A program made the translations under genes and the position numbers. Under the pieces are notes generated by a model, which saw nothing but the letters and a program-made list of their open reading frames with translations, was not told the DNA's origin and did not search any database. This document shows positions 1-64,000 of a stretch of DNA of 64,000 nt, in pieces. Within the stretch, counting starts at the first letter, position 1; every line of letters begins with the position of its first letter. Origin of the DNA: Haloterrigena salina JCM 13891 (lineage in GTDB: Archaea > Halobacteriota > Halobacteria > Halobacteriales > Natrialbaceae); assembly GCF_000337495.1 (NCBI RefSeq), contig NZ_AOIS01000067.1, positions 211,466 through 275,465 of the forward strand, given 5' to 3'.

Positions 1-665
1 AACTCGAGGAGAACCGCACCGAGATCCAGAACGCCATCGGCGCCGCCGAACGGGAGTTCGAGGAGCTCGAAGAGCTTCGGGATCGCCTCGAGGCGATCGA
101 GGAGCGCTGCGAGCGCCTCGAGTCGCTGTACGACGAGGCCGAGACGCTGCAGGCGACCTACGCGGACCTGCGGGCGGAGCTGCGCCAGCGCAACGTCGAG
201 ACCCTCGAGCGATTGCTCAACGAGACGTTCGATCTGGTCTACCAGAACGACTCCTACGCGGGGATCGACCTCGACGGCGAGTACCGGCTGACGGTCTACC
301 AGAAGGACGGCGAGGCACTCGAACCCGAACAGCTCTCCGGCGGCGAGCGGGCGCTGTTCAACCTCAGCCTGCGGTGTGCCATCTACCGACTGCTCGCGGA
401 GGGCGTCGAGGGATCGGCACCGATGCCGCCGCTGATCTTGGACGAGCCGACGGTCTTCCTCGACTCGGGCCACGTCACGCAACTCGTCTCGCTGGTCGAA
501 TCGATGCGGGATCTGGGCGTCGAACAGATCGTCGTCGTCAGCCACGACGAGGAACTCGTCGGCGCGGCCGACTCGCTGGTCCGCGTCGAGAAGGACGCCA
601 CGTCGAACCGCTCGCGACTCGAGCGCGGCGAACCGCCGGAGGTCGAACTGCTCGCGTCGGACTGA
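1..665 (+). CDS. rad50: DNA double-strand break repair ATPase Rad50, C-terminal part
   Basis: The gene runs in from outside the window; the frame starts at base 3. The first 70 or so codons encode a Glu/Arg/Leu-rich coiled coil. The C-terminal ATPase lobe follows, with the ABC signature [14 protein letters not shown], the Walker B sequence [11 protein letters not shown] and the H-loop VVSHDEE. In this family Rad50 works with Mre11 to tether and process broken DNA ends; mre11 would be expected upstream, outside the window. The protein ends with a short acidic tail at TGA 665. The identification is secure from the signature motifs. Confidence 0.96.
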
Positions 666-781
666 GGCATCGATCGAGTCGCGGTCGAGTCTCCGTTCGG
701 CGCGGCGTCACGGACGCTTCCGAGCCGCGGCGCTCGAGGCGGAAGCGGCGCTCGTCAAAACAAATTCGACTCCTTCCCTCG

Positions 782-1270
782 TTACGACGCGCTGTCGGGC
801 ACCTCGCTCGAGGCGGCGCTCGAGGGTTCGACCGCGTCCTCGGCCTCGTCGATCGCGCCGATGGCCTCGAGCGCGTGTCGACACTCGTCGGTGACCCGAT
901 AGCCGCGCTCGCCGGCGACCGTCGTCTCGGCGAGCAGTCCCGCGGACGTCAGTACCGTCAGCCGGCCGTGGAGGTCGCTCTCGCAGAAGGCGTCGGCGTC
1001 GAGGATCGTTTTGACCCCCAGGGGCCCCCGCTCGGCGAGTTCGATCAGGAGTCCGAGGGTCGCCTCGTCGTGGACCGTCGTCAGCAGCGTCCGCACCGGC
1101 CCGGAAACGGTCCGGGCGGCCGTCTCGAGGGGCGACTCGTCGACGTCCTCGAGGCGGTCGTTCTGAACGTAACACTCGTTGCCGTTCTGTGGATCGCGCA
1201 CCAGGCTCGCGTGTTCGGATCGCTTGAGAAGCAGGTATCGTTTGCCGGTGTCGTCTTGGACGGATTTCAT
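782..1270 (-). CDS. Haloarchaeal winged-helix-like conserved protein (DUF7346-type)
   Basis: A 162-residue protein beginning MKSVQDDTGKRYLLLKRS. An upstream ATG at 1318 would add 16 residues of unlike composition, so 1270 is preferred. The N-terminal 35 residues look like a small beta-rich module (RYLLLKRSEHASLVRDP). Residues of about 55-145 read as a winged helix: a helix on LLIELAERGPLGVKTIL, then SDLHGRLTVLTSAGLLAET and a basic wing. I recall this gene lying between rad50 and polB in other haloarchaea as DUF7346, unverified here. A DNA-binding role is plausible but not shown. It converges on rad50. Confidence 0.8.
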   Translation of the reverse strand: MKSVQDDTGKRYLLLKRSEHASLVRDPQNGNECYVQNDRLEDVDESPLETAARTVSGPVRTLLTTVHDEATLGLLIELAERGPLGVKTILDADAFCESDLHGRLTVLTSAGLLAETTVAGERGYRVTDECRHALEAIGAIDEAEDAVEPSSAASSEVPDSAS

Positions 1271-1354
1271 GATCGATCGGTATCGCCCGGTGGCTGGTGT
1301 TGGGAGAGCCCGCCTCAAGTAGTTTCGGCTATGCGCACGGATGACAATAGAGTG

Positions 1355-1837
1355 TTACGTATCGTCGTTCGTTTCGGGAGCCGTCGCGACGCCGGCGTCG
1401 CTCGAGGCGTCGGGCCCCGGTTCGTCGTCGTCGTTGGCGTCGACGTACCGCTGATAGTGGCGATACCGGCGCGCGGTGAAGACGGTACAGGCGAGTCCGA
1501 TCACGAAGAGTATGCCGGCGGTTCTCGTCGCGCCCTCGAAGACGAGAAACAGCGCGGCGAGCGCGTACGTGAGCACCGCCCCGTTGACGAAGAGCACCAT
1601 CGCCCAGAAGGTTTCGCGTAGCTCCGTCGGGACGTCGGTCTCGTCGGTCGAAACCTCCGGTTCGGCGGGCTCGGCGGGCTCCTCGGACTCGAAATCTTCG
1701 CGAATATCCGACCAGAACCCGCCGCCCGCGTCCTCGGACGACACCTGCGGAATCGTGAGGGAATCGCTCTCGGGATCGCGAAACTCCTCTTCCGGATCGT
1801 ACTCGTCGCGTTCGTCGTCGGGCCGGTCGGATCCCAC
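1355..1837 (-). CDS. Two-TM membrane protein with acidic N-terminal tail (DUF7322-type)
   Basis: A 160-residue protein. Residues 1-70 are acidic and probably disordered, with repeated EPAEPAEPE-like sequence. Two hydrophobic helices follow (FWAMVLFVNGAVLTYALAAL and AGILFVIGLACTVFTA), separated by a short charged turn, then a basic YRHYQRYV segment and an acidic tail. It lies in the rad50-polB block and is transcribed with its two small neighbours on the minus strand. The function is unknown; a small membrane-anchored protein is all that can be supported. The DUF number is from memory. Confidence 0.8.
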   Translation of the reverse strand: MGSDRPDDERDEYDPEEEFRDPESDSLTIPQVSSEDAGGGFWSDIREDFESEEPAEPAEPEVSTDETDVPTELRETFWAMVLFVNGAVLTYALAALFLVFEGATRTAGILFVIGLACTVFTARRYRHYQRYVDANDDDEPGPDASSDAGVATAPETNDDT

Positions 1838-1918
1838 ACGTCAACGGTGGAGCAGCCAGCAAAAAAGGGTTCGCGTTCGGAGCGATCGGTCGGGCGGCGC
1901 AGGCGAGAGCGGAGTCCG

Positions 1919-2101
1919 TCAGGCCAGTTCGGACAGCATGAGGGTTCGAGAAGTCTCCACCCACGCGAGCGGGTTCTCGGCGTCGTAGAAGACGACACCG
2001 TCCTCGATCTCGTAAGACTCGATCGTCGCGGTGCCCTCGGGCTGGCTACGCGGCTCGCTTCGATCCGTCGTGTCGTCTGCGTTGGTGGACACTTCGATCA
2101 C
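1919..2101 (-). CDS. Small conserved protein (DUF7331-type)
   Basis: A 60-residue acidic protein. The start appears to be GTG at 2101; another GTG three codons later is possible. The first 25 residues are polar. The conserved-looking core is ESYEIEDGVVFYDAENPLAW, ending WVETSRTLMLSELA. A TATA-like ACATATAATG sequence on the minus strand near 2131-2140 would place transcription start about ten bases before the GTG. The gene is divergent from polB and is a usual companion of it in haloarchaea. No function is known. Confidence 0.75.
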   Translation of the reverse strand: MIEVSTNADDTTDRSEPRSQPEGTATIESYEIEDGVVFYDAENPLAWVETSRTLMLSELA

Positions 2102-2110
2102 CTGACTTCA

Positions 2111-2125
2111 TGGTAAGTGTTACCA
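2111..2125. promoter_or_regulatory. Inverted repeat in the DUF7331-polB divergent region
   Basis: TGGTAAGTGTTACCA has perfect 6-bp arms (TGGTAA/TTACCA) around a 3-bp centre. It sits between the minus-strand TATA-like element and the GTG start at 2101, where a repressor could act. It may be chance; no regulator is assigned. Confidence 0.35.
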
Positions 2126-2199
2126 CATTATATGTCTTGTTGCTCTTGCAAAACTGTGAGACGCGCTCGGGGAGGCGACGGTCGACCGAAGTGTGGGGG

Positions 2200-2206
2200 T
2201 TTTTAT
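2200..2206 (+). promoter_or_regulatory. TATA box of polB
   Basis: TTTTTAT lies about 27 bp before the ATG at 2231, the spacing expected for a leaderless haloarchaeal transcript. This supports 2231, not the in-frame ATG at 2117, as the polB start. Confidence 0.6.
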
Positions 2207-2230
2207 CCGGCGACTGCCAACCCCGACACC

Positions 2231-4969
2231 ATGACTGAGGCGGGCCAATCCGGACTCGCGGACTTCGGCGGCGAGTCCGACGACGCGGACGAGCGGCCGG
2301 AGGAAGAGGCGGTTGCCGTCGCCGGCAACGGCGGCTCGAGTGCCGCCGAGGTAATCGACGTGATTGAAGAGACCCTGCCCGAACCGCAGGGCGAACTCGA
2401 GCTCGCGGTGATGCAGGTCGATTACACCATCGCGGGCTACGGCGACGAGGAGCGGCCGATCATGCACGTCTTCGGACGCACGCCCGACGGCGAGCTAGAG
2501 CACGTCCAGTTCGTCGGCTTCCGGCCGTACTTCTACGCGCCGACGGACAGCTTGGAACAGCCCCCCGAGGAGCAGTACGACCGCTTGACCGGCAGCCGGG
2601 AGTACGACGAGGACGGCGAGCCCTACGAGAGCATCCGCGGCGAGAAACTGACCAAAATCTTCGGCCAGACGCCCCGCGACGTCGGCCAGGTCCGCGACGA
2701 CTTCGACCACTTCGAGGCCGACATCCTCTTCCCGAACCGGTTTCTGATCGACAAGGACGTCCGCAGCGGCATCCGCGTCCCGGAGCGACGCGCCGAGGAC
2801 GACTCGCTGGTCGTCCCCCACGACGAGGTCGAGGCTGTCGACGTCGACGCCGAGCCGCGCGTCAACACGTTCGACATCGAAGTCGACGACCGCTCGGGCT
2901 TCCCCGAGGACGGCGAAGAGCCGATCGTCTGTCTCACCAGCCACGACTCCTACCGCGACGAGTACATCATGTGGCTCTACGAGGCCCCGATCGGCGACGG
3001 CCCGATCCCTGAGGAAATCGAGAACTACGATCCGATCGAGGGCGAGATCGACCACGAGGTCCGCGCCTTCGAGGACGAGGAAGCGATGCTCGAGGCCTTC
3101 ATCGACTACATCGAGGAGACCGATCCCGACGTCCTCACGGGCTGGAACTTCGAGGACTTCGACGCGCCGTACTTCCTCGACCGCCTCGAGGAAGTCGACG
3201 GCCCCCACCACGACTACGACCTCTCGATCGATCGCCTCTCGCGGGTCGACGAGGTCTGGCGCAGCAACTGGGGCGGGCCCGACATCAAGGGCCGGGTCGT
3301 CTTCGACCTGCTGTACGGCTACCAGCGGATGGTCTTCTCCGAACTGGATTCGTACCGGCTTGACGCGGTCGGCGAGGCCGAACTGGGCGTGGGGAAGGAA
3401 CGGTACGCCGGCGACATCGGCGACCTCTGGGAGGACGACCCCACGAAACTGCTCGAGTACAACCTCCGGGACGTCGAACTCTGCGTGGAACTGGACCGCC
3501 AGCAGGAGATCATCCCGTTCTGGGACGAGGTGCGTTCGTTCGTCGGCTGTAAGTTAGAGGACGCACCGACGCCCGGCGACGCGGTCGACATGTACGTCCT
3601 CCACGAGGCCTACGGCCGCTTCGCCCTCCCCTCGAAGGGCCAACAGGAGGCCGGCGAAGAGTACGAGGGCGGCGCCGTCTTCGAGCCGATCACGGGCGTC
3701 AAGGAGAACGTCACCGTGCTCGACCTGAAGTCGCTGTACCCGATGTGCATGACCACGATCAACGCCTCGCCGGAGACGAAGGTCGACCCCGAGAAGTACG
3801 ACGGGGAGACCTACGTCGCGCCGATCGGCGACGACGAGATCCACTTCCGGAAGGAACCCGACGGCGTCATGCGCGAGATGATCACGGAACTGCTCGCCGA
3901 GCGCGAGGAGAAGAAGGAACTCCGGAACGAGTACGAGCCTGGGAGCCTCGAGTACGAGCAGTACGACCGCCAGCAGGGAGCGGTGAAGGTCATCATGAAC
4001 TCGCTGTACGGCGTCTCCGGCTGGGAGCAGTTCCGGCTCTACGACAAGGAAGCGGCGTCCGCGATCACCGCGACCGGCCGCGAAGTGATCGAATTCACGG
4101 AGACCGCGGCGAACGAACTCGACTACCAGGTCACCTACGGCGACACCGACAGCGTCATGCTCGAGTTGGGCCCCGACGTCTCGACGGAGGAGGCCATCGA
4201 GCAATCCTTCGAGATCGAGGAGCACATCAACGGTCGCTACGACGACTTCGCGCGCGAGGATTTGAACGCGGAGGCTCACCGGTTCCAGATCGAGTTCGAG
4301 AAGCTCTACCGGCGGTTCTTCCAGGCCGGCAAGAAGAAACGCTACGCCGGCCACATCGTCTGGAAGGAGGGCAAGGACGTCAACGACATCGACATCGTCG
4401 GCTTCGAGTACCAGCGCTCGGACATCGCCCCGATCACCAAGGAGGTCCAACACCGGGTCATCGAGATGATCGTCCGAGAGGGCGACGTCGAAGGGGCGAA
4501 GGAGTACGTCAACGGGATCATCGAGGACGTCCGCACGGGAGACATCTCCCTCGAGGAGATCGCCATCCCGGGCGGCATCGGCAAACGACTGGACAACTAC
4601 GACACCGACACTGCGCAGGTCCGCGGGGCGAAGTACGCGAACCTACTGTTGGGCACTAACTTCCAGCGCGGGAGCAAGCCCAAGCGCCTCTACCTCGACC
4701 GCGTCGATCCCGCCTTCTTCCGCCGGATGGAGAGCGACGAAGGATTCGATCCCCAGCGCGACCCCCTCTACGGCGCCTTCAAGCGCGACCCCGACGTGAT
4801 CTGCTTCGAGTACGAGGACCAGATCCCGCCGGAGTTCGAGGTCGACTACGACAAGATGCTCGAGAAGACCCTGAAGGGGCCGATTTCGCGGATTCTCGAG
4901 GCGCTAGATGTCTCGTGGGACGAAGTCAAGAGCGGCCAGGAGCAGACGGGACTGGGCAATTTCATGTGA
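2231..4969 (+). CDS. polB: DNA-directed DNA polymerase family B
   Basis: A 912-residue replicative polymerase with 3'-5' proofreading. The N-terminal 40 residues are acidic and variable. Exonuclease motifs are FDIEVDD (about residue 214), GWNFEDFDAPYF (about 303) and the YNLRD tyrosine-aspartate motif. Polymerase motif A is DLKSLYP (about 497), motif B KVIMNSLYG (about 585) and motif C YGDTDS (about 635). Many haloarchaeal polB genes carry inteins at motifs A-C; here all three run through uninterrupted. The ATG at 2231 is chosen because 2117 lies upstream of the likely promoter and would add Cys-rich, non-polymerase sequence. Confidence 0.97.
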   Translation: MTEAGQSGLADFGGESDDADERPEEEAVAVAGNGGSSAAEVIDVIEETLPEPQGELELAVMQVDYTIAGYGDEERPIMHVFGRTPDGELEHVQFVGFRPYFYAPTDSLEQPPEEQYDRLTGSREYDEDGEPYESIRGEKLTKIFGQTPRDVGQVRDDFDHFEADILFPNRFLIDKDVRSGIRVPERRAEDDSLVVPHDEVEAVDVDAEPRVNTFDIEVDDRSGFPEDGEEPIVCLTSHDSYRDEYIMWLYEAPIGDGPIPEEIENYDPIEGEIDHEVRAFEDEEAMLEAFIDYIEETDPDVLTGWNFEDFDAPYFLDRLEEVDGPHHDYDLSIDRLSRVDEVWRSNWGGPDIKGRVVFDLLYGYQRMVFSELDSYRLDAVGEAELGVGKERYAGDIGDLWEDDPTKLLEYNLRDVELCVELDRQQEIIPFWDEVRSFVGCKLEDAPTPGDAVDMYVLHEAYGRFALPSKGQQEAGEEYEGGAVFEPITGVKENVTVLDLKSLYPMCMTTINASPETKVDPEKYDGETYVAPIGDDEIHFRKEPDGVMREMITELLAEREEKKELRNEYEPGSLEYEQYDRQQGAVKVIMNSLYGVSGWEQFRLYDKEAASAITATGREVIEFTETAANELDYQVTYGDTDSVMLELGPDVSTEEAIEQSFEIEEHINGRYDDFAREDLNAEAHRFQIEFEKLYRRFFQAGKKKRYAGHIVWKEGKDVNDIDIVGFEYQRSDIAPITKEVQHRVIEMIVREGDVEGAKEYVNGIIEDVRTGDISLEEIAIPGGIGKRLDNYDTDTAQVRGAKYANLLLGTNFQRGSKPKRLYLDRVDPAFFRRMESDEGFDPQRDPLYGAFKRDPDVICFEYEDQIPPEFEVDYDKMLEKTLKGPISRILEALDVSWDEVKSGQEQTGLGNFM

Positions 4970-4994
4970 ATATCAGTTTGACCGCGCGATAGCT

Positions 4995-5400
4995 AGGAGA
5001 CGCAACCATTTTACCCCACTATTTCTTAAATACACAACATATAGTCGTATGTGAAAAGAAAACTCTGCACAACATCTCCACCGGATAAACAGATTGTTGA
5101 AGAAAGCGACGCCATTGTTGATATTCGCCATCTCATTGGAATTCCTGTACGATGGCATCGTGGGCATTACGCTTGCCAACCCATTGAGCGTCATCGAACT
5201 CGGTGGCGCGGCCGTAGGCGTGGCAGCGTTCGGGTATCTCCTCGTTCGGTACAGGTTTGATTCCATCAGATTACGACTCTCGACAGCGTGCAGTGAACCT
5301 AATCTAACGCAACTAGAAACATCAACTTTCATTTGATATTGTTTCGGTATCATGTTCGTTGCCGTGGATTCTCCTGAGGGCGCAACGAGGAGACGCAACC
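4995..5400. repeat. 13-bp direct repeats flanking a 380-bp low-GC segment
   Basis: AGGAGACGCAACC occurs at 4995-5007 and again, in the same orientation, at 5388-5400. The interval contains the small membrane-protein frame. Repeats of this length so close together could mark a past insertion or a short recombination site. Confidence 0.5.
5094..5336 (+). CDS. Possible small two-TM membrane protein
   Basis: The frame opens with TTG codons at 5094 and encodes KKATPLLIFAISLEFLYDGI, then two hydrophobic stretches (residues about 6-28 and 36-52) ending in a basic RYRF. This pattern resembles a real small membrane protein more than random sequence. The tail after about residue 55 is polar and may not belong to it. 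No ATG or GTG is available in frame before the hydrophobic part, so the gene could be decayed at its 5' end. Function unknown. Confidence 0.35.
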   Translation: MLKKATPLLIFAISLEFLYDGIVGITLANPLSVIELGGAAVGVAAFGYLLVRYRFDSIRLRLSTACSEPNLTQLETSTFI

Positions 5401-5795
5401 GAACGCCCGCTTGGTGCTGGCGTCGAGGATAGAGTTCCGTGCAGGCGGCAGTGAGACGACGACTTCGCTTCTATCAATAATTGGTATCGCCGCAGATCCG
5501 GGTGCGGTCCATGAGAATCAGATATCGTCCGAATCGCCCGAAACCGACCAACGAAGAACGATCTTATGGCGTAGATCGATGGTGATTTATCGTCATTAGA
5601 GAGGTTGGTCTCACAGAATTGCTTGAATTACTCGACGGCAATACAATATAACTAGTGGAGGTGGTTTAAGTGCTTTTCCAGCACGAGAGTTATGATTATT
5701 GATTAGCAAAACTATTTTGTCTCTTCAAGACTGGATCCAATTGGATACGAAACCGTTATCAGTCATACGACCCACTCTTCAGATGAGCGAATACT

Positions 5796-6707
5796 ATGGC
5801 ACGTCTCGAACTATCCAACCTGCACGCGGAAGTGGCGGAGGGCGACGAGAAAATTCTCGAGGGCGTCGATCTCGAGGTCGAGTCCGGCGAGATCCACGCC
5901 CTGATGGGGCCCAACGGCTCCGGGAAGTCGACGACCGCGAAGGTCATCGCCGGTCACCCCGCCTACGAGGTCACCGAGGGCGAGGTTCTGCTCCACCTCG
6001 AGGACGAGGAGTTCGGTGAGGACATCGAGATCGACGAGGACCAGCGCACCTGGAACCTGCTGGATCTCGAGCCCAACGAGCGCGCCGCGCTCGGTATCTT
6101 CCTCGGCTTCCAGTATCCCGCCGAGATCGAGGGCGTCACGATGACGAACTTCCTCCGCACGGCGCTGAACGCCAAGATCGAGGAGCGCGAGGAGCTCTTC
6201 GAGGACGAGGACGGCGACGAAGCGGAAGAAGAGGAGGACGAAGGCTTTGAGTCCTCGCCGATGGAAGGCCCCGCGGACGAGGGCGAGGTCGGCGTCGCCG
6301 AGTTCCAGGGGATCCTCCAGGAGAAGATGGAGCAGCTGGAGATGGACGAGAAGTTCGCCCAGCGCTACCTCAACGCCGGCTTCTCCGGCGGGGAGAAGAA
6401 GCAGAACGAAGTGCTGCAGGCCGCCATCCTCGAGCCGTCGATCGCCGTCCTCGACGAGATCGACTCCGGGCTCGACATCGACCGCCTGCAGGACGTGTCC
6501 AACGGGATCAACGCGCTGCGCGACGAGCAGGGCACCGGTATCCTTCAGATCACCCACTACCAGCGCATCCTCGACTACGTCGAGCCCGATCACGTCCACG
6601 TGATGCTCGACGGCCAGATCGCCAAGAGCGGCGGTCCGGAGCTCGCCGAGAAGCTCGAGGACAAGGGGTACGACTGGGTTCGCGAAGACGTCTACGGCAC
6701 CGCGTAA
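5796..6707 (+). CDS. sufC: Fe-S cluster assembly ATPase SufC
   Basis: A 303-residue ABC ATPase of the SUF system, which with SufB and SufD builds iron-sulfur clusters in the cytoplasm. Walker A is GPNGSGKST (about residue 38). The signature region is FSGGEKKQNEVLQ and Walker B is IAVLDEIDSGLD, both typical of SufC. The H-loop is ITHYQRIL, as in SufC where Tyr follows His. The protein is longer than bacterial SufC (about 250) because of a Glu/Asp-rich insert at about residues 130-165, a common haloarchaeal elaboration. First gene of sufCBD. Confidence 0.96.
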   Translation: MARLELSNLHAEVAEGDEKILEGVDLEVESGEIHALMGPNGSGKSTTAKVIAGHPAYEVTEGEVLLHLEDEEFGEDIEIDEDQRTWNLLDLEPNERAALGIFLGFQYPAEIEGVTMTNFLRTALNAKIEEREELFEDEDGDEAEEEEDEGFESSPMEGPADEGEVGVAEFQGILQEKMEQLEMDEKFAQRYLNAGFSGGEKKQNEVLQAAILEPSIAVLDEIDSGLDIDRLQDVSNGINALRDEQGTGILQITHYQRILDYVEPDHVHVMLDGQIAKSGGPELAEKLEDKGYDWVREDVYGTA

Positions 6708-6768
6708 CCGGATTCGACTAGAACAACCGTAATAACGCTACAGCCGTAACCATAAACCACATCAACCA

Positions 6769-8199
6769 ATGAGTTCCGATCAAGACCACCTAAAAGAGAC
6801 AGACACTGAGGCCCGGTTCGAGTTCAAGAAAGAGGAGAACTCCGCCGTCAGATCCGGTAAAGGCCTAACTGAAGAGGTCATCCGCATGATCTCCGACGAC
6901 AAGGACGAGCCCGACTGGATGCTCGAGCGACGCCTCCGCGCGCTCGAGCAGTACCAGAACATGCCGATGCCGTCGGACTGGCCCGGCATGCCGGACCTCT
7001 CCGAACTGGACGTCGAAGAGATCATCCCCTACATCCGCCCGGACGTCGACAAGCGCGAAGGCGTCGACGACTGGACGGAGCTGCCCGACGACATCAAGGA
7101 CACGTTCGATAAGCTGGGCATTCCGGAGGCCGAGAAGAACGCCCTCTCGGGCGTCGGCGCCCAGTACGAGTCCGAGGTCGTCTACCAGAACATGCAAGAG
7201 CAGTGGGAGGAGAAGGGGGTCATCTTCTGTAACATGGACAAGGCCGTCCAGGACCACCCCGAGCTCGTCAAAGAGCACTTCATGACGACCTGCGTGCCGC
7301 CGAGCGACAACAAGTTCGCCGCGCTGCACGGGGCCGTCTGGTCCGGCGGCTCGTTCGTCTACGTCCCCGAGGACGTCACCGTCGAGATGCCGGTTCAGGC
7401 CTACTTCCGCATGAACTCGGAAGGGATGGGCCAGTTCGAGCACACGCTCATCATCGCCGAGGAAGGCTCCGAGGTCCACTACATCGAGGGCTGTTCGGCC
7501 CCGAAGTACGGGACCCACAACCTCCACTCGGGCGGCGTCGAGGTCTTCGTGGGCGAAGACGCCCACGTCCAGTACTCGACCGTCCAGAACTGGTCGAAGA
7601 ACACGTTCAACCTGAACACCAAGCGCGCCATCTGCGAGGAGAACGGCACGATGGAGTGGGTCTCGGGCAGCATGGGATCGAAAGTGACCATGCTCTACCC
7701 GTGTACGATCCTCAAGGGTCGCGGCTCGACGGACACCCACATTACCATCGCTCTGGCGGGCGAGGGTCAGGACATCGACACCGGTGCGAAGGTCTACCAC
7801 AACGCGCCCGAGACGAGTTCGACAATCGAGTCCAAGTCGATCGCCAAGGACGGCGGCCGTACCAACTACCGCGGTCTCGTCCACATCGCCGACGGTGCCG
7901 AGAACTCGAGCACCGCCGTCGAGTGTGACGCGCTGATGTTCGACAACGAGTCGACCTCGGACACCATGCCGTACATGGAGATCGAGGAGTCGAAGGTCGA
8001 CGTCGCACACGAGGCGACCGTCGGCAAGATCGGCGACGAGGACATCTTCTACCTCCAGTCGCGCGGACTGGACGACGACGACGCCAAGAAGATGATCGTC
8101 GCCGGCTTCATCGAGCCGATCACGGAGGAACTGCCGATCGAGTACGCGGTCGAACTCAACCGCCTCATCGAACTCGAGATGGAGGGGAGCCTCGGATAA
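6769..8199 (+). CDS. sufB: Fe-S cluster scaffold protein SufB
   Basis: A 476-residue member of the SufB/SufD beta-helix family. It has the SufB hallmarks: an N-terminal helical part (DEPDWMLERRLRALE), then FVYVPEDVTVEMPVQAYFR, EGCSAPKYGTHNLHSGGVEVFV and the C-terminal SRGLDDDDAKKMIVAGFIEPI. It starts 61 bp after sufC and ends one base before sufD begins, so the three are surely one transcript. SufB is the scaffold on which the cluster forms, as a complex with SufC and SufD. Confidence 0.96.
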   Translation: MSSDQDHLKETDTEARFEFKKEENSAVRSGKGLTEEVIRMISDDKDEPDWMLERRLRALEQYQNMPMPSDWPGMPDLSELDVEEIIPYIRPDVDKREGVDDWTELPDDIKDTFDKLGIPEAEKNALSGVGAQYESEVVYQNMQEQWEEKGVIFCNMDKAVQDHPELVKEHFMTTCVPPSDNKFAALHGAVWSGGSFVYVPEDVTVEMPVQAYFRMNSEGMGQFEHTLIIAEEGSEVHYIEGCSAPKYGTHNLHSGGVEVFVGEDAHVQYSTVQNWSKNTFNLNTKRAICEENGTMEWVSGSMGSKVTMLYPCTILKGRGSTDTHITIALAGEGQDIDTGAKVYHNAPETSSTIESKSIAKDGGRTNYRGLVHIADGAENSSTAVECDALMFDNESTSDTMPYMEIEESKVDVAHEATVGKIGDEDIFYLQSRGLDDDDAKKMIVAGFIEPITEELPIEYAVELNRLIELEMEGSLG

Positions 8200-8200
8200 T

Positions 8201-9421
8201 ATGAGCGCAGGAACACAGGTACACGCCAATCTGACCGAAGAACAGGTACGCGAAATCAGCGGCGACCTCGACGAGCCCGAGTGGCTCTTAGAGACCCGTC
8301 TCGAGGCCCTCGAGGCCCTCGACTCCCTCGACATGCCCGACGTCATCAAGACGCCGGGACGGGAGTGGACGAACCTCTACGAGCTGGACTTCGAGTCCCT
8401 CGTGGACCCGCTGAACGCGGCCGAGAATAAGGATCAGGTCGGTCCCGACGAGGCCAACGTCCTCTCGTGGGCCGACGCGGTCCAGGAACACGAGGAGCTC
8501 CTCAAGGAGCACTTCGGCAGCATCGTCGATCCCCAGGAAAACTACCTGACGGCGCTCTCGACGGCGCTCTTTAGCACCGGGACGGTCATCTACGTCCCCG
8601 AAGGCGTCGACGCCGAGGACGTCGCTATCCGAACCGAGCAGAACTCCCGCTCGCTGTTCAACTACACGCTCGTCGTCACCGAGGAGTCGTCCTCGGTCAC
8701 GATCCTCGAGCGACAGTCGACCGGCGAGGAAGCCGAGGAGCAGTACTACAGCGGCGTCGTCGAAGTCGCCGCCGGCGAGAACAGCTACGTCCAGTACGGC
8801 AGTCTCCAGAACCTCTCGGAGGAGGCCTACAACTTCACCGTCAAGCGCGGCGTCACCGACACCTACGCTACGATCGACTGGATCGAGGGCAATCTCGGCA
8901 CGCAGCTGACCAAGACCGAGGTCTCGACGGAGCTTCGCGGCGACTCCTCGGAGACGCAGATCGTCGGGGCCTTCTACGGCCACAACGATCAGCACTTCGA
9001 CCTCGATGCGAAGGTCTGGCATCGTGCGGAGCACACGACTGCAGACCTAATCACCCGCGGCGTCATCGACGACATCTCCCGATCGGTCTACGAGGGCGTC
9101 CAGGACGTCGGTGCCGACGCCTGGGACACGAGCTCCTACCAGCGCGAGAACACGCTGATGCTCAGCGACGAGAGCGAGGCCGACGCCTCCCCCCAGCTGA
9201 TCATCAACAACCACGACACCGAGGCCAGCCACTCCGCGACGGTCGGCCAGATCGACGCGGAGGACCTGTTCTACATGACCTCCCGCGGTGTCGATCCCCG
9301 CTCGGCTCGCAACATGCTCGTCGAGGGCTTCTTCGTGCCCGTCCTCGAGGAGATCGACGTCGACGAGCTCCGCGACGATCTCGAGGAACTGATCGGCGCG
9401 CGGCTCCGTCAACGCGACTAA
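8201..9421 (+). CDS. sufD: Fe-S cluster assembly protein SufD
   Basis: A 406-residue paralogue of SufB. The N-terminus repeats the family pattern (DEPEWLLETRLEALEAL). The beta-helix region contains YVPEGVDAEDVAIRTEQN, and the C-terminus has SHSATVGQIDAEDLFYMTSR followed by ARNMLVEGFFVPVLEEI. SufD forms a heterodimer with SufB and is needed for iron entry in the studied systems. The ATG lies one base after the sufB stop. A T-rich tract follows from 9441. Confidence 0.94.
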   Translation: MSAGTQVHANLTEEQVREISGDLDEPEWLLETRLEALEALDSLDMPDVIKTPGREWTNLYELDFESLVDPLNAAENKDQVGPDEANVLSWADAVQEHEELLKEHFGSIVDPQENYLTALSTALFSTGTVIYVPEGVDAEDVAIRTEQNSRSLFNYTLVVTEESSSVTILERQSTGEEAEEQYYSGVVEVAAGENSYVQYGSLQNLSEEAYNFTVKRGVTDTYATIDWIEGNLGTQLTKTEVSTELRGDSSETQIVGAFYGHNDQHFDLDAKVWHRAEHTTADLITRGVIDDISRSVYEGVQDVGADAWDTSSYQRENTLMLSDESEADASPQLIINNHDTEASHSATVGQIDAEDLFYMTSRGVDPRSARNMLVEGFFVPVLEEIDVDELRDDLEELIGARLRQRD

Positions 9422-9440
9422 CCGCCGGGCGATAGCGCGG

Positions 9441-9460
9441 TTTTTACGTTCTTTCGCTTT
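9441..9460 (+). terminator. T-rich terminator after sufD
   Basis: TTTTTACGTTCTTTCGCTTT begins 20 bp after the sufD stop. Archaeal transcription usually ends at such U-rich tracts without a strong hairpin. Confidence 0.5.
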
Positions 9461-9562
9461 CGTTCTGCTCTCGCCTCGAGCCGTCTCCGTGTTCTGTCGA
9501 CTGCGACCGTCCTCACGGCGTCTGACGAGCACTTTTATACGATGATCGGCAATCCGGGGACG

Positions 9563-10600
9563 ATGCAGGCCCTCTCCATCGAACTCGAGGACGAGACCGT
9601 CGACGCGCTCGAGGCCGAGCGGGAACTGTTCGGCTTCGAGAGTCGACAGGCGTACGTCCGGTGGATCGTCGAACACCGCGGCTCGATCGACGCCGGAGCG
9701 GGGCCTGACCGCGATCGGAAACGGGACCGCCTGCTGGCGGATCACCGCGAGCGCATCACCCGCCTCGAGGAGCGGGTGGCGACGCTCGCGCAGGCGGTCG
9801 AGAGCGACCGGGCGGACGGCGAGTCGCGAGCGGCCGACGACTCAGCGGCAAAGACTGCTGACGAGAGCGCCGAACGGACACCCGATGGGGACGAGACCGA
9901 GCCGGCCGACCGCGACCGACACCCCGACGGAACGCCGGTGAACCGCGAACCGGTGCTCGAAGTCCACGGTTCGCCCCGAACGGTCCGGCAGGGCCCCGAC
10001 TCGAGCGTCTCGACCGAATCGACGGACTCGACGGCTCGAGCGGAGCCAGCGGACGGTGAGGGGGACCCGAGTCCGACCACAAGCGAGACGACCGAAACTG
10101 AGTCAACCGGAGAGAAGCCCTCCGGCCTGTCGCCCGAACGCGTCGCGCGCATTCGCGAGGACCCCGTCCACGAGGACGCCGGCGTGCTCGGCTCCGTCGA
10201 GACCGAGCGACTCGACGAACTCTCCCGACGCGCGGTCGCGACCACGCGAAAGCGCCTGAACCGGGACGTCCAGACCGGCCTCGAGTACACGTCCTCGACC
10301 CGGCTGGCCGGCGACGGCGTCCGACCCGGGGAAGATATCACCGAGCTCGACGAACTGTCGATTCCGGGCCGATCCGCGGAGACGATCGAGAAGCGTCGCC
10401 GCGCCGTCGGACGGGCGCTGGCCTACCTGCGAGACGAGGACGAGGCGCGTCGCTCAGACTTCGTCGACGCGCTCTACGGGGAGTGTCCGGCCGGCTACGA
10501 CACGAGCGACGGCTGGTGGCGCTGTATCAAGACGGGGCTCAGACAGGTCGACGCCGTCGACGGCGGTGAGGGGGCGCGCGTCTGGCGGTATCGCGGCTGA
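9563..10600 (+). CDS. Haloarchaeal protein with N-terminal RHH-like/coiled-coil part and C-terminal WH-like domain
   Basis: A 345-residue protein. The TATA element TTTTATAC at 9533-9540 favours the ATG at 9563 over 9542. Residues 1-45 (MQALSIELEDETVDALEAER and RQAYVRWIVEHRG) resemble a ribbon-helix-helix-like or CopG-type module, followed by a coiled coil (ERITRLEERVATLAQAV). A roughly 120-residue acidic disordered linker follows. The C-terminal 130 residues are compact, with helices and ...DTSDGWWRCIKTGLRQV before VWRYRG, which looks like a winged-helix domain of the kind seen at the end of several haloarchaeal proteins. Probably DNA-associated; exact role unknown. Confidence 0.7.
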   Translation: MQALSIELEDETVDALEAERELFGFESRQAYVRWIVEHRGSIDAGAGPDRDRKRDRLLADHRERITRLEERVATLAQAVESDRADGESRAADDSAAKTADESAERTPDGDETEPADRDRHPDGTPVNREPVLEVHGSPRTVRQGPDSSVSTESTDSTARAEPADGEGDPSPTTSETTETESTGEKPSGLSPERVARIREDPVHEDAGVLGSVETERLDELSRRAVATTRKRLNRDVQTGLEYTSSTRLAGDGVRPGEDITELDELSIPGRSAETIEKRRRAVGRALAYLRDEDEARRSDFVDALYGECPAGYDTSDGWWRCIKTGLRQVDAVDGGEGARVWRYRG

Positions 10601-10609
10601 ACGGATCGC

Positions 10610-10713
10610 TCAGCGAAACCACTCGCTGTTGAGCCGTTCGTCGTCCCGATACCAGCGAGCGCGAGGTAACCGAATCCGAGGAAGACGGCGACCGCGACAA
10701 GGATTCCGATCAT
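10610..10713 (-). pseudogene. Small single-TM protein, apparently frameshifted
   Basis: From the ATG at 10713 the minus strand encodes MIGILVAVAVFLGFGYLALA, a clean membrane helix. The same frame then becomes unlike protein and runs into the neighbouring gene. Shifting by one base right after the helix gives RWYRDDERLNSEWFR and a stop at 10610, an ending typical of a small membrane protein. The 104-bp span is one base short of a whole number of codons. Either a real single-base deletion or a sequencing error would explain this. Function unknown. Confidence 0.4.
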
Positions 10714-10867
10714 TTTCGTGAAAGCTGTTCCAGAGGATACCTAAACCTATCATCGTTTGCGATCATCCATTCCCGCACGCGGGCGATCGTTTCCCGTCGC
10801 CCGATAGAGCCGATATCGAACCGCCCGAGTAGGGAGGGTTAAGTATCAGTGGCCCGGACGACCTGAT

Positions 10868-11362
10868 ATGAGTCTGGGACAGCGCGTCTCGAGCGACCAC
10901 CAGCTAGCCCGATTGCTGCAGATCGGGGTCGTGCTGGAGGAGGTCGTCGAGTCACGCGCCGCCCACCACCTCGACTCGCTGCCCCCCGAAGAGCGAGCGG
11001 CGATCGACGAGGAGGTGCGGGAGTTGCTCGAGGAGGCCGCCGACGAGTCGGCCGACCACCGCGAGCGGCTCGAGGCGCTGATCGACGATCTCGAGGCCGA
11101 CACCGTCGCGTACGAGGAAATCAACGCGTTGGTCGACGCCCAGTACGGACCCCCGGAGGACACCGACGGCGTCCTCTACGACCAACTGGCGAACGAGGAA
11201 ACGGCCTACAAGTTCTACGACGACCTGATCGACGCGATCGAGGCCTCCGAGAGCGAGTTCGCCATCGACCGCGAGCGCCTCCTCGAGACCCTCTACGAGA
11301 TCCGCGAAGAGGAGAAAGACGGCGTCGAAGAAGTGACCGAGATCATGGAGCACAGAGCATGA
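10868..11362 (+). CDS. Ferritin-like four-helix protein
   Basis: A 164-residue, strongly acidic, all-helical protein. Carboxylate-rich helices contain VVLEEVVESRAAHHL, ADHRERLEALI, NEETAYKFYDDLI and YEIREEEKDGVEEV, arranged like the metal-binding helices of rubrerythrin or ferritin-like proteins. A likely TATA element (GGTTAAGTATC, about 10837-10847) gives a leaderless start at 10868. It is followed after 121 bp by the SirR-type metal regulator, so a role in iron storage or iron-linked redox protection fits. The ligand set is inferred from pattern, not from a structure. Confidence 0.75.
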   Translation: MSLGQRVSSDHQLARLLQIGVVLEEVVESRAAHHLDSLPPEERAAIDEEVRELLEEAADESADHRERLEALIDDLEADTVAYEEINALVDAQYGPPEDTDGVLYDQLANEETAYKFYDDLIDAIEASESEFAIDRERLLETLYEIREEEKDGVEEVTEIMEHRA

Positions 11363-11483
11363 TCGGGACGGCGGCAGTACGGTCCCCCGCAGATCGAACG
11401 CCGTCACTGCGCATCGAGTCCCGGACGCGGGGACGCCGGCGAGGAATCGACGCGACACCGAGCGACACCGACGGAGGGATGCA

Positions 11484-11915
11484 ATGAACACTGCAGACCA
11501 ATATCTCAAGGCGATCTATCTGGCTCAACGCATCGAGGACGGCCCCGCATCGACCGGCACGCTCGCGGACTTGCTCGAGGTCAGTCCGGCCAGCGTCAAC
11601 GAGATGATCGGCAAACTCGAGGACCGGGGACTCGTCGACCACGAGAAGTACAAGGGGGCGAGTCTGACCGACGAGGGACTCGGGCGCGCCCACGACGCCC
11701 TCCAGACCTACTGTATCATCGAACGCTTTCTCGCGAACGTCCTCGAGGTCGAGGAGTACCAGGACGAGGCCCGCGCCCTAGAGAGCGTCATCGACGATAC
11801 CGTCGCGGAGCGCCTCGACACGATCATCGACCGGCCGGGCGAGTGTCCTGACTGTTTCGACCCCGAACGGGACGCCTGCGAGCGACTCGAGGTCGGCGAC
11901 GGCTGTGCGGACTGA
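11484..11915 (+). CDS. sirR: SirR/DtxR-family metal-dependent transcriptional regulator
   Basis: A 143-residue regulator. Residues 1-65 form the winged helix (DQYLKAIYLAQRI, LADLLEVSPASVNEMIGKLE, GLVDHEKYKGASLT). The metal-binding dimerisation part follows, with CIIERFLANVLEVEEYQDEA and ESVIDDTVAERLD; these carry the Cys/Glu/His-type ligand positions of DtxR, although some of the usual histidines appear changed. The Cys-rich C-terminal tail (GECPDCFDPERDACERL) is common in haloarchaeal SirR. A GGAGGG ribosome binding site sits just upstream. Members repress iron or manganese uptake genes; the iron boxes at 56485-56533 are likely targets. Confidence 0.9.
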   Translation: MNTADQYLKAIYLAQRIEDGPASTGTLADLLEVSPASVNEMIGKLEDRGLVDHEKYKGASLTDEGLGRAHDALQTYCIIERFLANVLEVEEYQDEARALESVIDDTVAERLDTIIDRPGECPDCFDPERDACERLEVGDGCAD

Positions 11916-11972
11916 GGTAGATCGACTCGTTTTCGCGGCCGGAATTCGGATAGCAGCTGCACGACGCGATTC

Positions 11973-13814
11973 TCACTGTGGCTCTCCGAACCGAACGTAC
12001 CGACGCCCGACCAGCGCCGCGAGGGCGAGCGCGGCGATGACGGCGAGTGCGACACCCACGGTGAGCCTCGACCGACTACTGTCTCCTTGCCAGTCGGCCT
12101 CGAACACGTCGGCGTAGTAGCTCGCGACCTCCTGGCCGTGGAGCGCCAGTACGACCTCGCGATTGTTCCGGAAGGAGTTCTCGTTCCAGTTGGCGCTGCC
12201 GACGACCGCGACCTCGCGGTCGATCACGACGCCCTTGGCGTGAATCTTCTCGAAGGCGTCCGTCTCCTCGACCAGTTCGACCTCGAGCGGGAGCGACTCG
12301 TCGTCGGCGAGTCGCTCTACGTCCCGCGCCAATGCCGCGTTCTCGTCGGCGTTGTACTCTGCCGATCCGAGCAGGATACGGACGTCGACGCCGCGGCGGG
12401 CGGCCTCGAGGGTCGACTCGAGCAAGGACACGTCGTCGGCGATAGACGGCTGCAGGACGAGGATCTCGTCGTCGGCGCTCTCGAGCAACGAGTTGAGACG
12501 GCGTTCGGCGTTGTCCGGTGCGAGCAGGAGTTCGGCGGACTCGACGGGGACCGTCGACGGGTCGTGGGCCGTCGGGTACTCGGGATCGGGCGAGGAAAAG
12601 ACGGGGCCGTCGTCCACGAACGAAGCGTTCCTGCGATAGGCCGCTCCCGAGGCCGTATCGCGACCCTCGAAGTCCGCGTCGAAGACGGTCGCGAGATCGG
12701 CCGCGAGGGACTCGGACTCGAGGCGCACGCCCCAGCCGCGGCTGCTCTCGCCGCCGACGCCCGACGGCTTCCAGTTCTCGGTCGTGACCAGCACGCGGTC
12801 GTCGGCCACCGCGTATTTGGGGTGGTGATAGCGGTACCGCGAGTCTGCGCCCCCGATGACGCGAACGTCGACCCCGCCGTCGACGAGCGTCTCGAGGACG
12901 CTCTCGGTCGCCGCGGGCGCGCCGCCGACGGGGCTCGATTCAAAGAGCACCGCGACGTCGACTCCGCGGTCGGCCGCGGCGACGAGTTCGTCGGCGACCG
13001 CCTCGGACGTAAACGTGTAGCCGGCCAGCAGCAGGCGGTCGTCGGCGCCACGGAGCGTCTCGAGGGGCACCGCGGGCGAGTCGGGGAGGACGAACGCCGT
13101 GGCGTCCGCGACGTCGGCCGTCGAGACCGGGAGGCAGGTCGCGTCGCGGGGATGCCAGTCGCCGGCTGCGGGGTCGCCGGCGGTCGGCTCGTCGGTCTCG
13201 CCGCCGTTGCGGTACCACCGTTCCGCCGTCGGCGCTCGATCGTACGCGACCGCGTCGACGGTCGTCGTCTCGTTCCGGAGCTCCAGGGTGTCTCCGTCGA
13301 CGGCGAGTCGCAGCGTCCCCTCGAGTTCGACCACCGGGTACTCGGTCAGTCCGCCGGTGACGTTCGGCGCCGTGCTCGCGGCGACGCGGCCGGTGACGGT
13401 CTCGTTCGGGAGTTCAGCCGTGGTATGGCCGTCGGTAAGCGTCCAGTTCTCGAATCGGGTCTCCGGGGGAACCTCGAGGACGAGATACTCGCCGACGTTG
13501 TCGCGAATCGTGGGATTCGGGTAGAGTTCGACGATCCGGGGCGCGGTACCGGTCGCGTTCGCCGGTCGCTCGCCGGCGTCGGGGACCGACCCGTTGCCAT
13601 CGGTTAGCTCGTCCGACGAGGGCGTCGATTCCATCGCACCGATCGGACACGCGGGGCTGGTCCCGTCGCCGTTAGCGTCGGCTCGAGACGCCACGTCGCC
13701 GGGAGCTCCGTCGCTCGTCGCGGTGTTGACGGCGACGATTCCGAACCCCAACAGGGTGCCGGCGGCGAGGCTGACGCTCACGAGCGCGACGAGGACCGCG
13801 CGTCGGTACTCCAT
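11973..13814 (-). CDS. Secreted, membrane-anchored phospholipase D-family protein with lamin-tail domain
   Basis: A 613-residue extracellular protein. Residues 5-32 form a signal or anchor helix. Residues of about 85-225 look like a lamin-tail domain (EYLVLEVP, NWTLTDG, TLELRNETT). Two PLD catalytic repeats follow: HHPKYAVADDRVLVTTENW and HAKGVVIDREVAVVGSANWN, each giving the HxK(x)nD pattern. A C-terminal helix (VGVALAVIAALALAALVG) ends RRYVRF. Members of this family are nucleases or phosphodiesterases. The pairing with a lamin-tail domain suggests action on extracellular DNA or cell surface. A minus-strand TATA (TTTATATCC, 13837-13845) gives a leaderless start. Confidence 0.88.
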   Translation of the reverse strand: MEYRRAVLVALVSVSLAAGTLLGFGIVAVNTATSDGAPGDVASRADANGDGTSPACPIGAMESTPSSDELTDGNGSVPDAGERPANATGTAPRIVELYPNPTIRDNVGEYLVLEVPPETRFENWTLTDGHTTAELPNETVTGRVAASTAPNVTGGLTEYPVVELEGTLRLAVDGDTLELRNETTTVDAVAYDRAPTAERWYRNGGETDEPTAGDPAAGDWHPRDATCLPVSTADVADATAFVLPDSPAVPLETLRGADDRLLLAGYTFTSEAVADELVAAADRGVDVAVLFESSPVGGAPAATESVLETLVDGGVDVRVIGGADSRYRYHHPKYAVADDRVLVTTENWKPSGVGGESSRGWGVRLESESLAADLATVFDADFEGRDTASGAAYRRNASFVDDGPVFSSPDPEYPTAHDPSTVPVESAELLLAPDNAERRLNSLLESADDEILVLQPSIADDVSLLESTLEAARRGVDVRILLGSAEYNADENAALARDVERLADDESLPLEVELVEETDAFEKIHAKGVVIDREVAVVGSANWNENSFRNNREVVLALHGQEVASYYADVFEADWQGDSSRSRLTVGVALAVIAALALAALVGRRYVRFGEPQ

Positions 13815-13919
13815 CGGGCGCTCTGGCCGCGCGTTCGGATATAAAGGTCAGGTCGAAAACGGAGTGCGAGATTCAGAAGGGAAGGGGAGGAAATCGGGTC
13901 GGTCCCGTTCGCGTCGCGT

Positions 13920-15266
13920 TCAGGCTGCGGGTTCGGTCGCGGCCTTCTCGGCCTCGGCCTGGACGAGATACGCGCGGTCGTCCCCGTAGTCGGCGACGAT
14001 CTCGAGGGCCTCGGTGGTGCCGATCTGGTTTAACGCCCAGGCAGCGCTGGCGCGGACGCGGTCCTGTTCGTCGTCGGCCAGCACGTCCGCGAGCGGCTCG
14101 ACGGCGCGGGTGTCACCGATCAGGCCGAGCGCGCGTGCGGCCCAGCTGCGGACGTCCGGCTCATCGGCGACCAGCTGCTGGGCGATCGGCTCGACGGCGT
14201 CCTCGGCGCCGATCTCGCCGAGCGCGCGGAACGCGGGTCGCTGGAGGTTAGGGTTCGAGTCGACGTAGTCGACCAGCGCCTCGACGACCTCGTCGTCGGC
14301 GATCCCGATCTTGCCCAGGATGCGCATCGCGGCCTGGTCGCGGCGGCCCGCCTTCTGGATCATGGGTTCCATGGCCTCCTCGGGACCCATGCGTTCTAAG
14401 GCCTCGAGGCAGTGTTCCTCCATGTAATCGGAGTCGAAGGTCTCGTAGGCAAGCAGGATCATGTCGACGTTGCCGCGCTTCTCGTGGACCTTCAGGGCGT
14501 GCCACTCCGGCGGGAAGTCCTTGACGTGGTCGAGCACGTCGTAGAACCCTTCGCGGCGCAGTTGCTCGCGGATCTCGAGGTCGGTCCACTCGGTCGCGTC
14601 GTCGATGTCGGCCTCGAGGTCGTCCGTGGCCTCGAGCAGGCCGGCGATCGTCTCGGCGTCGTCGTCGGCGTCGAGTTCGGCGTCCTCGACGGCCGCGGCC
14701 GCCGCGTCGAGGGTCGCGTCTAACTGCTCCGGAACGTCCTCGCCCTCGTTGCTCAGGGTGAGCGACGTGCCGAGCAGATCGTTGACCTCGTCGAGGAAGT
14801 CGTCGACGGCCTCGATCAGTTCGGCGTTGCCCTCCTCGGTCCAGCGGGTGCCCGTGATCGTCCCGCTGGCGCCGTTGATGTCGCTGACGACGTCCTCGCC
14901 GTAGGGACCGCGCTGGTCCTCCAGATCTGACTCGAGATCAGAGACGTCGCTCTCGATGTCGTCGTAGCGCTCCTGGAGTTGCTCCTCGGGCGCGGGTTCG
15001 GCGTCCTCGTCCTCGTCTTCGTCCTCCTCGGTTTCCGGCGGATCGGGGATCTCGATCTCCTCGAACTCCTCGCGGAAGGACTCGATGTCGGCCTCGACGA
15101 CGTCGAGATCGTCCTCGGTCTCGGCGGCCTCGAGCTCGCTCTCGAGGGCTTCGACGTCGTCCTCGAAGGCCGCGAGCGCCTCGCGGATCGCCTCGAGATC
15201 GACCGGTTCGGACTCCTCCTCGGCCGGTTCGTCCGCTCCGTCCTCGGCTGCCTCGTCATCGCTCAT
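13920..15266 (-). CDS. HEAT-repeat protein with long acidic coiled-coil N-terminus
   Basis: A 448-residue protein. Residues 1-120 are highly acidic and coiled-coil-like (EALAAFEDDVEALESELEAA). A middle helical part of about 130 residues follows. From about residue 260 there are HEAT or PBS-lyase-type repeats: DQAAMRILGKIGIADDEVVEALVDYV, RPAFRALGEIGAEDAVEPIAQQLV, SWAARALGLIGDTRAVEPLADVL and ASAAWALNQIGTTEALEIV. Such repeats form a solenoid used for protein binding. No catalytic residues are visible. It stands alone; the partner is unknown. Confidence 0.88.
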   Translation of the reverse strand: MSDDEAAEDGADEPAEEESEPVDLEAIREALAAFEDDVEALESELEAAETEDDLDVVEADIESFREEFEEIEIPDPPETEEDEDEDEDAEPAPEEQLQERYDDIESDVSDLESDLEDQRGPYGEDVVSDINGASGTITGTRWTEEGNAELIEAVDDFLDEVNDLLGTSLTLSNEGEDVPEQLDATLDAAAAAVEDAELDADDDAETIAGLLEATDDLEADIDDATEWTDLEIREQLRREGFYDVLDHVKDFPPEWHALKVHEKRGNVDMILLAYETFDSDYMEEHCLEALERMGPEEAMEPMIQKAGRRDQAAMRILGKIGIADDEVVEALVDYVDSNPNLQRPAFRALGEIGAEDAVEPIAQQLVADEPDVRSWAARALGLIGDTRAVEPLADVLADDEQDRVRASAAWALNQIGTTEALEIVADYGDDRAYLVQAEAEKAATEPAA

Positions 15267-15350
15267 GGTACCACCCGGTCCTGTCTCTGGACCCGGAGAT
15301 GACGCCGACGCGTGGCAGTGTACATACCCTACGGTCGTCCCAGCAGCGCC

Positions 15351-16076
15351 CTAAGCGTTTCCATGCGCGTCGGGCGCCGTCGACTGGGCCTCCTCGCGCC
15401 AGTAGAACCAGGGGCTCAGCGTCATGTACGCGATGCCCAGCGTCAACAGCGCGTAGGGGAACGTGCGACCGGCGAACTCGGGGATCAAGATCGCCAGTGC
15501 GTGGACGACCCCCATGATAGCCGCATCGCGGGCGAGCAGGTCGGGGTACTCGATGCGCGAGACCATCAGGTAACAGAACGCGGCCGTCACCGCGAGGACG
15601 AGCCACGGGTTGGTCGTGCCGGCGAGGATCGCCGCGCCGATGATCGTCGCCGCCAGCGTCGTCTGAATACCCTCGGTGTAGTTACCGCTGACGTCGAAGG
15701 CCGTGTACATGCCGAGGCGGGTAACGGCCATCGCGACGAACAGCGCGCAGGTCCCGGTCGCCAGGAGGAGTTCGCCCGTCATCGCGTCGAACCCAAGTTC
15801 GAGGCCGTCGATGATGACGACGAAGGCGACGACTGCGGGGGCGACCGCGAAGGAGGCGACGTCGGCCAGCGAATCGAGGTAGGGACCGACGTCGGTGCCG
15901 CCGTAGCGGCGGGCGAGGATTCCGTCTAACCCGTCCGCGATCGCCGCCAACAGGATGAGGCGTGCGGCGAGCGCGATGTCGACGAAGGCGACGACGACGG
16001 CGACGAATCCCAGCGCGGCGTTAGCGATGGTCACCGCGTCGGCGACGCCCAGTCGCCCGACGAACCGGGGGAGCAT
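15351..16076 (-). CDS. pssA: Archaetidylserine synthase (CDP-alcohol phosphatidyltransferase)
   Basis: A 241-residue integral membrane enzyme. The start MLPRFVGRLGVADAVT at 16076 is chosen because longer forms begin with non-membrane sequence that overlaps the divergent promoter. The CDP-alcohol phosphatidyltransferase motif is complete: DGLDGILARRYGGTDVGPYLD, with the four Asp and the Gly/Ala/Arg residues that bind the CDP-lipid and metal. It makes archaetidylserine from CDP-archaeol and serine. In haloarchaea a PssA/PssD pair is also needed for lipid anchoring by the ArtA archaeosortase. No pssD is seen here. Several further TM helices follow the motif. Confidence 0.88.
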   Translation of the reverse strand: MLPRFVGRLGVADAVTIANAALGFVAVVVAFVDIALAARLILLAAIADGLDGILARRYGGTDVGPYLDSLADVASFAVAPAVVAFVVIIDGLELGFDAMTGELLLATGTCALFVAMAVTRLGMYTAFDVSGNYTEGIQTTLAATIIGAAILAGTTNPWLVLAVTAAFCYLMVSRIEYPDLLARDAAIMGVVHALAILIPEFAGRTFPYALLTLGIAYMTLSPWFYWREEAQSTAPDAHGNA

Positions 16077-16188
16077 ACTCCCGGATTCGGCATGGAGGTC
16101 CCTTACGTGTTTTCGTTTCGCCACCGACCCTCGAGGTTTCGACGATCGAACCGGGGCGGTTATATTCGGATGCTCCAAAGCCACTGGT

Positions 16189-16629
16189 ATGAATCGGCGC
16201 GTCTATCTCGCCGCCGTCGGATCCACCGTTTCGGCCGGATTGGCGGGCTGTTCGGCCGTCACCAGCCCCTTCAGGAACGACGATCCCTGCGACGGCCAGA
16301 GCTGTACCATCGGGATGAATCGGAACGCCTTCCTCCCCGACGAGTACGAGGCCAGCGTCGGCGAAACCGTCGTCTGGAAGAACACCAGCGAAGCCATCCA
16401 CACGGTGACGGCCCGCGAGGCGAGCCTTCCCGAGGGCGCCGACTACTTCGCGACCGGCGGCTTCGAGGACGAACAGACGGCGATCGACGCCTGGCACGAG
16501 TCCCAGGGCGGGAAACTCGAGACCCGCGAGACGTTCGAGCACACGTTCGAGGTGCCGGGAACCTACACCTACATCTGCGAACCCCACGTCGGCGCCGGAA
16601 TGACCGGCAAGATCATCGTCTCCGAGTGA
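16189..16629 (+). CDS. Halocyanin-like blue copper lipoprotein
   Basis: A 146-residue cupredoxin. MNRRVYLAAVGSTVSAGLAGC is a signal peptide ending in a lipobox with Cys21; the twin Arg suggests Tat export. Copper ligands fit the type-1 site: His in EAIHTVTA, then Cys, His and Met in YICEPHVGAGM. The family carries electrons at the outer face of the membrane. A TATATT element near 16160 matches a leaderless start at 16189. It is divergent from pssA. The electron donor and acceptor are unknown. Confidence 0.9.
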   Translation: MNRRVYLAAVGSTVSAGLAGCSAVTSPFRNDDPCDGQSCTIGMNRNAFLPDEYEASVGETVVWKNTSEAIHTVTAREASLPEGADYFATGGFEDEQTAIDAWHESQGGKLETRETFEHTFEVPGTYTYICEPHVGAGMTGKIIVSE

Positions 16630-17000
16630 GACGGTCCGACGGACGCGTTTTCTGCCAGTGACTCGAGTCTAGTTTTGATCGAGTTCGACCGTTGGAGTCG
16701 TGCGCTCGAGGGGACGACTGGGAGAGTCTCGGTGGAACAATCCCGACGAAACTCGTCGGTTCGGGCTCGTAATGGGAACCGATATCGTATCGGTGGCTCG
16801 CCGGATAGAAATTATTTCGTTTTCGAGTACTTTTCCCACTTCCATACGATTTTAGATAGTTTGTGGGCGATCGCCGGATCGGCCACACATGGCCTCTACG
16901 GGGCTAAATCGACACCAATTCACAATGATTGGGGAAGACGTGACATGCGGCGAGAAGAATCCTCCATGTTTATACATCGTGGCGATGGTGAGTTACGTAT
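16630..17000. other. Intergenic region with pckA promoter
   Basis: No gene is supported here. The left 230 bp contains no protein-like frame. TTTATACA at 16969-16976 is a strong TATA box 25 bp before the pckA ATG. Upstream AT-rich sequence near 16815-16865 may hold regulatory sites. Confidence 0.6.
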
Positions 17001-18512
17001 ATGTCCGAAACCGGGGCGGAGACCCGTCCGCTGGTCCGAGAGCTTCCAGACCCGACGACAGCGTCGAACGTCCGGTACGACCCGTCGTTCGAGGAACTCC
17101 GCGACCTCGCGGCCGACGACGAGACGACGACCGAGTTCGGATCGCCGTCGTACGTCAGCGAAACGCGATCCCGAAGCGCCGATCTGACGAAAAACGCCGT
17201 CGACGCCGCGTTCGACGAGCGCGACCACGAACTCGTCGACGACGCGATCGCCCGCGCGGGCGACCGCGAGATGGTCTGCGTCGATCGGCTGATGGGACGC
17301 CATCCCGACGCGACCTTCTGTTGCCGACTGTTCATCCCCGTCGAGCACGCCCACATCGCGCTGGGCTGGCGGGACCTGTTCGAACCGTCGGACGGTCGAG
17401 AGCCCGACCTCTATACGGTCATGGACCCCGACTACGACGAGACCGCCGTCCGCGTCCTTCCCGACGAGGGCTTTACGGCCGTCCTGGGGACCGATTACAT
17501 CGGCGAGGCCAAGAAGTCGTTCCTCCGGCTGTACATGTACCAGATCAAGGAACAGGGCGGCCTCGGCCTCCACGCGGGCAGCAAGCGCGTCCGCGTTCGT
17601 AACGAGGAGGGCGACCTCCAGACCGTCGGTCAGGTGTTCATGGGCCTGTCGGCGACCGGCAAGTCGACGCTCACCTCCCACGGCTGCTGGCTCGAGGACC
17701 CCGAAGACGCCACGATGCTCCAGGACGACGTCTGCGGCCTCCTGCCCGACGGCACCGTCGCCGGCAGCGAGGGCGAGGGGCTGTTCATCAAGACCATCGG
17801 CCTCGACGCCGAGGAACAGCCCGAACTCTACGAGGCCGCGACCCACGAGTCGGCCGTCTTCGAGAACGTCGCCGTCGACGACGACGGGACGGTCCACTTC
17901 GACGAGGATCGCTACACCTCGAACTCCCGGGCGGTCGTCCAGCGCGACCAACTCGAGAGCGCCGACGAGGAGATCGACTTAGAGCGGATGGACCAGGCCT
18001 TCTTCATCACCCGGAATCCGCTGATGCCGCCGGTCGCGAAGCTCACGGACGACCAGGCGGCCGTCGCCTTCATGCTCGGCGAATCGATCGAGACCAGCGC
18101 CGGCGATCCGTCACGCGCGGGCGAGTCGATCCGCGTCGTCGGGACCAACCCCTTCATCATCGGCCCCGAGGGCGAGGAGGGGAACATCTTCCGGGACCTC
18201 ATCGAGGCGCTGGACATCGAGTGTTACGTCATCAATACGGGCTATCTCGGCGAGAAATCCAAAGACATCGGCGTCGAGGAGTCCGTGACCGTCCTCACCG
18301 AAACCGCTCGCGGGACGATCGAATGGACCGACGACGATCGCACCGGGCTGACGATCCCCGAGAGCGTGCCCGGATTCGACATCGGCGAGTACTACGTCCC
18401 CGACCACGTCGAGGACTACGACGAGGCCGTCGCGGAGCTGCGAGCCGAACGTCGCGACTACCTCGAGCAGTTCGACGAACTCCGCGAGGAGATCAAAGAC
18501 GCCGTCTACTGA
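17001..18512 (+). CDS. pckA: Phosphoenolpyruvate carboxykinase (ATP)
   Basis: A 503-residue enzyme that turns oxaloacetate and ATP into phosphoenolpyruvate and CO2, the entry to gluconeogenesis. It has the ATP-type P-loop GLSATGKST (residues 215-223). The kinase-2 acidic pair is LQDDVCGLL, and GTDYIGEAKKSFLRLYMYQ is the substrate-binding segment of ATP-PEPCK. C-terminal conserved blocks include FFITRNPLMPPVAKLT and VINTGYLGEKSKDIG. A strong TATA box and a leaderless start support 17001. It stands alone. Confidence 0.93.
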   Translation: MSETGAETRPLVRELPDPTTASNVRYDPSFEELRDLAADDETTTEFGSPSYVSETRSRSADLTKNAVDAAFDERDHELVDDAIARAGDREMVCVDRLMGRHPDATFCCRLFIPVEHAHIALGWRDLFEPSDGREPDLYTVMDPDYDETAVRVLPDEGFTAVLGTDYIGEAKKSFLRLYMYQIKEQGGLGLHAGSKRVRVRNEEGDLQTVGQVFMGLSATGKSTLTSHGCWLEDPEDATMLQDDVCGLLPDGTVAGSEGEGLFIKTIGLDAEEQPELYEAATHESAVFENVAVDDDGTVHFDEDRYTSNSRAVVQRDQLESADEEIDLERMDQAFFITRNPLMPPVAKLTDDQAAVAFMLGESIETSAGDPSRAGESIRVVGTNPFIIGPEGEEGNIFRDLIEALDIECYVINTGYLGEKSKDIGVEESVTVLTETARGTIEWTDDDRTGLTIPESVPGFDIGEYYVPDHVEDYDEAVAELRAERRDYLEQFDELREEIKDAVY

Positions 18513-18764
18513 TCGGGACCGCCTGCAGAGCGAGTCTCGCGTCAGTGTCGGTACTGCCGGTTTCAGTTCGGACCCTCGTTTTCGGAATTTCCGTTTCGTA
18601 ACTGCGAGCACGCAGTCGTCTGCCCGCTACCGACAGGCACGCGACCGCCGGTACTCTCTCTCGTCGTCGAGTCCGAAACCACACGGATCAAAACCCGCTC
18701 GAGACGGAGTCAACAGCCCGAACCTAACCGGAAGACTATTTACTCATAACTGAGTATCCATTGT

Positions 18765-19097
18765 ATGTATTGGCACGATCTCGTCTTTCTCGGTGGCAGT
18801 TTACTCACCGTCGTCGCGTTGCTCCCGACGCTGCGCGACCTCGACGCGCGAATCCCGCTGGCGACCAGCATCCCCAAGTTCGCGCTCGCCGTGATCTATG
18901 CCGGAACCTTCTACTCGCTGGGGATGACGTTCTCGGCGATCGGACTGCTGGGGACCGCAGTCATGTGGTCGCTCGTCGTTCGGTACCGCTCTCCGACGGG
19001 GCGATACCTCCCGACCGGTCAGTCGGAACCGCCGGTCGACGGCACGACGGTGGCGGAACCGAGCCAGCGTCTCGGCACCGACGGCGACCGACTCTAA
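18765..19097 (+). CDS. Small three-TM membrane protein
   Basis: A 110-residue protein beginning MYWHDLVFLGGSLLTVVALL. Three hydrophobic helices lie at about residues 5-22, 34-52 and 55-72, with a short cytoplasmic loop. A polar tail of about 35 residues follows. A TATA-like CTATTTACTC at 18736-18745 precedes the ATG by the right distance. It has no recognised family and no operon partner. Function unknown. Confidence 0.7.
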   Translation: MYWHDLVFLGGSLLTVVALLPTLRDLDARIPLATSIPKFALAVIYAGTFYSLGMTFSAIGLLGTAVMWSLVVRYRSPTGRYLPTGQSEPPVDGTTVAEPSQRLGTDGDRL

Positions 19098-19249
19098 GTC
19101 CCGCTCGGCGTTGCCCGCGACCCACGCCGATCGATCGAACGCTGTTATCGGCCCGCTAATTTTAAATCCTCCAAAAATCGTGAACGAATCCGGGGCAGAA
19201 GTTGCCGCACACGGATAGTGTTATATGCGTTCAGTTCCCACGGTCGACA

Positions 19250-19447
19250 ATGAGCGCGCAAGTACAACCGCCGACTGCCCGCGTCTGCGAACGGTGCGGT
19301 CGAACCGAGCGATGGGACGACAACCTCGAGGCCTGGCAAATCGCCCGCGAAGACGGCGAAAAGCAGGTCGGCAATCCACACTGCATTCACGAGTGGGACA
19401 TCAACGGAACGTTCAATCCCGTCACCGGCAACGTAAACGCGGACTGA
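19250..19447 (+). CDS. HEWD-family small zinc-binding-type protein
   Basis: A 65-residue protein. An N-terminal CERCGRTERWDDN carries a CxxC pair, and GNPHCIHEWDINGTFNPV carries a further Cys, two His and the conserved HEWD sequence that gives the family its name. The start ATG at 19250 fits a TTATAT TATA element near 19221; an upstream in-frame ATG at 19202 lies before this promoter. Haloarchaea are rich in such small zinc-finger proteins. No biochemical function is known to me. Confidence 0.85.
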   Translation: MSAQVQPPTARVCERCGRTERWDDNLEAWQIAREDGEKQVGNPHCIHEWDINGTFNPVTGNVNAD

Positions 19448-19559
19448 CGAGGGCGGCCGTCCGGACCGACGCGGATCCCCGGTGCTAGAGCTTTGCGGTC
19501 ATCTCGTGACGACGGCGTCACGGGACTTTTCTCCGTCTCGAGCGTAGCCGACGACACGA

Positions 19560-19862
19560 ATGCCAACGGTCTACATCACGGCTCCGCCGTCCGAAGCGGA
19601 TAGAATCGCCGAGACGCTCGTCGAGGACCGACTCGCGGCCTGCGTCAACCGACTGTCGACGACCTCCACCTACCGCTGGGAGGGCGAGGTTCACCGCGAC
19701 GACGAAGCCGTTCTGCTCGCGAAGACGACCGCCGACGCCTACGACGACCTGATCAACCGCGTCGAAGCGATCCACCCGTACGACGTCCCCTGTATCGAAC
19801 GCTTCGACGAGGCCCACGTCCTCGAGTCGTTCGCCGAGTGGCGGACCGAAAGCGTCGAGTAA
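19560..19862 (+). CDS. cutA: Divalent-cation tolerance protein CutA
   Basis: A 100-residue CutA1 homologue of normal length. The family core is visible: ITAPPSEADRIAETLVEDRLAACVNRL, the TYRWEGEVHRDDEAVLLAKT strand pair, and the HPYDVPCIERFD segment near the C-terminus. CutA1 forms a very stable trimer. Its link to copper tolerance is old and its true function is unsettled. It lies 92 bp before rpl11 but that gene has its own promoter. Confidence 0.95.
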   Translation: MPTVYITAPPSEADRIAETLVEDRLAACVNRLSTTSTYRWEGEVHRDDEAVLLAKTTADAYDDLINRVEAIHPYDVPCIERFDEAHVLESFAEWRTESVE

Positions 19863-19953
19863 CGGCCGCGGCCGCGAGGCGTACGACACCGTATCACAGA
19901 CCTCACTGCCCGAATTAGCAACCCTTAAAACTCGCGCACGGGTTGTGACGGGT

Positions 19954-20442
19954 ATGGCTGGAACCATCGAAGTGCTCGTTCCGGGTGGCCAGGCCAACCC
20001 TGGCCCACCGCTCGGTCCCGAGCTCGGACCGACCCCTGTCGACGTACAGGCGGTCGTACAGGAGATCAACGACCAGACGGAAGCGTTCGACGGCACCGAA
20101 GTCCCCGTCACCGTCGACTACGAGGACGACGGCTCCTTCGAAATCGACGTCGGTGTCCCGCCGACGGCCGAACTGATCAAGGACGAAGCTGACTTCGAGA
20201 CCGGCAGCGGCGAGCCCCAGAAAGACTTCGTCGCGGATCTGTCGGTCGAACAGGTCAAACAGATCGCCGAGCAGAAACACCCCGACCTGCTCGCCTACGA
20301 CGCGAAAAACGCCGCGAAGGAAGTTGTCGGCACCTGCGCCTCGATGGGCGTCACCATCGAGGGCAACGACGCTCGAGAGTTCAAGCAGCGAGTCGACGAC
20401 GGCGAGTACGACGACGTGCTGCTCGACGAAGCGGCAGCGTAG
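19954..20442 (+). CDS. rpl11: 50S ribosomal protein L11
   Basis: A 162-residue L11, the stalk-base protein bound to 23S rRNA near the GTPase centre. It begins MAGTIEVLVPGGQANPGPPL, with GPELGPTPVDVQAVVQEIN, the usual N-terminal helix pair. The C-terminal rRNA-binding domain has SVEQVKQIAEQK and EVVGTCASMGVTIEG. An ATG nine bases upstream (19945) is disfavoured because the CTTAAAAC TATA element (about 19923-19930) would place transcription start at 19954. In other haloarchaea rpl11 is transcribed alone; here it is also physically separated from rpl1. Confidence 0.97.
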   Translation: MAGTIEVLVPGGQANPGPPLGPELGPTPVDVQAVVQEINDQTEAFDGTEVPVTVDYEDDGSFEIDVGVPPTAELIKDEADFETGSGEPQKDFVADLSVEQVKQIAEQKHPDLLAYDAKNAAKEVVGTCASMGVTIEGNDAREFKQRVDDGEYDDVLLDEAAA

Positions 20443-20817
20443 TCGACGAACACTTCATCGTTCTTGTAGTCGACACGGGAGTGTCGTTGCGAGTGCTCGG
20501 AACGCGAGTAGAACGAGTGTGTCGGTGTGTTTCGACGACGGAGTGACGGCGTACTCGACGACTCCTCGAACCGGGAACGCACCGCGTATCCTTCGTTCGT
20601 ACCGCCGACCGATAGCGTAGCTGCGGCGGTCGCCCGCACGCCGTTTACTCGGCCGCTATGGCTGGTTTGCCGGTCCCTACTCGCTTCCGAACGCGGCTTC
20701 ACGAGAGCCCGACGAGAGGCGAACGGAGCCGTAGCTGTGACCTATCCCGCGTTCGGGTGCGCGTACCGAATCATATTGTGATAATAACAAATGATTCGTG
20801 GCTGTTGGAGCCTCGGT
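20443..20817. other. Intergenic region downstream of rpl11
   Basis: No gene, RNA or repeat could be supported in these 375 bp. Short frames here have no protein-like composition. CATATTGTGATAATAAC at about 20773-20789 is the likely promoter of the following MBL-fold gene. Confidence 0.5.
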
Positions 20818-22227
20818 ATGCGAGTGACCTATCTCGAGTCGGCAGCGATTCTCGTCGAAGACGAGCAGACGTCGATTCTCTGTGATCCCTGGCTGGTGGA
20901 CGGCGCGTACTACGGCTCGTGGGCCCACTACCCCGAACCCGAGTTCGATCCGGAGGATTTCAACGACGTCGACTACATCTACATCTCGCACATCCATCCG
21001 GACCACTTCGATCCCGACACGCTCGAGCGCATGGACAGGGACATTCCGGTGCTCGTCCACGACTACCGGTGGGACTACCTCCACGACGCCGTCGCCGCGC
21101 TGGGGTTCGACGTGATCGAGCTGTCCCACGGCGAGCGCACGCCGCTCGAGGGCGACATGCACATCAACGTGCTCGCGGCCGACGGCTGCGATCCGGAGCG
21201 CTGCGGGAACTACTTCGGGTGTACGTGGTACGACGACGACGCGGAGGAGCCGGGCTCGACGCAAGTCGACTCGATGGCGGTTATCGACAACGGGGAGCAG
21301 ACGGTTGTCAACACCAACGACGTGCCGTTTTCGATCGCCGAGTCGGTCTGTCGGACCGTCGCCGACGAGTACGGGACGATCGATCTCCTCTGTCACCAGT
21401 ACAGCGCGGCGCAGTTCTACCCCCAGGCCGTCACCGATTACAGCCACGAGAAGAAGCTCCGCGAACGCGACCGGGTCATCCGCGAGAAACACGAGCGCGC
21501 GCTCAAGTTCATCGACATCTTCGAACCTCGTTTCTACATGCCATTCGCCGGCGAGTACGTGCTGACGGGCGATCTCGCCCACTTGAACGAGTACACGGCG
21601 AATCCGCCCCGCGAGGAAGCGCTCGAGTTCTTCACCGACGCCGTCGACCCCGACGACCACGAGTGCGTCTTCTTGAACTCCGGCGAACACATCGACCTCG
21701 AGACCGGCGAGCGATCCGCGCCGTTCGAGCCGGCGGACCCGGACGCGAAGCGCCGCTACATCGAGGAGGAACTGGCGTCGCGATCGTTCGAGTACGAGGC
21801 CGACCCGATGCCGACGCTGTCGGAGCTCCAGGCGTACGTCCCCTACGCCTACGAGAGTCTCGAGGAGAAGCGCGAGCGGATCGGGTACAGCACCGAGACG
21901 ACGGTCCTGATCTCGCTGGTCGACGATGTCTATCTCGAGCTCTCGATGAACGGCGGCGGCTACCGGTACGTCTCCGATCCGCGCCCCGTGGAGTACGACG
22001 GCTACGTGAAACTCGAGGTCGACGCACGGCTCGTAAAGCGGCTGTTCGAGGGACCTCACAGCGCCTACTGGGCGGACGCGAAGATCGGCTCGCACCTGGG
22101 AGTCCAGAAGGAGCCGGACATCTACGAACGCGGGTTGTTCCTCTGTCTCGGGTCGTTCCACACCCACGGCTACGACGTGCCCATCGAGGCGGACGCGACG
22201 GCGAGTGCGAAAGCGACACAGGACTAG
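20818..22227 (+). CDS. Metallo-beta-lactamase-fold (UlaG-like) protein
   Basis: A 469-residue protein. The start MRVTYLESAAILVEDE at 20818 is preferred because the fold begins directly there; an ATG at 20791 lies very close to the promoter. The metal-binding HxHxDH motif is SHIHPDHFD, preceded by TSILCDPWLVDGAYYGSWAH, typical of MBL proteins of the UlaG/GlcNAc-P-type branch. The C-terminal 200 residues form a separate domain. Related genes are often near cell-surface sugar biosynthesis genes, but nothing here fixes the substrate. It interrupts the usual L11-L1 neighbourhood. Confidence 0.75.
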   Translation: MRVTYLESAAILVEDEQTSILCDPWLVDGAYYGSWAHYPEPEFDPEDFNDVDYIYISHIHPDHFDPDTLERMDRDIPVLVHDYRWDYLHDAVAALGFDVIELSHGERTPLEGDMHINVLAADGCDPERCGNYFGCTWYDDDAEEPGSTQVDSMAVIDNGEQTVVNTNDVPFSIAESVCRTVADEYGTIDLLCHQYSAAQFYPQAVTDYSHEKKLRERDRVIREKHERALKFIDIFEPRFYMPFAGEYVLTGDLAHLNEYTANPPREEALEFFTDAVDPDDHECVFLNSGEHIDLETGERSAPFEPADPDAKRRYIEEELASRSFEYEADPMPTLSELQAYVPYAYESLEEKRERIGYSTETTVLISLVDDVYLELSMNGGGYRYVSDPRPVEYDGYVKLEVDARLVKRLFEGPHSAYWADAKIGSHLGVQKEPDIYERGLFLCLGSFHTHGYDVPIEADATASAKATQD

Positions 22228-22292
22228 TCACGGCGTCTGGCGACGTTCGGGTGTGACGTCTCGTTGGTCTCGTTCGTCGGTCGACCGCCGGG

Positions 22293-22901
22293 TTAGATCT
22301 TGTTCGCGGGGGGGACGGTGCGGTCGTCGGGCCGGGACGTCCCGCCGGTAGCCATAATCACGCGCACGCCCGCGCCGATCCCGAGGGCGCCGGCGAAACC
22401 CGCTACGACGACGGTCAGCGCAAGCGAGAAACCGGCGATGCCGGCGAGTAGACTACCGAGGAAGATACCCACCGAGAGGCGGTCGCGGCCGAGCCGTGCC
22501 GCGATCGACCGTCCGAACGCGACGAAACCGAGGGCGGTGAACGCGGGCACGATCGTTCCGCCGAGGACGATCATCGGAATCCCGAAGAACGGTCCCAGAT
22601 CCGTACCGAGTATCAGGTACCCCGTACTGCCGATTCCGACGACGACGAGCAGTCCCGGCAGGCCGACGCAGATCGAAATAACCGGGCTCCGGCGGGCCTT
22701 CGTTACCGTTCGCGGGGCGTACCCCTGAAGCAATCCGAGCACCACGGCCGCGAACACGAACGCCCCGGCGAACAGGAGCCCCGCCCGCTCGAGCGGGCCG
22801 ATCGTTTCCAGCGTTTCGAAGCCGAGTCCGCCGATCGTCAGCGGCGTAATCGACCCAGTTCCCGTCGCCCCACTAACACTATATAAATCTAATGGCCACA
22901 T
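22293..22901 (-). CDS. Five- or six-TM integral membrane protein
   Basis: A 202-residue hydrophobic protein. A minus-strand TATA-like AATATTATATT near 22928-22938 favours the ATG at 22901 over TTG 22922. Hydrophobic helices are at about residues 37-57, 75-95, 103-125, 140-170. Loops carry GRSIAARLGRDRLS and the tail GGTSRPDDRTVPP is polar. No family was recognised and no catalytic motif is visible. It faces rpl1 from the other strand and converges on the MBL gene. Confidence 0.65.
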   Translation of the reverse strand: MWPLDLYSVSGATGTGSITPLTIGGLGFETLETIGPLERAGLLFAGAFVFAAVVLGLLQGYAPRTVTKARRSPVISICVGLPGLLVVVGIGSTGYLILGTDLGPFFGIPMIVLGGTIVPAFTALGFVAFGRSIAARLGRDRLSVGIFLGSLLAGIAGFSLALTVVVAGFAGALGIGAGVRVIMATGGTSRPDDRTVPPANKI

Positions 22902-23086
22902 ACAGGAAATATACACAATCAAGTAATATAATATTTTCGCTCGCCGGCTGTATTCCTGTGCTTCCCGGCGAGACGGATGCTCGCGTTTCCCGAGCGAACC
23001 GAAAAGCGCGCGGTTCGTCAGCTGATAGTTCGAACGGTACAGAGACTCACGCGTATCGACGAGGTCAGCGCTGGCAGTTCGACGGG

Positions 23087-23092
23087 TTTAAG
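23087..23092 (+). promoter_or_regulatory. TATA element of the rpl1 operon
   Basis: TTTAAG within GACGGGTTTAAGTTCGG. Transcription should begin near 23113-23116, giving an unusually long leader (about 65 nt) for a haloarchaeal mRNA. Confidence 0.5.
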
Positions 23093-23114
23093 TTCGGCAT
23101 GGCACTCCGTTCAA

Positions 23115-23179
23115 AGGAGACAGGCCTAGCCTGTTTCACTGACCCGTAGGAGCACTCCTGCGTACTACGGAGGTGAACG
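23115..23179 (+). promoter_or_regulatory. Structured rpl1 mRNA leader, probable autogenous control site
   Basis: A hairpin of 9 bp (GAGACAGGC at 23117-23125 with GCCTGTTTC at 23129-23137, one G-U pair) precedes a second one: CCGTAG at 23144-23149 pairs perfectly with CTACGG at 23165-23170. The second helix includes the first two G of the Shine-Dalgarno GGAGGTGA (23169-23176), so it could hide the ribosome site. In archaea L1 is known to repress its own mRNA by binding a mimic of its 23S rRNA site. Confidence 0.65.
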
Positions 23180-23812
23180 ATGGCAGATTCGGATATTGAA
23201 ACAGCAGTCGCTCGCGCACTCGAGGACGCCCCCGATCGGAACTTTACCGAGACGGTCGACCTCGCGATCAATCTGCGCGACCTCGACCTAAACGAACCGT
23301 CGAACCGAGTTGACGAGTCTATCGTCCTGCCGTCCGGAACCGGCCAGGATACGCGAATCGTCGTCATTGCCGAGGGAGAAACCGCCGTCCGCGCCGAAGA
23401 GGCGGCGGACGAGGTTCTCTCGGAAGACGACGTGGCCGATCTGGACGATGACGAGGCCAAGGACATGGCCGACGAGACGGACTTCTTCATCGCCGAAGAG
23501 GCGATGATGCAAGATATCGCCCGGCACCTGGGTACCATTCTCGGTCCCCGAGGGAAGATGCCGGACCCGCTCGCGCCCGACGACGACGTCGTCGAGACCG
23601 TCAACCGGCTCAAAAACACCGTGCAGCTTCGCTCCGGCGACCGACGAACGTTCCACACGCTCGTCGGCGCCGAGGACATGGATGCGGAGAACATCGCCGA
23701 CAACATCGACGTCATCCTGCGTCGCCTGCACGCCGACCTCGAGAAGGGGCCCCAGAACATCGACGCCGTCTACGTGAAGACTACGATGGGGCCGTCCGTG
23801 GAGGTGGCCTAA
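23180..23812 (+). CDS. rpl1: 50S ribosomal protein L1
   Basis: A 210-residue L1, the mobile arm of the L1 stalk near the E site and, in archaea, the translational repressor of its own operon. The family sequence [25 protein letters not shown] is present with [15 protein letters not shown] near the N-terminus and [11 protein letters not shown] at the end. It uses a strong GGAGGTGA ribosome binding site, unlike the mostly leaderless neighbours. Two bases separate its stop from the rpl10 start. Confidence 0.97.
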
Positions 23813-23813
23813 T

Positions 23814-24863
23814 ATGAGCGCACAGGCTGAACGCAAGACCGAGAACCTTCCCCAGTGGAAGCGAGAGGAAGTCGACGAGCTCCAGGAGATCATCGAGAGC
23901 TACGACAGCGTCGGCATCGTCGGCATCACCGGCATTCCGAGCAAGCAGCTCCAGGACATGCGCCGTGATCTGCACGGTACCGCCGAGCTCCGCGTCAGCC
24001 GCAATACCCTGCAGGTCCGCGCACTGGAGCAGTCCGGACTCGAGGACCTCGTCGATCACGTCGAGGGCCAGGTCGGGATCGTCGGCACGAACGACAACCC
24101 GTTCACGCTCTACAAGGAGCTCGAGGCGTCGAAGACGCCCGCCCCGATCAACGAGGGCGAGGTCGCCCCGAACGACATCGTCATCCCCGAGGGTGACACC
24201 GGGGTCGACCCGGGACCGTTCGTCGGCGAACTCCAGAGCATCGGTGCCAACGCACGGATCGAAGAGGGTTCGATTCAGGTCATGGAGGACTCGACGGTCC
24301 TCGAGGCCGGCGGCGAAGTCTCTGCTGATCTGGCGAACGTCCTCAACGAGCTCGGGATCGAGCCCAAGGAGGTCGGACTCGACCTTCGCGCCGTCGTCGC
24401 CGACGGCGTCCTCTTCGACCCCGAGGACCTCGACATCGACGTCGAGGCCTACGAGAGCGACGTGTCGACCGCCGCTGCACGCGCACGGAACCTCGCGATC
24501 AACGCGAGCTTCCCGACCGCGTCGACGGCGCCGACGCTCATCGCCAAGGCCACGGGCGAGGCCAAGAGCCTCGGCCTGCAGGCCGCGATCGAGGACGAAG
24601 AGCTAATGCCCGACCTCGTCAGCAAGGCCGACGCACAGCTGCGTGCGCTCGCGGCCCAGATCGACGACGAGGAGGCGCTGCCTGAGGAACTACAGGACGT
24701 CGACGTGTCCGCCGATTCGGCGGCCGCCGACGAGGGCGAGGACGAATCGGCTGACGAAGACGACGACACCGAAGCTGACGCCGACGAGGCCGACGCCGAC
24801 ACCGACGATGACGACGACGACGGCGGTGACGGCGGGGCCGGTCTCGGCGAGATGTTCGGATAA
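23814..24863 (+). CDS. rpl10: 50S ribosomal protein L10 (P0)
   Basis: A 349-residue archaeal L10/P0, the stalk anchor. The N-terminal rRNA-binding half has [16 protein letters not shown] and [19 protein letters not shown]. An archaeal insertion domain follows ([20 protein letters not shown]). The C-terminal helices bind L12 dimers, and the end is an acidic [11 protein letters not shown] tail with GLGEMFG, nearly the same as the L12 end. Second gene of the rpl1-rpl10-rpl12 transcript. Confidence 0.97.
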
Positions 24864-24884
24864 TCACTACTGGAGGACACTACA

Positions 24885-25235
24885 ATGGAATACGTTTACG
24901 CTGCACTCATCCTGAACGAATCGGGCGAAGAGATCAACGAAGACAACCTGACCGACGTGCTCGACGCTGCCGGCGTCGACGTCGAGGAGTCCCGAGTCAA
25001 GGCGCTTGTCGCCGCGCTCGAGGACGTCGACATCGACGAGGCAGTCTCCGAGGCCGCCGCGGTCCCCGCGGGCGGAGCCGCCGCAGGCGGCGCCGCGGCC
25101 GGTGACGCCGGCGGCGACGAAGGCGGCGAAGAGGAAGAGGCCGAAGAGACCAGCGACGTCCCGGACACGACGGACGAGGACGACGACGAAGACGACGACG
25201 CCGGCGGCGAGGGCCTCGGCGAGCTCTTCGGCTAA
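24885..25235 (+). CDS. rpl12: 50S ribosomal protein L12 (P1/P2 type)
   Basis: A 116-residue stalk protein. The N-terminal dimerisation domain is [20 protein letters not shown] with the helix [20 protein letters not shown]. An Ala/Gly hinge ([14 protein letters not shown]) and an acidic stretch lead to the conserved C-terminal GEGLGELFG that contacts elongation factors. GGAGGAC at 24871-24877 is its ribosome binding site. The T-rich ATTTTCTTTC near 25264 may end the transcript. Confidence 0.97.
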
Positions 25236-25323
25236 GTCGCGACGCGACGATTTCAGCAACCTCGATTTTCTTTCGATGCGACGGACGAACAGCTACTTCT
25301 CCGTGCCGCGAGACGAACAGCGT

Positions 25324-26019
25324 GTGACGACCGCCGTCTACTTCGATCTCGACGGAACGCTGTGTACCTACGCGGTCCCGTTCGCGGACCTGTTCGAGGC
25401 GACCGTCTCCCCGTACGGCGAGTCGAGCGACGCCGCCTACGAGACGTACGTCGACCGCCTGCTCGAGGCCCTCGAGCGCTGCGAGGCCGACCCCTACCGC
25501 GAGGCGTTCGGGGCGGTCGCGACCGCGACGGAACTCGACGCGACGCCGGAGACGCTCGCTCGGGAGTACCGCCAGCGAGAACTCGAGGCTACTACTGCGC
25601 CGGCCGCGGCGACGCAGACCGTCGAGCGAGTCGGAAAGACCTGTCCGACCGGAATCCTGACGAACGGCAACGGGCGACAGCAGCGGGCGAAAGTCGAGCG
25701 CCACGGATTCGACGAATCGATCGACGAGATCGTCGTCTCGAGCGACGTCGGCGCGTGGAAACCCGACCGACGGATCTTCGACGCCGCGATAGAGCGGCTG
25801 CCGGCCGACGAGTACGTGTTCGTCGGCGACGACTACGAGGCCGATATCGTCGGCGCACGCGACGCCGGACTCCGGACGGTGTACGTGACGGGAGATGACG
25901 GTCCCGAGGGCAACGAGCCCGCAGCGGCCGCCGACGCCGTCGTCTCGAACGTCGAGGAGTTACTCGAGCCCGAATCCCTTCCGGCACCCGTTCGGAAGCC
26001 GTTCGAGTCGTCGCGCTGA
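25324..26019 (+). CDS. HAD-superfamily hydrolase
   Basis: A 231-residue haloacid-dehalogenase-fold protein. GTG at 25324 gives MTTAVYFDLDGTLCTY, the normal family start; an in-frame ATG at 25276 would add 16 residues. Motifs: nucleophile DLDGT, motif II GILTNGNG, motif III lysine in WKPDRRIF, and motif IV VGDDYEADIVGARDAG. Members are mostly phosphatases of small metabolites (phosphoglycolate-phosphatase-like). The substrate is not evident. It follows rpl12 by 88 bp with T-rich sequence between, so it is probably transcribed separately. Confidence 0.88.
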   Translation: MTTAVYFDLDGTLCTYAVPFADLFEATVSPYGESSDAAYETYVDRLLEALERCEADPYREAFGAVATATELDATPETLAREYRQRELEATTAPAAATQTVERVGKTCPTGILTNGNGRQQRAKVERHGFDESIDEIVVSSDVGAWKPDRRIFDAAIERLPADEYVFVGDDYEADIVGARDAGLRTVYVTGDDGPEGNEPAAAADAVVSNVEELLEPESLPAPVRKPFESSR

Positions 26020-26260
26020 GCCGACCGGCCGGAAGCGATAGAGTGACGCGGAACCGTTCGGAGAAACGACATGATCGGCCACGTCGGGCTCCAGTAGGCC
26101 GGGAGCGCCTGGATCGCAGTGACCCGACCGGAGACGGCGCCGGTCGCCGATACGACGCCGCGTTCGCTCCGACAATTCCGAACGCCATGGCGATCGGTTC
26201 CTCGCCCCGTCGTTCGATCGACCCTCGAGTTTATCCGACGAGCCGCGGCCAGAGGGAGCG

Positions 26261-27508
26261 ATGGCCGCTGTCCCCGCGTCGGTCGAGATCCTCGCCGAGC
26301 CGTCGCTGACGCTGGGACTGCTCGCGTGGCTCCTGGCCGGCGCGGCGCTGGGCTGCTGTAGCGGGCTCGTCCCGGGACTCCACGCGAACAACTTCGCCCT
26401 CCTGCTCGCCGGCTTCGCGCCGTCGATCCCCGGCCGGCCGCTGTTCGTCGGCTGCGCGATGCTCGCGGCCGGCGTCGTCCACACGTTCGTCAACGCCGTT
26501 CCCGCGATGGCGCTCGGGGTGCCCGACGCCGAGATGGCCGTCACCGCGCTGCCGGGCCACCGGCTGGTCCTCGAGGGCCGGGGCTACGAGGCGATCCGGC
26601 TCTCGGCGCTGGGCAGTCTGCTCGCGGTCCTCGCGGCGGTTCCGCTCGCCGTCCCGGTCACGCGGGGCGTGACGGCCGCGTATCCGGCGATCCGGACCCA
26701 CCTCTCAGTCGTGCTGGCGATGGTCGTCGTCGCGCTGATCGCGTCGGAACGGACGTGGTGGACCCGCCTCGGCGGCCTCGTTTCGTTCGCGCTCGCCGCG
26801 ACGCTCGGCGTGCTGACGCTCGATCTCGCGACGGACGCGCCCCTCGAGGCCGGCGGGATGCTCGCGCCGCTGTTCGCGGGCCTGTTCGGCGCGCCGGTGT
26901 TGATCGACGCGATCCGCGGCGGCGGGGTGCCGCCACAGCGCGACGAGTCGATCGCGATGTCCCGACCGCTCGTCGGCGGGACGGCCATCGCCGGGGCGCT
27001 GGCGGGCGCCGTGGTCGGCTACGTTCCGGGCATCTCGGCGGCGATCGCCGCCGTCGCGGTCCTGGTGGTCGTCCCGGGACGATCCGGCGACCGCGGCTAC
27101 ATCGTCGCGACGAGCGGCGTCGACACGGCGAATACGATTTTCGCGCTGTTCGCCCTGGTCGCCATCGGCCAGCCTCGGACCGGCGTGATGGTCGCTTTCG
27201 ACGCCGTAAACGCGCCCCTCGAGTTGCCGGTCCTGGTCGCTGGAATCGTCCTCGCCGGCTGCGTCGGCTTCGTCCTCGTGATCGTCGTCGGGGACGCCTA
27301 TCTCGACCTCGTCGGTCGGACGGACTACTGGAAGATTTCGGTCGCCGTCCTCGCGCTCCTGTGCTGTCTCTCCTATCTCTTTACGGGGCTCGTCGGTGTC
27401 AGCGTCTTCGCTGTCGCGACCGCGGTCGGACTGGTTCCGATTCGCGTCGGCGCCCGCCGCGTCCACCTGATGGGCGTGCTGATCGGCCCGCTGATCGTCG
27501 GCGCGTGA
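26261..27508 (+). CDS. TctA-like tricarboxylate transporter permease (DUF112 family)
   Basis: A 415-residue protein with about ten TM helices. It has two inverted halves each starting with a Gly/Pro-rich re-entrant motif: GCCSGLVPGLHANNFALL near residue 30 and VVGYVPGISAAIAAVAVLV near 250, as in TctA. No TctB or TctC partner is present. A TTTATCC TATA element at about 26231 gives a leaderless start. The substrate may be an organic acid, and the next genes handle a lactone and a hydroxy acid, but this link is inference. Confidence 0.8.
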   Translation: MAAVPASVEILAEPSLTLGLLAWLLAGAALGCCSGLVPGLHANNFALLLAGFAPSIPGRPLFVGCAMLAAGVVHTFVNAVPAMALGVPDAEMAVTALPGHRLVLEGRGYEAIRLSALGSLLAVLAAVPLAVPVTRGVTAAYPAIRTHLSVVLAMVVVALIASERTWWTRLGGLVSFALAATLGVLTLDLATDAPLEAGGMLAPLFAGLFGAPVLIDAIRGGGVPPQRDESIAMSRPLVGGTAIAGALAGAVVGYVPGISAAIAAVAVLVVVPGRSGDRGYIVATSGVDTANTIFALFALVAIGQPRTGVMVAFDAVNAPLELPVLVAGIVLAGCVGFVLVIVVGDAYLDLVGRTDYWKISVAVLALLCCLSYLFTGLVGVSVFAVATAVGLVPIRVGARRVHLMGVLIGPLIVGA

Positions 27509-27603
27509 CCGCCGCGGCAAAAGTGCTCGCCACCATCTCTGGGTGTGATCCTCACGCAAACGTTTTTTCGCGGAATCAGTGTAGGAACTCGCAGTGTCTT
27601 CAA

Positions 27604-28410
27604 ATGGTTGACGCGACCGTCGACGTGATCCACCGGGGTGGTCTCGAGTGCGACCAGAACTACATGATCGAGGGCCAGACCCTCGGAACTCGCGACGAGC
27701 CGAATCCGGACCTCGATTACGAGGAGATCCCGGTCTGGAACCTCGTCATCGACCACCCCGAGGCGACGATCCTCTGGGACACGGGCTCTCACCACGAGGC
27801 CCTCGAGGGCCACTGGCCGGAGGCGCTCTCGCAGGCGTTCTACCCGCACGACGCCCACGAGCATCGGCTCGACGACGACCTCGAGGCAGCGGGGTACCGC
27901 CTCGACGACATCGATGCGGTGTTCCAGACGCACCTGCACCTCGACCACGCCGGCGGACTCGAGTTCTTCGACGGAACGGACGTCCCGATCTACGTCCACG
28001 AACGAGAACTCAAGTTCGCCTACTACAGCGCGAAGACCGACAAGGGCAGCGGCGCGTACGTCCTCGAGGACTTCGATCACGACCTGAACTGGGAGGTCGT
28101 CCACCGCGACCGCGAGGTGCATTTCACGGACGTCGAGTTCGTCCGGTTCCCCGGCCACACGCCCGGGTTGACGGGCACGGTGATCCACCTCGACGACGAC
28201 GGGACACTCGTCTTCACCGGCGATCAGGTCTATCAGGCGCCGAACTACGAGGCGGAGGAACCGCTCGGCGCGAGCCTGCTCTGGGGGAAAACCGAGTGGT
28301 TCGACAGCCTCCAGCGGATCAAGGAACTCGAGCGCCGCCACGACGCCGAGGTCGTCTACGGCCACGACACCGAGCAGTTCTCCGAGATCGAAGACGGGTG
28401 GGGGAACTGA
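27604..28410 (+). CDS. N-acyl-homoserine-lactonase-family metallo-hydrolase
   Basis: A 268-residue MBL-fold lactonase. The metal site is QTHLHLDHAGG (HxHxDH), with further His in FPGHTPGLTG and Asp in FTGDQVY. Length and motif layout match AHL lactonase or BlcC (AttM) gamma-butyrolactonase. Its stop overlaps the start of the iron alcohol dehydrogenase (ATGA), so the two are translationally coupled. A lactonase followed by an oxidase of the hydroxy acid is the order of gamma-butyrolactone breakdown. Substrate is inferred; quorum quenching is the alternative. Confidence 0.85.
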   Translation: MVDATVDVIHRGGLECDQNYMIEGQTLGTRDEPNPDLDYEEIPVWNLVIDHPEATILWDTGSHHEALEGHWPEALSQAFYPHDAHEHRLDDDLEAAGYRLDDIDAVFQTHLHLDHAGGLEFFDGTDVPIYVHERELKFAYYSAKTDKGSGAYVLEDFDHDLNWEVVHRDREVHFTDVEFVRFPGHTPGLTGTVIHLDDDGTLVFTGDQVYQAPNYEAEEPLGASLLWGKTEWFDSLQRIKELERRHDAEVVYGHDTEQFSEIEDGWGN

Positions 28411-29732
28411 TGTCGGGCTACGACCGCTCCGTGTCGGCGCCAGAGCACGACCTCGGGCCGGAGACGGTCTGGCACCTCCAGATGCCCCAGATCCGGTTCG
28501 GCCGCAACGCGGTCGAAGAGTTGGGCTTTCAGCTCGCCGATCTGGGTGTCGACGCCGCGGACGACCCGCACGGTCTCGTCGTCACCGACGAGACGCTCGC
28601 GGACATCGGCCACGTCGACCGCGTCACGGACCACCTCGAGGACGCAGGCTACGACGTCACCGTCTGGGATGGCGCCGAACGCGAGCCGTCGATCGAGAAC
28701 GTCGACCGCTGCATCGAGTTCGTCCGCGCGAACGAGGGCGAGGCGGGCTACGACTTCTACGTCGGCTTCGGCGGCGGCAGTTGCATCGACGTCGCGAAGG
28801 CCACCCGCGCGGTGATCGCCAACGGCGGGCAGGTACTCGACTACATCGCGGAGCCGACCGGCGCGGGCGAGTCGCTCACCGAGTCGGGCCCGCCGCTGGT
28901 ACTCATGCCGACGACTGCCGGGACCGGCGCCGAGATTTCGCCGGTCGCCATCCTCTCGGTCGAGGAGCAGGATATCAAGGAGGGGATCTCGAGCAACCAC
29001 ATCCGTGCCGACGCGGCCGTACTCGATCCGACGTTCACGACGACGCTCCCGCCCGAGACGACGGGGAAGACGGCGATGGACGCGCTCGGCCACGCCATCG
29101 AGGGGTACACGACCCATCCGTTCGACGGCCTCCTGCGGGCGTCGGATCCGGAGACCCGACCCGTCTACGCCGGTCGGACGGAACTCACCGAGATGTTCTC
29201 CGAGAAGGCCATTCAGTTGCTCTCGAGCAACGTCCGGACCGCGGTCCACAACGGCGACGACCTCGAGGCGCGGGCGGCGATGCTCAAGGGCGCCCTCTTC
29301 GGCGCCATCGCCGGGCTCACGGCGGGCGCGAGCCTCTGTCACGCGATGGCCTACCCCGTCGGGAACCGGTATCACACCTACCACGGCGAGACGATCGCGG
29401 TCCTCACGCCCGCGAGCACGCTGGGGTACAACGTCGCTAGCGACCCCGAGCGGTTCGTTCGCGTCGCGGAGATGCTGGGCGCCGACACCGACGGGCTCGG
29501 GACTCGGGAAGCCGCCGACCGCGCTCGAGCGGAGTACGTCCGCCTCCAGCGGGACCTGAACGTGGTCCCCAGCGGACTGAACGAACTCGCCGGCGTCACC
29601 GAGGAGGACGTCGACTGGCTCGCGAGCCAGACCGTCGAGACCCAGCAGCGGCTGCTGCGCTGTAACCCGCGACCGGTGACGGAAGCCGACGCGGCGGAAA
29701 TTTTCCGGGACGCACTGTACAACTGGGAGTAG
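28410..29732 (+). CDS. Iron-containing alcohol dehydrogenase, hydroxyacid-oxoacid-transhydrogenase-like
   Basis: A 440-residue group III Fe-ADH. Nucleotide-binding FYVGFGGGSCIDVAKATRAV and PTTAGTGAEISPVAIL are present. Metal-ligand regions are MDALGHAIEGYTTHPFD and SLCHAMAYPVGNRYHTYHGE. The length and the R/Y-rich insert resemble ADHFE1-type enzymes, which move hydride from 4-hydroxybutyrate to 2-oxoglutarate. It overlaps the lactonase stop by one base. Together they would turn a gamma-lactone into a semialdehyde. Substrate not proven. Confidence 0.87.
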   Translation: MSGYDRSVSAPEHDLGPETVWHLQMPQIRFGRNAVEELGFQLADLGVDAADDPHGLVVTDETLADIGHVDRVTDHLEDAGYDVTVWDGAEREPSIENVDRCIEFVRANEGEAGYDFYVGFGGGSCIDVAKATRAVIANGGQVLDYIAEPTGAGESLTESGPPLVLMPTTAGTGAEISPVAILSVEEQDIKEGISSNHIRADAAVLDPTFTTTLPPETTGKTAMDALGHAIEGYTTHPFDGLLRASDPETRPVYAGRTELTEMFSEKAIQLLSSNVRTAVHNGDDLEARAAMLKGALFGAIAGLTAGASLCHAMAYPVGNRYHTYHGETIAVLTPASTLGYNVASDPERFVRVAEMLGADTDGLGTREAADRARAEYVRLQRDLNVVPSGLNELAGVTEEDVDWLASQTVETQQRLLRCNPRPVTEADAAEIFRDALYNWE

Positions 29733-29756
29733 AGCCGTGTCGGCCGGCCGGAAACG

Positions 29757-30602
29757 TCAGTCCGCACTCGAGTCCGCGTCCCGTGCGGCCACGAGGTCCC
29801 CGACGCGCTCGCTCGAGACGGGGTTGGTCGTCTCGGCGCCCTCCTTCAACGCCGTGCCGACGATGACGCCGTCGGCGCCGGCCGCGAAGCAGTCGGCGAC
29901 GGTGTCGGTCGTGACGCCGCTGCCGACGAAGACGGGCGGTTCGGAGTCGTCACTGCACCGCTCGGACAGCGCGTCGGCGACCCGCTCGACCGCCTCGAGT
30001 GCGGTCTCGGCGCCCGTACCGGGCCCGGAGACGATCACGCCGTCAGCCCGGCCGCGCTCGACCGCCTCGAGGGCGGCTCGATCGATCGATCGGTCGCCGA
30101 CCGGCGTCGCATGTTTGACGTGGACGTCCGCGAGGATGGCCACGTCGGCGTCGATCCGGTCGCGAAGCCGGAGCGTCTCGTGGGCCCGTCCCTCGAGGAC
30201 GCCCTGATCGGTCGCAGCGGTGCCGACGTGGACGTTGACGCGGACGAAGTCGGCGTCGACGGCCGCGGCGACCGAGAGGGCGGCGTCGGCGTCGTTACGC
30301 AGGACGTTGATCCCGACCGGGACGTCTACGGCGTCGGTTACTTCGGTCGCGACGGCGGTCATCTCGGCGACGGTGTGTTTCGGGACGTCGTCGGGGTGAA
30401 AGGGCGCGTCGCCGAAGTTCTCGAGGACGAGTCCGTCGATCCCGCCGGCCTCGAGGCGACGGGCGTCCTCGAGGGCGCGCGTGCGGACGGCGTCGCGGTC
30501 GCCGTCGCACGCTGGCGTGCCGGGCAGGGGTGGAAGGTGGACCATCCCGATGACGGGTCGATCGGCGTCGAAGCGCGTTCGGAGCGGCGTAACCGTGGGC
30601 AT
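29757..30602 (-). CDS. BtpA/SgcQ-family TIM-barrel protein
   Basis: A 281-residue protein. The minus-strand TTTATC element at about 30626-30632 and the family start MPTVTPLRTRF indicate ATG 30602. The family signature is VIGMVHLPPLPGTPA, with GIDGLVLENFGDAPF, VGINVLRNDADAALSVA and DFVRVNVHVGTAATDQGVLEGRA, then ADVHVKHATPVGD and a phosphate-binding end GVTTDTVADCFAAGADGVIVGTALK. BtpA affects photosystem I in cyanobacteria; SgcQ is of unclear sugar-phosphate function. It follows bluB on the same strand by 77 bp. Confidence 0.9.
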   Translation of the reverse strand: MPTVTPLRTRFDADRPVIGMVHLPPLPGTPACDGDRDAVRTRALEDARRLEAGGIDGLVLENFGDAPFHPDDVPKHTVAEMTAVATEVTDAVDVPVGINVLRNDADAALSVAAAVDADFVRVNVHVGTAATDQGVLEGRAHETLRLRDRIDADVAILADVHVKHATPVGDRSIDRAALEAVERGRADGVIVSGPGTGAETALEAVERVADALSERCSDDSEPPVFVGSGVTTDTVADCFAAGADGVIVGTALKEGAETTNPVSSERVGDLVAARDADSSAD

Positions 30603-30679
30603 AGCGGCGCTGGCACCGCCAGCGAGATAAATCATCGCGGACATCGTCAGCGCGAGCGGAGTCGGCCGCTGACGGAGGG

Positions 30680-31375
30680 TCAGTCGCTCGTCCTCGAGTG
30701 CGACTGCGGTGGCGTCTCCGGAGTTTTGTCGGGATTCCACCGACCCTCGTGTATCAGCTCGTCGCCGTCGATGCGCTCGCGCCAGCCCTCGCGTTGCAGA
30801 ACCGGTTGTTGCGGAAATCCGTCTTCGGGGTAGCCGACACAGAGGTACGCGACCGGACGGATGTGCGGCGGAACGTCCAGTACGTCGCGGAGTTCGTGGG
30901 GGTAGAGAAAGGACACCCATCCGACGCCGACGCCTTCGGCGCGAGCGGCGAGCCAGAGGTTCTGGACGGCCAGACACGTCGAATACACGTCCATCTCCTG
31001 CATCGTGTTGCGACCGAGGACGTGGGGCGCGTCGCGGGTCGGGTCACAGGTAACGCAGATATTCACCGGCGCGTCGGTGATCCCCTCGAGCTTCAGCCGA
31101 CCGAAGTCCGACTTCCGCGGTTCCCGATACCCTTCGCGCGCGGCGGCGATCGCCCGTTCGGCGATCGATGCGATTTCGGCCTTCGTGCCGTCGTCTCGAA
31201 CGACGACGAAGTCCCAGGGCTGCGAGAAGCCGACGCTGGGTGCGTGGTGTGCAGCGTCCAGCAACCGCGATAACACCGCATCGGGAATCGGCTCCTCGCT
31301 GAAGCGTCTGATATCTCGGCGCGCGTAGATGGCTTTGTAAATCGCCTCTCGCTCGCTCGAACTGAATTCAACCAT
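30680..31375 (-). CDS. bluB: 5,6-dimethylbenzimidazole synthase BluB
   Basis: A 231-residue nitroreductase-fold flavoenzyme. Typical BluB features are IYARRDIRRFSEEPIPD, the SVGFSQPWDFVVV and NTMQEMDVYSTCLAVQNLWLAA segments, and EGVGVGWVSFLY. BluB splits reduced FMN with O2 to make the lower ligand of cobalamin. Its presence means this archaeon can make DMB-type B12. No other cobalamin gene is in the window. CGATATACAAG before the start is the likely promoter. Confidence 0.93.
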   Translation of the reverse strand: MVEFSSSEREAIYKAIYARRDIRRFSEEPIPDAVLSRLLDAAHHAPSVGFSQPWDFVVVRDDGTKAEIASIAERAIAAAREGYREPRKSDFGRLKLEGITDAPVNICVTCDPTRDAPHVLGRNTMQEMDVYSTCLAVQNLWLAARAEGVGVGWVSFLYPHELRDVLDVPPHIRPVAYLCVGYPEDGFPQQPVLQREGWRERIDGDELIHEGRWNPDKTPETPPQSHSRTSD

Positions 31376-31509
31376 AGTCGCGGTAGTAAAGATGTACTTG
31401 TATATCGGTTTTGGGTGTGGGAGCGCGGCGAGCGCAGCGGGCCGGTCGCTTTCCTCCCGCCGAATCGAGTGGCAGAGGGCTTAACTGGGCGACCGGGCTC
31501 TCTTCGAGC

Positions 31510-32253
31510 ATGCAGATCGAGGGAACCGCACTCGTCACCGGCGGCTCTGGCGCGGTGGGACACGCGATCGCGGCGGAACTGGCTCGCGCGGGCGCCGATG
31601 TCGCGGTCGGCTACCACACCGACGAGGCCGGTGCGGAGCGGACCGCCGACGTCGTCGAGTCCAGCGGGCGAACGGCGACGGTCGTCGGCGGAGACGTCGC
31701 CGATATCGACGACGCGAGGGCGCTGGTCGACGGCGCCGCCGAACTGGGTCCGCTGTCGACGGTCGTCAACGCCGCCGGCGTCGTCGCCCCGGGGCCGGCC
31801 GAGTCCGCGCCGTCGCGAGTCGGCGATGTCCTCTCGACCAACCTCGAGGGGGCGATCAACGTCGCGGCGGCCGCGGTCGATCCGCTTCGCGAGACCGAGG
31901 GGGCGATCGTCAACGTCGGCAGCGTCGCGGCCGAACTCGGAACGGTCGACGTCACGTACGCGGCCTCGAAAGGGGGCCTCGTGGGAGCCACGCGAGCGCT
32001 GGCCCGCGAACTCGGGCCCGACGGGATCCGCGTGTCGGCGGTCGCGCCCGGCCCCGTCGACACGCCGATGAACGACGAGATCACCGAATCGTTCGAGGAG
32101 CGGCGCTTCCGGGGCCATCACACCGTCGACACGCTCCTCGATCGCTACGAGGCGACGCCGGCGGAGGTCGCCACGGCGGTCCGGTTCCTCGCGGCCCACG
32201 AGTTCGTGACGGGAGAGGTGCTCCGCGTCGACGGCGGCATGTCGATCGACTGA
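31510..32253 (+). CDS. Short-chain dehydrogenase/reductase (FabG-like)
   Basis: A 247-residue classical SDR. The NAD(P)-binding TGGSGAVG is at residues 10-17, NAAG at 87-90 and the catalytic triad Ser138, Tyr150 and Lys154 (YAASK), with a conserved PGPVDTPM block after it. It converges on the LuxC-like gene with only 15 bp between the stops. It could reduce the aldehyde or ketone made by that cluster, but strand and separate promoter leave this open. The ATG at 31510 opens the Rossmann strand IEGTALVTG directly. Confidence 0.9.
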   Translation: MQIEGTALVTGGSGAVGHAIAAELARAGADVAVGYHTDEAGAERTADVVESSGRTATVVGGDVADIDDARALVDGAAELGPLSTVVNAAGVVAPGPAESAPSRVGDVLSTNLEGAINVAAAAVDPLRETEGAIVNVGSVAAELGTVDVTYAASKGGLVGATRALARELGPDGIRVSAVAPGPVDTPMNDEITESFEERRFRGHHTVDTLLDRYEATPAEVATAVRFLAAHEFVTGEVLRVDGGMSID

Positions 32254-32268
32254 GCGGTGCCGGCGGCG

Positions 32269-33645
32269 CTACGCCGGATCGTAGGTGGTCGTCTCGTAGA
32301 GGAACGACGCGAGGTACGTCTCGTGGGTCTCCCGGAGGTCGACGCTCGCGGGATAGCCGCCGCCGTAGACCTTTCTGAACGCGGGCGAACGAACCAGCCG
32401 TCGCTCGAGGTCGTCGTCGCCGATCGCGACCGCGAGGTAGGCGCCCTCGAGGCAGTCCGGAAGCGCCGACCGCGCGCGTTCGGTCACGCCGACGAACGGG
32501 AACGGGAACTCGGGCACGAGTTCGTCGGTTCGGAGGACTGTCGGTAGCAGTCGGGCGGCGCCGTCTCGCTCGACGAGGCGCGTCTCGCGGTCGGCCGCGG
32601 TGACGTCACTTCCGTCGATGGCCGCGATCGCGTCGTCGATTCTGACGGCCGCCTCGCGATCGACGAACGCGGGAACGTCGGTGCGCTCGTCGTGAAGCGG
32701 GCCCGCGTCGGCACCGGCCAGCCGATCCGCCACTCCCTCGGCGAGGGCGTCGGGATCGCAGTCCCCGGTCGCGACGATCCGGGTGAGGTTGAAGCAGGCC
32801 CGTCCGCCGGCGCGGCGGACGCCGCGGGCCAGCGTGTCCAGTTCCCGATCCGTCGGGTCGCGGCCGAGGACCGCGACGCTCTCCCCGGGTCCGTAGGTCT
32901 CGACGGCGTGATCGTCGCGAAACGGCGCGACCGCCTCCGCGCCGCCGAACGCGAGGGCGTGGTCGGCCTCCCGGCAGATCGTCTCGCCGACGGCCCGATC
33001 CCCCGGCAGGACGTGGACCGCCGACGGCGGGATCCCGGCGGCGAGCAGCGCTCGAGCCAGCCGGATCGCGGTGAACGGCTCCCGGTCCGAGGGGCGGAGG
33101 ACGATCGGAATCCGCATCCCGATCGCCAGCGCCGGCCACGCGTAGACGGTGGGGTCGTTGGCCGGCATCGACGCGCCGAGGACCCGCACTCGAGGGGTGA
33201 ACGCGAGTCCCACGGTCGTCTCCCGCGTGTAGGTCGGGTCGTCGTAGACGTCGAGCTCGCCGGTCGGCGACTGCGCCCGGAGCGACTCGGCGGCGTGTCG
33301 GAGCCCGACGGCGAGCCAGTGGGCGCTGGTTCGGACCCAGCCGGCCGGCAGCCCAGTCGCCTCGGTGACGCGTCGGCGGTACGTCTCGAACGGCTCGAGC
33401 GGATCGGCGCCGGCTGACGGAGCGCCCTCACCGAGGAACAGCGCGCCCGCGGTCGCGAGGCGATCGAGCAGTTCCGCGATCGGGACGTCAGCGAGTGCGT
33501 CGAACCCCTCCTCTCGAGCGGTCGAGAGCGCGTCGCGGACGCGGACGGTCGGCGCTCGCGCCGCCTCGGCGACGGGACCGTCGATCCCCTCGACCGTCGT
33601 CGACCGGACCGTCTCCCGCTCGCCGTCGGAGACGACCGGGAGCAC
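32269..33645 (-). CDS. LuxC-like acyl-CoA/acyl-protein reductase (aldehyde dehydrogenase fold)
   Basis: A 458-residue protein. The GTG at 33645 begins one base after the LuxE-like stop, so 33675 (inside that gene) is not needed. Features of the LuxC and aldehyde-dehydrogenase fold: GASMPANDPTVYAWPALA, IPIVLRPSDREPFTA, LPGDRAVG and the catalytic-Cys region GGRACFNLTRI. The family reduces an acyl thioester, made by LuxE, to an aldehyde with NADPH. LuxD, the acyl transferase, is absent. Substrate unknown. Confidence 0.8.
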   Translation of the reverse strand: MLPVVSDGERETVRSTTVEGIDGPVAEAARAPTVRVRDALSTAREEGFDALADVPIAELLDRLATAGALFLGEGAPSAGADPLEPFETYRRRVTEATGLPAGWVRTSAHWLAVGLRHAAESLRAQSPTGELDVYDDPTYTRETTVGLAFTPRVRVLGASMPANDPTVYAWPALAIGMRIPIVLRPSDREPFTAIRLARALLAAGIPPSAVHVLPGDRAVGETICREADHALAFGGAEAVAPFRDDHAVETYGPGESVAVLGRDPTDRELDTLARGVRRAGGRACFNLTRIVATGDCDPDALAEGVADRLAGADAGPLHDERTDVPAFVDREAAVRIDDAIAAIDGSDVTAADRETRLVERDGAARLLPTVLRTDELVPEFPFPFVGVTERARSALPDCLEGAYLAVAIGDDDLERRLVRSPAFRKVYGGGYPASVDLRETHETYLASFLYETTTYDPA

Positions 33646-33646
33646 G

Positions 33647-34732
33647 TCAGTACACCCCTTCGACGGCGTCCTCACTCGCCCGGTCGCTCGTGCCCGGCGT
33701 GCGGACCCAGTCCCACGGCAGGTCGCCCGCCCCTTCGATCCGGATCGCCGCGTCGCGCTCCGGCAGCAGCGGGAGGAAGAACTCCTCCGTCAGGACGGTG
33801 AGTCGCACCGTTCCCCGCTCGCCGTAGGGGACGACCTCGCCGTCGTCGTCGACGATTTCCGGGACGAAATACGGGTAGCAGGGGACGTAATCGAGGTGGT
33901 ACGCCCGCTCGGACGGCGACCGGAGCGACGGCGGCGCTTCCGGGGCGACGCCCATCAGCGTGTTGCCGTACTCCCCGGCGAGGGCGACGTCCGCGTACCA
34001 CTCCTCGCGGAAGACGCGGTGGGTGTCCCGGTCGAGCGCGGTGCCGCCGTGGACGATCCCCTCGATCGAGGAGTCGGCGACGAGGTCTCGAACACGTGGC
34101 CGCTCGAGCAGGCGCGCCGTCGTGAACAACACCGCGATCGGCTGACTCTCGAGGACGCGCTCGGCTTGCTCGAGGAGGTGGTCGACGTACTCGTCGAACT
34201 CGCGGTCGTCGGGTCGCTCGGAGAGGCGCTTGGCCCACCGGGGGTCCATCGTCACGTGGTACGGCAGCGCGTCCCACTCGTGGGCGAGGTGCTGGACGAA
34301 CGTGCCGGCGTTGTTCGCGCCGCCCGGCGGAGCCAGTCCGAGGACGTTTCCGGTCGGGAACTCCCACTCCGCCAGCAGTCGGGCCGTCCAGCGGGCCTGT
34401 TCGCGCCAGTACTCGCGCATGACGACTCGCTTCGGCGCGCCGGTCGTCCCGCCGGTCTCGTAGACGCGCCGATCGCCGTCGAGCGACTGCGGCGCGAACT
34501 CCGCGGCGGAGAGCGTTCGGAGGACGTCCTGGTCGAACGGGTCGAAGACGTCCCGGAGGTCCGCGAACGAGTCGACTCGCTCGCGAACGTCGATCCCGCG
34601 GTCGTCCTGCCACTCGAGCCAGTAGGGGGTGCCGCCGTCGGGATCGAAGTGGGTCGCGACCACGGTTTCGACCCACTCGTCGAGCGTGGCGTCGGTCGGT
34701 GCGTGCGGGTTCGTGTACGTCGTCTCCATCAT
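33647..34732 (-). CDS. LuxE-like acyl-protein synthetase (AMP-binding family)
   Basis: A 361-residue ATP-dependent acid-activating protein. The phosphate-binding loop is YETGGTTGAPKRVV. It also has VLGLAPPGGANNAGTFVQHLAH, LFTTARLLERP and GIVHGGTALDRDT, and AGEYGNTLMGVAPE, which are LuxE/acyl-protein-synthetase-like rather than full-length acyl-CoA synthetase. It is short, lacking the large C-terminal cap domain of most ANL enzymes. It is tightly linked to the LuxC-like gene and lies 40 bp after the symporter. LuxE and LuxC together reduce carboxylic acids to aldehydes. Confidence 0.8.
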   Translation of the reverse strand: MMETTYTNPHAPTDATLDEWVETVVATHFDPDGGTPYWLEWQDDRGIDVRERVDSFADLRDVFDPFDQDVLRTLSAAEFAPQSLDGDRRVYETGGTTGAPKRVVMREYWREQARWTARLLAEWEFPTGNVLGLAPPGGANNAGTFVQHLAHEWDALPYHVTMDPRWAKRLSERPDDREFDEYVDHLLEQAERVLESQPIAVLFTTARLLERPRVRDLVADSSIEGIVHGGTALDRDTHRVFREEWYADVALAGEYGNTLMGVAPEAPPSLRSPSERAYHLDYVPCYPYFVPEIVDDDGEVVPYGERGTVRLTVLTEEFFLPLLPERDAAIRIEGAGDLPWDWVRTPGTSDRASEDAVEGVY

Positions 34733-34772
34733 GATGGTGAGTGTGATCGTCTGTTCGTGACGTGGGGTGGAA

Positions 34773-36212
34773 TCAGGACCTGTTCGCCTCTACGAGCGCG
34801 GTCGTCTTCGACTGCCCCGAAAGCAGCGATCCGACGGCAAGGGCGCCGCAGGCGACGAGCAGCGCGGGGACGAACGGGAGGAACGCGAACGACGGCGCGG
34901 GGCCGAACTCCGCCGCGACGAAGTACGCCTGACCGCAACACACCGACGCCAGCGCGCCCCACGCGGAGGCCCGCCGCCAGTACAGCGCGCCGAGGAACGC
35001 CGGGAGCAACAGCGCGTTCCCCTGGATGAAGTAGACCGCGAGGTCGATGATCGTCCCCTGCTGGACGAGCGCGATCGCAAGCCCGAAGCCTAACAGGACG
35101 ACCGCGGTCAGCCGGCCGACCCACGTCTCCCTGCCGCTGCTCGCGTCCGGGTTCAGGTGAGCGCGATACAGGTCCCGGGAGACGATCGACGACAGCGTGA
35201 GCACGAGGCTGTCGGCCGTGCTCATCATCGCCGCGAGCGCGCCGCCCATGACGACGCCGAAGATCCACGGCGGCGCGTGCGCCGACAGCAGCGCCGGCAG
35301 GATCGCGTCCGGGTCCTCGAGGCCGGGCATCGTCGCGGCGCCCCACACGCCGAGGAGGACGGGGACGAGTGCCGCGACGACGACCATCACGGGCCACCAG
35401 ACGAGCAGCGACCGGAACGCGCGCTCGTCCTCCGCGGCGAGGAACCGCTGGAACATCTGCGGGTAGGCGATCATCGCCATCGCGTTCATCAACAGGAACG
35501 AGAGCCACACGCCGGGGGTGAAGAAGCCGAGTTCGCCCGCCGGCGTCAGCAGCTCGGTCTCGCTGGCCAGCTCCGCCGTCACCGCGGCGGGCTCGAGCGC
35601 GGGGAGCAGGTAACCGATCGCGCCGCCGAGGAGGACGACGACCGCGATACCCTGCAGGACGTCGGACCAGGCGACGCTCCGAAGGCCGCCGAGCGTGAGG
35701 TAGATCCCGGTGACGACGGTGAGCAAGACCGCGCCCTGCGTGAACGTGATCGCGCCGTCGGTGATGGACTCGAACAGCAGGCCGCCGCCAATCGCCTGGA
35801 TCGCGAGGTACGGAATCGCCCAGACGAACTGCGCGACGAGGACCGCCAGCTTCACCGCGTCGCTGTCGTAGGCCGCGCCGATCAGTTCCGTCGGCGTGAG
35901 AAAGCCCCGATCGCGGCCGACCCGCCACACCCGGAGGCCGATCAGCGCGAGCGGGATCCCGGCGACCGCCTCGACGCCGAGGAGCGCGAACCACCCCATC
36001 CCGTGCTGGTATCCCCAGCCGGCGCTCCCGAGGAAGATGAAGGCGCTCATCAGCGTCGCGAACATCGTCAGCGGAAAGACGACCCGTCCGAGGGTTCCCC
36101 CCGCGAGGAAGTACTCGGCCGGCGTCGTCCCCGTCCGGACGTATCCGTACCAGCCGATCATCAGCGTCGCGACCAGATAGAGGCCGACGATGGCGAGGAC
36201 CGTTCCGTTCAT
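34773..36212 (-). CDS. Sodium:solute symporter (SSS/SLC5 family)
   Basis: A 479-residue transporter with about 13 TM helices. SSS hallmarks are YVRTGTTPAEYFLAGGTLGRVVFPLTMFATLMSAF near the N-terminus, the central VWAIPYLAIQAIGGGLLFE, and GGALAAMMSTADSLVLTLSSIVSRDLY, the classic sodium-site region. It begins four bases inside the preceding small gene (ATGA overlap) and is followed by the LuxE-like gene, so it probably imports that pathway's carboxylate substrate. Specificity cannot be read from sequence. Confidence 0.92.
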   Translation of the reverse strand: MNGTVLAIVGLYLVATLMIGWYGYVRTGTTPAEYFLAGGTLGRVVFPLTMFATLMSAFIFLGSAGWGYQHGMGWFALLGVEAVAGIPLALIGLRVWRVGRDRGFLTPTELIGAAYDSDAVKLAVLVAQFVWAIPYLAIQAIGGGLLFESITDGAITFTQGAVLLTVVTGIYLTLGGLRSVAWSDVLQGIAVVVLLGGAIGYLLPALEPAAVTAELASETELLTPAGELGFFTPGVWLSFLLMNAMAMIAYPQMFQRFLAAEDERAFRSLLVWWPVMVVVAALVPVLLGVWGAATMPGLEDPDAILPALLSAHAPPWIFGVVMGGALAAMMSTADSLVLTLSSIVSRDLYRAHLNPDASSGRETWVGRLTAVVLLGFGLAIALVQQGTIIDLAVYFIQGNALLLPAFLGALYWRRASAWGALASVCCGQAYFVAAEFGPAPSFAFLPFVPALLVACGALAVGSLLSGQSKTTALVEANRS

Positions 36213-36424
36213 CGTCCCTCACTCGGCCAGCCGTAGCCGATCCCCGCGATCGCGGCGACGACGACGGTCGCGAGCATCGCGAGCAGCGCCACCGTCGACC
36301 AGAGCGGAAACACGCCGACGATCGGTTCGACGGGCGCGTACACCGACGCGGCCATCACCGCAAACAGTCCGCCGAAGACGATCCAGAGACCGCGCTCGAG
36401 GCGGCCGTCAGCCGAAGTTCTCAT
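36209..36424 (-). CDS. Small two-TM subunit preceding the symporter (DUF3311-like)
   Basis: A 71-residue protein starting MRTSADGRLERGLW. Two hydrophobic helices (WIVFGGLFAVMAASVYA and STVALLAMLATVVVAAIAGI) flank EPIVGVFPLWS. Many SSS symporters are coded next to such small membrane partners. Its TGA overlaps the symporter ATG. GGTTATACAAT near 36433-36442 on the minus strand is a promoter candidate, though close to the ATG. The family name is a guess. Confidence 0.75.
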   Translation of the reverse strand: MRTSADGRLERGLWIVFGGLFAVMAASVYAPVEPIVGVFPLWSTVALLAMLATVVVAAIAGIGYGWPSEGR

Positions 36425-36673
36425 AAGTGGATTGTATAACCGCGTTTGGACGGTTTGAATCTGTTGACCGGCGCGTCGATCGCTCCCGCGGAACGGACGT
36501 ACGGTAGGCTCGGCCGCGAGACCGGCGAACACGCACTGCGCTCGGACCGCGTCACGGCGATACCCCCTGACGGTACAACCCGGCTCGCGCCGCCGCGCCG
36601 CCGGTCCTTCGAAACGGGCAATCCCCGCTCCCTCCGCGGGCGTTTTCCCGTCGCCGTGAGTACTACCGCGCCG

Positions 36674-37780
36674 ATGTCAGAGTTGTTCTCTCCGCTTTCG
36701 CTGCGCGATCTCGAGATACCCAACCGACTCGCCGTCTCGCCGATGTGCCAGTACTCCTGTGACACCGACGGCCTCCCGACCGAGTGGCACCGCGTCCACC
36801 TCGGGAGCCGGGCCGTCGGCGGGGCCGGCATCGTGATGACCGAAGCGACCGCCGTCGAGCCCCGCGGGCGGATCACGCCCCACGACCTCGGCATCTGGAG
36901 CGACGAGCACGCCGAGGCGCTCGAGCCGATCACCCAGTTCATCCGCGAGCAGGGTGGGGTGCCCGGCATCCAGCTCGCCCACGCGGGCCACAAGGCCAGC
37001 AAGCGGCGCCCGTGGGACGGCAACGTTCCGATCGCGCCGGACGAGACCGACCCCGACGGCGCGGAAGGCTGGGAAGTGCTCTCGCCGTCGCCCGACGCCT
37101 ATCCGCCGTTCGACGGCGATCGGCCGGCGATGCGGAAGGCCGATTACGACGACATTCAGACGGTGATCGACGCCTACCGCGAGGCGGCCGAGCGCTCGCT
37201 CGCGGCCGGCTTCGAGATCGCCGAAGTGCACGCGGCCCACGGCTACCTGCTCCACGAGTTCCTCTCGCCGGCGACGAACCGCCGCGAGGACGAGTACGGC
37301 GGCAGCTTCGAGAACCGCACGCGACTCGTCCGCGAAGTCGTCGAGGCGGTCCGCGAGGTCTGGCCCGACGACAAGCCCGTCTTCGTCCGCATTTCGGGCA
37401 CCGACTGGCTCGACGACCGCGAGTCCTGGGACATCGACCAGTCCGTCCGGCTGGCTCGTGACTTCGCCCAACTGGGCGTCGATCTGGTCGACGTCAGTTC
37501 CGGCGGGCTCCACCCCGATCAGCGGGTACCCGGCGGGCCGAACTTCCAGGTCCCCCTGGCAGAAGCCGTCCGCGAGGGAAGCGACGTCGCCGCCGGCGCC
37601 GTCGGCGGCGTCACCGAACCCGCACAGGCCGACGCCGTCGTGCGAAACGGCCGCGCGGACCTCGTCCTCGTCGGCCGGCAGTTCCTCCGAGACCCGTACT
37701 TTGGCCTGCGCGCGGCCGGCGAACTCGAGGACGACGCCGCCCCGCACTGGCCCGTCCAGTACCGGCGCGCGGTCCGGTAG
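36674..37780 (+). CDS. NADH:flavin oxidoreductase, old yellow enzyme (YqjM type)
   Basis: A 368-residue FMN enzyme. The start MSELFSPLSLRDLEIPNRLA is the classic family N-terminus. Other blocks are VSPMCQYSCD (with the YqjM-type Cys), GIQLAHAGHKASKRRPW, AAHGYLLHEFLSPATNRREDEYGGSFENR, and FVRISGTDWLDD. The phosphate-binding C-terminal part is AVGGVTEPAQADAVV with GRQFLRDPYFGLRAA. These enzymes reduce electrophilic alkenes with NAD(P)H. It is divergent from the symporter cluster, and a role in that pathway is possible but unsupported. Confidence 0.93.
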   Translation: MSELFSPLSLRDLEIPNRLAVSPMCQYSCDTDGLPTEWHRVHLGSRAVGGAGIVMTEATAVEPRGRITPHDLGIWSDEHAEALEPITQFIREQGGVPGIQLAHAGHKASKRRPWDGNVPIAPDETDPDGAEGWEVLSPSPDAYPPFDGDRPAMRKADYDDIQTVIDAYREAAERSLAAGFEIAEVHAAHGYLLHEFLSPATNRREDEYGGSFENRTRLVREVVEAVREVWPDDKPVFVRISGTDWLDDRESWDIDQSVRLARDFAQLGVDLVDVSSGGLHPDQRVPGGPNFQVPLAEAVREGSDVAAGAVGGVTEPAQADAVVRNGRADLVLVGRQFLRDPYFGLRAAGELEDDAAPHWPVQYRRAVR

Positions 37781-37912
37781 TCGACCGGTCTGAGAGCCGT
37801 CGCGTTCGCTCCCCGTCGTACCGCGCCCGAACATAGTCGGACGTACTCCCACCCCTCGGGAATATACGTCTCGCTCAATGTCCCCTGGTCGGTACTGTTC
37901 GGTGACGCTACC

Positions 37913-38371
37913 ATGACCGAACACACTCGACGGACCGTGCTGAAGGCCGCCGGTGCATCGACGCTCGCCGTCGCCGTTGCCGGCTGTACGGGCGGTGACG
38001 ACGACAGTGACGACGAGAACGGTGACGAGAGCGGCGACGACACCTACGAGATCGACGCCGGCGAGACCATCATGCTCGAGGGTCAGATAGGCGGCTGGAC
38101 GGGGCTCCAGCCCGCGGCGATCGAGGACGTCGAGAACCCGACGCTCGTCCTCGAGGCCGACGCCGAGTACGAGATCGGCTGGGAGCCGGGCGACAGCGCG
38201 TCGCACAACATCGAGCTCTGGGACGAAAACGAGGAGCTCGTCGACGAAGCGTACAAACTCGAGCTCACCAGCGACCCCGACGAGACCCTCTCGTTTACGG
38301 CCAGCGAGGATATCGCGTACTATCGCTGTAACCCCCACAGCAACATGCAGGGGGAGATTCGGGTCGAGTGA
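37913..38371 (+). CDS. Halocyanin-like copper lipoprotein
   Basis: A 152-residue exported protein. A Tat signal (RRTVLKAAGASTLAVAVAGC) ends in a lipobox Cys. An acidic linker of Asp/Glu/Gly follows. The copper site is His in SHNIELWDE and Cys-His-Met in YYRCNPHSNMQG. It is a membrane-anchored electron carrier on the outer face. It differs from the cupredoxin at 16189 in having a longer acidic linker. No terminal oxidase is nearby. Confidence 0.9.
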   Translation: MTEHTRRTVLKAAGASTLAVAVAGCTGGDDDSDDENGDESGDDTYEIDAGETIMLEGQIGGWTGLQPAAIEDVENPTLVLEADAEYEIGWEPGDSASHNIELWDENEELVDEAYKLELTSDPDETLSFTASEDIAYYRCNPHSNMQGEIRVE

Positions 38372-38504
38372 CGATCTCGACCGCGACGCGTCCGCCTGCC
38401 GTCCGCTAGGTTTCGCCGTGATCTGTCGTCGGTCGAATCCCGTTTTCCGACCGTCCGTCGCATCCGTTCTCCGACCGACCGTCGGCCCGCTCGAGCCCGC
38501 CGGT

Positions 38505-39662
38505 TCAGTCCTCGAGCGGCGAGACCGCGCTCCCGCGATCGATCCCGCCGTCGACGGGGAAGCTCTCCTCGCGCGGCGCGTGGACGCGATGCGGGTAGGG
38601 GATGTCGATCCCCTCGCGGTCGAACGCCGTCGTTATCGCCTCGATCACGTCCGACTGCGCCTGCAGTCGTCGCCGCATCGTTGGATCGGCGATCCAGACG
38701 CGACACTCGAGCAGGATCGCCGACTCGCCGAACTCCGTCGCGATCACCTGCGGGTTCGGCGCGTTCTTGACCGGCTCGAGGTCCTCGGTCGCGTCGACGA
38801 CGACCGATCGGGCGCGGTCGATATCGGTGTCGTAGTCGATACCGACCTCGACGTCGACGCGGAGTTGGTCGTTCTGCGAGTAGTTGACCAGCTGGCTGTC
38901 GGTCACCTCGTCGTTCGGAACGAGGACGTGTTTGTCGTCGAAGGTCTGGATCTTGGTAGTGAAGATGGTGACGTCGGTGACGATCCCGGTGGTCTCGTTG
39001 ACCTCGATCCAGTCGCCGACGTAGAACGGCCGCGAGAACAGCAGGATGAAGCCGGCGAGCATCGCCGTCAGCGTCTCGCGGGCCGTCAGCGCGACGACCG
39101 CCGTGATCGCCCCCGCGCCGATGAAGATGTTCGTTAAGTCGATCCCCCACAGGGTCAGGAGCACCGTGGCGGCGAAGGCGACGATCGCGACGTCGGAGAC
39201 GTGGTAGGCCACCTCGCTCTGGTGTTTCGTGAGCGCCCGCGTCTGCGCGAGTTTGTCGATCGAGCGGTTGACGAACCGCATCGCGAGGTAGGCGGAGAGG
39301 GCGATCGCCAGCGTGACCAGTTGCTGGGCGGCCAGCCACCGGTCGATCATCATCGCTGAAAGGGTGTACTCGAGGACGTACGTGACCCGCCAGATGACGC
39401 TGAAGCCGTAGACGCCGCCGGTGACGAGGCCGCCGAGGACGAACACGTAACTCGCCTCGGCGATCTGTCGGCCGCGCCGTCGGCGGGCGAGGTCTCGCAC
39501 CCGGGAGGCGACGCCGATCCCGACGAGGAGGAGCGCGACGAGGAGTACAGTCGCGAGGAGTCGGACCCCCGGCGAGTCGAGGTACGTTCGCTGCAATTCC
39601 GGGATCGGCGACGGTCGAAGGGAAAACACGACCACGAGAAGGACCGAAGCGAACCAGGCCAT
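38505..39662 (-). CDS. Small-conductance mechanosensitive channel (MscS family)
   Basis: A 385-residue channel. Four or five TM helices precede the pore-lining helix IFIGAGAITAVVALTARETLTAMLAG, followed by the beta domain GDWIEVNETTGIVTDVTIFTTKIQTFDDKHVLVPNDEVTDSQLVNYS. The C-terminal alpha-beta cage is LRVDVEVGIDYDTDIDRA with acidic tail. It releases solutes on sudden dilution. The gene stands alone with its own promoter. Confidence 0.93.
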   Translation of the reverse strand: MAWFASVLLVVVFSLRPSPIPELQRTYLDSPGVRLLATVLLVALLLVGIGVASRVRDLARRRRGRQIAEASYVFVLGGLVTGGVYGFSVIWRVTYVLEYTLSAMMIDRWLAAQQLVTLAIALSAYLAMRFVNRSIDKLAQTRALTKHQSEVAYHVSDVAIVAFAATVLLTLWGIDLTNIFIGAGAITAVVALTARETLTAMLAGFILLFSRPFYVGDWIEVNETTGIVTDVTIFTTKIQTFDDKHVLVPNDEVTDSQLVNYSQNDQLRVDVEVGIDYDTDIDRARSVVVDATEDLEPVKNAPNPQVIATEFGESAILLECRVWIADPTMRRRLQAQSDVIEAITTAFDREGIDIPYPHRVHAPREESFPVDGGIDRGSAVSPLED

Positions 39663-39864
39663 TCGTCCTCCGTGATAGGAATGCGAGCGCCCTTAACGAA
39701 CGCCCGGCAATCGCAACCCGTCGTCGCGACCACGTTCACAACTGCCTAAAGCGGTCGTCCGTTCCGATCGGCGATCGGTCGGCCGCTCGAGGCGGGTAGC
39801 CGTCGATCGTGCGAGGAAATCGGTCGTCGGTCGATCGGTTTGCGTAGTCAGTCCGCCGAGACGG

Positions 39865-40434
39865 TCAGTCGTCGATCCACTTGATCGAACAGCCCTGCGA
39901 CGGCTTCCACTCGAGGTCGACCGACTCGCCGGCCAGCACCGAGTCGATGGCCTCCCGGATCTGGAACCGCGTCGGTTCGTCGTCGGGGTTCAGCGCGTCG
40001 TCGAGGCGGCCCTGATAGACCAGTTGGAACGCCTCGTCGGCGTTGGACCACGCGAAGAGGAACGGGTCCGGCGTACAGACCGCGCCGTACGCTCGAGCGA
40101 CGGTCTGGCTCTCGTCGCGCAGATAGGCGTCGTACTGGATCCGTCCCGAAGAGACGTAGTCCCGCATCTTCTCAAGCGAGTCGTCGGGGTACTCCTCGGC
40201 GTCGTTGGGGTTGATGCCGACGACGGCGACGTCGTCGTACTCGTCGGCCAGCTCGTTCAGCAGGTCGAACTTCGCCTTCGCGTAGGGACAGTGGTTGCAG
40301 GTGAAGACGACCAGCAGCGCCTCGTTGTCGGCGAACTCCTCGAGCGCGTGCGTCTCGCCGTCGGCGCCCTCGAGTTCGAAGTCAGGCGCCGGATCGCCGG
40401 CCTCGAGTTCGGTGTCGGACTCTTTCAGTACCAT
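39865..40434 (-). CDS. Thioredoxin-fold redox protein (AhpC/TSA-like)
   Basis: A 189-residue cytoplasmic protein. The start MVLKESDTELEAGDPAPDFEL leads into the thioredoxin fold. The redox motif is FTCNHCPYAKA, with Cys46 and Cys49 (CxxC). The C-terminal part has GAVCTPDPFLF with the cis-Pro loop and IREAIDSVLAGE. This is the usual peroxiredoxin-like, thioredoxin family protein of haloarchaea, probably a thiol reductase. It starts at the promoter side of the 40636 gene, transcribed away from it. Confidence 0.9.
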   Translation of the reverse strand: MVLKESDTELEAGDPAPDFELEGADGETHALEEFADNEALLVVFTCNHCPYAKAKFDLLNELADEYDDVAVVGINPNDAEEYPDDSLEKMRDYVSSGRIQYDAYLRDESQTVARAYGAVCTPDPFLFAWSNADEAFQLVYQGRLDDALNPDDEPTRFQIREAIDSVLAGESVDLEWKPSQGCSIKWIDD

Positions 40435-40635
40435 ATCTGATAGTTCGGTTTCCCGGCCCTTAACGGTCCCGTTCGTCGCAATCCGCGAGACTGGAAGCCC
40501 GGCGGTGGTCGGCAGCCAGTGATCGGCCTCGTCTCGAGGAGCGACCGGGTCGGCGGCCCCTCCGTTCGGCGCGCTCGAGGCGCGAACCGATCACGACGAC
40601 TCACATATTTGTACCCCCGGCCGCATCGACTGCAT

Positions 40636-41310
40636 ATGCAAACGCTCGAGGTCACCGACGAACAGTACGCGGTCATCCAGCAGCTTCGCGAGGAAATCTC
40701 CGAACAGGTCGTCGGCAAGTACGGCTTCGTCCGCGAACGCGACGCGGTCCAGTTCCTGATCGACAATCTCGAGGGCTACCCGGACCTCGACGTCGATATC
40801 GATACGGAACTGGACTCCTCGGCGACCGACGACGTCGCCGCCTCGGTCGGCGCCGCCATCGACGGCGAGTCGGCTTCGGACGACCTCGAGGCGGTCTCCT
40901 ACATCGAAGACGACTCCGTCGACGGCGACGACGGGACGGCGGTCGATGCCGCGACGGACGCGGAGGTCATCGATCCCGATTCCGAGCCAGAGCCGGAGCC
41001 CGACGCCGAGAGCGAAGACGAAACGGTCGACTCGAGCGACGAGGACGCCGAAAGCGAGAGCGACACCGCCGACGCGACGGACGCTGACGACGGCGACGAC
41101 GCGAATGACGACTCGAGCGACGGCGACGGCTCGGCCGACGACGACGACATGCTCGATGAGATGATGAGCCTGCTCGAGACCCACGATGACAAGTGGGCGG
41201 AATCGAACGCCGCGGACTACCGCTACGAGGTCGAACTGCCGGACGGCACGACCGAGCAGGTCCAGACGAAAGACGACGTGCGGGCGCTCCTGTTCAAAAA
41301 TTACCGCTAG
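40636..41310 (+). CDS. Acidic protein with RHH-like N-terminus
   Basis: A 224-residue protein. Residues 1-48 (MQTLEVTDEQYAVIQQLREE and VRERDAVQFLIDNLEG) are compact and look like a ribbon-helix-helix-like module. About 110 residues of Asp/Glu/Ser/Thr-rich disorder follow. The last 40 (KWAESNAADYRYEVELPDGT and QVQTKDDVRALLFKNYR) form a conserved-looking C-terminal module. A CACATATTTG element near 40601 fits ATG 40636. Function unknown; a DNA- or protein-binding role is possible. Confidence 0.75.
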   Translation: MQTLEVTDEQYAVIQQLREEISEQVVGKYGFVRERDAVQFLIDNLEGYPDLDVDIDTELDSSATDDVAASVGAAIDGESASDDLEAVSYIEDDSVDGDDGTAVDAATDAEVIDPDSEPEPEPDAESEDETVDSSDEDAESESDTADATDADDGDDANDDSSDGDGSADDDDMLDEMMSLLETHDDKWAESNAADYRYEVELPDGTTEQVQTKDDVRALLFKNYR

Positions 41311-41490
41311 GATAATACTACCGGGAATCTGTCGTCGGCCGTGACCCTCCGTGATCCGCGTCCCGCCGACGATTGAACTTCGGATCCGCCGCCCCTACTC
41401 AGTTCTCATGACTAACCCGCCGTGCGGATAGTCTCCGCCGCTTACGACGTAACTTATGGTAGTAGTCGGTGTTCGTTCGAACGGATCTCT

Positions 41491-41604
41491 ATGGACCGAG
41501 TATACCAGTTTCAGTTGGAGGAGGATATCACCTGTCCCGCTTGCAACCGACGCGTCCCGATGCACTCGCGAATCTGTCCCGAGTGCGAAACCGCGCTCCA
41601 CTAG
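41491..41604 (+). CDS. Tiny zinc-ribbon protein
   Basis: A 37-residue protein, MDRVYQFQLEEDITCPACNR followed by RVPMHSRICPECETALH. Two CxxC pairs 14-18 residues apart make a zinc ribbon. The longer in-frame start at 41422 would add non-conserved sequence; 41491 is preferred. Such minimal zinc proteins are common in haloarchaea, with roles unknown. It lies between a longer gene and the Lrp regulator. Confidence 0.65.
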   Translation: MDRVYQFQLEEDITCPACNRRVPMHSRICPECETALH

Positions 41605-41677
41605 GTCGCCGATCGAACCGCCGCTCCGGTGAGCGAACAACGTTAGAACTTTACTCGCGGTCGCGCTTCGCGTTGGT

Positions 41678-42163
41678 ATGAGTGAACGCGAGGTGCTCGA
41701 GTTGCTTCGTGAGAACGCGCGGTACTCGACGGCCGATATCGCGCGAATGACCGACCTCGAGGAGGACGAGGTCGAAGCAGCCATCGAGGAACTCGAGGCA
41801 ACGGGCGTCGTCTGCGGCTATCAGGCGGTCGTCGACTGGGACAAGCTCGAGGACGAGCGCGTCCGCGCCGAGGTCGAGTTGAACGTGCGCCTCGACCGCG
41901 AGACGGGCTACGACGACATCTCCCAGCGCCTCGCACGGTTCCCGCAGGTCAAAGCGCTGCGGCTGGTCAGCGGCGACTACGACTTCGACATGGAGGTCGA
42001 GGGCGACTCCATCCGCGAGGTCTCGCAGTTCATCAGCGAGAAGGTCGCGCCCGTCCCCGAGATCACCCAGACGGTCACCCACTACGTGATGACCTCCTAC
42101 AAGGAGAACGGGATCGAACTCGGGGACGGCGAAGACGACGAGCGACTCTCGTTTTCACCCTGA
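41678..42163 (+). CDS. Lrp/AsnC-family transcriptional regulator
   Basis: A 161-residue regulator. The N-terminal helix-turn-helix is MSEREVLELLRENARYSTAD with IARMTDLEEDEVEAAIEELE. The C-terminal RAM-type domain (ERVRAEVELNVRLDRE, ARFPQVKALRLVSGDYDFDM, VAPVPEITQTVTHYV) binds effector amino acids in relatives. The aminotransferase begins two bases after its stop, so the pair is one operon and this protein probably controls it in response to an amino acid. Confidence 0.92.
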   Translation: MSEREVLELLRENARYSTADIARMTDLEEDEVEAAIEELEATGVVCGYQAVVDWDKLEDERVRAEVELNVRLDRETGYDDISQRLARFPQVKALRLVSGDYDFDMEVEGDSIREVSQFISEKVAPVPEITQTVTHYVMTSYKENGIELGDGEDDERLSFSP

Positions 42164-42165
42164 CC

Positions 42166-43323
42166 ATGACGTTCGAACTGTCCGATCGCGTCCAGACGGT
42201 GCCGCCCTCGGGGATCCGGCGGTTCTTCGAGATCGCCGAGGAGCGCGACGACGTCATCTCGCTGGGCGTCGGCGAACCCGACTTCGCGACGCCGTGGGCG
42301 GCCCGCGACGCCGCGATCACGTCCTTGGAGCAGGGGAAGACCTCCTACACGGCAAACCGCGGCCGGCGCGACCTCCGGGAAGCCATCGCCGACTACGTCG
42401 CCGACCGGTTCGATCTGGGCTACGATCCCGACGAGGAGATCATCGTCACCGCCGGGGCCAGCGAGGCCGTCGACCTGGCCTTCCGGGCGTTCGTCGACCC
42501 CGGCGACACGGTCGCCATCGCCCAGCCGTCGTACATCTCCTACGAACCCGGCGTGATTTTCGCCGGCGGCGAGGTGCTTCCCGTGTCGACCGACGAGGAG
42601 GACGACTTCCGGCTCACCGTCGAGGGGCTCGAGGAAGCGGGCGCCGACGAGGCCGACATGCTCGTCCTCTGTTATCCGAACAATCCGACGGGCGCGATCA
42701 TGCCCGCGGAGGACCTCGAGCCGATCGCCGAGTTCGCCCGCGAGCACGACTTGATGGTCCTCTCGGACGAGATCTACGCCGAACTCACCTACGACGGGGA
42801 GCACACCTCGATCGCGACCTTCGAGGGGATGCGTGAGCGCACCATCGTCTTCAACGGCTTCTCGAAGGCCCACGCGATGACCGGCCTCCGGCTGGGCTAC
42901 GCGCTCGGCCCCGCCGACGCCATCGCCGCGATGAACAAGATCCACCAGTACACGATGCTCTCGGCGCCGACAACGGCCCAGTACGCCGCTCTCGAGGCCT
43001 TGGATTCCTGCGAGAGCGACGTCCGAGAGATGGTGAGCCAGTACGACCGCCGCCGACAGTTCGTCCTCTCGCGGTTCCGCGAGATCGGGATGGACGTCTT
43101 CGAGGCCAAGGGCGCCTTCTACTGCTTCCCCGAAGTGCCCGAGGGCTTCACCGCCGAGGAGTTCGCCGAGGAAGTCCTCCGCGAGCAGGGCGTCGCCGTC
43201 GTCCCCGGCGACGTCTTCGGCGCCGGCGGCGACGGCCACCTGCGGATCTCCTACGCGACCGGCCTCGAGGACCTCCGTGAAGCGCTGGCTCGCATCGAGG
43301 CGTTCGTCGACGACCACGCCTGA
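42166..43323 (+). CDS. PLP-dependent aminotransferase, class I/II (AspC type)
   Basis: A 385-residue fold-type I aminotransferase. Features: ISLGVGEPDFATPWAARDAA, KTSYTANRGRRDLREAIADY, VTAGASEAVDLAFRAFVDPG, CYPNNPTGAI and the PLP Asp and Lys region VLSDEIYAELTYD then FNGFSKAHAMTGLRLGYALG (Schiff-base Lys in SKAHAMTG). The C-terminal part contains GHLRISYATGLEDLREAL. It transfers amino groups between amino and oxo acids; the exact substrate (aspartate, aromatic or other) is not fixed. It is translationally coupled to an Lrp regulator. Confidence 0.93.
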   Translation: MTFELSDRVQTVPPSGIRRFFEIAEERDDVISLGVGEPDFATPWAARDAAITSLEQGKTSYTANRGRRDLREAIADYVADRFDLGYDPDEEIIVTAGASEAVDLAFRAFVDPGDTVAIAQPSYISYEPGVIFAGGEVLPVSTDEEDDFRLTVEGLEEAGADEADMLVLCYPNNPTGAIMPAEDLEPIAEFAREHDLMVLSDEIYAELTYDGEHTSIATFEGMRERTIVFNGFSKAHAMTGLRLGYALGPADAIAAMNKIHQYTMLSAPTTAQYAALEALDSCESDVREMVSQYDRRRQFVLSRFREIGMDVFEAKGAFYCFPEVPEGFTAEEFAEEVLREQGVAVVPGDVFGAGGDGHLRISYATGLEDLREALARIEAFVDDHA

Positions 43324-43444
43324 GACGGGCGACGCCGGTTCGATCGCCCGCTATCGGTCCCGCTCGGGGCCTGCGCGGTACCCGACCACGCTGTCGGCTA
43401 CCCATTCGGTAGCTTCTTACTCCGCGACTAGTTACTATCCCATC

Positions 43445-43726
43445 ATGAGTCCGTTGTCGCGCCGCGAAGTGTATCTGTACTACGTTTCGATGGCCGTCTG
43501 CGGTGGCTCTCTCGGCCTCATCGGGCTCTCCGGACTGCTCTCGGGCGGCCTCGGCGTCGTCCCGGTCCTGCTGACGATCGGCGGCCTCGGAATGGTCGCC
43601 GGATCGGTTTTCGAGGCGCTCTCGGGGGCGCCGAAGGAATCGGTTCCGGATCGGCGACTGCTCTGGCTCACCGTCGCTGGCGCGGCCCTCGCGATCGTCG
43701 GTGGCGTACTGATCGTGCTTGACTGA
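43445..43726 (+). CDS. Small three-TM membrane protein
   Basis: A 93-residue hydrophobic protein beginning MSPLSRREVYLYYVSMAVCG. Helices lie at about residues 11-33, 37-56 and 72-91, with a short polar loop SGAPKESVPDRR. A TATA-like AGTTACTATCCC occurs just before the start. No family is recognised and its neighbours give no hint. Confidence 0.7.
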   Translation: MSPLSRREVYLYYVSMAVCGGSLGLIGLSGLLSGGLGVVPVLLTIGGLGMVAGSVFEALSGAPKESVPDRRLLWLTVAGAALAIVGGVLIVLD

Positions 43727-43813
43727 CGGACGGTCCGGTGAACGCGCCTCGAGTCGCTACGCGGCGATTCGAGATCACGAAGGGTTTTCTGGGTCGCCCT
43801 CGCTCACGTTCGC

Positions 43814-45043
43814 ATGGTCGACTACCGTCCCATCCCGGACGAACGGGACGTCTTCCACGAGTACCGTAGCTACGCGTTCAGCCCGGAAGAGGGCCTCCCG
43901 GCGTACGATCCGGACGAACACGAGACGCCGCGGGCGACGCTCGGCTCCCGGCGCGGCCTCTACGCGAGCGAGGCGGCCGACGACGCCGATCCCCGCTGCG
44001 TCTGTCGGCACTACTGGCTCGAGTCGCACGTCCGCGGCGACCGCCACCGGACCGCCGGGCTGGCGTCGGTCTCGACGCCCCCCGAGTACCGCCGGCGCGG
44101 TCACGTCCGGCAGTTGCTCGCCCGCTCGCTGGCGGAGTACCGCGACCGCGACGTCCGCTTTTCGGTGCTGTGGCCGTTCCGCTACCGCTTTTATCGGCAG
44201 TACGGTTGGGACACCGCTAACCGGGTCCGAACCCACGAGTTCGAGCCGTCGCTGCTGTCGGTCGCGACCGGTGAGACGGCCGATGGCGGACGGTTCCGTC
44301 GTCTCGAGGCCGACGAGTACGGCCACCTCGAGTCGGTCTACGCGACCCACGCGAACCGGTACGGGCTGGCCCTCGAGCGCGACGCGGACTGGTGGCGCTA
44401 CCGGATCTTCGACGGCAGCGACCGCGATCCGTTCGTCTACGCGTACGAGCGCGACGGCGACGTCGCAGGGTATCTCGTCTACGCGATGGAGGGCGGACAG
44501 GGCGACCGGCGGATGGACGTCTCCGAACTCGTCTTCGCCGACCGCGAGGCCCTGCTGTCGCTGCTGGCGTTTTGCTACAGACACGAGTCGCAGGTCCAGC
44601 GCGTCCGCTTCGAACTCCCCGCGGACGTCCCGATTCGCGATCTCGTCCGTGACCCCGACGAGGTCGAGACGACGGTCTCGGACGGCCCGATGGTCCGCAT
44701 CGTCGACGTCGCGGAGACGCTGTCCGCACTGTCCTATCCCGACCGCGACGCCAGTCTGACGATCGCCGTCGAGGACCCGCTGGTCGACTGGAACGACGGG
44801 ACGTTCACCCTCGAGGTGACCGACGAAACCGCGACGTGCGAGCGCGTCGGCGACGGCACCGACGCGGCCGACGTCCGCCTCGAGATTAGCGCGCTCTCCC
44901 AAATCGTCGTCGGCACCCGGTCGGTACGGGATCTCGAGCGAACGGGCCGACTCGCGGTCGGCGATTCGGCGGCGCCCGAGGCGTTCGAGACGCTCGCAGC
45001 GCTGTTCCCCGAGACCGACGTCTACCTCGGCGAATTCTTCTGA
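43814..45043 (+). CDS. Eis-like GNAT N-acetyltransferase with C-terminal SCP2-type domain
   Basis: A 409-residue protein of the Eis-type layout. The GNAT domain has AGLASVSTPPEYRRRGHVRQLLARSLAEYRDR, with the acetyl-CoA-binding RRRGH motif, then RYRFYRQYGWDTANRV. A second GNAT-like half follows. The last 100 residues (LTIAVEDPLVDWNDGTFTLEV and the RLEISALSQIVVG strand) form a sterol-carrier-like domain, as in bacterial Eis. Eis acetylates aminoglycosides or lysine side chains; the archaeal substrate is unknown. Confidence 0.85.
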   Translation: MVDYRPIPDERDVFHEYRSYAFSPEEGLPAYDPDEHETPRATLGSRRGLYASEAADDADPRCVCRHYWLESHVRGDRHRTAGLASVSTPPEYRRRGHVRQLLARSLAEYRDRDVRFSVLWPFRYRFYRQYGWDTANRVRTHEFEPSLLSVATGETADGGRFRRLEADEYGHLESVYATHANRYGLALERDADWWRYRIFDGSDRDPFVYAYERDGDVAGYLVYAMEGGQGDRRMDVSELVFADREALLSLLAFCYRHESQVQRVRFELPADVPIRDLVRDPDEVETTVSDGPMVRIVDVAETLSALSYPDRDASLTIAVEDPLVDWNDGTFTLEVTDETATCERVGDGTDAADVRLEISALSQIVVGTRSVRDLERTGRLAVGDSAAPEAFETLAALFPETDVYLGEFF

Positions 45044-45196
45044 AGACGGGTCGCCGCCGACTCGTCGGTCCCGCGCGGTCGTCGGCTGATCGTGCGGTCG
45101 GACGGCCGAAGGTCGCCGGCGGCCGCCATCGGCGACCGTCGCCCATCCCCGCGCCGTCGCGTCCACACTGAAGTACTCGAGCGCATATGCTCGACT

Positions 45197-46198
45197 ATGG
45201 TTCGCGTGCTGTCGGACGACGACGTCGCGTCGGTCCTCGACCTCGAGGAACTGCTGCCGGTCGTGGCCGACGCCTTCGAGAAGCAACGCGCGGGCGACGT
45301 CGAGCGGCCCGAGCGACCCCACTACCCGATCGGAACGGGGCTCGACCCGGACGCTCCCGACGACCCCGCCGGAACCGGACTCTGCATGCCGGCGTACGTC
45401 CACGGCGCCGACTACGCCGCGACGAAACTCGCGACCGTCGTCGAGGACAACCCCGAGCGCGGACTGCCGACGGTCACGGCCCAGATCGAGGTGATCGACG
45501 CCGAGACTGGCCAATCCGTCGGCTATCTCGCCGGGAAGCGAGTCACCGGCGCTCGGACGGGCTGTATCGGCGGGCTGGCCGCCCGCGAACTCGCCGTCGA
45601 CGGCTCGCTCGAGGTGGCGGTCGTCGGCGCCGGTACCCAGGCCCGCTGGCAGACGCGAGCCATCGCCGCCGCGGTCGGCGTCGACCGATTCGAGTCGATC
45701 CGGGTCACCTCGCCGAGCGACTCCCGGATCGACTGCGCCCGGGACCTCGAGGCGGAACTGGGCGTCCCGGCGGCGCCGGTCGAGAGCCCGCGGGAGGCCG
45801 TGACGGACGCCGACGTCGTCGTCACGGCGACGACGAGTACCGAGCCGGTCTTCCCGGGCGGAACCCTCGCCGACGGAGCGCTCGTGATCGCCGTGGGCGC
45901 GTACACACCCGAGATGCGCGAACTGGACGACGAGACGATCGACCGCGCGGCTCGCGTCTTCGCCGACGTTCCCGACGAAGCCCGCGAAACGGGCGACCTG
46001 CGCGGGCACGAGGGGCTCGACGTTCGCCCGTTCGGGGACGTACTGGCCGGCGACGACGGCCGCGAGTCGGCGGCGGAGATCGTCGTCCTCGAGAGCGTCG
46101 GGACGGCGGTTCTCGACGCTGCGACCGCCGAATTCGTCTTTGACCGGGCCGTCGATCGCGGCCTCGGAACGACGGTTTCGCTGTACGAGCGGGAGTAA
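45197..46198 (+). CDS. Ornithine cyclodeaminase / mu-crystallin family protein
   Basis: A 333-residue member of the OCD/alanine-dehydrogenase family. It starts MVRVLSDDDVASVLDLEELL, with GTGLCMPAYVHGADYAATKLATVV and AKRVTGARTGCIGGLAAREL-like conserved sequence. The NAD-binding fold is EVAVVGAGTQARWQTRAIA. Members convert ornithine to proline or reduce or make alanine or imino acids. Substrate specificity is not clear. The ATG at 45197 avoids an N-terminal extension unlike the family. Confidence 0.9.
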   Translation: MVRVLSDDDVASVLDLEELLPVVADAFEKQRAGDVERPERPHYPIGTGLDPDAPDDPAGTGLCMPAYVHGADYAATKLATVVEDNPERGLPTVTAQIEVIDAETGQSVGYLAGKRVTGARTGCIGGLAARELAVDGSLEVAVVGAGTQARWQTRAIAAAVGVDRFESIRVTSPSDSRIDCARDLEAELGVPAAPVESPREAVTDADVVVTATTSTEPVFPGGTLADGALVIAVGAYTPEMRELDDETIDRAARVFADVPDEARETGDLRGHEGLDVRPFGDVLAGDDGRESAAEIVVLESVGTAVLDAATAEFVFDRAVDRGLGTTVSLYERE

Positions 46199-46348
46199 CG
46201 TGCCGTTGTTCGGCCACGACACTGAAATACGCGGTCCGCAAAGAGGGAACAACTGGCTGTCGATGATCGCAACGAGGAAGCGGGTCGATCGTCCCGCAGT
46301 GGGGGATGTCATCGCGCCGGCACCGACCGGCGCGGGGGGTGACCAGCC

Positions 46349-48247
46349 GTGACGCTGCGATCCGTCCCGATCGTCGACCGAGTGACCGACGCCTTCTTCG
46401 CGCTCGATACGGACTTTCGCTTCACGTACGTAAACGAGCGCGCCGAGACGCTGCTGAAACGCTCTCGCGAGGAGCTGATCGGACGGGTCATGTGGGACGA
46501 GTTCCCCCAGACCGTCGAGACGCAGTTCCCCGACGGCTTCCACCGCGCGATGGACGAACAGGTCCCCGTCTCCTTCGAGATCTACCACGCGCAACTCGAG
46601 ACCTGGTTCGAGGCGCGGGCCTACCCCTCCGAGAGCGGCCTCTCGGTCTACATGCGCGACGTCACCGACCGGAAGGTCCAGGAGACCACCCTGGCCCAAC
46701 ACGCCGCCGTCGTCGAGGCCGTCAACGACGCCGTCGTCACCCTCGATCGGACCCGAGAGATCGTCACCGTCAACGACGCCACCGAGACGGCCCTCGGCAT
46801 CGACCGGTCGGAACTCGTCGGCGAACACGTCGAACGGCTCATCGACCGCGCGGGGATCACCGCCGAGGACGCCGTCGAGATCGGTCGAGCGATCACCGAT
46901 ATCGACATCGGCAGCGCGGTCGAGCGGACCGTCGAGGTGCCGTATATCGACGCCGACGGCGTCGATCGGATCGGCGAGTTCCGCTTCGTCCCGATCGAAG
47001 ACGACGTCGCGACCGTCGCCGCCGTGATCCGCGACGTCACCGACCGCCGCGAGTACGAGCGCGTCGTCACGTCGCTCCACGAGGTGACCCGCTGGCTGCT
47101 CGAGTCCGACGATCCCGAGGAGATCTGCGCGATCGCGGTCCACTCCGGGAGCGATCTGCTCGAACTGCCGATCAGCGGCGTCTGGCTGTTAGAAGAGGAG
47201 AAGGGCTATCTCGAACCCGTCGCCGGGACCGCAGGGGCCCACGACGAGTTCGGCGGCCTCCCTCGCTTCAATCCGGGCGAGGGGCTCGTCTGGGACGTCT
47301 TCGAGTCCGGCGAGGTCGAGCGGTTCGACGACCTCCGGGAGGTTGAGGACATCTACAACCCGGAGACGCCGATCCGGTCGGAGATCATCGCGCCGATCGG
47401 CACCCACGGCGTTCTCATGACCGGGTCGCTCGATCCCCACCGCTTCGACGAGACCGACGTCGACCTCATCTCGACGCTCGTCGAGAACACTCGGGCGGCC
47501 CTCGACCGGGCCGACCGGGAGCAGGTCCTCCGGGAGCGGACCGCCGAACTCGAGCGCCAGACCGAACGCCTCGAGTCGGTCGCGAACGTCCTCTCGAGCG
47601 ATCTGAAAGCCCAGCTGTCGACCGTCGCCGACGCCCTCGAGAGCGACGGCGCCGCCCGCGCCGGCGCCGGCGGTGAGACTCACGAGGAGTGGGAGTTCCC
47701 GCTCGCGGAGGACTCCGTCGAAGCGACGCTCGATCGGGCCGAACGGCTCGTCGACGACATCCGCGAGTTCGCACGCAACGCCTCGACCGTCGGCACCCGA
47801 AGCCGGATTTCCCTCGAGTCGGCGATCGACGAGGCGCTAGAGCGCTCCCGACTCGATTACGACTCGGTCGTCGTCGAGGAGCCGGCGACGCTGCGGGCCG
47901 ACGCCGACCGGTTCGTCCACCTCCTCGAGACGGCGTTCGATGACGCCGCGGCCCGCGCCGACAGCGAGGTGACGATCCAGGTGGGGTTCGTCGGCTTCGA
48001 GAACGGGGAGCGTTCCCGCGGGTTCTTCCTGCTCGACGACGCCGCCGAGATCCCGCCGACCGCTCACGAGAGGGTCCTCGATCCGACGGCCGAGACCGAC
48101 GACGGGGTCGCGGCCGACGGGCTGGGGCTGGCCCTCGTCCGGGCAATTGCCGAAGCCCACGACTGGGAGCTGTCGGTCGACAACGGCGAGAACGGCGGCA
48201 CGCGACTCGAGATCCGGGACGTGACGACCCTCGAGCGCGACGCCTAA
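46349..48247 (+). CDS. PAS-PAS-GAF histidine kinase-like sensor with degenerate catalytic core
   Basis: A 632-residue cytoplasmic sensor with a GTG start. PAS1 covers about 8-115 (FALDTDFRFTYVNERAETLL), PAS2 about 120-235, GAF about 240-385 (FNPGEGLVWDVFESGEVERF). A coiled coil and a kinase-like C-terminus follow. The usual H-box His is missing: the helix reads LSSDLKAQLSTVADALE. The ATPase is also weak at the N-box (LLETAFDDAAARAD), although GLGLALVRAIAEAHDWELSV is close to a G2 box. It converges on a HalX response regulator. It may not phosphorylate as a normal kinase does. Confidence 0.85.
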   Translation: MTLRSVPIVDRVTDAFFALDTDFRFTYVNERAETLLKRSREELIGRVMWDEFPQTVETQFPDGFHRAMDEQVPVSFEIYHAQLETWFEARAYPSESGLSVYMRDVTDRKVQETTLAQHAAVVEAVNDAVVTLDRTREIVTVNDATETALGIDRSELVGEHVERLIDRAGITAEDAVEIGRAITDIDIGSAVERTVEVPYIDADGVDRIGEFRFVPIEDDVATVAAVIRDVTDRREYERVVTSLHEVTRWLLESDDPEEICAIAVHSGSDLLELPISGVWLLEEEKGYLEPVAGTAGAHDEFGGLPRFNPGEGLVWDVFESGEVERFDDLREVEDIYNPETPIRSEIIAPIGTHGVLMTGSLDPHRFDETDVDLISTLVENTRAALDRADREQVLRERTAELERQTERLESVANVLSSDLKAQLSTVADALESDGAARAGAGGETHEEWEFPLAEDSVEATLDRAERLVDDIREFARNASTVGTRSRISLESAIDEALERSRLDYDSVVVEEPATLRADADRFVHLLETAFDDAAARADSEVTIQVGFVGFENGERSRGFFLLDDAAEIPPTAHERVLDPTAETDDGVAADGLGLALVRAIAEAHDWELSVDNGENGGTRLEIRDVTTLERDA

Positions 48248-48273
48248 TCGGTCCGACTCCCGAAGACGCGTAC

Positions 48274-48867
48274 TCAGTCCGATTCTTGGAGGATCGAATC
48301 CCGCGTGATGTCCTGACAGAGCTGTCGATACCCGTTCTGCTCGAGCAGTTCCTCCATCGTGTCGTTGACCTGGACGCGAAGCACCGCGAGTCGATCCCGG
48401 AGCCGCGCGTACTCCTGGCTGGATTTGAGCTCGGCGTCGGTCTTCTGGGCGTCCAACAGCGCCTTCTTCGAGGCGAGCGCGAAGAACTCCTGCAGTTGTT
48501 CGTCGTAGCTCGCACGGAGGGTGAGCTGATCGACGATCCGCCGGAGTTCGTCCTTCGAGACGGGTTTGACCAGGTAATCGTCGAAGCCCATCTCGATGAT
48601 GTCGAAGTCCGGTTCGACGGCCGTGACCATCGCGACCCGGCAGTCGAGCCCGCGGTCGCGGATCGTCGTGAGGATCGTATCGCCGGACAGTCCCGGCATC
48701 CGCCGGTCGAGAAGGACGATGTCGACCGTCTCGTCGATGGCGTCGAGCGCGGTCTCGCCGTCGTAGGCCGTCTCGAGGTCACAGGTGTCGCCGAGCCACG
48801 CGGCGTAGAGATTCGCGAGATCTGGCTCGTCTTCGACGATCAGGACGGACGGGGTATCAGTGGCCAT
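48274..48867 (-). CDS. Response regulator with HalX domain
   Basis: A 197-residue two-component protein. The receiver domain has SVLIVEDEPDLANLYAAWLG, the phospho-acceptor Asp in DIVLLDRRMPGLSGD and the Lys in DDYLVKPVSKDELR. The C-terminal 75 residues (DEQLQEFFALASKKALLDAQ and EYARLRDRLAVLRVQVNDTM) form the helical HalX domain found in haloarchaea. It lacks a classical DNA-binding domain. It converges on the PAS/GAF kinase-like gene, its most likely partner. The ATG 48867 is preferred over 48921. Confidence 0.92.
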   Translation of the reverse strand: MATDTPSVLIVEDEPDLANLYAAWLGDTCDLETAYDGETALDAIDETVDIVLLDRRMPGLSGDTILTTIRDRGLDCRVAMVTAVEPDFDIIEMGFDDYLVKPVSKDELRRIVDQLTLRASYDEQLQEFFALASKKALLDAQKTDAELKSSQEYARLRDRLAVLRVQVNDTMEELLEQNGYRQLCQDITRDSILQESD

Positions 48868-48986
48868 TGACGGGTCCTCCGGTAGCGATTCGTGGAAGCA
48901 ATTGTACCGGGAGTATATCAAGATACCGGCAGACCGCAGGAACGGCGCGACTTCCGATCGGACCCGACAGGATCGAGACGACCCGC

Positions 48987-51146
48987 TTACTCGAGTTCGC
49001 GCTCGATCGTCTCGCGTCGCTCGCGGATCGCGGCCGCGTCGGTCGCGATCGTTCGGTTGCCGACCGTCACCTCGAGGCGGCCGTCGTCGGTCGCCGAGCC
49101 GAGTTCGACGACGGGCGCGACGCCGTCGAACGCCTCGCGGACCGCGTCGGGCGAGTCGGTCTGGATCAGGGCGCGCCCGGGCTGTTCGTGGAACAGCGCC
49201 GCCGCGGCGACCGTCTCGTCGGCCGACTCGGAAACGGGGAGCGAGACCTCGAGGCCGGCGTCGTCGGAGACCATCTCCGCGAGGGCGACCGCGAGGCCGC
49301 CGTGGCTGACGTCGTGGACCGCGCGGGTGGCGTCGTCGTCGGCCACGGCGGCGAGCGTCTCGATCAGGGCTGCGGGGTCGTCCGGGAGCGCGGGGAACCG
49401 ATCGCTGCCGTCGAACTGCGCGAGGTACTCGGAGCCGCCGAGGCGGGCCTCGCCCTCGAGGCCGAGGTCGCCGACGAGCAGGAGGGTCGCGCCGTCGTCA
49501 GCGTCGGCCGTGACCGACAGCGGCGGCGCGTCGTAGCCGTCTTTCGTCCCGACCAGCGCGAGCGTCGGCGTCGGCGGGATCGGCCCCGCCACGGAGTCGT
49601 TGTACAGCGAGACGTTCCCGCCGACGACCGGCGCCGACAGACTCTCGCACATCTCGGCGAGGCCGTCGACGATTCCGGTGAAGCCGCCGTAGACGTCGGG
49701 CTTCTCGGGGTTGCCGCCGTTCAGGCAGTCGACGGCCGCGAGGGGCGTCGCGCCCTTGGCCGCGACGTTCGTCGCGTTCTCGAGGGCCACCGCGCGAGCG
49801 CCCTCGTAGGGCGCGACGTCGGTCCAGTTCGGCGCCGCGCCGGACGAGATGGCGAGTCCCTGCTCGGCTTCCCGAACCGCGATGATCGCCGCGTCGTCGC
49901 CCGGCCCGACGCTCGTGCGGACACCGACCTCGTGGTCGTACTGCCGGTAGACCCACCGCTTCGAGGCGGTGTTCGGACTCGAGACGACGGCGTCGAAAAC
50001 GTCTTCGAGGTCGACCTCGGGGAGGTCGGTTTCGGGCTGTTCGGGCACCTCGCTGGGGAGGTCGTTCATCGGCGCGCCCTCGCCGAGGAAGTAGGCGTCG
50101 ACGTCGACGACGGTCTCGCCCTCGAACGTGCAGGTGTAGTTGCCCTCGGTGACCTCGCCGATCACGGAGCAGCCGAGATCGAACCGCTCGGCGATCTCCG
50201 CTACGCGGTCGACGTTCTCCGGTTCGACCTCGTAGCACATCCGCTCCTGGGACTCGGCGAGCAGGATCTCGAGGGCGTTCATGTTCGGTTCGCGCTGGTG
50301 GACCCGCTCGAGTTCGATCTCGGCGCCGAGGCCGCCCTTGGCGACGAGTTCGCTCGAGGCTCCGCCGAGACCGGCGGCGCCGAGGTCGCGGGCCGACTCG
50401 ATCAGGCCCTCGTCGACGAGTTGCTCGTTGGCCTCGATGAGCAGTTTCTCGGTGTAGGGGTCGCCGACCTGCACGGCGGGTCGGTCCTCCGTCTCGGCGT
50501 CCTCCGCGAGGTCCTCGCTGGCGAAGGAGGCGCCGCCGAGTCCGTCGCGGCCAGTGCCGTTCCCGACGAGGACGAGTTTGTTGCCCGGCTCTTGGGCCTC
50601 GGCGGTGACGAGTCGCTCCTCGTTCGTGAGGCCGACGCAGGCGACGTTCACCAGCGGGTTGCCCTCGTAGTCGGGGTGGAAGTCGACGCTCCCCGCGACG
50701 GTGGGGACACCGATGCAGTTCCCGTAGTGGCTGATCCCCTCGACGACGCCCTCGAGGAGGTACCGCGAGTGATCGGCGTCGAACTCGCCGAAGTACAGCG
50801 AGTCCGCCAGCGCGATCGGGTAGGCGCCCATCGAGAGCGTGTCCCGGACGATCCCGCCGACGCCCGTCGCGGCGCCGTCGAACGGGTCGACGTAGGAGGG
50901 GTGGTTGTGGCTCTCGATACCTATCGTGATGTAGGTCCCATCGTCGAGCGCGACGACCGCCGCGTCGTCGCCCGGCCCGACGACGACCTGCTCGCCCTCG
51001 CTGTCGAACGCGGAGAGAAGAGGTCGCGAGGAGCGGTACGCGCAGTGTTCGCTCCAGAGGTTCTCGAACAGCGCCGCCTCGGCCGGAGTGGGATCCCGGT
51101 CCAGTTCCTCGACGACGAGTTCGCGGTCCGAATCGGCAAGACTCAT
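48987..51146 (-). CDS. purL: Phosphoribosylformylglycinamidine synthase, large subunit
   Basis: A 719-residue small-type PurL that makes FGAM from FGAR, glutamine and ATP, the fourth step of purine synthesis. It starts [20 protein letters not shown] with [13 protein letters not shown], then [39 protein letters not shown] and [10 protein letters not shown]. It needs PurS and PurQ, coded elsewhere. Two repeats of the GDDAAV/I motif mark the internal pseudo-duplication. Transcribed alone, it lies divergent from the TetR gene. Confidence 0.96.
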
Positions 51147-51327
51147 TCACGTCAGTGATGGAAGTCGGGGAGTAAAGGGGTTTCCATATACACGTTCGTG
51201 CATCGATTCGGCCGCGGGCGCGAGCGAGACCGAGCGACCGACGGGCGTCGACTCGCCTCGAGCCGCCGAATCGCGCCGCTCGCGGATGGAGAAACCGATT
51301 TATGGCTCCCTCGCTACGATTGACGAC

Positions 51328-51942
51328 ATGAGCGATTCGGACGGGCAGGTCGAGCCCCGAGACACGCGGGACGTGATCATGGAGGCCACCTTTCGGGCGC
51401 TGAGCGAGCACGGCTACTCGGACCTGCGAGTCCGCGATATCGGCGAGGAGATGGACCTCTCGCGGCAGGTGATCCACTACCACTACGACGGGAAGTACGA
51501 CCTCCTGTCGTCGTTTCTCGAATACGTCATCGACCAGTACGAGGGGAGCGTCGAGGTCGACGCCGACGCGGACCCTCGGTCGGAACTCGAGACGCGGATC
51601 GACCGCTGTCTGTTCGGGCCGGAGTTCGACGACTTCACCCACTGGGACCGGATGAAGGTGTACCACGAACTGTACGCCCACGCCCAGAACGACGAGGAAC
51701 ACCGGGAGCTGTTCAACGAGCACTACGCCCGGCTCCGCGGGAGTATCGTAACGGTCATCGAAGACGGCATCGAGCAGGGCGTGTTCCGGGAGGTGGACGC
51801 AGAACTGATGGGACAGCACATCACCGACAGCATTCACGCGGCGCGAGAACGGCGGCTCTCGCTCGGGCACGAGGACGCACCCGAAGAAGCGCGCCGGGCC
51901 ATCCGCGAGTTCATCCTCGACTCGCTGTATCTCGAGTCATAA
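51328..51942 (+). CDS. TetR/AcrR-family transcriptional regulator
   Basis: A 204-residue regulator. The N-terminal HTH is VIMEATFRALSEHGYSDLRV with RDIGEEMDLSRQVIHYHYDGKYDLLSSFL. A helical ligand or dimer domain follows, with VYHELYAHAQNDEEHRELFNEHY. ATG 51328 is chosen from the GATTTATGG TATA element near 51297, which gives a leaderless start. It is divergent from purL and next to the low-GC island. Its target is unknown; autoregulation is usual. Confidence 0.9.
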   Translation: MSDSDGQVEPRDTRDVIMEATFRALSEHGYSDLRVRDIGEEMDLSRQVIHYHYDGKYDLLSSFLEYVIDQYEGSVEVDADADPRSELETRIDRCLFGPEFDDFTHWDRMKVYHELYAHAQNDEEHRELFNEHYARLRGSIVTVIEDGIEQGVFREVDAELMGQHITDSIHAARERRLSLGHEDAPEEARRAIREFILDSLYLES

Positions 51943-52742
51943 CAGTAGTCGGTAGCGCAATTTTTTATTTGGAGATGCGGTCGAAACTGAATTGGACGAT
52001 TCGGTAACTACAGATGCGAACTTACCGCTGAAAATTCTACCAGTTACAATAGGTGTTCTCGCTGCCGTGCAAGATACAGGGCGCGTATCTCGTACAGGGG
52101 TTTCGTAAAAAACTGGGTGGTCAGCTTGCTCAATACAGCAATAAAACACCTCAGAACCCGGGTTGTTCGAGAAACGTTTTCTACACTATACCGAACTCAT
52201 GGGGATAATCAGTTAGGTTCTCGTAGCTTGTCTCGGTCACCTCGACGAGTTCCTCGAGGTGGACACCGCCGGTTCCTTGTTCATAGTCCCGGTTCGACCG
52301 TGACGACGTGACCGGGCTAGAGTTCTCCACCGTCCCAGATGAGTTTGGGTTACTCGTAGATGTCGCGCCCTCGATGACCTTCTCCAGCTGCTGGCGCAGC
52401 TGCGCTTCGTCGTCCACGCTCCACCACCACGGCACGTCCACGTTGTTCGCCTTCCGGTACTCCGACTGGAGCACGAACGGTGTCACGAGTTCGAGGATAA
52501 ACGCCTCGCCGTCTTCGAGATGTGAGTAGTCTAGAGGTCTCATATCTTGCATTCACCCGTGTTCTGTGGTGAGATCTGCTGTGTGAATCTGGATGGCACT
52601 CTTTTTGACGGTCAATTAGTGCAGTTGCAAAGAGCTGCCTTCCACAAGCTTCGCACTCATGCTTGTCCCGCCAGTCTCCTGGCTCTCTTGATACTATGGC
52701 GCATGGGTAAGAAATATTTGATGTACCCTTTAGATATCAGTC
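51943..52742. other. Low-GC island, left part
   Basis: Base composition drops sharply from the TetR stop, with AT runs such as GCAATTTTTTATTTGG. On the minus strand, 52044 to about 52185 is an open frame that encodes SKLTTQFFTKPLYEIRALYL near its end, without a start codon, and looks like a gene remnant. A 123-residue frame follows at 52181-52552. TATA-like AAATATTTGAT near 52707 serves the S66 peptidase gene. No transposase or terminal repeats were found. Confidence 0.5.
52181..52552 (-). CDS. Orphan hypothetical protein in the island
   Basis: A 123-residue frame starting MQDMRPLDYSHLEDGEAFIL. The first 63 residues look like genuine protein (PFVLQSEYRKANNVDVPWWW followed by helical SVDDEAQLRQQLEKVIEGA). 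The middle 25 residues are Ser/Thr/Asn-rich linker, and the end is HLEELVEVTETSYENLTDYP. I do not recognise the family. Composition differs from the core genome, so transfer from a virus or plasmid is likely. GGGTGA just before the ATG may act as a ribosome site. Confidence 0.5.
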   Translation of the reverse strand: MQDMRPLDYSHLEDGEAFILELVTPFVLQSEYRKANNVDVPWWWSVDDEAQLRQQLEKVIEGATSTSNPNSSGTVENSSPVTSSRSNRDYEQGTGGVHLEELVEVTETSYENLTDYPHEFGIV

Positions 52743-53795
52743 ATGCCTGAGTTCCTTACTCCTCCCCCTGTCGAACCTGGTGATCAGGTCGCGGTTGTCG
52801 CACCGGCATCAAACGCACCCGAGTCTGCGCGGTTCATCTACGAACTCGGTCTTGAACGAATGCGCGAGGTTTTCGACCTTGATCCGGTTGAGTATCCGAC
52901 CGCGACCGCCGACCCGGAGTGGCTTGCGGACAATCCAGAGGCACGCGCCGAAGAGGTTATGAATGCCTTCCGCGACTCCGACATCTCGGCCGTGATCGCT
53001 AATATCGGAGGCCACGACCAGATCACGATCCTCCCGTATCTCGATGGCGACGTACTCCGCGAACACCCGACGCGATTCTATGGTTACTCAGACAACACGA
53101 ACCTAGCCCTGTTTCTCTGGAATCACGGAATCGTTTCGTACTACGGTGGATCGACACTACTTGAATACGCGATGGATGGCAAGATGTTTGACTACACCGA
53201 AGAGTACCTACGGCGTGCGCTCTTTGAGGATTCTATCGGTGAGTGGACCGAAGCAGAGGTTTTCACTGATGAGGCCGGTGACTGGGAAGATCCAGAGTCA
53301 GTCAAAACCACGCGCGAGATCGAACAATCTGATGGCCGAATTTGGCGTGGTGGTGAAGAGACTGTTTCGGGTCAAATCTGGGGCGGTTGCTATGCAGTCC
53401 TCGTTGAGCAGTTCCTCGCCGACCGCTACCTGCCTGATCCTGACACACTGAATGGCACTGTTCTTGCGTTAGAGACGAGTGAACTCATCCCTGACCCAGC
53501 TGTCATCGGTGCGAATCTCCGGGCACTCGGCGAACGCGGTCTTCTCGAACGATTCGACGGTGTGCTTGTCGGACGCGCCGCCGCACGCTCACACGCTAAA
53601 GAAAACCCTCGAGAATGGCGAGTGGAGTATCGAGAGCGCCAGCGCGACACGATTGCTGACGTGTTCGAAACGTACAATCCGAACGCACCCATTGTCTTCA
53701 ATTGTGAGTTCGGTCACACGTATCCGACGTGTCCCATTCCAATCGGCGGTGAGGTCGAAATAGAACCCTCAACCAAATCCATTCGCTTTCCATAA
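52743..53795 (+). CDS. S66-family LD-carboxypeptidase / MccF-like protein
   Basis: A 350-residue serine peptidase. The triad is visible: Ser116 in FYGYSDNTN, Glu in LALETSE and His in CEFGHTYP. The N-terminal VAVVAPASNAPESARF and IGGHDQITILPYLD, and GGSTLLEYAMDGK, are typical of S66 proteins. MccF members cleave microcin C7-like peptide-nucleotides and give immunity; LdcA members trim murein, which haloarchaea lack. The immunity role is thus more likely. GC content and codon use are lower than in the core genome, which points to transfer. Confidence 0.85.
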   Translation: MPEFLTPPPVEPGDQVAVVAPASNAPESARFIYELGLERMREVFDLDPVEYPTATADPEWLADNPEARAEEVMNAFRDSDISAVIANIGGHDQITILPYLDGDVLREHPTRFYGYSDNTNLALFLWNHGIVSYYGGSTLLEYAMDGKMFDYTEEYLRRALFEDSIGEWTEAEVFTDEAGDWEDPESVKTTREIEQSDGRIWRGGEETVSGQIWGGCYAVLVEQFLADRYLPDPDTLNGTVLALETSELIPDPAVIGANLRALGERGLLERFDGVLVGRAAARSHAKENPREWRVEYRERQRDTIADVFETYNPNAPIVFNCEFGHTYPTCPIPIGGEVEIEPSTKSIRFP

Positions 53796-54108
53796 TTTCA
53801 CGGCAGGTTAGAATCTTGTCGGCCACTCGCTTGCTAACAGTGGGAGTTTCGATAGCTAATAGGCACGAGATGACAACAGCACTTAGATACCAGACAGATC
53901 CTCTATATTCAGCAGGCCATTTCTGACGCCTATCCGAGAGATTCGTAGCGGCTCCGGTAACGTCTCGGCCTATACTGAACACGAGTTTCGCGGAAATCTT
54001 TGGATAACGAAACCGATCATCAACTACTGATAGCGCTACGGGAGTCGGTCATCAAAAAACGGGGTCTCGAGAAATCAGCGCCCGGTGATCGGTCGTCGCG
54101 GCGTCGTC
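53796..54108. other. Low-GC island, right part
   Basis: No gene is supported in these 313 bp. They include AT-rich sequence and no recognisable repeat, RNA or element end. Composition returns to core-like near 54060. Confidence 0.45.
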
Positions 54109-54669
54109 TTACAGTTCCGGCACGTCCGACGGCATGTCGAAGTCGTGGTAGTACTCGCCTTTCTCCTTCGAGAGGATATCGAGGACGGCGGCGGCACCGT
54201 CGCCGGCCGCGATGACCGCTTGCCACTTCTCCGCGCGGCCCATCGCGCCGGTCGCGTACACGTTCTCGACGGAGGTCTCCATGTCGAGGGTCACGTCGAC
54301 GACCTCCTCGTCGGTGAACTCGCAGCCGAGATCCTCGGCGAGGCTCCGGTCGCCGCCGGTCGCGAGGACGACGTACGCCGCGGTGTACTCGTCTTCCTCG
54401 GTCCGCACGACGAACCCGTCGTCGGTCTCCTCGACGGCGGTCACTTCGTCCTCGTGCAGCGTCGCGCCGCGGTCGCGGGCCTGGCCGCGGGAGAGTTCGA
54501 GGTACTCGTCGCCGCTGATGCTGCGAACCGCGGGGTAGTTGAAGAGGTGCGCCTTGTGCATCCACGACTCGTCCGTGTCGAAGACGATCGTCTCGAGGTC
54601 GTTTTTCGCTGCGTACAGTGCGGCGCTCAGGCCGGCGGGACCGCCGCCGACGATAGCTACGTCTGCCAT
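54109..54669 (-). CDS. Thioredoxin-reductase-like FAD protein, FAD domain only
   Basis: A 186-residue protein. The N-terminal FAD motif is MADVAIVGGGPAGLSAALYA, with YVVLATGGDRSLAED and the C-terminal GAMGRAEKWQAVIAAGDGAA, which match the two FAD-binding parts of thioredoxin reductase. There is no NADPH-binding domain and no CxxC, and the length is about 60 percent of the full enzyme. It must use another electron donor or act as a flavin partner. The promoter carries a TTTTACC-N4-GGTAAAA palindrome. Divergence from the ordinary family is clear; function is unknown. Confidence 0.85.
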   Translation of the reverse strand: MADVAIVGGGPAGLSAALYAAKNDLETIVFDTDESWMHKAHLFNYPAVRSISGDEYLELSRGQARDRGATLHEDEVTAVEETDDGFVVRTEEDEYTAAYVVLATGGDRSLAEDLGCEFTDEEVVDVTLDMETSVENVYATGAMGRAEKWQAVIAAGDGAAAVLDILSKEKGEYYHDFDMPSDVPEL

Positions 54670-54699
54670 ATTCGATGAAACTCACCGCTCGAAGAAGTA

Positions 54700-54717
54700 T
54701 TTTACCATTTGGTAAAA
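54700..54717. promoter_or_regulatory. Operator palindrome over the FAD-protein promoter
   Basis: TTTTACCATTTGGTAAAA has perfect 7-bp arms and a 4-bp centre. It covers the likely TATA region about 31-48 bp before the start at 54669. The same TTTACC-N4-GGTAAA core lies at the pirin promoter. Confidence 0.7.
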
Positions 54718-54734
54718 CTGGTCGGGCCGGCGGC

Positions 54735-55484
54735 TCAGAGGACGAACGGGCCCTGCTGCCGGATCGATTCGCCGTGGGGCTGTCCCGAAACGGCGACGAC
54801 GCGCAGCGTCTCGTCGCTCCGCAGTTCGACGTCTCGAGCGTCGGTGACCGGGAGCACGTCGCCCTCGGCGAACGCTGCCCCGTCGACCGTTCCCTCGCCG
54901 GCGACGCCGTAGAGGAATCCGGACCAGCCGTCGGGGACGGTCCACGTCCACGCGTCGGCGACCGAGACGTCCAGATACTCCATCGGCGTGCGGAGGTCGA
55001 TCGGCGAGCCGTCGCCGACGACCGTCGTGATCGTCGTTCCGTCCTCGACGCTCGTCGGGAGTTCCTCGGCCGTCGCGTCGACGTAGTCCGGTTCGATATC
55101 CTTCTCCTCCCGCGGCAGATTCACCCACAGCTGGAGCCCGCTACAGCCCTGCCCGTCCGCGGGGAACTCGGAGTGGCGGATGCCGCCGCCGGCCGTGATG
55201 CGCATCGCGTCGTTCTCGTAAGCGGTGTTCGCGACGCCGAGCGAGTCCTCGTGTTCCATCCCGCCGTCGATCATGTACGAGACGATCTCGAACCCGCGGT
55301 GGGGGTGCATCGGGAACCCCTCGTCGGGGTCGATGTAGAACCGTTCGAACAACACGAACGGGTCCAGGTTGGACGGGTAGCTGTTCGTCGGGAACGCGCG
55401 GTTCGAATTCACGCCCGTCCCGTGGCGGACGACTTCCCCGGAAATCGGGCCGTCTGGCGTTCCGTGGGACTTGGGTGAGGCCAT
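54735..55484 (-). CDS. Pirin family protein
   Basis: A 249-residue double-cupin protein. ATG 55484 is preferred over 55493 because the TATA-like GTTTTACC at 55507-55514 would put transcription start there. Metal ligands: FPMHPHRGFEIVSYMIDGG with His pair, and GGIRHSEFPADGQGCSGLQLWV. The C-terminal cupin has YLDVSVADAWTWTVPDG and ends GESIRQQGPFVL. Pirins bind iron and some oxidise quercetin or act as redox-linked cofactors. It shares the palindrome operator with the FAD gene. Confidence 0.9.
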   Translation of the reverse strand: MASPKSHGTPDGPISGEVVRHGTGVNSNRAFPTNSYPSNLDPFVLFERFYIDPDEGFPMHPHRGFEIVSYMIDGGMEHEDSLGVANTAYENDAMRITAGGGIRHSEFPADGQGCSGLQLWVNLPREEKDIEPDYVDATAEELPTSVEDGTTITTVVGDGSPIDLRTPMEYLDVSVADAWTWTVPDGWSGFLYGVAGEGTVDGAAFAEGDVLPVTDARDVELRSDETLRVVAVSGQPHGESIRQQGPFVL

Positions 55485-55496
55485 ACCTGTCATTCG

Positions 55497-55512
55497 TTTA
55501 CCGGCCGGTAAA
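55497..55512. promoter_or_regulatory. Operator palindrome over the pirin promoter
   Basis: TTTACCGGCCGGTAAA is a perfect 16-bp palindrome that overlaps the likely TATA box and lies 13-28 bp before the start at 55484. It has the TTTACC-N4-GGTAAA layout seen at 54700-54717. Confidence 0.7.
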
Positions 55513-55707
55513 ACCTGTCGGAGGAGGGGGTTTGCTGCGAGCGCACTCGAGTCGCACCCGCCGAGAACGGGATCGCTCCTGAATCGATACTGACTCCACT
55601 CGCGTACGGAACGGTCCGCACTGTTCGGGGACGCAACTCGCACGATCGGTAGGCTGGTCGATCATTGACCGGTCGGCAGAAGTGACGCTCTCGCTCGAAA
55701 CGCTATC

Positions 55708-56067
55708 TTAGTCCTCGCACTCCTCGAGCCACGAGCCGGCCCAACACTCGATCTCGTCGAAGACCGGTTCCAGGGACTCGCCCTTGGGGGTCAGGCTGTA
55801 GTAGGTCGCGATCGGGGCGTCCTCCTCGAGGCGGCGTTCGACGAACCCCATCTCGCCTAAGTCGTCGAGCACACGCGAGAGGGTGCGGGCGTTCGCGCCG
55901 GTCGAGCGCTTGAGTTCGTTGAACCGCTGTTCGCCAGAGAGCAGTTCGTGGAGGACCGCGAGCCGCCACTGGGAGCCGATCTGTTCGAGCGATTCGATGA
56001 CCGGGCAGGCGTTGGGACCGTCGGTCTCGGGCGTCTCGTCGCGGGGTTGGGTCTGGGGCGAAGACAT
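55708..56067 (-). CDS. HxlR-family winged-helix regulator
   Basis: A 119-residue regulator. After a 20-residue tail comes the HxlR core: NACPVIESLEQIGSQWRLAV, LHELLSGEQRFNELKRSTGA with NARTLSRVLDDLGEMGFVERR, and a wing YYSLTPKGESLEPVFDEI. The Cys before PVIESL is the residue used for redox or electrophile sensing in YodB/HypR relatives. Its own promoter has a CTAAC-N5-GTTAG repeat. It is 215 bp upstream of the pirin gene on the same strand and is the most likely binder of the shared palindrome. Confidence 0.9.
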   Translation of the reverse strand: MSSPQTQPRDETPETDGPNACPVIESLEQIGSQWRLAVLHELLSGEQRFNELKRSTGANARTLSRVLDDLGEMGFVERRLEEDAPIATYYSLTPKGESLEPVFDEIECWAGSWLEECED

Positions 56068-56117
56068 TCGCGTCGACTTTCGGCGCGGACCGCTTTAGCA
56101 GTTCGGGTTCGAACCAG

Positions 56118-56132
56118 CTAACACGACGTTAG
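56118..56132. promoter_or_regulatory. Inverted repeat upstream of the HxlR gene
   Basis: CTAAC at 56118-56122 and GTTAG at 56128-56132 with a 5-bp spacer (ACGAC). It is placed about 50 bp before the HxlR start, and could be an autoregulatory site. Confidence 0.4.
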
Positions 56133-56484
56133 TAGATTCGGCGAGTACACTACTATACACGCCGCTGACACGACGAACAGTCGGTCGACGAATGAATCGC
56201 TGCGAAGGCGACTGATGGGGACCGGGTCGTTCACCCGAGTGACCGCACCGCTACGCTCCCGGCCGGCGAGAGCGAGTTCGATCGCGCCAGGCCGAACGGG
56301 GCGACTTACGGGGAGTCTCTACGCGCGAATCCGCGACCAGTTCGGCCTCAAGGGACCAGCGTACCGATAGTCGGCAAACCGTGATATACGTCTGTGAAAT
56401 GGCTACTGGGGTTCCGACCAGTTTCAGGTGATGTCCGGCGAGTTGCGTTGAACCGGAGCACGAGTCAGGCGTGGTCCCACTGGA

Positions 56485-56498
56485 TTAGGCTCGCCTAA
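56485..56498. promoter_or_regulatory. Iron box 1 (SirR/DtxR type)
   Basis: TTAGGCTCGCCTAA is a perfect 14-bp palindrome. It resembles the DtxR-family sites upstream of iron uptake genes in haloarchaea. It is the distal of two boxes. Confidence 0.7.
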
Positions 56499-56519
56499 AA
56501 CCGAATCGTATTAGTTCTT

Positions 56520-56533
56520 TTAGGCCAGCCGAA
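56520..56533. promoter_or_regulatory. Iron box 2 (SirR/DtxR type)
   Basis: TTAGGCCAGCCGAA is the same palindrome with one mismatched arm base. Its centre is 35 bp from box 1, and it lies 6 bp before the start codon, over the likely transcription start. Binding here should block initiation. Confidence 0.65.
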
Positions 56534-56538
56534 ACCAC

Positions 56539-57693
56539 ATGGCAAACGACGCCAGCAAAGACGGGGCACTGACGCGGCGCGATTACATGACGTACGGCGG
56601 TGCGGTCGTCGGCGGAGGCCTGCTCGCGGGTTGTATCGGCAACGGCGACGGACCGTCCAAATCCGATGGCTCCTACACGGTGACGATGGATCCGATGGGC
56701 GAGGTCACATTTGACGAGGCGCCGGAGACCTGGATGTCGTTCCTCAGTACGTACGGTGACATGGGAATCGCGCTCGGCAAGGCCGACGGGTTGCAGGGAC
56801 TCTGGGATCCGTCGAACTACCCCGAGTTCGTCTACGACTACTTGCCGGGCGTCGACGTCTCCCTCGACGTCCCGAAGATCGCGGGCGACAGTGGGTTCGA
56901 CAAGGAGGTCTTCTACGAACTCGATTGTGATGTCCACCTGGTCGATCCGAACTGGCTTGGCGTTCTTTCCGACGACTGGACGGACGATGACATCGACGAG
57001 ATCAGTAGTCAAGTCGCCCCCTTCTTGGGGAACTACATCCGCCGACGCGGCGACGAGTGGCATGACTATCGCTACTACTCGCTGTACGAGGCGTTCGAGA
57101 TCGTGGCCGACGCGTTCCGCGAATCGGAACGGTATGATGCGTACCGAACGGTCCACGACGAGATGCGGTCGACGATCCAGTCGACGCTGCCGCCGACCGA
57201 CGAGCGACCCACAGTTGGCCTCCTCTCGGTCAACTCCGACTTCGAGAAGGGATCGTTCTACGCCTACCCGCTCCAGTCGGGCAACAATCACAAACAGTAC
57301 CGCGACCTCGAGATGCAGGGTGCCTTCGACGAGCACATCGACGGCAGTTACGCCAACTGGGACTACGAACAACTGCTGGAGGTCGATCCCGACGCGATCG
57401 TGTTCCAGTACGGGCTCACGCACGTCTCGACCGAGGAGTTCGAGGCCCTGATGGAGACGATGCGCGACGACCCGACCGGAACACAGTTGAGCGCCGTGCA
57501 GAACGACCGCCTCTATCGCGGCGGCGGCTCTTACCAGGGACCGATCGTCAACCTCTTCCAGACCGAGGCCGCGGCGCGACAGTTCTATCCCGATTCGTTC
57601 GGCGAGTGGAACGGACTCGAGACGCTGCGGGACGAGTCGTTAACGCTGTTCGACCGCCAGCGCATCGCGGACATCATCAACGGCGATAGCTAA
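56539..57693 (+). CDS. Iron-siderophore ABC transporter substrate-binding lipoprotein
   Basis: A 384-residue exported protein. The Tat signal is TRRDYMTYGGAVVGGGLLAGC with lipobox Cys. The class III binding-protein fold follows, with EVTFDEAPETWMSFLSTYGD, ALGKADGLQGLWDP and DYEQLLEVDPDAIVFQYGLT. It should bring Fe3+-siderophore to a permease, but no permease or ATPase gene is adjacent, so it is an orphan subunit. Two iron boxes over the promoter indicate repression by a SirR/DtxR-type protein when iron is plentiful. Confidence 0.88.
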   Translation: MANDASKDGALTRRDYMTYGGAVVGGGLLAGCIGNGDGPSKSDGSYTVTMDPMGEVTFDEAPETWMSFLSTYGDMGIALGKADGLQGLWDPSNYPEFVYDYLPGVDVSLDVPKIAGDSGFDKEVFYELDCDVHLVDPNWLGVLSDDWTDDDIDEISSQVAPFLGNYIRRRGDEWHDYRYYSLYEAFEIVADAFRESERYDAYRTVHDEMRSTIQSTLPPTDERPTVGLLSVNSDFEKGSFYAYPLQSGNNHKQYRDLEMQGAFDEHIDGSYANWDYEQLLEVDPDAIVFQYGLTHVSTEEFEALMETMRDDPTGTQLSAVQNDRLYRGGGSYQGPIVNLFQTEAAARQFYPDSFGEWNGLETLRDESLTLFDRQRIADIINGDS

Positions 57694-58095
57694 CGGTGGG
57701 GTCGTCGAAGCTCGTCACGCTCTCTTCACAGACGCAACGTTACGCTGAAAGGGCCGCTCGCTCCCGCGAGTCGTTGCGGGTGCAGCGCTTGCATCTCGAT
57801 CGGAGTGCTAACGCCTCCGTCTCTACTGAACGCGAGTTTCAGGCCCGATACCGAATAAAGAGACTGTATTACCAACTACCGTGAGCGTCTCCACGATAGT
57901 CGGCAGGTTGTTTCTGTCAGCCACTGACGGTCTCGAGGGACCGGCTGAATCAAAACGGCTCGCCGCCGGTGGCATCTGAAGAGATTATCCCGCTTGACCA
58001 CCGAGACCCTGTATGCAGTGGTGCGACCAGCCGACGAGATCGTCCGGGAGCGAGTATATGAGGGCCTGGAACCGAAGCCCGAAGGGGAACCTGGC
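57694..58095. other. Intergenic region before rnhA
   Basis: No gene, RNA or repeat is supported. GTATATGA near 58053 is a promoter candidate for rnhA. The left 200 bp has a more even base composition and could be decayed sequence. Confidence 0.5.
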
Positions 58096-58749
58096 ATGAC
58101 CGACGATCCCCTCCCAGCCGAACACCTCTCGCCGCTCGCCGCGCTCGTCGACGAAGTACTCGCGGACGTCGGCTACGAGGTGGCGGCCGCCACCGACGTC
58201 ATCGACGACGCCGTCCCCGGCTACGGCGGTCTCTTCGACCCCGAGACCTCCTCGGACGAGCTGCGTTCCGCGCTCGAGAGCCTGCTGGAGTCGGGACTCA
58301 CCCGGCCATCCGTCCCCGAGTCGACGAGCGACGCGTTCGTCCTCTACGTCGACGGCAGTTCGCGCGGTAACCCCGGTCCCGCAGGTGCGGGCGCCGTCAT
58401 CATGGACGCCGCGGAGGACCAACTCGCCCGTCTCGGCCGCCCCGTCGGCTCCCGGACGGGGAACAACACCGCCGAATACGTCGCCCTCCAACTCGGGCTC
58501 TCCGAACTGTTGGCTCGCTACGAGCCGCGCAGGGTGGAAGTGCGCATCGATTCGATGACGGTCATCCGAGACGTCTGGGGCGGCGACGACCCGACGGAGC
58601 CGGGCGTCGAGACGTACAGCGAGGCCGTCGCGGCGGCGCTGGCGAGCGTTCCGGAACACCGGTACACGCATCTGGCCGACAGCGACCCGAACCCCGCCGA
58701 CGCGTTGGCGACGGTTGGCGCCGATATCGCGGCCTTCGGACCGGGGTAG
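58096..58749 (+). CDS. rnhA: Ribonuclease HI
   Basis: A 217-residue haloarchaeal RNase HI, which cuts the RNA strand of RNA-DNA hybrids. An N-terminal helical domain of about 75 residues precedes the catalytic fold. Acidic residues: Asp in LYVDGSSRGNPG, Glu in NNTAEYVAL, Asp in RIDSMTVIRD and Asp in NPADALA. The ATG at 58096 is chosen because the TATA-like GTATATG lies upstream and the region before it is not conserved-looking. Confidence 0.92.
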   Translation: MTDDPLPAEHLSPLAALVDEVLADVGYEVAAATDVIDDAVPGYGGLFDPETSSDELRSALESLLESGLTRPSVPESTSDAFVLYVDGSSRGNPGPAGAGAVIMDAAEDQLARLGRPVGSRTGNNTAEYVALQLGLSELLARYEPRRVEVRIDSMTVIRDVWGGDDPTEPGVETYSEAVAAALASVPEHRYTHLADSDPNPADALATVGADIAAFGPG

Positions 58750-58844
58750 GAGCGGTACGCCGCTTCCGCTCGGCACGCGATTCGCGGCGGCTATCGGTGA
58801 GATCGGTTCCCGCTCCGTCACCGACTCGACCCCTACCGAACGGG

Positions 58845-59282
58845 TCACCCCTCGTTCGATTCGGCGACGCGATCCTCGAGCAGTCGGTCCTCGAGTCGCT
58901 CGAGCGCGCGCAGACAGACGGGCGCGTAGCCGGTCGCGGTCGGGGGCAGTTCGAAGGCGAGCCGACAGCGGTTCGCGCCGAGGTCGTCGACGCGGTGACT
59001 GGCACCCGGCAGTCCGAGCACGCGCCAGTTCCAGCGCCGTTCGGCGGGGAGGTACGCCGTGACGCGAAACGGAACCCACGCGCCGGGGATCCGAATTCGA
59101 CCGCTCGTGTCGAGTCGGAGCCGTCGCTCGGTCGCCTCGACGCCGGTCACGAGGGGCGACCACTCCGGCCAGCGGGCGGTGTCAACGAGCAGGTCCCACG
59201 CCTCGGATGGGGGTGCGTCGACGACGTGCGAGACCTCGAGTCGCCGGCCGTCGGGCGTTCGCGTCCGCCGGAGACGAGTCAT
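58845..59282 (-). CDS. SRPBCC (START-like) family protein
   Basis: A 145-residue protein of the polyketide-cyclase/START-like fold. It opens MTRLRRTRTPDGRRLEVSHV, then the family pattern VVDAPPSEAWDLLVDTARWPEWSPLV, an Arg-rich strand set and the helix LRALERLEDRLLEDRV. Such proteins bind hydrophobic ligands. No specific function. It converges on rnhA and is divergent from the ABC operon. Confidence 0.85.
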   Translation of the reverse strand: MTRLRRTRTPDGRRLEVSHVVDAPPSEAWDLLVDTARWPEWSPLVTGVEATERRLRLDTSGRIRIPGAWVPFRVTAYLPAERRWNWRVLGLPGASHRVDDLGANRCRLAFELPPTATGYAPVCLRALERLEDRLLEDRVAESNEG

Positions 59283-59379
59283 CGTACACGACGGTACGGC
59301 GGCCTCGACAATGGGGTTTGCCCGGGACCTTCAGGGGCCACTAGACTTTACTGGGGTGGCTCCCTCCCTCGGGTAACGA

Positions 59380-60423
59380 ATGGCGATACTCGAAGTCGAC
59401 TCCCTCCGCAAAGAGTACGGCGGCTTCACGGCCGTCGAAGGCAGCTCTTTTGCAGTCGAGCGCGGCGAGGTGTTCGGCGTCGTCGGTCCCAACGGCGCGG
59501 GCAAGACGACGACGCTGAAGATGCTCGCCGGGCTCATCGAACCGACCGCCGGCGCCGCCGCAGTCGCCGGCCACACCCCCGGCGAACCCGCGATGCAGCG
59601 CCGACTCGGCTTTCTCCCCGAGGAGTCTCCCCTCTACGAGGAGATGACCGCGAACGGCTACCTCGAGTTCTTCGCGGACCTCTACGACGTTCCCGCCGAG
59701 GTCGCCCGCGAACGGATCGATCACACGCTCGAGCGCCTCGATCTGGAACACCGCGATCGACGCCTCGGCAACATGTCGAAGGGGATGAAACGCAAGGTCG
59801 CGATCGCGCGGGCGCTGGTCAACGATCCCGACGTGCTCATCTTCGACGAACCCGCGTCGGGGCTCGATCCGCTCACGACGAACTACATCATCGAATTCAC
59901 GCGCGAACTGAGCGACGAGGGAAAGACGATCATCTTCAGCGCGCACAACCTCTTTCACGTCGAGAGCGTCTGCGACCGGATCGTCATCATGAACGACGGG
60001 CGGATCGTCGCCCGCGGGACCGTCGACGAGATCCGCGACGCCCACGGGGGCACGGAGTACCGCGTCTACGCGACCGTCGACGCCGGCGGCGACCCCGTCG
60101 CGGGCGAACCGGTCGACGATCGTCGCGACGGCGACGCGGCGACCGAGTTCCGCCACGTCGTCGGCGACATGGCCGCCGTCGAGGCCGTCCGCGAGACCGT
60201 CGAGGGCGAGGGCGGTCGCGTGACCGATATCCAGACGAAGACGCCCAGCCTGGAGGAGATCTTCCTCGAGGTCGCCAGCGAACCGGCCGGAGACGGCGAC
60301 GGTCTCGCGAGCGGCCGCCCCGACCGGCGAACCGAAACGGACGCCGCGGCGCGGACGGACGACGGAACTCAGCGATCGGACGAGCGAGAGCCCACCGAGG
60401 ACGCGGCGGAGGCGGAGACGTGA
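59380..60423 (+). CDS. ABC transporter ATP-binding protein (ABC-2 export type)
   Basis: A 347-residue ATPase. Walker A is VGPNGAGKTTTLKML, signature LGNMSKGMKRKVAIARAL, Walker B VLIFDEPASGLDPLT and H-loop IFSAHNLFHVESVC. The C-terminal 100 residues are Asp/Arg-rich and disordered. It is a NatA-like ABC-2 ATPase. Its stop overlaps the GTG start of the first permease by four bases, so the three genes form an exporter operon. The substrate is unknown. Confidence 0.95.
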   Translation: MAILEVDSLRKEYGGFTAVEGSSFAVERGEVFGVVGPNGAGKTTTLKMLAGLIEPTAGAAAVAGHTPGEPAMQRRLGFLPEESPLYEEMTANGYLEFFADLYDVPAEVARERIDHTLERLDLEHRDRRLGNMSKGMKRKVAIARALVNDPDVLIFDEPASGLDPLTTNYIIEFTRELSDEGKTIIFSAHNLFHVESVCDRIVIMNDGRIVARGTVDEIRDAHGGTEYRVYATVDAGGDPVAGEPVDDRRDGDAATEFRHVVGDMAAVEAVRETVEGEGGRVTDIQTKTPSLEEIFLEVASEPAGDGDGLASGRPDRRTETDAAARTDDGTQRSDEREPTEDAAEAET

Positions 60424-62345
60424 GCGACGAGACCGACCAGAATCCGGACCGTCGATCGCGGTGTCACCGACTCCGCGGCGCGCTGGCGCGGACGGCTCGG
60501 ATCTCCCGCTGGGAGGTCTCCCGGAGCGCGGGCACCGTCGATCGGAAGACGGTGCTCGTGCTGGCGGCGCTGGCGCTCGTCGTCGGCCTCGTCGGCGTTT
60601 CGGCCGCCGGCGAAGGGGTCGGCCTCGAGGACGAGATCTACGTCGTCGCGGTCGACGAGGACAGCCGGTACCACGACGTCGCCGTCGAGAGCGAGGCGTT
60701 CAGACCGATTCCCCTCGACGAACTCGTGGTCGAGAGCGGCGACGAGGCCAACGCCGACGTGGTGGTGACGCGAAACGGCGAGCTCGCCCGCTACGGACCC
60801 CACGGAGCGGCCGCCCACGACGCGTTCGTCGAGGCAATCGACGCGTACAACGAGGAGCGCTTCCGCCAGGAGGCCAACGAGACGGCGGCCTACCCGGTCC
60901 ACGTCGAACTCGACTATCAGGAGCGCAATTTCGACGGGGAAACCGAGCAGGGCGGACGCGACGGATCGTCGAACGGCGATTCGGACGGCGGGACCGGAAC
61001 CGGTCCGGCCGAGAACGGAACCGGCGACGACTCGACGGCTGACGGAACCGATGGCGAGGGCTCGGGCGACGGCTCCGGCGACGCCGCCGATGGAGACACC
61101 GACGGGACCGATCGAAACGACGGGACTAGCGATGACGGAGACGGTCGGCTGCAGGTGCCGAACATCGGCGGCGCCGGCGGCGCAGTCGACGGAACCGTCG
61201 GACCGCCGGGATCGATTTCGCCGCCGTTTCCCTTCCAGTCGCTGCTGCTCGCGTTCCTGTTCGTCGTCCCGATGAACTTCGTCATCCAGGCCTACGGGAG
61301 CACGATCATGGACGAGCGGGTCAAGCGACGCGGCGAACTGCTGCTCGTCTCGCCGGCCTCGAGACGCGAGATCGTCGCTGGCAAGACGCTACCGTACCTG
61401 CTGGGGCTGGTCGCCGTCGCGGTCGGGATCACCGTCGCGGTCCGGGGCGGCCTCCTCTCGGTCGCCGCGGCGATTCCGATCGCGCTGCTGTTCCTCGCGG
61501 CGACGTTCGCCGGCGCGATGCTCGCCCGCTCGTACAAGGAGCTGACGTTCGTGACGGTCACGATCAGCGTCTTCCTCACGACGTACACGTTCATCCCGGC
61601 GGTGTTCACCGACGTGAACCCGATCGCGCTGATCTCGCCGCTGACGCTGATCGTGACGGATCTGCAGGGCGAGTCGGTCTCTCTCGGTGAGTACGTCTTC
61701 TCGACTGCGCCGTTCTACTGCAGCGCCGCGGTCTGTTTCCTGCTCGGGATCGGCGTCTACCGCGAGGAGGACATGTTCGCCCAGAAGGCGCTCCCGGCGA
61801 AAGTGCTCGACGCGATCGCGAGCCGGCTGCACGGTTACCGGAGCGTCGCCGTCCTGACGGCGCTGTTCATTCCCTTCGTCTTCGCCGGCCAGTTGCTCGC
61901 CGTGGCCCTGCTGTTCGCCGTCCCAGAGCAACTCGCCGTGCCGCTCGTCATCGTCCTCGCGGCAGCTATCGAGGAGGTCGCCAAGAGCGTCCACGTCTAC
62001 GCCGGCTTCGTCCGCTCGCGGTTCGAGGCCTCCCTGCGCGTCGCCGCCGTCCTCGGCGTCTGCTCCGGCGCCGGCTTCTTCGTCGGCGAGAAGCTCACAC
62101 ACGTCGTCCAGTTCGTCGGCCTCCCCGAGTTGACCGTCGGCGCCGCCGCCTTCGGTCCCGAGCTCTCGGGCGATCCGCTGCTGGCCGCGGCGGTCTTCCT
62201 CGCGCCGCTGGTCTTGCACGTCGTGACGGCCGTGATCTCGGCGATCGGCGCGAGTCGCAGTCGGATCGACTACGCGCTCACCGTCGTTCTGGCGACGCTC
62301 GTTCACGCGATCTACAACCTGGGGGTGATCGCCCTTGTCGCGTGA
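60420..62345 (+). CDS. ABC-2 permease fused to a PrsW-like intramembrane protease
   Basis: A 641-residue membrane protein; GTG start overlaps the ATPase stop. A TM helix (TVLVLAALALVVGLVGVSAA) leads to an outside domain of about 190 residues with a Gly/Asp/Ser-rich stretch. ABC-2-type helices follow (FVVPMNFVIQAYGSTIMDER to the Leu-rich LALISPLTLIV). The last 125 residues match PrsW: EEVAK at residues 518-522, GFFVGEK with Glu557, LHVVTAVIS with His600 and VHAIYN with His629 and Asn633. PrsW-type glutamic proteases cut membrane proteins. The fusion suggests export coupled to cleavage, which is inference. Confidence 0.85.
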   Translation: MSDETDQNPDRRSRCHRLRGALARTARISRWEVSRSAGTVDRKTVLVLAALALVVGLVGVSAAGEGVGLEDEIYVVAVDEDSRYHDVAVESEAFRPIPLDELVVESGDEANADVVVTRNGELARYGPHGAAAHDAFVEAIDAYNEERFRQEANETAAYPVHVELDYQERNFDGETEQGGRDGSSNGDSDGGTGTGPAENGTGDDSTADGTDGEGSGDGSGDAADGDTDGTDRNDGTSDDGDGRLQVPNIGGAGGAVDGTVGPPGSISPPFPFQSLLLAFLFVVPMNFVIQAYGSTIMDERVKRRGELLLVSPASRREIVAGKTLPYLLGLVAVAVGITVAVRGGLLSVAAAIPIALLFLAATFAGAMLARSYKELTFVTVTISVFLTTYTFIPAVFTDVNPIALISPLTLIVTDLQGESVSLGEYVFSTAPFYCSAAVCFLLGIGVYREEDMFAQKALPAKVLDAIASRLHGYRSVAVLTALFIPFVFAGQLLAVALLFAVPEQLAVPLVIVLAAAIEEVAKSVHVYAGFVRSRFEASLRVAAVLGVCSGAGFFVGEKLTHVVQFVGLPELTVGAAAFGPELSGDPLLAAAVFLAPLVLHVVTAVISAIGASRSRIDYALTVVLATLVHAIYNLGVIALVA

Positions 62346-63492
62346 TCGCTCGAGCGACGAGTCGACGCCGATCGAGCGCGGACCGAATCCGCCGGAACCG
62401 GCCGGCGACGGCGACTCCCGGTTCTCCCTGCCGTTCGGCCCGCGCTGGGCCGTCGCCCGCCGCGAGCTCGGGTCGCTGCGCTCCGAGAAGACCATCGTCC
62501 TCGCGCTGGCGATCCAGCTGGTCATCGCGGCCTTCTCCTCGTTTCTGGTCGTCGGGCTCGTCTCGCTGTACGATCCGAGCTCCGTTGGCGACTCCGATAA
62601 CCGGGTCGCGATCACCGGTGCCGACGAAGCCGATATCGAACGGCTCAGCCAGCTCGCCAGCGAACAGGACGGTCTCAAGCCGACGGCCGCCGAGTCCAGA
62701 GCCGACGCGTTCGCGGCCTTCGACGAGGGGCAAGTCGCGGCCGTCCTCGAGGTGACCAGGGACGCGGACGGGCGACTGGTCGTCGACGCGACCGTCCCCG
62801 ACGGGGGGCTAGAGACGACGCTGCTGATCGTCCAGCTCCAGGAACTCCTCGAGACCCTCGAGCACGAGGAACGACTCGCTAACGCCGACGCCCTGGAAGC
62901 CCCGCCGCTCGACGTCCCCGACGAGGTCGGCGCGAGCCCGTACCTCGAGTTCACCTACACGATCCTCGTCCCGCTGTTGCTGTTCCTGCCGGTGTTCATC
63001 AGCGGCTCGATCGTCGTCGACTCGCTGATCGAGGAGCGATCCCGCGGGACCCTCGAGTTGCTCCGGGTCAGTCCGCTCTCGCTCGTGGACGTGGCCGACG
63101 CGAAGCTCCTGACGATCGCCGCGCTGGCGCCGGTACAGGCGGTCGCCTGGCTGCTTCTGCTCGCGTTCAACGAGACGGTGATCGCCGCGCCGGCGGCGCT
63201 GATCGTTCTGGTCGCGGCGTTGGCGCTCGCCGTCACCGCGGCCGGGGCGGGCGTCGCGCTCGTCGCCCCCGACAGGCGGCAGGCCCAACTCGCCTACTCC
63301 GGCGGGATCGTCGGCGCGCTGGTGCTGTCCACGTTGCTCCCCGAGCACCCGGCCAACACCGTCGCCAAGTTCGCCATCGGTAGCGCTACGGCGACGACGT
63401 GGCTGTCGCTCGCGACCTACTGTCTCGTCGCGGTCGGCGGCTATCTTGTAGTCAGGCGCGGCATCGGCCGGCTGGCGGCCGACTCCCTGTAG
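62335..63492 (+). CDS. ABC-2 permease, second subunit (NatB-like)
   Basis: A 385-residue protein. The only possible start is TTG at 62335, eleven bases inside the previous gene; a stop lies just upstream in frame. It has an N-terminal Pro/Glu-rich tail, RWAVARRELGSLRSEKTIVLALA, a long extracytoplasmic domain, and ABC-2 helices with FISGSIVVDSLIEERSRGTLELLRVSPLS, the conserved ABC-2 permease sequence. Together with the ATPase and the PrsW-fused permease it makes a complete exporter. Confidence 0.9.
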   Translation: MSRDRSSDESTPIERGPNPPEPAGDGDSRFSLPFGPRWAVARRELGSLRSEKTIVLALAIQLVIAAFSSFLVVGLVSLYDPSSVGDSDNRVAITGADEADIERLSQLASEQDGLKPTAAESRADAFAAFDEGQVAAVLEVTRDADGRLVVDATVPDGGLETTLLIVQLQELLETLEHEERLANADALEAPPLDVPDEVGASPYLEFTYTILVPLLLFLPVFISGSIVVDSLIEERSRGTLELLRVSPLSLVDVADAKLLTIAALAPVQAVAWLLLLAFNETVIAAPAALIVLVAALALAVTAAGAGVALVAPDRRQAQLAYSGGIVGALVLSTLLPEHPANTVAKFAIGSATATTWLSLATYCLVAVGGYLVVRRGIGRLAADSL

Positions 63493-63521
63493 CCGTCGGA
63501 CGCCGAACGGATCGAACTCCG

Positions 63522-63900
63522 TGCGGTGGCGTGCGCTGAGCTGCGGTGAACGAACAGTGAACCGCAGCACGGAGACGCGCGAGGGACGAGGACCGCAGCG
63601 ACCAGCGGGAGCGAGGACCGCAGTCGGTTGGGGAGGGTGGGGAAATCATCGTTGCCACGGTAGTAGTGCGACCGAGTCGATTGGGGCTTCGACGACAGAT
63701 CCCGGCCAATCACACGGACGTCGGTCGAAATCGTCCACTGTAGGTATCGAAGAGTCGTTCAGTGGTACTACCGTGGCAACGGGGAATCGCCGCGCCCTCC
63801 CCAACCGATTCACTCACTCCCTTCGGTTGCTCACTCATCTCTCGCATGATTTTACCCCGCGGTTCACTGTTCGTTCACCGCGGTCCAGTGCGCGCCACCG
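63522..63900. repeat. Nested long inverted repeat of about 380 bp
   Basis: Three pairs of perfect arms nest around one centre: 63543-63565 with 63859-63881 (23 bp), 63624-63637 with 63795-63808 (14 bp) and 63651-63665 with 63766-63780 (15 bp). The DNA between arms is also similar in inverted form, and similarity continues outward to about 63522 and 63900. No protein is coded inside. It may be a mobile-element relic or a MITE-like palindrome. Confidence 0.75.
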
Positions 63901-64000
63901 AACGTCGATTGCACGGTTCGGAGCCCACCGTCTCGAGACCCGACTGCGCAGATATCGAGCGACTCGAGCCGTCTCTCGACAACACCTGCCCGTACGGTGG
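63864..64000 (-). CDS. Possible partial C-terminus of a protein beyond the window
   Basis: An open frame on the minus strand enters from the right edge and stops at 63864, inside the right arm of the inverted repeat. It reads ERRLESLDICAVGSRDGGLR near the middle and has core-like composition. Only 45 codons are visible, so it could be chance. Confidence 0.3.
   Translation of the reverse strand, partial: TVRAGVVERRLESLDICAVGSRDGGLRTVQSTFGGAHWTAVNEQ

Follow-up and report, generated by a model that had tools for sequence, protein, structure and literature searches.

The window that we analysed is a stretch of 64,000 nucleotides on contig 67 of the 4.84 Mb genome of the haloarchaeon Haloterrigena salina JCM 13891. 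It contains four tightly packed genes on the minus strand that an initial annotation had described, all of which we found at the positions listed in Table 1 with the same overlap and gaps. The SDR gene noted as converging on this cluster is also present. The automatic open reading frame call placed the start of the reductase gene at 33675, which is an upstream GTG, whereas a start at 33645 matches the tight packing first described. An Rfam scan and a tRNA scan gave no matches.

Table 1. Genes of the cassette, with positions numbered from the first letter of the window
Feature	Position	Strand	Remarks
Small membrane protein gene, 71 aa	36209-36424	-	First of four minus-strand genes
SSS symporter gene, 479 aa	34773-36212	-	4-base overlap (ATGA) with the small membrane protein gene
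EhpF/GriC-type acid-adenylating protein gene, 361 aa (predicted)	33647-34732	-	40-base gap after the symporter gene
EhpG/GriD-type reductase gene, 458 aa, GTG start (predicted)	32269-33645	-	1-base gap after the adenylating-protein gene
Classical SDR gene, 247 aa	31510-32253	+	Converges on the reductase gene; stop codons 15 bases apart

The adenylating protein and the reductase

The third and fourth genes had initially been named LuxE-like and LuxC-like, that is, an acid-activating protein and a Cys-dependent reductase. These two readings were supported by homology of the first protein to EhpF and by an ALDH fold with a catalytic Cys in the second. The adenylating protein had no Pfam match at the default limit. 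Using phmmer, it matched EhpF (3l2k/3hgu) with an E value of 5e-38 over residues 18-342, nearly its full length. The five best PDB matches of its AlphaFold model (pLDDT 81) were EhpF entries (3hgv, 3hgu and 3l2k; TM scores 0.73-0.75), and next in rank came ligases, PaaK-type and others, of which several act on aryl acids. The protein has the EhpF fold in one domain of approximately 360 amino acids. The motifs GG[TS]TGxPK and YGN[TS] and the residues D327 and R331 are conserved among 39 relatives. This homology, together with the conserved motifs and the fold, predicts that the protein adenylates an acid at the expense of ATP. Homologues carry the annotation "arylcarboxylate reductase".

At its C-terminus the adenylating protein ends in -EGVY (33647-33661). 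A G[VLI]Y-stop tail was found in 92 of 92 sequences, including that of the window, with -[EV]GVY at all 80 bacterial loci and -G[VLI]Y in all 12 further sequences, the window among them. Confidence in this tail in the AlphaFold model is very low (pLDDT approximately 27-31), as in disordered ends. A tail that is conserved yet apparently disordered suggests a docking or hand-over element directed towards the reductase partner.

The reductase matched Pfam Aldedh with an E value of 1.7e-12 and its model (pLDDT 85) has an ALDH fold, with a Z score of approximately 33 to ALDHs. It is 29% identical to Pantoea EhpG over 429 columns, and its gene directly follows the ehpF-like gene, as it does in all nine haloarchaea with the pair. 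In a profile alignment to ALDHs from the same genome, Cys284 aligned with the catalytic Cys and Tyr251 with the general-base Glu. The catalytic Cys was found in 35 of 35 relatives and the general-base Glu in none; the residue at that position, in the (E)LGGKS motif, was His in 31, Arg in three and Tyr in one. An ordinary hydrolytic aldehyde dehydrogenase was rejected on these counts. Without this Glu the thioester hydrolysis of ordinary ALDHs would not be possible, which would favour reduction, and we predict from the residues observed that the protein forms an aldehyde with NAD(P)H. Both the catalytic Cys and the AMP-binding residues of the partner, on whose presence in homologues the initial reading had been made to depend, are conserved.

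A second reading is conceivable, as CoA-acylating ALDH-fold enzymes also do not hydrolyse the thioester. The reductase protein could be an acyltransferase that passes the acyl group of acyl-AMP via Cys284 to CoA or another acceptor, with the imported acid being activated for breakdown and the SDR acting later. Its weak similarity to the methylmalonate-semialdehyde dehydrogenase models of NCBIfam is in keeping with this. We nonetheless think an acyltransferase quite improbable, as the pair that has been characterised, GriC/GriD, reportedly functions as a carboxylic acid reductase and ordinary CoA ligases would suffice without a second protein.

The names LuxE and LuxC did not hold up. A genuine LuxE/LuxC system, which reduces fatty acids to long-chain aldehydes, would follow the same logic of activation, Cys acylation and reduction, and the reductase does match the LuxC profile (PF05893) weakly. 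However, this match has 15.5 bits against a cut-off of 21, no Pfam LuxE match was listed at E values up to 10, and the homology of the adenylating protein to EhpF covers nearly its full length. In LuxE a C-terminal Cys bears the acyl group, whereas the sole Cys of the adenylating protein is residue 285 of 361, with none near the C-terminus. We therefore rejected LuxE/LuxC membership on the profile scores and the Cys position, and it would be very surprising if the pair were such an enzyme. The exclusion of bioluminescence stands, there being no LuxD and no luciferase. Judged by sequence and modelled structure, the pair is of the EhpF/EhpG and GriC/GriD type of two-protein carboxylate reductase.

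The symporter and the small membrane protein

The symporter matched Pfam SSF along the whole profile (1-406 of 406) with an E value of 2.6e-40 and 139 bits against a cut-off of 22.8, and it carries an MSTADS signature near residue 331. Its nearest NCBIfam model, PanF, scored 189 bits, below the cut-off of 328. NCBIfam and the PDB offered only distant matches, too remote to assign a substrate. Given its place in the cassette, the symporter would import a carboxylic acid.

The small membrane protein has two helices, and its gene lies upstream of the symporter gene in the haloarchaeal cassettes checked. The protein of the window had no DUF3311 match and no significant Pfam match, and is DUF3311-like in position and shape only. 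A bacterial counterpart at the same position (L047) matched DUF3311 with an E value of 2e-6 and 28.3 bits, the cut-off being 30. In Sinorhizobium, a DUF3311 gene beside that of the pyruvate symporter MctP is dependent on the same two-component system (PMC9100948). The small membrane protein is likely to be a partner of the symporter.

Distribution of the cassette in haloarchaea

We surveyed 391 genomes of the haloarchaeal class with E value cut-offs of 1e-10 for the adenylating protein and 1e-20 for the reductase. EhpF-like and EhpG-like genes occurred in exactly the same nine genomes. In eight of these, from four genera and three families, the pair is accompanied by the symporter and the convergent SDR. 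The two enzyme genes lie together wherever they occur, and just one of the nine pairs, described below, lacks the symporter and the SDR. The eight cassettes occupy different chromosomal and plasmid sites, including plasmid 2 of Halalkalicoccus jeotgali and a site in a Halomarina. The adenylating protein and the reductase are 64-99% identical in the seven other haloarchaea with symporter and SDR and the flanks differ outside the genus, arguing that the cassette is not a chance arrangement.

Outside the genus the cassettes share no further neighbours. In two genomes of the same genus that lack the pair (G197 and G255), the neighbouring BtpA and OYE genes are separated by only approximately 0.4 and 0.5 kb, and G197 has continuous sequence across the site with no cassette. 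Together with the lack of shared flanks, this close spacing means that the cassette behaves as a discrete unit that is gained or lost.

Genes for a TctA-type permease, a metallo-hydrolase-like protein and an iron alcohol dehydrogenase are found at 26261-29732 of the window. In G197 and in the cassette-bearing G181, TctA adjoins BtpA without the latter two genes, indicating that the site gains and loses genes. The iron alcohol dehydrogenase (approximately 28.4-29.7 kb of the window) was considered as a cassette member and rejected, as it is absent between TctA and BtpA in G181. BluB was rejected likewise, as neither the G181 neighbourhood nor the cassettes outside the genus gave a match to it. 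In another haloarchaeal locus (L017 of G029, 926-14984), tripartite tricarboxylate transporter genes flank the cassette on both sides, and the region also encodes an amidase and another SSS symporter.

In the ninth genome (G301) the pair is divergent (27-36% identity) and has no adjoining symporter or SDR. This second type of pair lies at 9782-12289 of locus L021 beside AMP-ligase, PLP decarboxylase and ABC-transporter genes, a region that may be an archaeal biosynthetic cluster. Such surroundings, and the fact that the characterised relatives act in natural-product pathways, would fit an alternative in which the pair reduces an acid made in the cell for a secondary metabolite, in the style of phenazine or grixazone, and the symporter is co-transcribed incidentally. 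We regard this as unlikely. Eight haloarchaea keep symporter, pair and SDR with no other neighbour in common outside the genus, and the annotated surroundings of the Halalkalicoccus cassette showed no genes of the phenazine, polyketide or NRPS kind. None of the natural-product clusters that we looked at, in which the acid is made in the cell, has an annotated SSS symporter, and the G301 pair stands among biosynthesis-type genes with neither symporter nor SDR; this contrast fits import by the cassette.

One match came from an archaeal metagenome-assembled genome of another class (G618, L134), but its short locus showed no partner gene, and the match was left out. Among the papers searched, none described an archaeal pair of the EhpF/EhpG type. 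The suggestion of an undescribed archaeal pathway needs to be divided: the archaeal host and the joining of symporter and SDR with the pair as one unit are new, whereas the enzyme step itself is known from the EhpF/EhpG and GriC/GriD pairs of bacteria.

Related operons in bacteria

A scan of genome contigs returned more than 550 relatives of the adenylating protein, and the counts given here are from the best 80 loci. These came from Verrucomicrobiota, Planctomycetota, Kiritimatiellota, Poribacteria, Calditrichota, Acidobacteriota, Streptomyces and others. An EhpG gene lay within 5 kb downstream of the EhpF-like gene at 64 of the 71 loci with room for one. At 29 of 74 loci with room, a same-strand SSS symporter gene was directly upstream of the EhpF-like gene, a further point against incidental co-transcription. 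An iron alcohol dehydrogenase gene came directly after EhpG at 29 of 56 loci with room, which speaks against the acyltransferase alternative. The third step thus seems to be taken by two unrelated enzymes, an SDR in haloarchaea and an iron alcohol dehydrogenase in bacteria, supporting aldehyde reduction as the last step. The SDR keeps its place across the cassette genomes (58-97% identity), and from this conserved position and the bacterial parallel it is likely to be the aldehyde reductase of the cassette.

The haloarchaeal group formed a long branch beside the bacterial operon group in the tree (support 86/87). The symporters of the bacterial operons are scarcely closer to the haloarchaeal symporter than is a paralogue from the same haloarchaeal genome, and the gene order common to both groups may therefore have evolved on more than one occasion. 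Orthology of the haloarchaeal and bacterial operon symporters was not supported, the two being too distant and their direct comparison ambiguous.

Several other arrangements were seen in bacteria. Long conserved clusters in Verrucomicrobiota and relatives (L096, L076, L098, L093, L065 and L048) contain, in order, two PQQ-type propeller proteins, the symporter, the EhpF-like and EhpG-like proteins, an iron alcohol dehydrogenase, another propeller, a HemN-like radical SAM protein, a protein with no Pfam match, a halogenase-like flavoprotein and a glycosyltransferase. This looks like an undescribed metabolic or biosynthetic cluster. Poribacteria loci (L091, L077, L095 and L060) have three propellers, an EhpF-like protein, a weak Vgb-lyase match, an EhpG-like protein and, judged by the start of its sequence only, a sulfatase-like protein, with no symporter. 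In Streptomyces sp. NBC_00998 (L103, 3851-5955), the EhpG-like gene overlaps an SDR gene whose product is 38% identical to the SDR of the window, and an EhpF-like gene is nearby.

A proposed function for the cassette

We propose that the SSS symporter, with its small membrane partner, would bring a carboxylic acid into the cell together with Na+. The EhpF/GriC-like protein, an adenylate-forming enzyme that has a single domain and lacks the usual C-terminal one, would convert the acid and ATP to acyl-AMP. The acyl group would then pass to Cys284 of the EhpG/GriD-like protein, which would reduce the resulting thioester with NAD(P)H to an aldehyde, and the convergent SDR would take the aldehyde to an alcohol. 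We consider it probable that the cassette is an import-and-reduce module working in these steps, and the succession of import, adenylation, reduction and aldehyde reduction is well supported as a module. The likeliest substrate is an aromatic or ring acid, by analogy with the grixazone and griseoluteic acid pathways, which involve aryl acids.

Several observations weigh against this function. Reducing an imported acid consumes both ATP and reductant, and we saw no downstream use for the alcohol. The pair shares only approximately 30% identity with the characterised enzymes, no characterised family is close to the symporter, and the SDR resembles FabG, whose class acts mostly on ketones. The haloarchaeal branch also joins the bacterial ones via long branches.

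A wider reading, which we offer tentatively, is that haloarchaea and bacteria of the Verrucomicrobiota/Planctomycetota type may share an undescribed and widespread route that joins Na+-dependent acid import to a two-protein ATP-dependent reductase and a dedicated aldehyde reductase. The haloarchaeal pair would then be the first such reductase from archaea, and the GVY tail its docking or hand-over element. The occurrence of similar operons in both archaea and bacteria points to an acid in the environment that many microbes of marine and hypersaline habitats take up for reduction alone, which is unusual and testable. Biocatalysis seeks ATP-dependent reduction of free carboxylic acids to aldehydes, and two-protein enzymes from haloarchaea that tolerate salt would be of use for this. 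The conserved tail offers a well-defined starting point for studying how an activated acid is handed over in two-protein reductases.

Comparison with known systems

The operons of the Verrucomicrobiota/Planctomycetota type share with the haloarchaeal cassette the order symporter, EhpF-like and EhpG-like gene, with a DUF3311-like small membrane protein gene first in some and an alcohol dehydrogenase gene last in many. They differ in having an iron alcohol dehydrogenase instead of the SDR and in their flanking PQQ-type propeller proteins, and are themselves uncharacterised.

The EhpF/EhpG system of Pantoea (Enterobacter) agglomerans resembles the cassette in the homology of both proteins (approximately 31% and 29%), the gene order and tight packing, the EhpF fold, the -EGVY tail and the presence of an SDR in the gene cluster. 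Touching ehpF-ehpG genes in the same order occur in Pantoea, Burkholderia and Streptomyces, and such a pair is also found in Proteus (PMC11278526). Griseoluteic acid of Pantoea has a hydroxymethyl group and is derived from phenazine dicarboxylate (PMC3175449). Its synthesis therefore has to include the reduction of a carboxylate, a step that we infer to be that of EhpF/EhpG from their homology, the order of the genes and the chemistry of the pathway. In Pantoea, however, the acid is made in the cell from chorismate and an MFS exporter is encoded, whereas the haloarchaeal operon is led by the small membrane protein and the sodium symporter, and its SDR is convergent and only distantly similar.

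For grixazone, a published account (PMC10179220, citing Suzuki 2007) gives GriC as making the acyl-AMP and GriD as reducing it to the aldehyde, and reports the two as a carboxylic acid reductase. Close relatives of the pair occur in four Streptomyces genomes with a GriH-type DHQS-II gene within approximately 12 kb; these pairs are therefore probably GriC/GriD or close kin. GriC/GriD of Streptomyces griseus is therefore likened to the haloarchaeal pair by its published function, one protein adenylating and the other reducing, and by these Streptomyces kin; it differs in belonging to bacterial secondary metabolism.

LuxE/LuxC share the use of acyl-AMP, a Cys-bound acyl group and reduction with NADPH. 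The haloarchaeal proteins belong to different sequence families and occur without LuxD or luciferase and without a C-terminal acyl-carrying Cys. The single-chain carboxylic acid reductases (CAR) likewise convert an acid to an aldehyde with ATP and NADPH. CAR is a single A-T-R protein that has a phosphopantetheine arm and whose reductase domain is of the SDR type, whereas the haloarchaeal system is made up of two separate proteins with an ALDH-type reductase and no carrier domain.
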